The translations under genes and the position numbers were made by a program. This document shows, in pieces, positions 1 through 22,143 of a stretch of DNA of 22,143 bases. The notes under the pieces are model-generated. The model was not told the origin of the DNA and did not search any database. It worked only from the letters and a program-made list of their open reading frames with translations. Within the stretch, counting starts at the first letter, position 1; each line of letters opens with the position of its first letter. The DNA comes from a virus: positions 1 through 22,143 of the IMG/VR virus record IMGVR_UViG_3300011126_000200, one strand, 5' to 3'.

Positions 1-402
1 AAAGTTAGTGATCTTTGGAAAAACAAAGAAATTTCAATTAATATGAAAGAAAAAGTATTAGATAGGCTAGCCAATACTAGTGATAATTGATATCTTCCTG
101 GTTTAGAAGAATCTATAACATCAGGTTCTTTTATAAAAGAAGCTCTTTTTTGTGACACTTTACACGAAAGAATAAAAAGACTACAAGATGAAGGAGTAAA
201 TACTAGGGGTTTAATCCTAAAAGCAAAGGAACAATACGACCAAATAATGGACTCGTTGACAAACAAAAAACTCATTGACAAAAGGGGTAGTGAGTTCGGA
301 GCGTATGATTTTGCCTATATTGACCTTTCTACTATAACTAATTTATCTGATTTAGAGGTTTTTATTTATAAAAAATTTCTAGATGCCACTGCGGTATTAT
401 AA
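1..402 (+). pseudogene. Broken paralogue of the gene at 726-1538, cut by window edge
   Basis: Reading from base 1 gives an open frame to an in-frame TGA at 88-90, then stays open in the same frame to TAA at 400-402. The second part (YLPGLEESITSGSFIKEAL, later EQYDQIMDSLTNKKLID and STITNLSDLEVFIYKKFL) is clearly homologous to the C-terminal third of the product at 726-1538. The first part (LWKNKEISINMKEKVLDRL) matches the helical module of the same family. The roughly 45 residues that separate these parts in the intact paralogue are missing, so both an internal deletion and a premature stop are present. The 5' end lies outside the window. It is followed 19 bases later by the next family member, which suggests decay of one copy in a tandem array. 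No function is known. TGA read-through cannot be excluded, but I see no sign of it elsewhere in the window. Confidence 0.8.
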
Positions 403-421
403 TCTAAAAAAGAGGAACAAA

Positions 422-733
422 ATGACGAATAAAGACAACCTAGAGGATAGAAAACAAAAGCTGAAACAGCAAGTTATTGAGTTTTATACAAGCAAACAGA
501 TAACAAAGCAAACGAAAGACTCTGCATTAGACCAACTAGAAAATATGGATAAAATTAAACCTGACCATTATATATTCTGCAATCCCGATGCTAAAATGTT
601 GTATTTAAACGAAGGTAATCCGTCATTATATACACCAGAATCACAAGCATCAAGAGTGCAAGAAAGCCTAAAGAAGCAGAAGGAAAGTAGTATATTTCAC
701 ATTGCAACAAATTTAGAGGAGAAGAATGACTAA
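422..733 (+). CDS. Small helical protein, member of a local paralogous family
   Basis: Product of 103 aa starting MTNKDNLEDRK. I chose ATG 422 over ATG 383 because AGAGG lies just upstream and because the paralogue at 2205-2660 starts the same way (MTKTNNLEDKR). Residues about 5-45 carry the family module: a Lys/Glu-rich helix followed by a pattern close to FYTSKQITKQTKDSALDQL. The C-terminal half is polar and does not match the other copies well, so this one may be a truncated or diverged member. No signal peptide or membrane segment is visible. The stop overlaps the next start by 8 bases, so it is translationally coupled to 726-1538. I do not recognise the family; it may be specific to this element type. 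Confidence 0.75.
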   Translation: MTNKDNLEDRKQKLKQQVIEFYTSKQITKQTKDSALDQLENMDKIKPDHYIFCNPDAKMLYLNEGNPSLYTPESQASRVQESLKKQKESSIFHIATNLEEKND

Positions 734-1538
734 AGAAGCACAATCAAAAAAAGAAGATATTTATAAATTACTAAGAAGAGACCTAGGCCATTATGTAGAA
801 ACCGCCTTCTTAGAAGGAGAAATAACGTTTGAACAGAGAGAAGATGTTATTAATGGTGTTTACAAAATATCTAACGAACTATTTGAGACATTGTACCTAT
901 CAATTAAAGACCCTCTGTCTAAGGATCTTGTATTTGCTTCATTCAGGGATAAGCAAGAAGAAAAGCATATTACAGATAAACGAAACAGCCTAAGAATTAA
1001 ACAAGAAGAGCTGAAGAAAAAACTTATAAATCTATTTGATTCTGATAAAATATCTATAACGTCAAAAGAGGCTAGTTTAATTACATTAAATCGCATGGAT
1101 GTATTAGGTACGTTAGTTGTCTCGCGCCAAATAGAAGACCCGGAAAACCTAATGTACCAACGTGATAAAAACGGTAGGCTTACAGAATTTAGGATACTAT
1201 CAAATAGTGATGTAGGATATATTCCAGCCTTAGAAGAATCTACAAGAACCCTTATAACATCAGGTTTTTTTATAAAAGAAAGTCTCTTCTCTGACTCTTT
1301 AGACGAAAGGATGAAAAGAATGAAAAATGAAAAGAAAAGTCCTGAAGATTTTATCATAACAGTAACGGAACAATACGACCAAATAATTGACTCGCTGATA
1401 AACAAAAAACTCATTGACAGAAAGGGGAGTAGGTTAAGGTTAGTGGCATATGATATTTCCTATATTGATCCTTCTACTATAACTAATTTATCTGATTCAG
1501 AGGTTTATGTTTATCGAAAATTTATAGATGTTTTATAG
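726..1538 (+). CDS. Unknown 270-aa protein, full-length member of the local paralogous family
   Basis: The start ATG 726 has GAGGAG just upstream and overlaps the preceding stop. The product is soluble, charged and probably mostly helical. It seems to carry the family module twice, at about residues 20-60 (AFLEGEITFEQREDVINGV) and about 95-130 (LFDSDKISITSKEASLITL). A C-terminal domain of about 100 residues follows, ending YIDPSTITNLSDSEVYVYRKFI. That C-terminal domain recurs in the broken copy at 1-402 (DNA nearly identical around 229-294 versus 1367-1432) and, more distantly, at the end of the minus-strand gene 2205-2660 (DVYDLTDNEFLVFNKIL). No catalytic motif is evident. It sits in a three-gene operon with 422-733 and 1549-1857. 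Function unknown; the repeated copies suggest an accessory role under diversifying selection, which is inference. Confidence 0.8.
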   Translation: MTKEAQSKKEDIYKLLRRDLGHYVETAFLEGEITFEQREDVINGVYKISNELFETLYLSIKDPLSKDLVFASFRDKQEEKHITDKRNSLRIKQEELKKKLINLFDSDKISITSKEASLITLNRMDVLGTLVVSRQIEDPENLMYQRDKNGRLTEFRILSNSDVGYIPALEESTRTLITSGFFIKESLFSDSLDERMKRMKNEKKSPEDFIITVTEQYDQIIDSLINKKLIDRKGSRLRLVAYDISYIDPSTITNLSDSEVYVYRKFIDVL

Positions 1539-1548
1539 GAGGAAAAGA

Positions 1549-1857
1549 ATGACTAAACCAGACCACAACACAAGTCTAAAAGAGCAATTAGCTAACCTTC
1601 GTGCAGCTAAAAAAGAATATAGCACCATGGAAATACTAGAACATGGACAAGAGGTGGTAGATCCTGAGGCTTTTCTCCTATCACTCGTTGAGTCCGATGA
1701 CAATCGATCATTCGTTTGTTCTGATGACGATAGTGATAATGAGCATGGTATTAAATTCAATAAAAATATGGATACACAGAACCTTAGAACAAAAAGAATA
1801 ATATTCATAGGTTTTACGTCTATTGTGCTTTCTGTTTTGCTTTTTGCACTCCTTTAA
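1549..1857 (+). CDS. Small protein with C-terminal membrane anchor
   Basis: Product of 102 aa starting MTKPDHNTSLKEQL. ATG 1549 is preferred over ATG 1528 because AGGAGG lies 6 bases before it. Residues 1-80 are polar and acidic, with a run of Asp/Ser/Glu near 50-65. The last 20 or so residues (RIIFIGFTSIVLSVLLFALL) form one hydrophobic helix preceded by Arg and Lys, as in tail-anchored proteins with the N-terminus in the cytoplasm. It is 10 bases downstream of the previous gene and ends the rightward operon before a strong hairpin. It could tether the paralogous proteins to the membrane, or act as a small lysis-related or entry-related membrane protein. Both are guesses; I do not recognise it. 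Confidence 0.7.
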   Translation: MTKPDHNTSLKEQLANLRAAKKEYSTMEILEHGQEVVDPEAFLLSLVESDDNRSFVCSDDDSDNEHGIKFNKNMDTQNLRTKRIIFIGFTSIVLSVLLFALL

Positions 1858-1863
1858 TAAAGA

Positions 1864-1900
1864 ATAAACTATCTTAGCACATCTAGCTAAGATAGTTTAT
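1864..1900. terminator. Perfect 15-bp hairpin between convergent genes
   Basis: ATAAACTATCTTAGC (1864-1878) and GCTAAGATAGTTTAT (1886-1900) are exact reverse complements around a 7-base loop. The hairpin lies 7 bases after the stop of 1549-1857 and 9 bases before the stop of the convergent gene 1909-2070. This is the expected place for a bidirectional terminator. There is no long T tract on either side, so the terminator call rests mostly on position and stem length. Confidence 0.6.
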
Positions 1901-1908
1901 ATGTAGTC

Positions 1909-2070
1909 CTACTTTCTATTTTCCTCCTCTAAAAGCAACTTAAGTCCAGTTCTCATAACAGAACCCTTTGACCTATCCTTCTGCTCCGCATACTCCCTTA
2001 GCTTATCATATAACTCATTAGGCATTGATACCGACATAACACTAGTTTTACTTTTTTCTTCTTTACTCAT
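1909..2070 (-). CDS. Ribbon-helix-helix DNA-binding protein (CopG/Arc type), 53 aa
   Basis: A short ORF starting MSKEEKSKTSVMSVSMPNEL and ending LLLEEENRK. The middle fits a ribbon-helix-helix fold: a beta strand with alternating residues (SVMSVSMP), then helix A (NELYDKLREYAEQKD), a turn (RSKGS), and helix B (VMRTGLKLLLEEE). RHH proteins bind DNA as dimers through the strand, usually on short palindromes, and often repress their own promoter. Two matching palindromic boxes lie directly upstream (2074-2118), which supports an autoregulated repressor. Possible roles are control of phage or plasmid genes, an orphan antitoxin, or a partition protein. No toxin or ParA is visible next to it. The fold call comes from residue pattern only. 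Confidence 0.75.
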   Translation of the reverse strand: MSKEEKSKTSVMSVSMPNELYDKLREYAEQKDRSKGSVMRTGLKLLLEEENRK

Positions 2071-2073
2071 AAA

Positions 2074-2118
2074 CGATATAATATTACATCAATAATATAA
2101 TGATATAATATTATATCA
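2074..2118. promoter_or_regulatory. Two 18-bp palindromic operator-like boxes upstream of the RHH gene
   Basis: TGATATAATATTATATCA at 2101-2118 is a perfect palindrome. CGATATAATATTACATCA at 2074-2091 matches it at 16 of 18 positions. Their starts are 27 bases apart. They lie between the RHH start codon (2070) and the end of the next leftward gene (2205), so the only promoter they can control is that of the RHH gene. The boxes also contain TATAAT-like hexamers, so a bound repressor would cover the promoter. Confidence 0.7.
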
Positions 2119-2204
2119 ATCTAGCGTTTCTGCATACACTTTTGCCATTTCAGATATATATATGAGTTAGGTTATTCTAAACATAGTAAGATTCCTAAAT
2201 TAGA

Positions 2205-2660
2205 TTAGCCCTTACACAAAACCATATCATCTGATGGCCTCATCAGAATTTTATTAAAAACCAGAAATTCATTATCTGTTAAATCATAGACATCTTTAGT
2301 AAAATATTCTCTAGCCAAACGTGCGTCATCCGTATAAGAAGATAATTCTATAAACCCCTTTTTTACTAAAGATTTCTTCGTCTCCCGGTAATCTTTTGTA
2401 AACAAGTCTGTATCTTCAAAATCCTCAGTTCTCTTTATAAATTTACGATTAAATTCATCAAAAACATCAAATTGATCCATAAGACCACCAGGTTTTGTTA
2501 ACGTCCGCTCAAATTCTAAAAGATCATCTATATCAGCTTCAGATATTATTTGCAAAAAAACTTCCTTTCTCTCATTCGTAATATGTTTACTAATCCACAT
2601 ATCAATAATTTTCTCTTCTAGCTCTAATCTTTTATCTTCTAAGTTATTTGTCTTAGTCAT
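2205..2660 (-). CDS. Paralogous-family protein, minus-strand copy
   Basis: Product of 151 aa starting MTKTNNLEDKRLELEEKI. ATG 2660 is chosen because AAAGGAA lies just upstream and because the start aligns with MTNKDNLEDRK of the gene at 422; an ATG at 2699 would overlap the upstream gene. It has the family's N-terminal helical module (IDMWISKHITNERKEVFLQI) and a C-terminal segment ending DVYDLTDNEFLVFNKIL that parallels the end of the 270-aa protein at 726-1538. The long acidic middle is not shared. It is the last gene of the leftward operon, so members of one family sit at the facing ends of two convergent operons. Function unknown. Confidence 0.75.
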   Translation of the reverse strand: MTKTNNLEDKRLELEEKIIDMWISKHITNERKEVFLQIISEADIDDLLEFERTLTKPGGLMDQFDVFDEFNRKFIKRTEDFEDTDLFTKDYRETKKSLVKKGFIELSSYTDDARLAREYFTKDVYDLTDNEFLVFNKILMRPSDDMVLCKG

Positions 2661-2679
2661 ATTATTCCTTTGTTTATCA

Positions 2680-2967
2680 TCAACCAATATACTCATCACA
2701 ATACCTCAACAAGCGATCTATATTCTCTGTGTTAGTTTTATGTTGTTTCTTTACTACAGTAGCAGCCGTAAGACTCTTATATTTTTTAAAATCATTAAAC
2801 AATTCTTCTATCTCCTCTTCTAGCTCTTCTTCTTTTTTCATTAGTTTAGGGTGATGTATACCAACTTTGTCTTTCTCAAGTAAATATATAATATCCAACA
2901 GAATTTTTTTAACTTCCTTATGGGTATGATTCAGCTTTAATATAGATATGAGATTTTTATTTAGCAT
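2680..2967 (-). CDS. Small coiled-coil protein of unknown function
   Basis: Product of 95 aa starting MLNKNLISILKLNHTHKEV. Residues about 35-65 are extremely rich in Glu and Lys (MKKEEELEEEIEELFNDFKK) with hydrophobic residues spaced as in a coiled coil. The start overlaps the end of the probable small terminase by 11 bases, so the two are translationally coupled. In phages a small coiled-coil gene beside the small terminase is common, but nothing in the sequence assigns a specific role. Confidence 0.65.
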   Translation of the reverse strand: MLNKNLISILKLNHTHKEVKKILLDIIYLLEKDKVGIHHPKLMKKEEELEEEIEELFNDFKKYKSLTAATVVKKQHKTNTENIDRLLRYCDEYIG

Positions 2968-3514
2968 TGTTATTATCTAAAACCTCTTTTATTACTCTGA
3001 CTTTTGCTAGGATATCTTCTACACTATCAACTTTAACTTCTCCTGGCTCTTCCTGTGAATTAGCTATGATATTAGCCTGTGTAGTCACTACAGACGATAA
3101 CTGTGTAGCTTCTTGAGTGCTTAACTCTCCTTTTTCTAATCCTTTCCAGATAGATTCTATACGAGCAAGTGGCGTTGCATCCTTCGATATTTTAACTTTT
3201 GCTTTACCATACCCAAAGCGATTACGCATCATTATTGACCAATAAGCAACATTAAAATCCGGGTCATCTTTTGGATATCGCGCCCATATTCTCGCGGCTC
3301 TATTAATTATAATATCATGAGCGTATTGAAATTCTTCATGCTTATGTAACCATATATTAAATGTGGTTTGTCCAATAGTGGCCTCATCACAAAAGGCTTC
3401 AACACCCTCTCCTGCCCCGTAAACATCAAACAACATACCTATATGCTTGTCTCTTTTATATTTAGTTGGTTGCCCTACTGTAACGTGTTTTACAAACTCT
3501 TCTTTAGTTTTCAT
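2957..3514 (-). CDS. Probable phage terminase small subunit
   Basis: Product of 185 aa with a textbook ribosome site (AAAGGAGG) before ATG 3514. Small terminase subunits bind pac or cos DNA and start genome packaging with the large subunit. The product shows the order usual for this group: an N-terminal GQPTKYKRDKH stretch, a helix-turn-helix (about residues 38-60, ending TTFNIWLHKHEEF), a helical segment, then FNVAYWSIMMRNRFGY, which resembles the N-x-x-x-W-x-x-x-x-x-N segment of many podophage and siphophage TerS proteins. The C-terminal 70 residues are helical and polar, as expected for oligomerisation or TerL contact. No large subunit lies nearby, which is odd because the pair is normally adjacent. 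A generic HTH regulator is the alternative. Confidence 0.65.
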   Translation of the reverse strand: MKTKEEFVKHVTVGQPTKYKRDKHIGMLFDVYGAGEGVEAFCDEATIGQTTFNIWLHKHEEFQYAHDIIINRAARIWARYPKDDPDFNVAYWSIMMRNRFGYGKAKVKISKDATPLARIESIWKGLEKGELSTQEATQLSSVVTTQANIIANSQEEPGEVKVDSVEDILAKVRVIKEVLDNNNAK

Positions 3515-3554
3515 GCTCCTCCTTTAGGTTATATGATCAGTTGTTATTACTTAG

Positions 3555-4028
3555 TTAAGAGTTATAAAACATTCTCTTAGCCCAGTCCCAGGATGTCTTT
3601 TTAGACTTCTTCCCTATTTCATTTTGAATTTTCTCTATTTCATTTTGAGCGCTCTTGATTTCTTCTAAAGCCTTCTTTACATCCTTTTTAGTTTCCTCTA
3701 TGGATTCTTGAGCTTTTTTCTTGTCTTTGCTCCATTTTATTATGTCCTCTATTGCTTGGTGTGGCACGTAGACTTCATTAATATCATTATCAAATGGATG
3801 TTTTTTCCCTATCAGATTATCTTCATAGTATTTTTTAAAATATCCATCACCTTGAATCAAAGCCGTTATCTCAGCAGTACTTAACAACTTACTTTCCGTC
3901 ACTTTCTTAGCAAGCTCAGGTGTTTTAACTTTAGCCTTACGATCTACTTTTCTTCTTAAGTTCTTTTTTCCTTCTGCTTTCTTATTAGCTTGCTTCATCT
4001 TATTTGTCTTCTTGTCTTCCATTGTCAT
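3555..4028 (-). CDS. Lysine-rich coiled-coil protein of unknown function
   Basis: Product of 157 aa starting MTMEDKKTNKMKQANKK. The first 45 residues are very basic (many Lys and Arg), suggesting contact with nucleic acid. Residues about 60-95 form a small mixed segment (LLSTAEITALIQGDGYFKKYY). Residues about 100-145 have heptad spacing of Ile and Leu among Lys and Glu, typical of a coiled coil. The start overlaps the end of the upstream gene by 29 bases. Not recognised; a DNA-binding structural or scaffold role would fit the composition but is inference. Confidence 0.65.
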   Translation of the reverse strand: MTMEDKKTNKMKQANKKAEGKKNLRRKVDRKAKVKTPELAKKVTESKLLSTAEITALIQGDGYFKKYYEDNLIGKKHPFDNDINEVYVPHQAIEDIIKWSKDKKKAQESIEETKKDVKKALEEIKSAQNEIEKIQNEIGKKSKKTSWDWAKRMFYNS

Positions 4029-5067
4029 TATTAATCCTTTTATATATTTCTGAACGTGTTTCTTCGATCTTCTTCAGGCCTTCTATGTCATCGTCTAATA
4101 GCATGTTGTATATATCGCTGCTTCTCTGCAAAAGATGAGAATATTTCATGTATGTCTCGGTGATTTCTTCAATCTTAGTGATTTTTTTATCCACTACACG
4201 TTCACTTCTATCTTTCCTTTGTATTATCTTGTTTTTATTATTCTTATTATGTTGATATATGCGCATTGTCTCAAGAGCAGCTAAACCCTCAATATCATTG
4301 TCGTGTATCATATTCGTAATATTAATATCATTGTTTAAAGCCAGCTCTCTCCATTTTTTACTTGTTTCACATGATATATAACTAAATTGACCCCATCTTT
4401 TCTTTTCTTCTTCCGGATCAATACCAATTTGTTCAAGCACCCATTCCATACGCACGGTATAATCGGCAGTATTGCCCTGCACAGGAAAAAGAAATTCCCT
4501 GATTACGTTGTTAAAACGTATAAAATGCCAATCTTTTTCGGTAAGAATCTTGTTTTTTTCAGCGGTGATTTCGTCGTAGTTTTTAATACCATCTACTCGC
4601 TCAGCCCATCGTTTGGATTGTTTTAACTTCTCGAATCCAGATTTGTCACCATCATTAAACACACTAATTGCACCAGCTTGTAACAACTTATTATCTAGAC
4701 AATCTATTTCTATATTCCTACTTCTCTTAAGAGAGTAAAACGTACTAGCTATCTTTATTTCTGTATTAATAACTTTCTTGTAAAACTCATCATTTAAACC
4801 TAAATCAACTAGAGCTTCTTTTCCATGAATACCATCGTCTGCAAGAAGTCTCGTAACTATTTTATGCTTTTCTATAAATTTCAAGTCTTCTATTCTTTTA
4901 TAACCATGTCCGTGACCTCTGTTTTGCTTAGCAATATCCTTTATAAGAGCATTGCAACCGGCCGCATCTCCATTTAGTAAATACATTGCATATGCTTTTA
5001 ATATCTCGCTTCCTAAATTATCTATTTCTTCATTTAGTAGCTTCCTGTTCTGTTCCTCTTCCGTCAT
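4000..5067 (-). CDS. Unknown 355-aa protein with degenerate internal repeats
   Basis: ATG 5067 is preferred over ATG 5097 because AAGGGAG lies just upstream. The protein is soluble and helical. A short pattern recurs about five times: a hydrophobic run, then Asp/Asn-rich residues, Gly, a hydrophobic residue and Leu. Examples are LLNGDAAGCNALI, LLADDGIHGKEAL, VFNDGDKSGFEKL, MIHDNDIEGLAAL and LLDDDIEGLKKI. The last two are nearly the same. This could be a helical-repeat scaffold, or Ca-binding-like loops, though the Asp spacing does not fit a canonical EF-hand. It is the longest unknown in the leftward operon. No enzyme motif is seen. Confidence 0.7.
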   Translation of the reverse strand: MTEEEQNRKLLNEEIDNLGSEILKAYAMYLLNGDAAGCNALIKDIAKQNRGHGHGYKRIEDLKFIEKHKIVTRLLADDGIHGKEALVDLGLNDEFYKKVINTEIKIASTFYSLKRSRNIEIDCLDNKLLQAGAISVFNDGDKSGFEKLKQSKRWAERVDGIKNYDEITAEKNKILTEKDWHFIRFNNVIREFLFPVQGNTADYTVRMEWVLEQIGIDPEEEKKRWGQFSYISCETSKKWRELALNNDINITNMIHDNDIEGLAALETMRIYQHNKNNKNKIIQRKDRSERVVDKKITKIEEITETYMKYSHLLQRSSDIYNMLLDDDIEGLKKIEETRSEIYKRINNDNGRQEDK

Positions 5068-5125
5068 AACACTCCCTTTAGACTTACGATAAAACATTAT
5101 ATCACCCTTTTAATTTATCCTGATT

Positions 5126-5380
5126 TTATTTGTTAGACACACTTGTGAAAGCACTGACCTTAGCTTGATCTACTTTAGATGTTTTATCTATTTCTATTGC
5201 TAATTGTAATTGCTTAATGTCGTCCTCTATACATTTATCTATAAATTCAAAGTAAAATATTTCTTCTCTTGAGTAAACATGCTCATTATATTCAACATAC
5301 CAGTCCCTACGAGCCTTAACTGATTCTCTCAAACGGTTCACAACATGGCTATATTTATGTCTTATATCCATTGTATTCAT
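5126..5380 (-). CDS. Small helical protein of unknown function
   Basis: Product of 84 aa starting MNTMDIRHKYSHVVNRL. ATG 5380 is chosen because GGAAGG precedes it and it makes a 4-base ATGA overlap with the stop of 5377-5565. It is mostly helical, rich in charged and aromatic residues (RRDWYVEYNEH, EIFYFEFIDKCIEDDIKQL). No membrane segment is visible. Its first 20 bases nearly equal those of the next gene upstream, which hints at duplication of the initiation region. Not recognised. Confidence 0.65.
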   Translation of the reverse strand: MNTMDIRHKYSHVVNRLRESVKARRDWYVEYNEHVYSREEIFYFEFIDKCIEDDIKQLQLAIEIDKTSKVDQAKVSAFTSVSNK

Positions 5381-5565
5381 ACTTTTTTTACCTTCCATTC
5401 TATAAAATATTCGTCACCCTTCCTTTGTATAACTGGTTCTTCCATCATCTTGAAATCCATACCTTCCTTACCATCTTCACGCTCTCCTTTGACGTGTAAA
5501 ATGATTTTATCTTTTTCATGTATTCCTTTGACCTGTAAATGGAAGTCTTTATCTATTGTATTCAT
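5377..5565 (-). CDS. Small beta-rich protein of unknown function
   Basis: Product of about 62 aa starting MNTIDKDFHLQVKGIHEK. Alternating hydrophobic and charged residues (DFHLQVKGI, KIILHVKGE, EYFIEWKVKKV) suggest a small beta-sheet fold. I prefer ATG 5565 because an AAGGATGAG ribosome site fits it; ATG 5574 overlaps the upstream stop but has AAGG too close. Its stop overlaps the next start (ATGA). Not recognised. Confidence 0.6.
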   Translation of the reverse strand: MNTIDKDFHLQVKGIHEKDKIILHVKGEREDGKEGMDFKMMEEPVIQRKGDEYFIEWKVKKV

Positions 5566-5570
5566 ACTTC

Positions 5571-6164
5571 TCATCCTTTTTTAGTATTGTTTATTATGAT
5601 TTTTTTTAATTCATCGCAGCTTTTTTCGCATATTAAATATTGCCCATTTAGGCATTTGTGAGCTTTGAGAATCTTGCTATTTAGCAAACCCCAAATGTTG
5701 CATAGTTTTGTATCAAGAATTTCTGCCGCTTTTTTTGAAGTCACACATCTCACAAATTCATCTGGTATCATTATTTTAGCTATTTCTTCTTCAGTTAAAA
5801 CTTCCGTGAATTTTTCGTTTCCAGGACTAACAATTTTATTATTGCAGTTATAAAAATCCCACCATTTTTTTATAGTACCGTAGCTTATGTTCTGCCCAAA
5901 AAAATTATGACTATTTCTGTTTATAGCATATAACGTAAAGCCTTTTTGCCCTTTCTCTATAACTTTGTTTAGATCATTAACGGTGAATTTATCATATCTA
6001 GTTAAGCCTCTTGGCCAACTTTTATATTGAAAACAAGTCCTACGTAATTTTCTCCTCACGGTCTTTGGCACACTCGGTTTTACATATTCACCCATTTTAC
6101 TAGGTTGGTTACCAAACATAGACAAAATACTGGTCGTATAATGCTTTAATCTTGAAATAATCAT
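5571..6164 (-). CDS. Helix-turn-helix protein next to the DnaA-like initiator
   Basis: Product of 197 aa whose ATG overlaps the stop of the DnaA-like gene (ATGA), so the two are translationally coupled. The N-terminal 60 residues are basic (TVRRKLRRTCFQYKSWPRGL). Residues about 85-105 (ISYGTIKKWWDFYN) look like a recognition helix. Residues about 145-190 (SKKAAEILDTKLCNIWGLL and then HKCLNGQYLICEKSCDELKKII) resemble the small winged HTH of excisionases and MerR-like proteins. A role in replication control or as a partner of the initiator is plausible from position. I do not recognise a named family. Confidence 0.65.
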   Translation of the reverse strand: MIISRLKHYTTSILSMFGNQPSKMGEYVKPSVPKTVRRKLRRTCFQYKSWPRGLTRYDKFTVNDLNKVIEKGQKGFTLYAINRNSHNFFGQNISYGTIKKWWDFYNCNNKIVSPGNEKFTEVLTEEEIAKIMIPDEFVRCVTSKKAAEILDTKLCNIWGLLNSKILKAHKCLNGQYLICEKSCDELKKIIINNTKKG

Positions 6165-7426
6165 TTTTTACTCTTGTTTAAAATTTGTTTGTATAAAAAT
6201 TCTATAGGTTTTTGGTCATTGTTTTCATATTGCAGCACTAGGCTTTTCTTCGTATTTAGCACGGCTATTTCAATTGAAGGAGAAAACCTTTGAAATATTT
6301 CATCGATATAAAAAGCTCTCGCTCGAACAATTATATTATCATCCTCAATCCTTATGAAATTTAGATTATCTAGCCATGCAGACTTCAGGTGATCGTAGTA
6401 ATCCAAAGGAAAATGCTCAAGTATCTTTGTTTTCATATCATTCCATTCGTAATTGGCGTATTTGGGGGTGGCTGGCGGTTTCTCTTCCTCCTTAGAGACT
6501 TTTACAACAGATAATTTTAGTTTTTCTGGTTCAGTAGACGAGGTGTTGACCATCTGTACATCATCACCGTAGAGCTTACGAACACAGGATTTTATTTTTT
6601 GTTTATTCTCACTGGATATAGCAAAGCTAGGATTTATGTTGATGGCTATTTTACTAGGTGTAACCTCCTCAAAAACACAATTTTCTATGATCTCTTCACT
6701 GGTTTTAGTATCAAAATTACGGAATATCTCCGATGATAACAGCGTTATGGGTTTAACTTTTTCTGTGTTCACGGTCTCCTCCTCGTTTGTTTCAGAATTA
6801 GTTGGAATTTTTTTTATTATTAATTTTTCCTTATTAGAAAAAGTATAAGAAGCTTGTGCTTCTTCTACTTTTTCCTTATCATACATATAGTTGGTACATA
6901 AATGTTCGGATGTCACAACATTTATGTTTGACTTCAATGACTTATTCGATGCTGCATTCAGGGCTAATTCCTCGTTATAAATTTTATCAATACTTTCATC
7001 TTTGAAATTTAGGATTTTATGAGCATCTTCAGTGAAAGAAATTTCGTATACATTACTCAATAAAGCTCCTTTTACTACTAATTTTCTATGCAGCTGGAAA
7101 TCAAAAATATGATTTATTTGACTTCTTATTCTCCCGTTTTGTGTACTCGTTGTTACTTTTAGGATTTTAGAGAACCAGTAGTTATCTTTAAAGACAGCTC
7201 GGTTATTATTCTTTTGTAGCTCAAGTATCAATTTACCGATTAGTCTTGATGCTTTAAAAGAAACCACCTTTTCTGAATCAGAAGCCCTACAGATGTCATA
7301 CCAATCATCATCCGTTTTAGTGTAAGCTTTTACAACGTTGCGCTTCTTATACGAACTTATGTAGACAACATCACCTTTTGCTTTACGAGCGACTTTCTCC
7401 TTTTTGTATATTTTAGCTTTGCTCAT
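6161..7426 (-). CDS. DnaA-like plasmid/phage replication initiator (wHTH plus DnaA domain I)
   Basis: Product of 421 aa starting MSKAKIYKKEK. ATG 7426 has GGGG 7 bases upstream and overlaps the preceding gene by 14 bases; ATG 7480 would overlap much more. After a basic N-terminus, residues about 55-135 form a probable winged-helix DNA-binding domain (KNNNRAVFKDNYWFSKIL, then IRSQINHIFDFQLHRKLVV). A long low-complexity linker follows. Residues about 326-400 closely follow the pattern of DnaA domain I: WNDMKTKILEHFPLDYYDHL, then WLDNL, DDNIIVRARAFYIDEIF, and IEIAVL. There is no AAA+ ATPase core, so it is not chromosomal DnaA. Rickettsia plasmids carry DnaA-like initiators, which I take as the closest match. 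DnaA domain I normally recruits DnaB helicase, so this protein probably binds an origin and loads host helicase. A second such protein is at 10754-12025. Confidence 0.65.
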   Translation of the reverse strand: MSKAKIYKKEKVARKAKGDVVYISSYKKRNVVKAYTKTDDDWYDICRASDSEKVVSFKASRLIGKLILELQKNNNRAVFKDNYWFSKILKVTTSTQNGRIRSQINHIFDFQLHRKLVVKGALLSNVYEISFTEDAHKILNFKDESIDKIYNEELALNAASNKSLKSNINVVTSEHLCTNYMYDKEKVEEAQASYTFSNKEKLIIKKIPTNSETNEEETVNTEKVKPITLLSSEIFRNFDTKTSEEIIENCVFEEVTPSKIAININPSFAISSENKQKIKSCVRKLYGDDVQMVNTSSTEPEKLKLSVVKVSKEEEKPPATPKYANYEWNDMKTKILEHFPLDYYDHLKSAWLDNLNFIRIEDDNIIVRARAFYIDEIFQRFSPSIEIAVLNTKKSLVLQYENNDQKPIEFLYKQILNKSKK

Positions 7427-7727
7427 TACTTTCCCCATTCTTGAGCTTTGTCTGCATCTTCTTTTCCTTCCTAATTCCACGCTCCCTTTCAGCAGCCATT
7501 CTTAATATTCTCATGCAAGAATCGGTCTCATCTACATACTCAGCTACTTTATTAAGCGCAACCCTACTGTCTTTTGAAATTGCATTTAACTTGCAGCGAA
7601 TACTCATATATTCCTCTGAGGAACAATCCATTACACAACTTTCGATATAGTCCAAATCATCATTAGTAGTTAGCCACATATAAATGTTTGATATAAACTT
7701 GCGTGTGTCATCAATTGTGTATTTCAT
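7413..7727 (-). CDS. Small helical protein of unknown function
   Basis: Product of 104 aa starting MKYTIDDTRKFISNIYMWL. It is helical and Cys-containing (ESCVMDCSSEEYMSIRCKL), with a basic C-terminus (RERGIRKEKKMQTKLKNGE). The Cys spacing does not match a zinc site I know. The ATG overlaps the stop of the 45-aa gene upstream (ATGA), and its end overlaps the start of the DnaA-like gene by 14 bases. The position suggests a part in replication control; the sequence itself does not show one. Confidence 0.65.
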   Translation of the reverse strand: MKYTIDDTRKFISNIYMWLTTNDDLDYIESCVMDCSSEEYMSIRCKLNAISKDSRVALNKVAEYVDETDSCMRILRMAAERERGIRKEKKMQTKLKNGESNEQS

Positions 7728-7861
7728 TTTTTATACTTCTCATTTAATTCATCTATTAAATCAAGCAACGTTACTACATCATTGAAAGTAGCATCTGTTT
7801 TCTGCATTGTTCTCTTGATTCGATCGGCTACAGTTACCGCGTCTTCTAATGTTTTCTTCAT
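7724..7861 (-). CDS. 45-aa helical protein of unknown function
   Basis: A short ORF starting MKKTLEDAVTVADRIKRTM and ending LLDLIDELNEKYKK. It looks like two amphipathic helices. It is credible despite its length because its TGA stop overlaps the ATG of the next gene (ATGA), matching the tight coupling of the whole leftward operon, and because its composition is protein-like. No clear Shine-Dalgarno is seen before it. It may be a small regulator or a partner of the 104-aa protein; this is not known. Confidence 0.55.
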   Translation of the reverse strand: MKKTLEDAVTVADRIKRTMQKTDATFNDVVTLLDLIDELNEKYKK

Positions 7862-7896
7862 GTAAAATACTTGTTATATATTGAGTTTAGGGATGA

Positions 7897-8205
7897 TTAT
7901 AATTCTAACACTTCGTAAAAAGTGTCCGTATATTCAATCAAAATTGAAATATGCCTGTTTCGTTTGTCTTTTTCATCCTTAGAGATTGAGATTACTCCTT
8001 TCTCTTCAAAATAATTTAAGGCCTTATATCTAATTGATCGTTCAGCAAACGACCAAATTTCTTCTAAAATGCAGTCTGGCACTTGGGCGTTATCAGATTT
8101 CATAAAAAGCACTAGTTTTTTAAATAACAACCAATATTGCCATCTAACATTTTTATCCTTTAGGCGCTTATGTAGAATATCTTCGTTGCATAATAGTTGT
8201 CTCAT
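7897..8205 (-). CDS. Winged-helix regulator-like protein (MarR-like C-terminus)
   Basis: Product of 102 aa, first gene of the leftward operon and divergent from the symporter gene. Residues about 70-95 (ERSIRYKALNYFEEKGVISI followed by KDEKDKRNRHISI) fit the recognition helix and wing of MarR-type winged-helix proteins. The N-terminal half (WQYWLLFKKLVLFM, PDCILEEIWSFA) is helical and hydrophobic, as in a dimer or DNA-binding core. It is shorter than usual MarR proteins (about 140 aa). Its place at the head of the operon, beside a divergent promoter region, suggests it controls the replication operon, the symporter, or both. Confidence 0.6.
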   Translation of the reverse strand: MRQLLCNEDILHKRLKDKNVRWQYWLLFKKLVLFMKSDNAQVPDCILEEIWSFAERSIRYKALNYFEEKGVISISKDEKDKRNRHISILIEYTDTFYEVLEL

Positions 8206-8325
8206 AGAATAAAATACCTCTGCTTAACTTTTAGGACTTTGAAGCTATCAGAATATATGATATAAAAACAGAACTATTGGGTAGCTAAATGCTACTTTTA
8301 ATTTTCATTAATCTCGCTTTAGGCC

Positions 8326-9789
8326 TTGAATACATTGACTTTTGACCATATTTTAGTATTATTATTTTTTTTATATCTTCTTTATCAAAGTTGTAGAAAA
8401 ACTAACACTATTCATGGAATCAATACTTATGCTATTGGTAACAAAACCTTCTCTACCTTCTCTTTAGCAACCACTATTACTGCTACTTGGGTAAGTGGCA
8501 GTGGTCTAGTATTAGATTTATCCGAATTTCACAAAGAAGGATTGACATACTTTGTTGCTTCCTTAGGTATGTGTCTTACTGCCGCTATTGTGGGTTATTA
8601 TATAGTACCTAGAACAGCATCTTTTTTAGGTAAAACTTCTGTGGCAGCAATTATGGGAGATAATTATGGTCAATCTTCTAGATACATAACATCTATACTT
8701 GGTTGCCTAACCTCTTGCGGAGGCATAGCTATTCAATTTAAAATTATGGGTGATGTAATTCATGTCTTATTTCCATATGTCGATTTAAGGATTTGTATGT
8801 TTTTTAGCGCTATGTTAGTTACTTTTTATACATACTCAGGAGGAATAAGAGCCGTCGTTAAAACTGACGTTATCCAAGCTATATGTTTTTCAGTATCTCT
8901 CATCATAGCTATAGTGATGTTTAATACGAGCGTAGATTTAACTAACACTCCCGATGCTTCATTAGATAAATTTCAACTTTCTTACTTATTTTCGCTTGAT
9001 AATACACAGAAAATAGATCTATTGCTTCTGTTCCTATATTTTCTAATCCCTGAAATGAAACCGCATATCATACAACGCATTTCTATGGGAGCTACTCTTA
9101 AACAAGTAAAAAGGGCTTACTTATATTCATCAATAGCCTTAGTTATAGTTTTAATCTTAACTTGCTGGATTTCCTACTTGATCTATCTATTAGACCCTAC
9201 TATTCAAAAAAAGGAAATTTTAGGCTTTTTGATCAATCATTATACTATCGCAGGAACAAAAGGGATATTAGTGATTGGTATGATTGCTATGTGTATGTCT
9301 ACCGCGGATTCCAAACTGAATATATCAGCAGTTCTAATAGCTAATGATTTTTGGAAACTCAGTAAACAAGATCCTATACAAAAAATGCATAACGCTCGGA
9401 AAATAACCTTGTTAATAGGAGTTCTGAGCTTTTGTATGTCAATTAATTTTATAGATGCTAGTTTGCTAGATATAATATTAATGTCTTCTAGTCTTTACGC
9501 ACCCGCTATATCAGTCCCAGTATTAATGATAATCTTTAAATTTAAATTCACCGAAAGATGTGTGCTTATCTCTATGGTAGCCGGATTATCGTGCGTAGTG
9601 ATATTCAAGTGGATACTTGCTGTATCATTTCCCGTGGTTACTATTGGTTTAGGAGTTAATCTTATTGCTCTAGTATCTAGCCACTACATAATAGAAAAAT
9701 GGGAATTGCTAAGATGTTTCGGGATAAAATCCTATATCAAAAATGATTCTATCCTAATTTTAAACAAAGTAATAAAAAACAAACCATGA
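8326..9789 (+). CDS. Sodium:solute symporter family protein (SSF)
   Basis: Product of 487 aa with about 12-13 hydrophobic segments. SSF proteins use the sodium gradient to import solutes such as proline, pantothenate or sugars. Supporting motifs are the N-terminal INTYAIGNKTFSTFSLATT stretch followed by WVSGSG, and TYSGGIRAVVKTDVIQA at residues 169-185, which is the SSF signature region. STADSKLNISAVLIANDF near residue 325 is also typical of the family. The substrate cannot be told from sequence. The frame has no ATG near the start: TTG 8326 or TTG 8335 must be used, as a stop lies at 8320-8322. Ribosome site is weak. The length is normal for a stand-alone SSF; there is no fused histidine kinase. 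It overlaps a 43-aa ORF by 4 bases. A transporter is unusual inside a phage-like element: it may be cargo or a host gene. Confidence 0.85.
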   Translation: MNTLTFDHILVLLFFLYLLYQSCRKTNTIHGINTYAIGNKTFSTFSLATTITATWVSGSGLVLDLSEFHKEGLTYFVASLGMCLTAAIVGYYIVPRTASFLGKTSVAAIMGDNYGQSSRYITSILGCLTSCGGIAIQFKIMGDVIHVLFPYVDLRICMFFSAMLVTFYTYSGGIRAVVKTDVIQAICFSVSLIIAIVMFNTSVDLTNTPDASLDKFQLSYLFSLDNTQKIDLLLLFLYFLIPEMKPHIIQRISMGATLKQVKRAYLYSSIALVIVLILTCWISYLIYLLDPTIQKKEILGFLINHYTIAGTKGILVIGMIAMCMSTADSKLNISAVLIANDFWKLSKQDPIQKMHNARKITLLIGVLSFCMSINFIDASLLDIILMSSSLYAPAISVPVLMIIFKFKFTERCVLISMVAGLSCVVIFKWILAVSFPVVTIGLGVNLIALVSSHYIIEKWELLRCFGIKSYIKNDSILILNKVIKNKP

Positions 9790-9917
9790 AAACAGCACGT
9801 CCCACAAAGGAAATAGATGATAAAGACGAATATGAGCCATCTGAGCAGCAAAAAAGGAAATCAGAGCTTATGGTTAGGATAGATAAGTTTTTGAAGCTAC
9901 ACGTCTCCTCTAGCTAG
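9786..9917 (+). CDS. 43-aa polar protein coupled to the symporter gene
   Basis: A short ORF starting MKTARPTKEIDDKDEYEPSE and ending RIDKFLKLHVSSS. Its ATG overlaps the symporter stop (ATGA), a strong sign of translational coupling. It is highly charged with no membrane segment. The C-terminal part (KSELMVRIDKFLKLH) could form one strand and one helix, a little like the start of an RHH protein, but it is too short to assign. It converges with the gene at 9910-10215 and overlaps its end by 8 bases. It could also be chance; coding status is uncertain. Confidence 0.45.
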   Translation: MKTARPTKEIDDKDEYEPSEQQKRKSELMVRIDKFLKLHVSSS

Positions 9918-10215
9918 TAAAGAACGCTATTTTTAGCAATAGTCCAAATATACCAACTATCGCAGCTTTTAACCACTTAAGATCAGTTTTGATTTCAACT
10001 ACATCAGTTTTTGTAGCCATATTCTCTTTGATGTTATTAATTTCACCCTTGATAATATCAATATCAGATTTTGTAGCTAAAACTCGTTTATCCTTCTCCG
10101 CTTCCAGAAATTCGCTCTTTGATACAAAGTTAGCAACCCAAATCTCGGCTTCTTTTTCTTTTACTCCCGAACCTATCAGTTGCTTAATGATTGTGTGTGT
10201 GTCTAGTGTTGCCAT
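9910..10215 (-). CDS. DUF1640-like coiled-coil protein with C-terminal membrane helix
   Basis: Product of 101 aa. The N-terminus (ATLDTHTIIKQLIGSGVKEK followed by EAEIWVANF) follows the pattern of DUF1640 proteins, which are frequent in Rickettsiales and related to the mitochondrial CCDC90/MCUR1 group. Residues about 35-75 form a coiled coil with two similar segments (LATKSDIDIIKGEINNI and MATKTDVVEIKTDLKWL). The last 20 residues (AAIVGIFGLLLKIAFF) form one membrane helix. The ribosome site AAAGG lies upstream. The role in bacteria is not known. Its presence supports a Rickettsiales-like source. Confidence 0.7.
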   Translation of the reverse strand: MATLDTHTIIKQLIGSGVKEKEAEIWVANFVSKSEFLEAEKDKRVLATKSDIDIIKGEINNIKENMATKTDVVEIKTDLKWLKAAIVGIFGLLLKIAFFTS

Positions 10216-10307
10216 ACTTTACCTTTTGTTTCTTTACTTTGCTATACGTTGCTTTACTTCTTTTTGGCTTTTCTATCTTCGGTTAGATGTTCAGCTAATG
10301 CCAAAGA

Positions 10308-10339
10308 TTCAGTTAACGAATTGACCAGTCAATGAATTG
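10308..10339 (-). repeat. 16-base imperfect tandem duplication at the end of a gene
   Basis: On the minus strand, CAATTCATTGACTGGT (10339-10324) is followed at once by CAATTCGTTAACTGAA (10323-10308); 12 of 16 positions agree. The unit is not a multiple of three, so gain of one copy would shift the frame of the gene at 10309-10656 and give its present stop. Confidence 0.5.
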
Positions 10340-10656
10340 AATGTTTTAATTTTATGCATAGTTTTGGGATCGGAAATACCATAACATACTATATGTTGAC
10401 ATAATTCACTCGATTTTTCCATATACATATTATTTTCACAAGATACGCCTACTTGTACTTTCCTCCCTTCTGACAAGTACTTAGCTTGTTTAGCCTCTAC
10501 TACATCTAATATCTTGATTATTTCCATTGGTTCAATAAACATTTTAAGCATTTTTTTAGCTTCGTTTTTTTCTATTCCTTCCTCATTTATTAGATACATA
10601 ATTATAAGTTCTTTTGTCAAACCCTTAGTTATCAACTCTTTTGCTATTTTCGTCAT
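10309..10656 (-). CDS. Small unknown protein, 3' end probably frameshifted
   Basis: Product of 115 aa starting MTKIAKELITKGLTKELI, with GAAAGG before the ATG. The N-terminal half is helical (LINEEGIEKNEAKKMLKMF); the rest is mixed and has two Cys (VSCENN, ELCQHIVCYG). The end, FNSLTGQFVN, is suspect: a 16-base imperfect tandem duplication spans the stop, and without it the frame would continue for about 14 codons more (SLTESLALAEHLTEDRKAKK) to a stop at 10254-10256. It lies just downstream of tRNA-Gln on the same strand and could share its transcript. Function unknown. Confidence 0.6.
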   Translation of the reverse strand: MTKIAKELITKGLTKELIIMYLINEEGIEKNEAKKMLKMFIEPMEIIKILDVVEAKQAKYLSEGRKVQVGVSCENNMYMEKSSELCQHIVCYGISDPKTMHKIKTFNSLTGQFVN

Positions 10657-10677
10657 AGTTTACCTTTCTGTTTATTT

Positions 10678-10752
10678 TGGCTGGGATAGGAGGGTTCGAA
10701 CCTCCGACTTACGACACCAAAAATCGTTGCTCTACCGCTGAGCTATATCCCA
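10678..10752 (-). tRNA. tRNA-Gln(UUG) with encoded CCA
   Basis: Full cloverleaf on the minus strand: acceptor TGGGATA/TATCCCA, D stem GCTC/GAGC with loop AGCGGTA, anticodon stem ACGAT/GTCGT (one T-G pair) with loop TTTTGGT giving anticodon UUG, variable AAGTC, T stem GGAGG/CCTCC with loop TTCGAAC, discriminator G, and genomic CCA at 10680-10678. UUG reads CAA and CAG (Gln), and CAA is the expected main Gln codon in such AT-rich genes. It starts one base after the stop codon of the DnaA-like gene and precedes 10309-10656, so it may be processed from a shared transcript. It may be element cargo or a host gene used as an integration site. Confidence 0.93.
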
Positions 10753-10753
10753 A

Positions 10754-12025
10754 TTAATATTTTATTTGTAACACTTTTAGAGTTCTAACACTAGCATAAC
10801 CAACAGCATTAGCCTCCTTTAAAATCTTTTGCTGTATCGAATCACTAAGTTCTATTGCTGATGTTAGATGAACCTCTAACACTCCCCCATCAATATAAAA
10901 ATTCCTTAATTTAGAAAGAAAATCATAAGCTACGCCTGGTGGCAATGTGTTAGCTAGCTTGGCTTTTAACTGGTTATTAGGGCTTACATGCATTATTGCC
11001 TCTTGTTCTATTTTATCCAAAAACTTCTCCCGTTGTACAAAATTAGTTTGTTCAATTATGTCCGATTCAGTCATGTTAGCCTTTATCTGATAATTTAGAC
11101 GGCTAGTTTCAACAGCATCTCGTTTTTCATACCTATAAATTTTGCTCATATAAGCTAGAAAAGCATCTTTGGAGGGGAACTCATGCGCAGACTCCTTTGG
11201 TTTATTAGCCAAAGCAAGTAATATCTCATTCATTGCGTTTAAAGTAAAATCCCTACCTGATCGGCTTTGGAGATCGGAGCAATCCGCAGCTGTTAGGGGA
11301 TGATGCTCAGATAAATTCTTAGTTTGTGGGTATTGATTATTAAACATTGGTCGGTAAATCGTAGCTTTTTTCTGCGCATTGGTGTTTTTTTTCCTTCTGT
11401 TTGCGGCAAGTGCTTTTGTTACAGGATAATTATCTTGTAAATTCGAATCTTCAGTCTGAATTTGCAAGGGAAAATTCCCTGAAGGTAAAGAAAATACATT
11501 TAAAGAATTAGATGATAGATCTATATCTTCAATAGGTTTATTTTCTTCTTGTATATAGAGTGTTTCGTTGGCATGGGGCTTATTTGTCCCTATAACACTT
11601 TCTGTATCAGGCGTATTTACTGGTATTTCTGACTTAAAAGCAAACTCATAACAATGACGATATTTTTTGCCATTATGAGTGATGGTATTATGGCGAGTAA
11701 TCTCAAATATATCTCTCAATTGATCAATTAATCTTAAGTTCTGTCTTCTTGTGCAAAAAGTAATTGTGGAGAGATATTTATGATTGAAAAAAACTCTATG
11801 CCCTTTTGTTAGTTTTCCTACGGCTACACCAGCTATATTCTTTGCATGATTACACAAGAGCGTAGTTCTTTCATGCACCGCATGATCATTTTTATTGGCT
11901 CTTTTGATAGTATCCCAATTCATATAAGTTTTTCTGTAAAAAGATTTTGCATCCTGGAAAGATAGAAGTTTTCCTATTTGTCCGTTGTATTCTGCTGTTT
12001 GTTCTTGTCTTAATGCTGATCCCAT
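10754..12025 (-). CDS. Second DnaA-like replication initiator (wHTH plus diverged DnaA domain I)
   Basis: Product of 423 aa starting MGSALRQEQTAEYNGQIG, with AAGAG before the ATG. Residues about 50-130 match the winged-helix region of the protein at 6161-7426: VFFNHKYLSTITFCTRRQNL then DQLRDIFEITRHN and YEFAF here, against VFKDNYWFSKIL, QNGRIRSQINHIFDF and VYEISF there. A basic linker follows. The last 75 residues (QLKAKLANTLPPGVAYDFL, DGGVLEVHLTSAIELSDSI, ASVRTLKVLQI) follow the DnaA domain I pattern but lack the usual Trp. No AAA+ core is present. The likely role is origin recognition and helicase recruitment in a plasmid-like replicon. It is divergent from 12293-12571, so an origin or shared control region could lie in 12026-12292. 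Having two initiators may mean two replicons were joined, or a duty split between them. Confidence 0.6.
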   Translation of the reverse strand: MGSALRQEQTAEYNGQIGKLLSFQDAKSFYRKTYMNWDTIKRANKNDHAVHERTTLLCNHAKNIAGVAVGKLTKGHRVFFNHKYLSTITFCTRRQNLRLIDQLRDIFEITRHNTITHNGKKYRHCYEFAFKSEIPVNTPDTESVIGTNKPHANETLYIQEENKPIEDIDLSSNSLNVFSLPSGNFPLQIQTEDSNLQDNYPVTKALAANRRKKNTNAQKKATIYRPMFNNQYPQTKNLSEHHPLTAADCSDLQSRSGRDFTLNAMNEILLALANKPKESAHEFPSKDAFLAYMSKIYRYEKRDAVETSRLNYQIKANMTESDIIEQTNFVQREKFLDKIEQEAIMHVSPNNQLKAKLANTLPPGVAYDFLSKLRNFYIDGGVLEVHLTSAIELSDSIQQKILKEANAVGYASVRTLKVLQIKY

Positions 12026-12067
12026 TTCAAAACTCTTAAATTTTATTGTTTTTTATAAAATAAAGCG

Positions 12068-12096
12068 TTGACTTTTTGACATGACCATACTATTAT
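12068..12096 (+). promoter_or_regulatory. Sigma70-type promoter candidate in the divergent region
   Basis: TTGACT (12068-12073), a 17-base spacer, then TATTAT (12091-12096). It points towards the wHTH gene at 12293, leaving a leader of about 190 bases. The rest of 12097-12292 shows no ORF or long repeat to me. Confidence 0.5.
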
Positions 12097-12273
12097 GAAG
12101 TTGTCTCTTACTTCAGTTTTTTTAGGTTCTGTTTCGTTTCGCCAAAAACCTTTACTTTTTCTCTTTCTCTTCTTTCTTCACACTTAATCTCTACATAAAA
12201 TATCCTTAGGTAATAAAAAAACTATCAAATAAATTATTTACTTGATATTCTTCATATTAAAGATTATTAATTC

Positions 12274-12287
12274 AACTTAGTCAAGTT
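12274..12287. promoter_or_regulatory. Small inverted repeat just before the wHTH start, operator candidate
   Basis: AACTT and AAGTT flank a 4-base centre, ending 5 bases before ATG 12293. The half GTCAAGTT (12280-12287) recurs in inverted form as AACTTGAC at 12611-12618, overlapping the -35 box of the next promoter. This would suit autoregulation by the wHTH protein and control of the recombination operon, but 8 bases can recur by chance in AT-rich DNA. Confidence 0.3.
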
Positions 12288-12292
12288 ATATA

Positions 12293-12571
12293 ATGAAGAG
12301 AAACATAATGATATTAGTAGAAGCAATTAGAAATACCGAATTATTGCCACCAAAACAAAAGCTTACTTTAGAAGTTATTTGTTCATCTGAATATCCTTTA
12401 ACCAGTAAGATGATTCAAAAAAAACTCAATACTACAAAGCAAAGAATGGATTATAGCTTAAAAGCTTTGTTAAAAAGAAATTTTATAAAACAAGGAAAGG
12501 ATGGGAGTCTTATATACACGCCTAATGACACAAGGATGGAAGAGTTGATAAAAAGACATGAATGTCATTAA
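12293..12571 (+). CDS. Small winged-helix DNA-binding protein
   Basis: Product of 92 aa starting MKRNIMILVEAIRNTEL. It fits a compact winged helix: helix 1 (QKLTLEVICSSEYPLTS), helix 2 (KMIQKKLNT), recognition helix (TKQRMDYSLKALLKRNFIKQ), and a wing (GKDGSLIYTPND), then a terminal helix. Such folds occur in ArsR/MarR-like regulators and in phage and archaeal control proteins. It is divergent from the DnaA-like gene and upstream of the recombination operon, so a switch role between replication and phage functions is plausible. No ligand site is visible. Confidence 0.65.
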   Translation: MKRNIMILVEAIRNTELLPPKQKLTLEVICSSEYPLTSKMIQKKLNTTKQRMDYSLKALLKRNFIKQGKDGSLIYTPNDTRMEELIKRHECH

Positions 12572-12613
12572 TTAGACGATTAAACTATTCTGTTTATTTT
12601 TTCGATAATTAAC

Positions 12614-12641
12614 TTGACTTTATTGTTTATACCATTATACT
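12614..12641 (+). promoter_or_regulatory. Near-consensus promoter for the recombination operon
   Basis: TTGACT (12614-12619), a 16-base spacer, then TATACT (12636-12641). Transcription would start near 12648 and run through the hairpin at 12661-12695 into the operon starting at 12749. It is the best-looking promoter in the window. Confidence 0.6.
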
Positions 12642-12660
12642 AGCCTTATGAACAAGGCAT

Positions 12661-12695
12661 AAAAAAACGCCTGAAGTTTCAGCTTCAAACGTTTT
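12661..12695 (-). terminator. Intrinsic terminator-like hairpin, best in the leftward direction
   Basis: Read leftward, AAAACGTTTGAAG and CTTCAGGCGTTTT pair over 13 positions (two as G-U) around a 6-base loop and run into a T tract. Read rightward, the same place gives a weaker stem with two A-C mismatches and a later T-rich stretch (12700-12711). It lies just after the promoter at 12614-12641. It may block antisense transcription, or act as a leader attenuator or the end of a short RNA. Confidence 0.55.
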
Positions 12696-12748
12696 GCCTA
12701 GTTTATTTTTTAATCAGCAACGATCGCAATTTAAACAAGGTTAGTATT

Positions 12749-13417
12749 ATGAACACTATCAAAAATATACTAAGAAAGCAACAGCTTTCTAACGCAAACT
12801 TCTTGACTAAGTCTGAATTAGACGAAATATTAGCTAGGGTAGAAAAATCTAAGAATTCTACAACCTCTGCTAAAATCAACTCATCTAATAATAATGAGTT
12901 GAACAATATGACCAAATCTTTTATTCCAAATTGGGAAGGTGGAAGTGCAGCTAAAGCGCAAGAAGCACTAAAAGTTACATCAAAACCTGAAGGTGGAATT
13001 TCTGAAAATAATAAAATAGCCACCCCTAATTTATCAGAAATTCCAACTTTTAATCAAATCCGAGAAACTCAACGTGATGATTTCGGTATTCCAGCTTCTG
13101 AAGTTGGAGCTATAATTAATCGCAAAGCTAAGAGAAGTTATGATAACTCTTTATTGTCTATAGAAAATCATAGAACACTTCAAAAGGCCGATGAATACGG
13201 TATTGAATATGATATTAATAAACTCAATTTCGTTACTCTTCCTGAAAAGATAGCAGAATTTGAAGAATTAATCATAGATGCTGAAGAGGTGGGTATAAAT
13301 TGGGAAGATTTTGGTTATGATGTAATCGCTATAGTGCAAAGTATAGAAGAACGTACATCAGAGGAATTTCATCATAATCAAGATATTCGCTGGGATTATC
13401 TAGGCTCTACACTTTAA
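12749..13417 (+). CDS. Unknown 222-aa protein, first gene of the recombination operon
   Basis: The product starts MNTIKNILRKQQLSNANFL, with AAGG about 9 bases upstream of the ATG. The N-terminal 110 residues are polar and probably disordered (rich in Asn, Ser, Lys). The C-terminal half is folded-looking and acidic (DFGIPASEVGAIINRKAKRS; LPEKIAEFEELIIDAEEVGI; WEDFGYDVIAIVQSIEERT). No known motif is visible. It precedes 13436-13726 and the Bet/exonuclease pair, so a role as an early phage protein or a recombination accessory is inferred from position only. Confidence 0.7.
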   Translation: MNTIKNILRKQQLSNANFLTKSELDEILARVEKSKNSTTSAKINSSNNNELNNMTKSFIPNWEGGSAAKAQEALKVTSKPEGGISENNKIATPNLSEIPTFNQIRETQRDDFGIPASEVGAIINRKAKRSYDNSLLSIENHRTLQKADEYGIEYDINKLNFVTLPEKIAEFEELIIDAEEVGINWEDFGYDVIAIVQSIEERTSEEFHHNQDIRWDYLGSTL

Positions 13418-13435
13418 TTAATTGATAGATGTAAT

Positions 13436-13726
13436 ATGGAATATTCAGAAGGCAAAACTTTGTTTAATGCGGTATTTATTAAATGCGAGTTCGTGGGCAA
13501 AACGCCAAAAATTAAAGTACATTTTAAAGACGTTTGTAAAAAAGATCATGACGAATTTGTTTGTGATGCGCTAGTTATTACAAATCTTAGTAATAACGAC
13601 AATATAAGCGAACAAATAGTACCTTTTAGCACTGGTCAATATGTAAGCTTTAATGCTGATAATGACTTTAAAAATATAAAATTCACAGATAAAACAATTG
13701 TAGGTAATTATGGAAAGTATGAATAA
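13436..13726 (+). CDS. Small beta-rich protein upstream of Bet
   Basis: Product of 96 aa starting MEYSEGKTLFNAVFIKCEF. Most of it alternates hydrophobic and polar residues, as in a small beta barrel (KIKVHFKDV, CDALVITNL, QYVSFNADND). In phages a single-strand binding protein often sits next to Bet or RecT, so an OB-fold SSB-like role is possible, but I see no diagnostic residues. Its end overlaps the start of the Bet gene by 17 bases. Confidence 0.65.
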   Translation: MEYSEGKTLFNAVFIKCEFVGKTPKIKVHFKDVCKKDHDEFVCDALVITNLSNNDNISEQIVPFSTGQYVSFNADNDFKNIKFTDKTIVGNYGKYE

Positions 13727-14567
13727 TTTAGAAAAAAAAGAACAAGCGCAAATAGCAAAAACCCATAATGAATATGGGATTGACTCTTCTATTTGGTCGG
13801 CACTTAAAAATAGCTTATACACTGGAGCTAAAGACGCAAGTATTTTAATGGTTTTAGATTATTGCAAGGCTGGTAAATTAGACCCAATGCAAAAGCCAGT
13901 GCATATAGTGCCAATGAAAATTAAAATTCCAGGAACTAGAAATTCTGAGTGGAGGGATATTATAATGCCAGGTATTGGCTTATATCGCATACAAGCAGCA
14001 CGCAGTGGTAAATATGCCGGTGTTGTTGAGCCTGAATATGGCGAAGATGTAACAACTACCTTAGGCAAAGTAAAAATGACCTATCCCAAATGGTGTAAAG
14101 TTACGGTGAAAAAAATAATAGATGGGATAGTTGTTGAGTTTTCCGCAAAAGAATATTGGATGGAAAATGTGGCTATTAACTCTGAGTCTCAAGCACCCAA
14201 TATGATATGGTCTAAGCGACCATATGGACAACTTGCAAAATGTGCTGAAGCGCAGGCGCTGCGTAAGGCATTTCCTGAATTTGTTAGCCAGCACCCAACA
14301 GCGGAAGAAATGGAGGGGAAAAGCCTTAATATCAAAGATGATGATAAATGGCAAAAAATAAAAAAAGTAGAAGAAAGTAAAAACGAAGAAGTAGAAGTTG
14401 TAAAAGAATTAATAGACTTATGCAAAGATAACGAGATAGACGTTGGGAAATTCGCCACTTTTCATAATATCAATAGCAGTGATAAGGAAACGGTAAAAAA
14501 TGGCATTATGAATTTTTTCAAATTTAAAGAGCAGTTTTTAAATGTCGCAGATACAGTTACACAATGA
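13710..14567 (+). CDS. bet: Phage recombination protein Bet (RecT/Redbeta family annealase)
   Basis: Product of 285 aa. Redbeta-type proteins coat single-stranded DNA and anneal it to complementary strands, working with a 5'-3' exonuclease. Supporting pattern: an N-terminal helix pair, then ASILMVLDYCKAGKLDPMQK followed by PVHIVPMKI (about residues 42-72), the block DIIMPGIGLYRIQAARSGKY, and the C-terminal core PYGQLAKCAEAQALRKAFPE followed by F. These follow the order seen in the Bet/RecT family (PF03837). The tail from about residue 200 is Lys/Glu-rich. The start could be ATG 13710 or 13719. The 3' end overlaps the exonuclease gene by 26 bases, the classic partner arrangement. Confidence 0.85.
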   Translation: MESMNNLEKKEQAQIAKTHNEYGIDSSIWSALKNSLYTGAKDASILMVLDYCKAGKLDPMQKPVHIVPMKIKIPGTRNSEWRDIIMPGIGLYRIQAARSGKYAGVVEPEYGEDVTTTLGKVKMTYPKWCKVTVKKIIDGIVVEFSAKEYWMENVAINSESQAPNMIWSKRPYGQLAKCAEAQALRKAFPEFVSQHPTAEEMEGKSLNIKDDDKWQKIKKVEESKNEEVEVVKELIDLCKDNEIDVGKFATFHNINSSDKETVKNGIMNFFKFKEQFLNVADTVTQ

Positions 14568-15201
14568 TATAGAGCAAGGTAGTGAGGAATGGCTAAAGTT
14601 AAGGCTAGGTAAAATAACTGGTTCTTGTTTTTCTAAGTTACTTGGAACTAAAGCAGCGCGTGAGAAATATCTTTATAGTAGAGCTAATGAAATAGTAACA
14701 GGTTGTATAGAAAAAACGAAAGCATTTTATAGTGAAGATGTCCAGAGAGGGCATGAATACGAACCTATAGCAAGAAATGAATATAGGTTTAATAACTTCA
14801 AAGTTACCGATGTTGATGAAGTAGGGCTAGTACAATTGAACGATTACATAGCTTGTTCTCCCGACGGATTAGTGGGAGAGGACGGAATGATTGAGATTAA
14901 ATCACCAAACCCCAATAATTACTTTAGACAGGTTGTAGAGATCTCTCAGAAGGGCGTAGAGGCTATTTCAAATGAGCATAGATGGCAAATGCAGTTCAAT
15001 TTGTTCGTTTGTTCTAGAAAATGGTGTGATTACGTGCTATATAACGACGAGCATGCAACTAAAGGTAGTGGGTTGTTTATATTTAGAGTTAATTACGATA
15101 GTGAAATGCAAAAGTTAATTACCGAAACAATTGATAAATGTATACCTATGATAAAGGAGTACGTGAATCAATATAATAAAATTTTTAAACTAGGAGAATA
15201 A
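14542..15201 (+). CDS. YqaJ/lambda-Exo type recombination exonuclease
   Basis: Product of 219 aa, close to the lambda Exo length of 226. These enzymes degrade 5' strands of duplex ends to give 3' overhangs for Bet. Motifs in order: QGSEEWLKLRLGKITGSCFS (residues 12-31, with the Arg-containing start of YqaJ domains), RGHEYEPIARNEY (about 69-81), SPDGL with Asp108, EIK with Glu118 and Lys120, and HRWQMQFNLF with Gln149. Asp108, Glu118 and Lys120 correspond to the metal-binding D...ExK core of the PD-(D/E)xK fold, so the enzyme looks active. It overlaps the Bet gene and is followed by a tandem-HTH gene. Confidence 0.92.
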   Translation: MSQIQLHNDIEQGSEEWLKLRLGKITGSCFSKLLGTKAAREKYLYSRANEIVTGCIEKTKAFYSEDVQRGHEYEPIARNEYRFNNFKVTDVDEVGLVQLNDYIACSPDGLVGEDGMIEIKSPNPNNYFRQVVEISQKGVEAISNEHRWQMQFNLFVCSRKWCDYVLYNDEHATKGSGLFIFRVNYDSEMQKLITETIDKCIPMIKEYVNQYNKIFKLGE

Positions 15202-15203
15202 TA

Positions 15204-15677
15204 ATGACTAACACACGCTGTACAATAATTGATAAACAGGTGGCTAATAACGTCAAACAAATGAGATTAAAAGGAGGAATTAGTCAGAAAATACTAGGAG
15301 AAGTGGTAAAAGTTAGCGTTCAACAAATTCAAAAATATGAGAATGGTGTTAATAGAATATCAGCCTCCACATTGTTATTAATGGCTAGGTTCTTTAAAGC
15401 TCCTCTTGAAGATTTTTATCAATATACATTACCTAACGATAATATTAAGCCCATTGAATGGTGTTCGACAATAAAGAAAAGTATTGCGGATAATATAATG
15501 AAAATAAGAAAAACTTACAAAATGAATCGTCATGAACTAGCCTATAAACTTAATATACCTATAGAACAGGTTATTAATTACGAGAAAGCACATGATGAAA
15601 TACCCGGTACAATTATATATAAGCTTTCAGTTATTTTTAACAAACCAATCACTGATATTTATGCTAAAATATCATGA
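15204..15677 (+). CDS. Regulator with two XRE-type helix-turn-helix domains
   Basis: Product of 157 aa, with AGGAG before the ATG. Domain 1 is at about residues 10-70 (VKQMRLKGGISQKILGEVVK, VSVQQIQKYENGVNRISAST, LLLMARFFKAPLEDFY). Domain 2 is at about 95-155 (IMKIRKTYKMNRHELAYKLN, IPIEQVINYEKAHDEIPGTI, YKLSVIFNKPITDIY). Both are HTH_3-like; domain 1 keeps the usual S-Q-x-x-L-G pattern while domain 2 is more diverged. Single- and double-HTH proteins of this kind are frequent in Rickettsiales genomes and their phages. As the last gene of the recombination operon it could be a repressor or late-gene regulator. Its stop is directly next to the stop of the convergent gene. Confidence 0.85.
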   Translation: MTNTRCTIIDKQVANNVKQMRLKGGISQKILGEVVKVSVQQIQKYENGVNRISASTLLLMARFFKAPLEDFYQYTLPNDNIKPIEWCSTIKKSIADNIMKIRKTYKMNRHELAYKLNIPIEQVINYEKAHDEIPGTIIYKLSVIFNKPITDIYAKIS

Positions 15678-16013
15678 TTAAATTTCAGTAATGGTAATAC
15701 CATAGAGGGCTTCTACCTGTTTCTTTTTTAAGATATACATAGGAGTCCTCATACCCTTCACATCCTCAACCGTAGCGTTTCCATCTTTCCAAAAACAGAA
15801 AAAATCACTTATGTATTTCGTGTTCCCAGGTAAATGCCAGGGAGTCTGTCTTATGAAAAACAATAACTCCCCTGATTTTTTAAGCAGTCTCAGTTCTCTA
15901 AAACGTTTTGCCTCTTTTTTAGAGGCAAACTTAATTCCGTCTACCTCTGTTGGTATTGCTCTGAATTTATGTTTAATAATTATACATCCATCTCTCAGAT
16001 TTAGGTATCTCAT
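15678..16013 (-). CDS. DUF1064 family phage protein (possible endonuclease)
   Basis: Product of 111 aa. The core KHKFRAIPTEVDGIKFASKK, then EAKRFRELRLLKKSGEL, YISDFFCFWKDG and TVEDVKGMRTPMYILKKKQV match the layout of DUF1064 phage proteins. Y-x-S-D-F and x-E-D-V-K-G resemble the D...ExK-type core of small nucleases, so nuclease or Holliday-junction activity is plausible for the family. The first 14 residues before IKHKF are not typical, and they overlap the end of the upstream gene by 41 bases, so translation may start later, from a non-ATG codon. It ends the leftward virion operon. It usually sits with phage DNA-metabolism genes, so its place behind virion genes is somewhat unusual. Confidence 0.8.
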   Translation of the reverse strand: MRYLNLRDGCIIIKHKFRAIPTEVDGIKFASKKEAKRFRELRLLKKSGELLFFIRQTPWHLPGNTKYISDFFCFWKDGNATVEDVKGMRTPMYILKKKQVEALYGITITEI

Positions 16014-18216
16014 TTAGGTCAAAATATGGATGTTCCGGAATGTTAGTAGGGAATCTATTATAATCGGGAAAAATACTACCCCTAGTTTGACCAGTTAACA
16101 TTTCAGCTTCTGAGCCTAATGCACCTCTAGCAACATTATATTTATCCATCTCCTGCTGATCAAATTTGTTTACATTGGTTCGTGGATTCATGGTTTCAAA
16201 TCTTGCCTGCTCATTGTATCCCATAGGACGATCCAGCGCCTGTCTATTAATAGCTTCCAGTGCTTCTTGATTACGAGTTACCCTCGGAGCAAAATCTGCC
16301 TGCATTTTATTCCAACGATTCATTAGATCATCCGTACCCGGTTTTAATTGTTGTGATGTAACCCTTTGTGGGATGTAGGTAGGGAATCTATTATAATCTT
16401 TGAAAATATTACCTCTATGTTGGCCAAGTGCTAACTCAGCCTCTCCGCCTATTGTACCTCTAGCAACATTATATTTATCCATCTCCTGCTGATCAAGAAC
16501 ATTTCCAGCGATAAGAGTCTCATCTCTTTTTGCAAAATCTGATTGTATTCTGTTCCAACGATCCATTATAGAACTCTTCTTTGCTTCCCTTTGTCTAGCT
16601 GATTCAGCTTTGTTTTTTAAACTATCCATCATTTGACGAAGAGATGAGTTATCCTCTCTGGCAGTTGCAATTTCTTTTTCGTTTTCGCTGTAATGAGTGT
16701 CTAAATTAGATAATTCATCCAAGGATATATTTCTACTTGGCATTCCTTTATATACGTTTCCAAAAGCTCCGCGTCTAGCATCTCCTGCAATCTGACCTTT
16801 CATATGTGGCCATTGCCACGCCGCCTCGTCTTGATAGGTTTTATATAATTCTTCATTTTCTGCTTGCCGATTACCCCATTTAGTAGATCCCAGAGTATTC
16901 ATATCTTTAATAGCACTCATGACATCACCAAATTCTTTTTGTCCATGTTCTCCTTGGAGACCTAATTTGCGAAGGTCGGAAATCTGCCCTTTATGTCCTG
17001 CGGATAATTCGGATTTCATTGATTCTTGTAGTAATTTATTTCTTTCTCCAAACGTAGCTTTTGAAATCTCTCTTGCTCTGTCTTCCGCTGCTTTTCTATG
17101 TTGAGGAGAGCCATATTGATTAGCTCGTGTAAACTTACTACTAATAGATTTCAAATCTTTTTTTAATTTATTTTGTGCTTCGGATTCAAGTGATTCTATT
17201 TCTCCACGCATTCTTTGCGGGACTTTTCCCATAGCTTGCTCGCTAATGTTTTCACTCCCCATTAGCTTTTTAGTTAAATTTTTACGTTGCTCATAAAGAG
17301 TATCTTTATATTTAGGATTCATTGATTCTAAAGTGGCCTGAGAAGCCGATATCTCTGCGGGAAGATCTGCGATTAATTGTCCCTGGTATGCTAAGTTAGG
17401 TTTACCACTCCATTGACCCATTGGACTAGATAAATCTACGCCATAAGCTCTTAACGACTGAAGGGCATCTATTCCTGCTTGTGATTGTCTATCTGGATTA
17501 ACTCCTAACTCAGTCTCTCCTTGTAAAGGTCGAAGAGCCTCACGTAGCATATCCATCTTTTTAAATGGAGCATTCGCTTCTTCATTGAATTCATTTTGCG
17601 ACGCTTTATTAGCTAAATTAGTATACCCATGCTTCTGAGCGCCAAACTGATCAAGCATTCCTGTTAAAGCTCCCCTACGATCTTCTTTTTGTGATTGTAA
17701 TGATTTAAGAGCTTTTACTAGTTGTTCATTACTAGTTTTTTCCAAAGTTCCACTAGTTCTTCCTATATCTCTAAAACCCTCTGCGGCTCTGTTAGCTTCG
17801 CTTCTAATATCTCCTTGACCCTTTCCCCTAAATCTATCAATATTTGGGTTGTAAGACTCTCTAAACTGCTTTCGTAAAGCTCCTAGCATTTGAGTATCGC
17901 TAAAGCCTTGCTGCTCACCAGCTATCCTTTGAGTTTGACCTTGTATATTTTGCTCTGAAATACCCGTGCCTGGGCGATTTAAAACGCTTTCTAATTTTCG
18001 AGTATAAGGGGCTGGTTTTTCTGCAAAACCTTGTCTTAAACCTCTTGCTCTTTGAGTAAGAGTCGACATAGGAGCTGTTGTTTTGCCCTTATATGCTGGA
18101 TAATTCACGCCTGAATATCTTCTTTTATCCCTACCCAAAACTTTTACAGCTTCATCAAAAGCTTGTTGGGGAGCTAAATTCTCTACATGTCTACCTTCGT
18201 ATCTTCCCTTTGCCAT
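15973..18216 (-). CDS. Large probable virion internal/ejection protein, 747 aa
   Basis: The start is set by a strong AAGGAGG before ATG 18216. The product is hydrophilic, rich in Gln, Arg, Ala and Glu, with long helical and coiled-coil stretches (EKEIATAREDNSSLRQMMDS; EAQNKLKKDLKSISSKF) and no membrane helix or enzyme motif. The C-terminal 220 residues hold two similar repeats, each with RWN, then QQEMDKYNVARG, EAE, GQ, RG-IF and DYNRFPT. Size, composition and position after the stabilisation and Gly/Ala-rich proteins are those of podovirus internal proteins that are ejected with the DNA. A tail or scaffold protein is the alternative. Family membership cannot be settled from sequence alone. 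Confidence 0.65.
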   Translation of the reverse strand: MAKGRYEGRHVENLAPQQAFDEAVKVLGRDKRRYSGVNYPAYKGKTTAPMSTLTQRARGLRQGFAEKPAPYTRKLESVLNRPGTGISEQNIQGQTQRIAGEQQGFSDTQMLGALRKQFRESYNPNIDRFRGKGQGDIRSEANRAAEGFRDIGRTSGTLEKTSNEQLVKALKSLQSQKEDRRGALTGMLDQFGAQKHGYTNLANKASQNEFNEEANAPFKKMDMLREALRPLQGETELGVNPDRQSQAGIDALQSLRAYGVDLSSPMGQWSGKPNLAYQGQLIADLPAEISASQATLESMNPKYKDTLYEQRKNLTKKLMGSENISEQAMGKVPQRMRGEIESLESEAQNKLKKDLKSISSKFTRANQYGSPQHRKAAEDRAREISKATFGERNKLLQESMKSELSAGHKGQISDLRKLGLQGEHGQKEFGDVMSAIKDMNTLGSTKWGNRQAENEELYKTYQDEAAWQWPHMKGQIAGDARRGAFGNVYKGMPSRNISLDELSNLDTHYSENEKEIATAREDNSSLRQMMDSLKNKAESARQREAKKSSIMDRWNRIQSDFAKRDETLIAGNVLDQQEMDKYNVARGTIGGEAELALGQHRGNIFKDYNRFPTYIPQRVTSQQLKPGTDDLMNRWNKMQADFAPRVTRNQEALEAINRQALDRPMGYNEQARFETMNPRTNVNKFDQQEMDKYNVARGALGSEAEMLTGQTRGSIFPDYNRFPTNIPEHPYFDLNEIPKSERWMYNY
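16048..16496 (-). repeat. Direct repeat inside the 747-aa gene (333-base offset)
   Basis: Two copies of a block, 16048-16163 and 16381-16496, are related at a constant offset of 333 bases (111 codons). The best-kept part is a 41-base identical stretch at 16123-16163 and 16456-16496. It encodes QQEMDKYNVARG in both copies. The exact multiple of three keeps the frame open. Confidence 0.8.
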
Positions 18217-18227
18217 AATTCACCTCC

Positions 18228-19691
18228 TTATTTTAAATAACTTGCTACTGACTTTGCTTTTGGCGGCAATTTCTTAATAGAGCTACCTCTATGTTTTCTT
18301 ACATTTCTTAAAAACTTATCAAACTCTTTAGCTCCTGCGGCATTGTTACCATCTCCTACATGAGCAACAGCATCAGCAGGGATAACATATTCACCATCGG
18401 AAAGTGCAGCGTCTATTTTATCCTCTTGACCCTTAGTATCTCCTTGAATAAAACGCCCTAATCCAGGTGGATAATCAGTATCTTCAATCTCTACTTCGTA
18501 CATCACATGGGGAGAAACTGCCCCGCCTTCGTTATAATAATTTACCCATTTTCCCTGTTGTTGGCGTTCATCTGGGGTATTACTTCTGCTAAATAGGGGA
18601 GTAATATTACCTAATCGTTCCTCTGGTAAGAACTGGTTTCTAGCTATTCTTCTTTTTCTTTGAGCGTCAGAAAGCTCCTCTTCCTCGCTTGATCTCATTG
18701 CTTTTTGCAGGCGCTTATATTCCTCCCCTTGTTGTTCAGGAGTTTTTTCTTTTGGTTGGTTCATCATCTGTCCAGCAACAGAGCCTAAAGCTAAAAGATT
18801 TGCAGGTTCAGTTAGAAGTTTTTCAAGTAAACCTTTTTTAGCGGCCTCAGTTACTGCCGTTTTAGCTGCCTCAGCTGCTGCTGTTTTAGCTGCCGCAGAA
18901 GCCGCAGCAGATCCAGCTTTAGCAGCTGTTGCAGCTCCAGTTTTAGCAGCTCCTGCTGCACCCGCAGCTTCGCCTCCAAACATACCTCCCAGACCTATAG
19001 AAGGTAATACTGCATTTGCCGCTCCATAATTACTTAGGGATGCTCCAAGGCCTTTAGCTCCAAGCGCACTTGCTCCGCTACCAAGAAGACCTGCTGCTGT
19101 AGGCAGAGCTAATCCCATCATACCGCCTCTAAGCGCAGATTGCCCCATATCATTACGACCACGAGCTACAGAGCCAGCAGCACCACCGAATGCTCCTCCT
19201 AAAACACCACCAATACCAGGGAGCATTATATTACCAAGTATAGCTCCAGCAGCAGGGCCTATAACAGACTTAAACCATTTCCCAGGCCTATTAAAAATAC
19301 CGAATTGAGGCAATCCTGTTACTGGATTAATTTCACCACTACCGCCCATTTCTTTTAACATCATAGCTTCTAATGGGTTGATATGAGCTAATACAGTGTC
19401 TTCCTCACCCCCTTGTTGCCTAATATTCTCAGCTACACCTGAATAATCTAGTCCTTCTTTACCGCCTGTTTTTTTCTTTACTTTTCCACCCTTAGCATAA
19501 GTGGCCATGTTACTATTTGGAACATTAGCGTTAGGAGTAAATTGAGAAGGATCAACGGGATAAGAATTATTATTTATCATATTAGGCAATAAACCACCTT
19601 GACCATATGAATTTATAGGCATCTGAGCAGGATATTGAGCTGCATAGGGATCTACGTTTTGATAACCATTATTAAATCTTGTATTAAACAT
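18228..19691 (-). CDS. Gly/Ala-rich probable virion protein with membrane-active segment
   Basis: Product of 487 aa, with GAGG before ATG 19691. Regions in order: an Asn/Pro/Tyr-rich start; YAKGGKVKKKTGG (about residues 65-77); EDTVLAHINPLEAMMLKEMG (about 97-116); a glycine-zipper hydrophobic stretch (GPAAGAILGNIMLPGIGG, GGAFGGAAGSVARG); an Ala/Lys-rich helix (about 240-285); an acidic-basic middle; and a C-terminal DAALSDGEYVIPADAVAHVG then AAGAKEFDKFLRNVRKH. The last pattern, SDGE(Y/F)V, ADAV and the following helix, recurs in podophage internal proteins. The glycine zipper could cross or perforate the host membrane during DNA entry, which is inference. It lies between the small gene 19713-19973 and the 747-aa gene. 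Confidence 0.65.
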   Translation of the reverse strand: MFNTRFNNGYQNVDPYAAQYPAQMPINSYGQGGLLPNMINNNSYPVDPSQFTPNANVPNSNMATYAKGGKVKKKTGGKEGLDYSGVAENIRQQGGEEDTVLAHINPLEAMMLKEMGGSGEINPVTGLPQFGIFNRPGKWFKSVIGPAAGAILGNIMLPGIGGVLGGAFGGAAGSVARGRNDMGQSALRGGMMGLALPTAAGLLGSGASALGAKGLGASLSNYGAANAVLPSIGLGGMFGGEAAGAAGAAKTGAATAAKAGSAAASAAAKTAAAEAAKTAVTEAAKKGLLEKLLTEPANLLALGSVAGQMMNQPKEKTPEQQGEEYKRLQKAMRSSEEEELSDAQRKRRIARNQFLPEERLGNITPLFSRSNTPDERQQQGKWVNYYNEGGAVSPHVMYEVEIEDTDYPPGLGRFIQGDTKGQEDKIDAALSDGEYVIPADAVAHVGDGNNAAGAKEFDKFLRNVRKHRGSSIKKLPPKAKSVASYLK

Positions 19692-19712
19692 TCTAACCTC
19701 TTTTTGTATTTA

Positions 19713-19973
19713 TTATTCGTTATTCATTATCAAATAGACGGTTTTCGCCCATTCTTGCCAATCTTTGAAGGATTCCTTTTTAACCCCTTTCTCAATAGAA
19801 AATGGAGAAGGAACGGATTTACGTGCAAAAACACCTGTTCCAACTAAGGATGCACCCCACTCTTTCCATTTAGTATCATCTTCTAAAATAGGAATATAAG
19901 TATCTGGATAATCAATTGCTAAAGCTCCGCTCCAATTATTCAAAGATATGTATTCTGGCCAAACTACTTGCAT
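19713..19973 (-). CDS. Small conserved-type podophage structural or accessory protein
   Basis: Product of 86 aa starting MQVVWPEYISLNNWSGALAI. It is rich in Trp (six) and Pro, with a middle FARKSVPSPFSIEKGVKKES followed by FKDWQEWAKTVYLIMN. Proteins of about this size with a P-x-P-x-x-F and a F-x-x-W-x-x-W-A pattern occur next to the stabilisation protein gene in podophages. Its ATG shares a base with the upstream stop (TAATG), so the two are coupled. Specific role unknown. Confidence 0.6.
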   Translation of the reverse strand: MQVVWPEYISLNNWSGALAIDYPDTYIPILEDDTKWKEWGASLVGTGVFARKSVPSPFSIEKGVKKESFKDWQEWAKTVYLIMNNE

Positions 19974-21577
19974 TATCGAGCATCCCCCACACCAAGTAAC
20001 AACGTTATATTGCCAGCTTCAAAAAATTCATCTGAGGCAAATGTAAGCCACATATTACGTCCCTGAACTCTCATATCAAGTTTTTCTGTATCAGCCGTAA
20101 ATGATATTAGATCGGTAACTACTGCATCGCTTTGAGGGTATTCTTGCGTGTGAACTTCTACTGTAAAATGAATAACACCATCTTGTTCATTAACAACAAA
20201 ATCAGGTTCTATTCTTTGTAAATCTATCCATCTATTGACTAATTTAGGGGATTTATCGTCTGTACCAGAATTTGGAGGAAATGCTGACCATGAAAATACA
20301 GGCGTGGTGAAATACGAAAATATAGAGGTTATACTTGTATTACCAGTGCTAAGAAGGGCCTCTTGTTTATTTCCTACCTCATGTTTCCAAAGATTATTTA
20401 CTTCATTATTTTCTTCTTCTATAAGAGATTTTCCATGTGTACTTAAAAAACCAAAATCACTAGAAAAAACGCCGGCAGTTCTTGAGATATCCGTATCGTA
20501 CCAAAGGTTATCTCTTTTGTTGTATATTAAGGCTCTTGAGTTATCACCAGGGACACCTTTTACTGGATAAAACCACCATATCTCACCATATTTTGTATTC
20601 TTCACGCCAAAAACTTGTTGGCGTCTATCTAGGTCAATATTGTCATAAAAATAATTAAGATTCATGCTATTATCCAGTTCTTGAACAATCCCGTTATAAA
20701 CAAAGAATCTATCAGTCCCAGGCCAGAAAAATAGCCCGTCATATTCAACTACACATTTACTAGATAAAATAGATGAGCTGTTTGATAGCACATCAGGTTT
20801 AAACAAGTCTTCATCATTTAGTCCAATATTACTAACTCTTACAACAGTAGATAAAGTCCAAAAAAGGATAGTAGGACTATTAGAGCCACCACGAATTGGA
20901 CTCCCATAAATAACTTTATCAGAAGAAATAACTATAGACCCGCTATCGTTTTCATCACCTTCATCATCTTCTCCTCTAAAATCAAACGGATTATTGGAGG
21001 CACTATATTGAACTAAGCCATTAGAACCGTACAAAAAGAGATAAGGAGAGCTAAAAACCAAACCACCATTAATTAATGGATTAACTCCTGCAATAGGATT
21101 GTCTTCAACTACTCCCTCAGTTGCAGTATCAATATTTTTTCTGAAAAATATTGATTGAGTTTTTCCTTCATTTATATTTAATGCATTATGGGTTTTCATA
21201 AATACTACATAGGTTTTACCAGCTCCTTTATCAACAACGGTTTCTGACTCCCACATTTGCGTATTAACTAAAGGCGTATTGTTAATACTATTACTGCTAA
21301 TATAATTCCATTTGGGAGAATTAATTTGCGTTATAAGTCCTAGTTCACCACAAATAAAAACTAAAGATTCCCCTCCTTCTTTCCAAGGGAAAATCATCAT
21401 TTTAGTAACTCTTTGCGTTAGAAAAAAGTTTCCCGAACCTTTCATTCCACCTATTTTTCTAACCTTTCCCCTTTGGAATCTCACCCAGTTTCCATCAGTA
21501 CAATATTTTGATTGAAACTCTGTGCCATCTCTTTTGATGCCTGGACTATATGTAAGTGGAAAAAGATTAGCTGCCAT
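19973..21577 (-). CDS. P22 gp10-like packaged-DNA stabilisation / tail hub protein
   Basis: Product of 534 aa. In P22, gp10 plugs the portal after packaging and holds the tail needle. Support here: an N-terminal RDGTEFQSKYCTDGNWVRF followed by QRGKVRKIGGMKGSG, typical of this podophage group; short repeating beta-rich segments as in a beta-propeller; YSASNNPFDFRGE; and YGEIWWFYPVKGVPGDNSRA then LIYNKRDNLWYDTDISRTAG, a conserved block of these proteins. The length is somewhat above the 472 aa of P22 gp10. Its ATG overlaps the stop of the adaptor gene (TAATG). Identity to P22 itself looks low, so the call rests on layout and context. Confidence 0.65.
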   Translation of the reverse strand: MAANLFPLTYSPGIKRDGTEFQSKYCTDGNWVRFQRGKVRKIGGMKGSGNFFLTQRVTKMMIFPWKEGGESLVFICGELGLITQINSPKWNYISSNSINNTPLVNTQMWESETVVDKGAGKTYVVFMKTHNALNINEGKTQSIFFRKNIDTATEGVVEDNPIAGVNPLINGGLVFSSPYLFLYGSNGLVQYSASNNPFDFRGEDDEGDENDSGSIVISSDKVIYGSPIRGGSNSPTILFWTLSTVVRVSNIGLNDEDLFKPDVLSNSSSILSSKCVVEYDGLFFWPGTDRFFVYNGIVQELDNSMNLNYFYDNIDLDRRQQVFGVKNTKYGEIWWFYPVKGVPGDNSRALIYNKRDNLWYDTDISRTAGVFSSDFGFLSTHGKSLIEEENNEVNNLWKHEVGNKQEALLSTGNTSITSIFSYFTTPVFSWSAFPPNSGTDDKSPKLVNRWIDLQRIEPDFVVNEQDGVIHFTVEVHTQEYPQSDAVVTDLISFTADTEKLDMRVQGRNMWLTFASDEFFEAGNITLLLGVGDAR

Positions 21578-22143
21578 TATGTTTTATCCCTCGTGCTCAG
21601 TCTATCTGTGTGTCTTTCTTTAGAATCACCCATGATGTCTTTTAAAGCCCTGTTGTACAAAGATTCGAATGTATTTATACGTTCGTCATCTTTTAAAAAT
21701 GGTACAGTTTCAAATAGACAAGCATATAGAAGAAGGCTTGGGTATCTGTCTGTAAGAAAATTCTCGGGATTTTGCTCATTAAATAATGGCAAGCTTAAAT
21801 AAATTAGCTCATAATTATAAGTTTTATCAGGGCTAGGAGAAACATAAATAAAACTAGTTGATATATTAGCTGTTGGCATCTCATAATCCGCATAAAACAT
21901 AGGTTTATTAGTCGCGTTTACAACAGGTGAATATGTTACGCAGAATTCATAAGATCTTGGTAACAAAAAAGTTTGAATTAAGGTATCGGCATCGGTAATA
22001 GATAAACTAATTGTTTCTTTCCAATCATTGGGTTTATCTATTATAGGGTTATTAACAAAGATACTATTATTTGCAAATTTCTGAAAACCAATACTTCGAG
22101 CTTCACTATAAATTCTACTAATACCTTGATTAATAAAATCTGG
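21577..22143 (-). CDS. Probable phage head-tail adaptor (gp4-like), 5' end outside window
   Basis: The frame is open from the stop at 21577 to the right edge, giving at least 188 residues; an apparent start at 21966 is only an internal TTG. The visible N-terminal part, PDFINQGISRIYSEARSIGF, is strongly reminiscent of podophage adaptor proteins, which start with a helix of type FI..A..RI..E....G. Later parts are beta-rich, with PRSYEFCVTYSPVVNATNKP and FLTDRYPSLLLYACLFETVP, followed by an acidic helix (NTFESLYNRALKDIM). The adaptor sits between the portal ring and the gp10-like hub. Gene order (adaptor then hub, stop/start overlap) agrees with this. The portal and capsid genes should lie to the right of the window. 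Confidence 0.65.
   Translation of the reverse strand, partial: PDFINQGISRIYSEARSIGFQKFANNSIFVNNPIIDKPNDWKETISLSITDADTLIQTFLLPRSYEFCVTYSPVVNATNKPMFYADYEMPTANISTSFIYVSPSPDKTYNYELIYLSLPLFNEQNPENFLTDRYPSLLLYACLFETVPFLKDDERINTFESLYNRALKDIMGDSKERHTDRLSTRDKT

Follow-up and report, generated by a model that had tools for sequence, protein, structure and literature searches.

What kind of element encodes two DnaA-like initiators beside phage virion genes? The stretch of DNA that raises this question, here called the window, makes up a whole IMG/VR virus record (22,143 bases); as it lacks a terminal repeat, it is a fragment. The sequence-only reading proposed a phage-plasmid of a Rickettsiales-like host and considered the combination unusual. 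The proposal is supported by a circular relative with a complete virion gene set and by closed plasmids of Candidatus Megaera, but the combination also occurs on other contigs and marks a widespread lineage. The window very probably belongs to a phage-plasmid of 50-60 kb whose host is a Rickettsiaceae endosymbiont, either Candidatus Megaera or a close relative, and the decisive evidence for this is comparative.

The features of the window are listed in Table 1. The symporter gene lies between the genes for Rep2 and RepA. The plus-strand block at 12293-15677 contains the HTH gene, two conserved hypotheticals, RecT, the YqaJ exonuclease and the double-XRE protein, and is followed by the virion and late genes on the minus strand (15973-22143). 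Family matches bore out the Bet/exonuclease pair and the virion genes of the earlier reading; the small terminase it proposed gave a weak profile match and has a conserved orthologue in the relative G001 described below. The gene set is compatible with the label 'podovirus', and TerL, portal and capsid are absent from the 22 kb. As had been noted, no phage integrase was found in the window, nor was one found in G001, in a search with PF00589. No housekeeping flanks were found among the window's ORFs, and no iterons or tandem repeats that might mark an origin were found in the window near either rep gene. No Rep-linked repeat cluster stood out in the relatives.

Table 1. Features of the 22,143-base window, with the matches or comparisons on which each assignment is based.
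Feature	Coordinates	Strand	Basis or remark
Probable terminase small subunit	2957..3514	-	PHROG E 0.018 (weak); 73% orthologue in G001
Rep2 (second Rep)	6161..7426	-	wHTH-like N-domain and tandem DnaA-domain-I-like C-part; mosaic
Na+/solute symporter, cargo gene	8326..9789	+	Not in G001; its closest homologues on plasmids are from Megaera
tRNA-Gln(TTG), immediately downstream of RepA	10678..10752	-	Shared with G001 but with none of the other relatives scanned
RepA, DnaA-like replication initiator, 423 aa	10754..12025	-	wHTH-like N-domain, central domain, DnaA-domain-I-like C-terminus
Intergenic region, RepA/divergent regulator	12026..12292	.	Candidate promoter or origin site; no iterons
wHTH/MarR-like regulator, divergent from RepA	12293..12571	+	Domain match
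Conserved hypothetical, rep-recombination module	12749..13417	+	84% in G001; each relative compared has a weak homologue
RecT/Bet-type single-strand annealing protein	13710..14567	+	PF03837 1.8e-23; phrog_2449 4e-102
YqaJ-type exonuclease, RecT partner	14542..15201	+	PF09588 1.5e-19
Double XRE/Cro-CI HTH protein, candidate repressor	15204..15677	+	HTH_3 2.2e-19, two stretches
DUF1064/phage Holliday-junction-resolvase family	15678..16013	-	Family match
Conserved late protein, 747 aa	15973..18216	-	Also on closed Megaera plasmids
Conserved late protein (probable virion/ejection), Ala/Gly-rich	18228..19691	-	Conserved in relatives
Virion structural protein, phrog_3287 family	19973..21577	-	2.5e-24; 66% in G001, 29-47% in relatives
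Virion structural protein, phrog_2941 family, truncated by contig end	21577..22143	-	2.7e-14; 82% in G001

Both initiator ORFs are present, and their products share the N-terminal region that had been noticed, with 26% identity over 104 aa in a two-sequence BLASTP comparison (E 3e-5) and the profile of each family matching the other protein. The Rep2 start at 7426 is probably correct, as it yields a protein of 421 aa, the length of the orthologue, that begins with MSKA, as its relatives do. The AAA+ core is indeed missing from both Reps (Pfam), and neither matches Bac_DnaA; neither qualifies as a canonical DnaA, which has an AAA+ ATPase and a domain IV that binds DnaA boxes. Searching the PDB by sequence gave nothing credible for either protein.

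The AlphaFold models of the two Reps had low global confidence (pLDDT 65 and 60), with local domains predicted better. The RepA model has a winged helix at 59-130 (helix-strand-helix-helix-strand-strand) and a C-terminal alpha-alpha-beta-beta-alpha-beta unit at 349-420, while that of Rep2 has a winged helix at 75-149 and two such C-terminal units, at 244-304 and 342-418. Foldseek against the PDB listed DnaA domain I (4tps) for both, with probabilities of 0.91-0.96 for RepA and 0.75-0.80 for Rep2, a TM of 0.6 on the target and no E-value below 0.01. For RepA the list also included DciA, a helicase loader, and a complex of a plasmid Rep with DNA, with E above 0.01. The topology proposed from the sequence is thus visible in the models although the fold matches are weak, and the wHTH and DnaA-domain-I assignments in both Reps are suggestive rather than proof. 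Pfam DnaA_N fell below threshold in the window's RepA and Rep2; in longer RepA homologues on Megaera plasmids it matched the C-terminus above the curated cut-off (45-57 bits), which is independent support for a DnaA-I-like C-terminus in RepA. The central domain of RepA is conserved, with the pattern SGRDF.LNAMNEIL...F.SK..F.AY...EKRDA.

By profile homology, RepA is a member of the rickettsial DnaA-like initiator family. Of 263 Rickettsiales genomes, 39 contain matches to the RepA profile, often in multiple copies, and the profile scores 95 and 70 bits against the central/C-terminal region of two Rickettsiales plasmid-like proteins. The protein with the 95-bit match has 774 aa, of which residues 394-630 align, and is encoded on a contig of 62,829 bases. 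The suggested link to Rickettsia plasmid initiators is therefore recovered by the profile but not by simple BLAST, as direct searches with the Reps reached Megaera plasmids only. Initiators of the pRAM18/pRAM32/pRF type share a homologous central and C-terminal region with RepA (95 bits over 237 aa), but are much longer (774-826 aa rather than 423 aa) and differ in their N-terminal parts. We know of no virion genes on plasmids of this type. Their initiators are paired with parA, and dnaA-like and parA genes together support the replication of shuttle vectors in several species of Rickettsia (PMC3244465). These vectors may be taken as a functional precedent for RepA, replication having been shown for the Rickettsia homologues.

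Searches with RepA and with Rep2 converged on one IMG/VR contig of 52,934 bases (G001, 52.9 kb), with best segments of 79% and 52%, respectively, and both Reps are encoded on it. The entire window is colinear with G001 in the opposite orientation, at about 65-95% DNA identity and with a few unmatched islands. The ends of G001 are a 21-nt direct repeat, and its major head protein gene is split across them, the same reading frame resuming on the other side. The overlap and the head gene rejoined in frame indicate that G001 closes as a 52,913-base circle, with the tRNA-Gln lying internally. Its genes include a large terminase (phrog_38, 1e-84), a portal (phrog_1216, 3e-17), the head protein and the window's connector proteins. 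Looking beyond the window thus located TerL, portal and capsid in its closest complete relative, where neither ParA nor an integrase was found.

Relatives of RepA were found at 48 IMG/VR loci in a RepA alignment scan, and on one Rickettsiales MAG contig of 62.7 kb that has both RepA and TerL. All eight RepA-bearing IMG/VR contigs of at least 50 kb carry a terminase (TerL), and in five of them the ends are exact repeats, 20-127 nt long. Gene comparison showed that portal, capsid, connector, terminase, RecT and RepA are common to nearly all relatives. ParA is present in ten of twelve virus contigs, missing from G001 and G045, and also in both closed Megaera plasmids, CP113869 and AP017967; the window does not reach the corresponding part of the element. 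An integrase was found in one of the twelve.

The RepA matches in PLSDB are exclusively Candidatus Megaera/Megaira plasmids, whose RepAs are 41-46% identical to that of the window. Two of these, both deposited as plasmids of Candidatus Megaera polyxenophila, are the circular CP113869 (strain NDG2, unnamed2; 64,423 b) and AP017967 (pPCS109; 109,307 b). These closed circles share with the lineage RepA, a divergent HTH, exonuclease and RecT together with TerL, portal, capsid, connector and late proteins. They differ in showing 40-50% protein identity, a shorter RepA C-terminus, and ParA and host-type cargo; AP017967 is rich in insertion sequences and cargo, and no Rep2 was found in CP113869, which does have RepA. 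In the RepA tree their RepAs fall inside a clade of virion-bearing environmental contigs, and the tree gave no order of origin for virion-bearing and plasmid RepAs. The Rep/RecT/exonuclease module is also shared with ordinary plasmids, as pPCS148 carries it beside conjugation genes, along with a full-length Rep2 relative (40%). CP113870, with Rep, RecT, exonuclease and terminase and no portal or capsid match, is perhaps a decayed or satellite form.

The phage-plasmid reading follows from the presence of the initiators, the RecT/exonuclease module and the virion operon in one colinear element, from the circular closure of the closest complete relative and the closed plasmids of the lineage in sequenced Megaera strains, and from the frequency of ParA against the rarity of integrase. 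Virion genes occur in the window and packaging genes in its relatives, with TerL, portal and capsid in both G001 and the closed plasmids. The initiator is of plasmid type, RepA being homologous to those of Megaera and Rickettsia plasmids. The window itself is a linear fragment, and circles are seen in G001 (by end overlap), CP113869 and AP017967. Several points count against this reading. TerL, portal and capsid are taken from G001, as the window is only 22 kb; the DnaA-I and wHTH domains come from low-confidence models and weak fold matches, and no iterons or origin were found. The two contigs without ParA also count against it, and a circular contig would equally fit a terminally redundant lytic phage. 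Permuted phage genomes are expected to give circular contigs, and a circularly permuted phage with an obligately lytic life, which took over plasmid initiators to replicate lytically and never persists as a plasmid, would accord with the lack of ParA in G001 and with the tRNA gene in the clade. This is unlikely in view of the closed plasmids of the same lineage in Megaera strains, ParA in most relatives, the double-XRE repressor-like gene and divergent HTH, and the accessory cargo genes.

A little less likely again is a plasmid that captured virion genes and is now domesticated or defective, producing no particles. CP113870, with Rep and TerL but no portal or capsid match, and AP017967, with its load of insertion sequences and cargo, could be read in this way. 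Against this, many environmental contigs carry, independently of one another, virion sets that are complete, open and conserved, as purifying selection for making particles would predict. It is most improbable that the window comes from a prophage integrated in a chromosome, perhaps at tRNA-Gln. A tRNA-Gln on the chromosome of a Rickettsiales genome is 91% identical to the one by RepA, but the PF00589 search found no integrase in window or G001, housekeeping flanks are lacking and the tRNA by RepA is internal in the G001 circle; we rejected it as an attachment site.

If the element is a phage-plasmid, its DNA would persist between infections as an extrachromosomal circle. RepA would bind the origin through its N-terminal winged helix, and its C-terminal DnaA-domain-I/DciA-like unit may recruit the host DnaB helicase, replacing a full AAA+ DnaA. 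The HTH regulators would hold the late genes silent. Induction would lead to amplification of the genome, in which Rep2 may take part; RecT/YqaJ would then join the copies into concatemers, which the terminase would package into particles.

The Rep2 proteins are mosaic. Between the window and G001 the C-part is 83% identical and the N-domain 31%, whereas comparison with another IMG/VR contig (L116) gives the reversed pattern, with 49% in the N-domain and 27% in the C-part. Across the lineage several quite different N-domains are joined to the same C-part. The HTH gene by RepA is likewise only 38% identical between the window and G001, in flanking DNA that is 80-90% identical. We infer that the putative DNA-binding N-domain of Rep2 has been swapped between genomes; an exchange of replication or immunity specificity would look like this. 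Labour might be divided as in P1, with RepA serving plasmid maintenance and Rep2 lytic replication, and the Rep2 N-domain and divergent HTH forming a swappable compatibility or immunity cassette. What points to such a split is that CP113869 has RepA without Rep2 and that, of these genes, RepA is shared most widely with virion-less plasmids; we put it forward only tentatively.

Phage-plasmids of the P1, N15 and AB types combine virion genes with plasmid replication and partition, and integration is unnecessary. They have replication and virion genes unrelated to those of the window, and free-living hosts. The known phage case in Rickettsiales is Wolbachia WO. The Wolbachia plasmids pWCP and pWALBA1 are also circular Rickettsiales plasmids and encode TerL, a portal and phage stabilisation functions, but they have only a few packaging and structural genes; the authors left particle formation open, and DnaA is unmentioned in their paper (PMC9560607). 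Caedibacter pKAP and Candidatus Bealeia pBealeia1 are phage-derived plasmids of protist endosymbionts (PMC7297999), and Bealeia has relatives of the portal (35%) and TerL (29%). Both differ in their R-body genes and host orders, and BLAST found no member of the RepA family on pBealeia1.

Phage-plasmids, and packaging genes on Wolbachia plasmids (PMC9560607), were thus already known. In the open-access literature that we searched, we found no report of Megaera phage-plasmids, of phages with a rickettsial DnaA-like initiator or of a Rickettsiaceae phage with a complete virion gene set. What appears new is the rickettsial DnaA-like initiator in a phage, the two Reps per genome and the exchange of the Rep2 DNA-binding domain.

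We suggest that several deposited Megaera 'plasmids' merit re-annotation. If the cassette of Rep2 N-domain and HTH is real, near-identical phages could coexist in one endosymbiont. Obligate intracellular symbionts seldom come into contact with other bacteria, and the movement of genes and plasmids among them would be explained by a lineage with both plasmid and phage character; ciliates and algae cultured with Megaera allow a direct test of particle-borne transfer.

The window and its closest complete relative, the IMG/VR contig G001, both carry a tandem family of paralogous small ORFs (several copies in the window and about ten in G001), with an N-terminus like MTKxDNLDxRKQKLKEQVIDLYxxKQIS. 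Copies are 78% identical to one another, and identity between the two elements reaches up to 95%. The leucine-rich-repeat-like ORFs of G001 are eukaryotic in style and are possible host-interaction cargo. The window’s own cargo gene, a symporter, has no counterpart in G001, and among plasmids its nearest homologues are on Megaera plasmids. The tRNA-Gln immediately after RepA is 91% identical to a tRNA-Gln of the Rickettsiales genome G300 and 85% identical to that of G001, and was absent from the other relatives scanned. Only one virus contig of the compared set, G032, gave a phage-integrase match, in a 184-aa frame that is possibly truncated.

Coordinates of cargo, tRNA, small-ORF and integrase features
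Feature	Sequence	Position
Tandem paralogous small ORFs	window	383-2699
Tandem paralogous small ORFs	G001	L009:12135-17988
Na+/solute symporter	window	8326-9789
tRNA-Gln	window	10678-10752
Leucine-rich-repeat-like ORFs	G001	L008:18978-19898; L009:10848-11519
Phage-integrase match	G032	17127-17594

The closed 57 kb Megaera plasmid CP113870.1 (handles L067, L068) carries TerL, the exonuclease, RecT, and RepA together with a primase-helicase and a B-family polymerase; neither portal nor capsid was matched on it. It also has two SecA-like giant ORFs. AP017967.1 (pPCS109), with two ParA loci, two RepA-family genes and an NRPS cluster, looks like a phage-plasmid fused with a second plasmid. In Candidatus Bealeia paramacronuclearis, the closed plasmid NZ_CP133271.1 (L140) combines six RebB R-body genes with terminase, portal, GroES-like and Mu-gpT-like head protein genes, and is apparently a further phage-plasmid from a protist symbiont.
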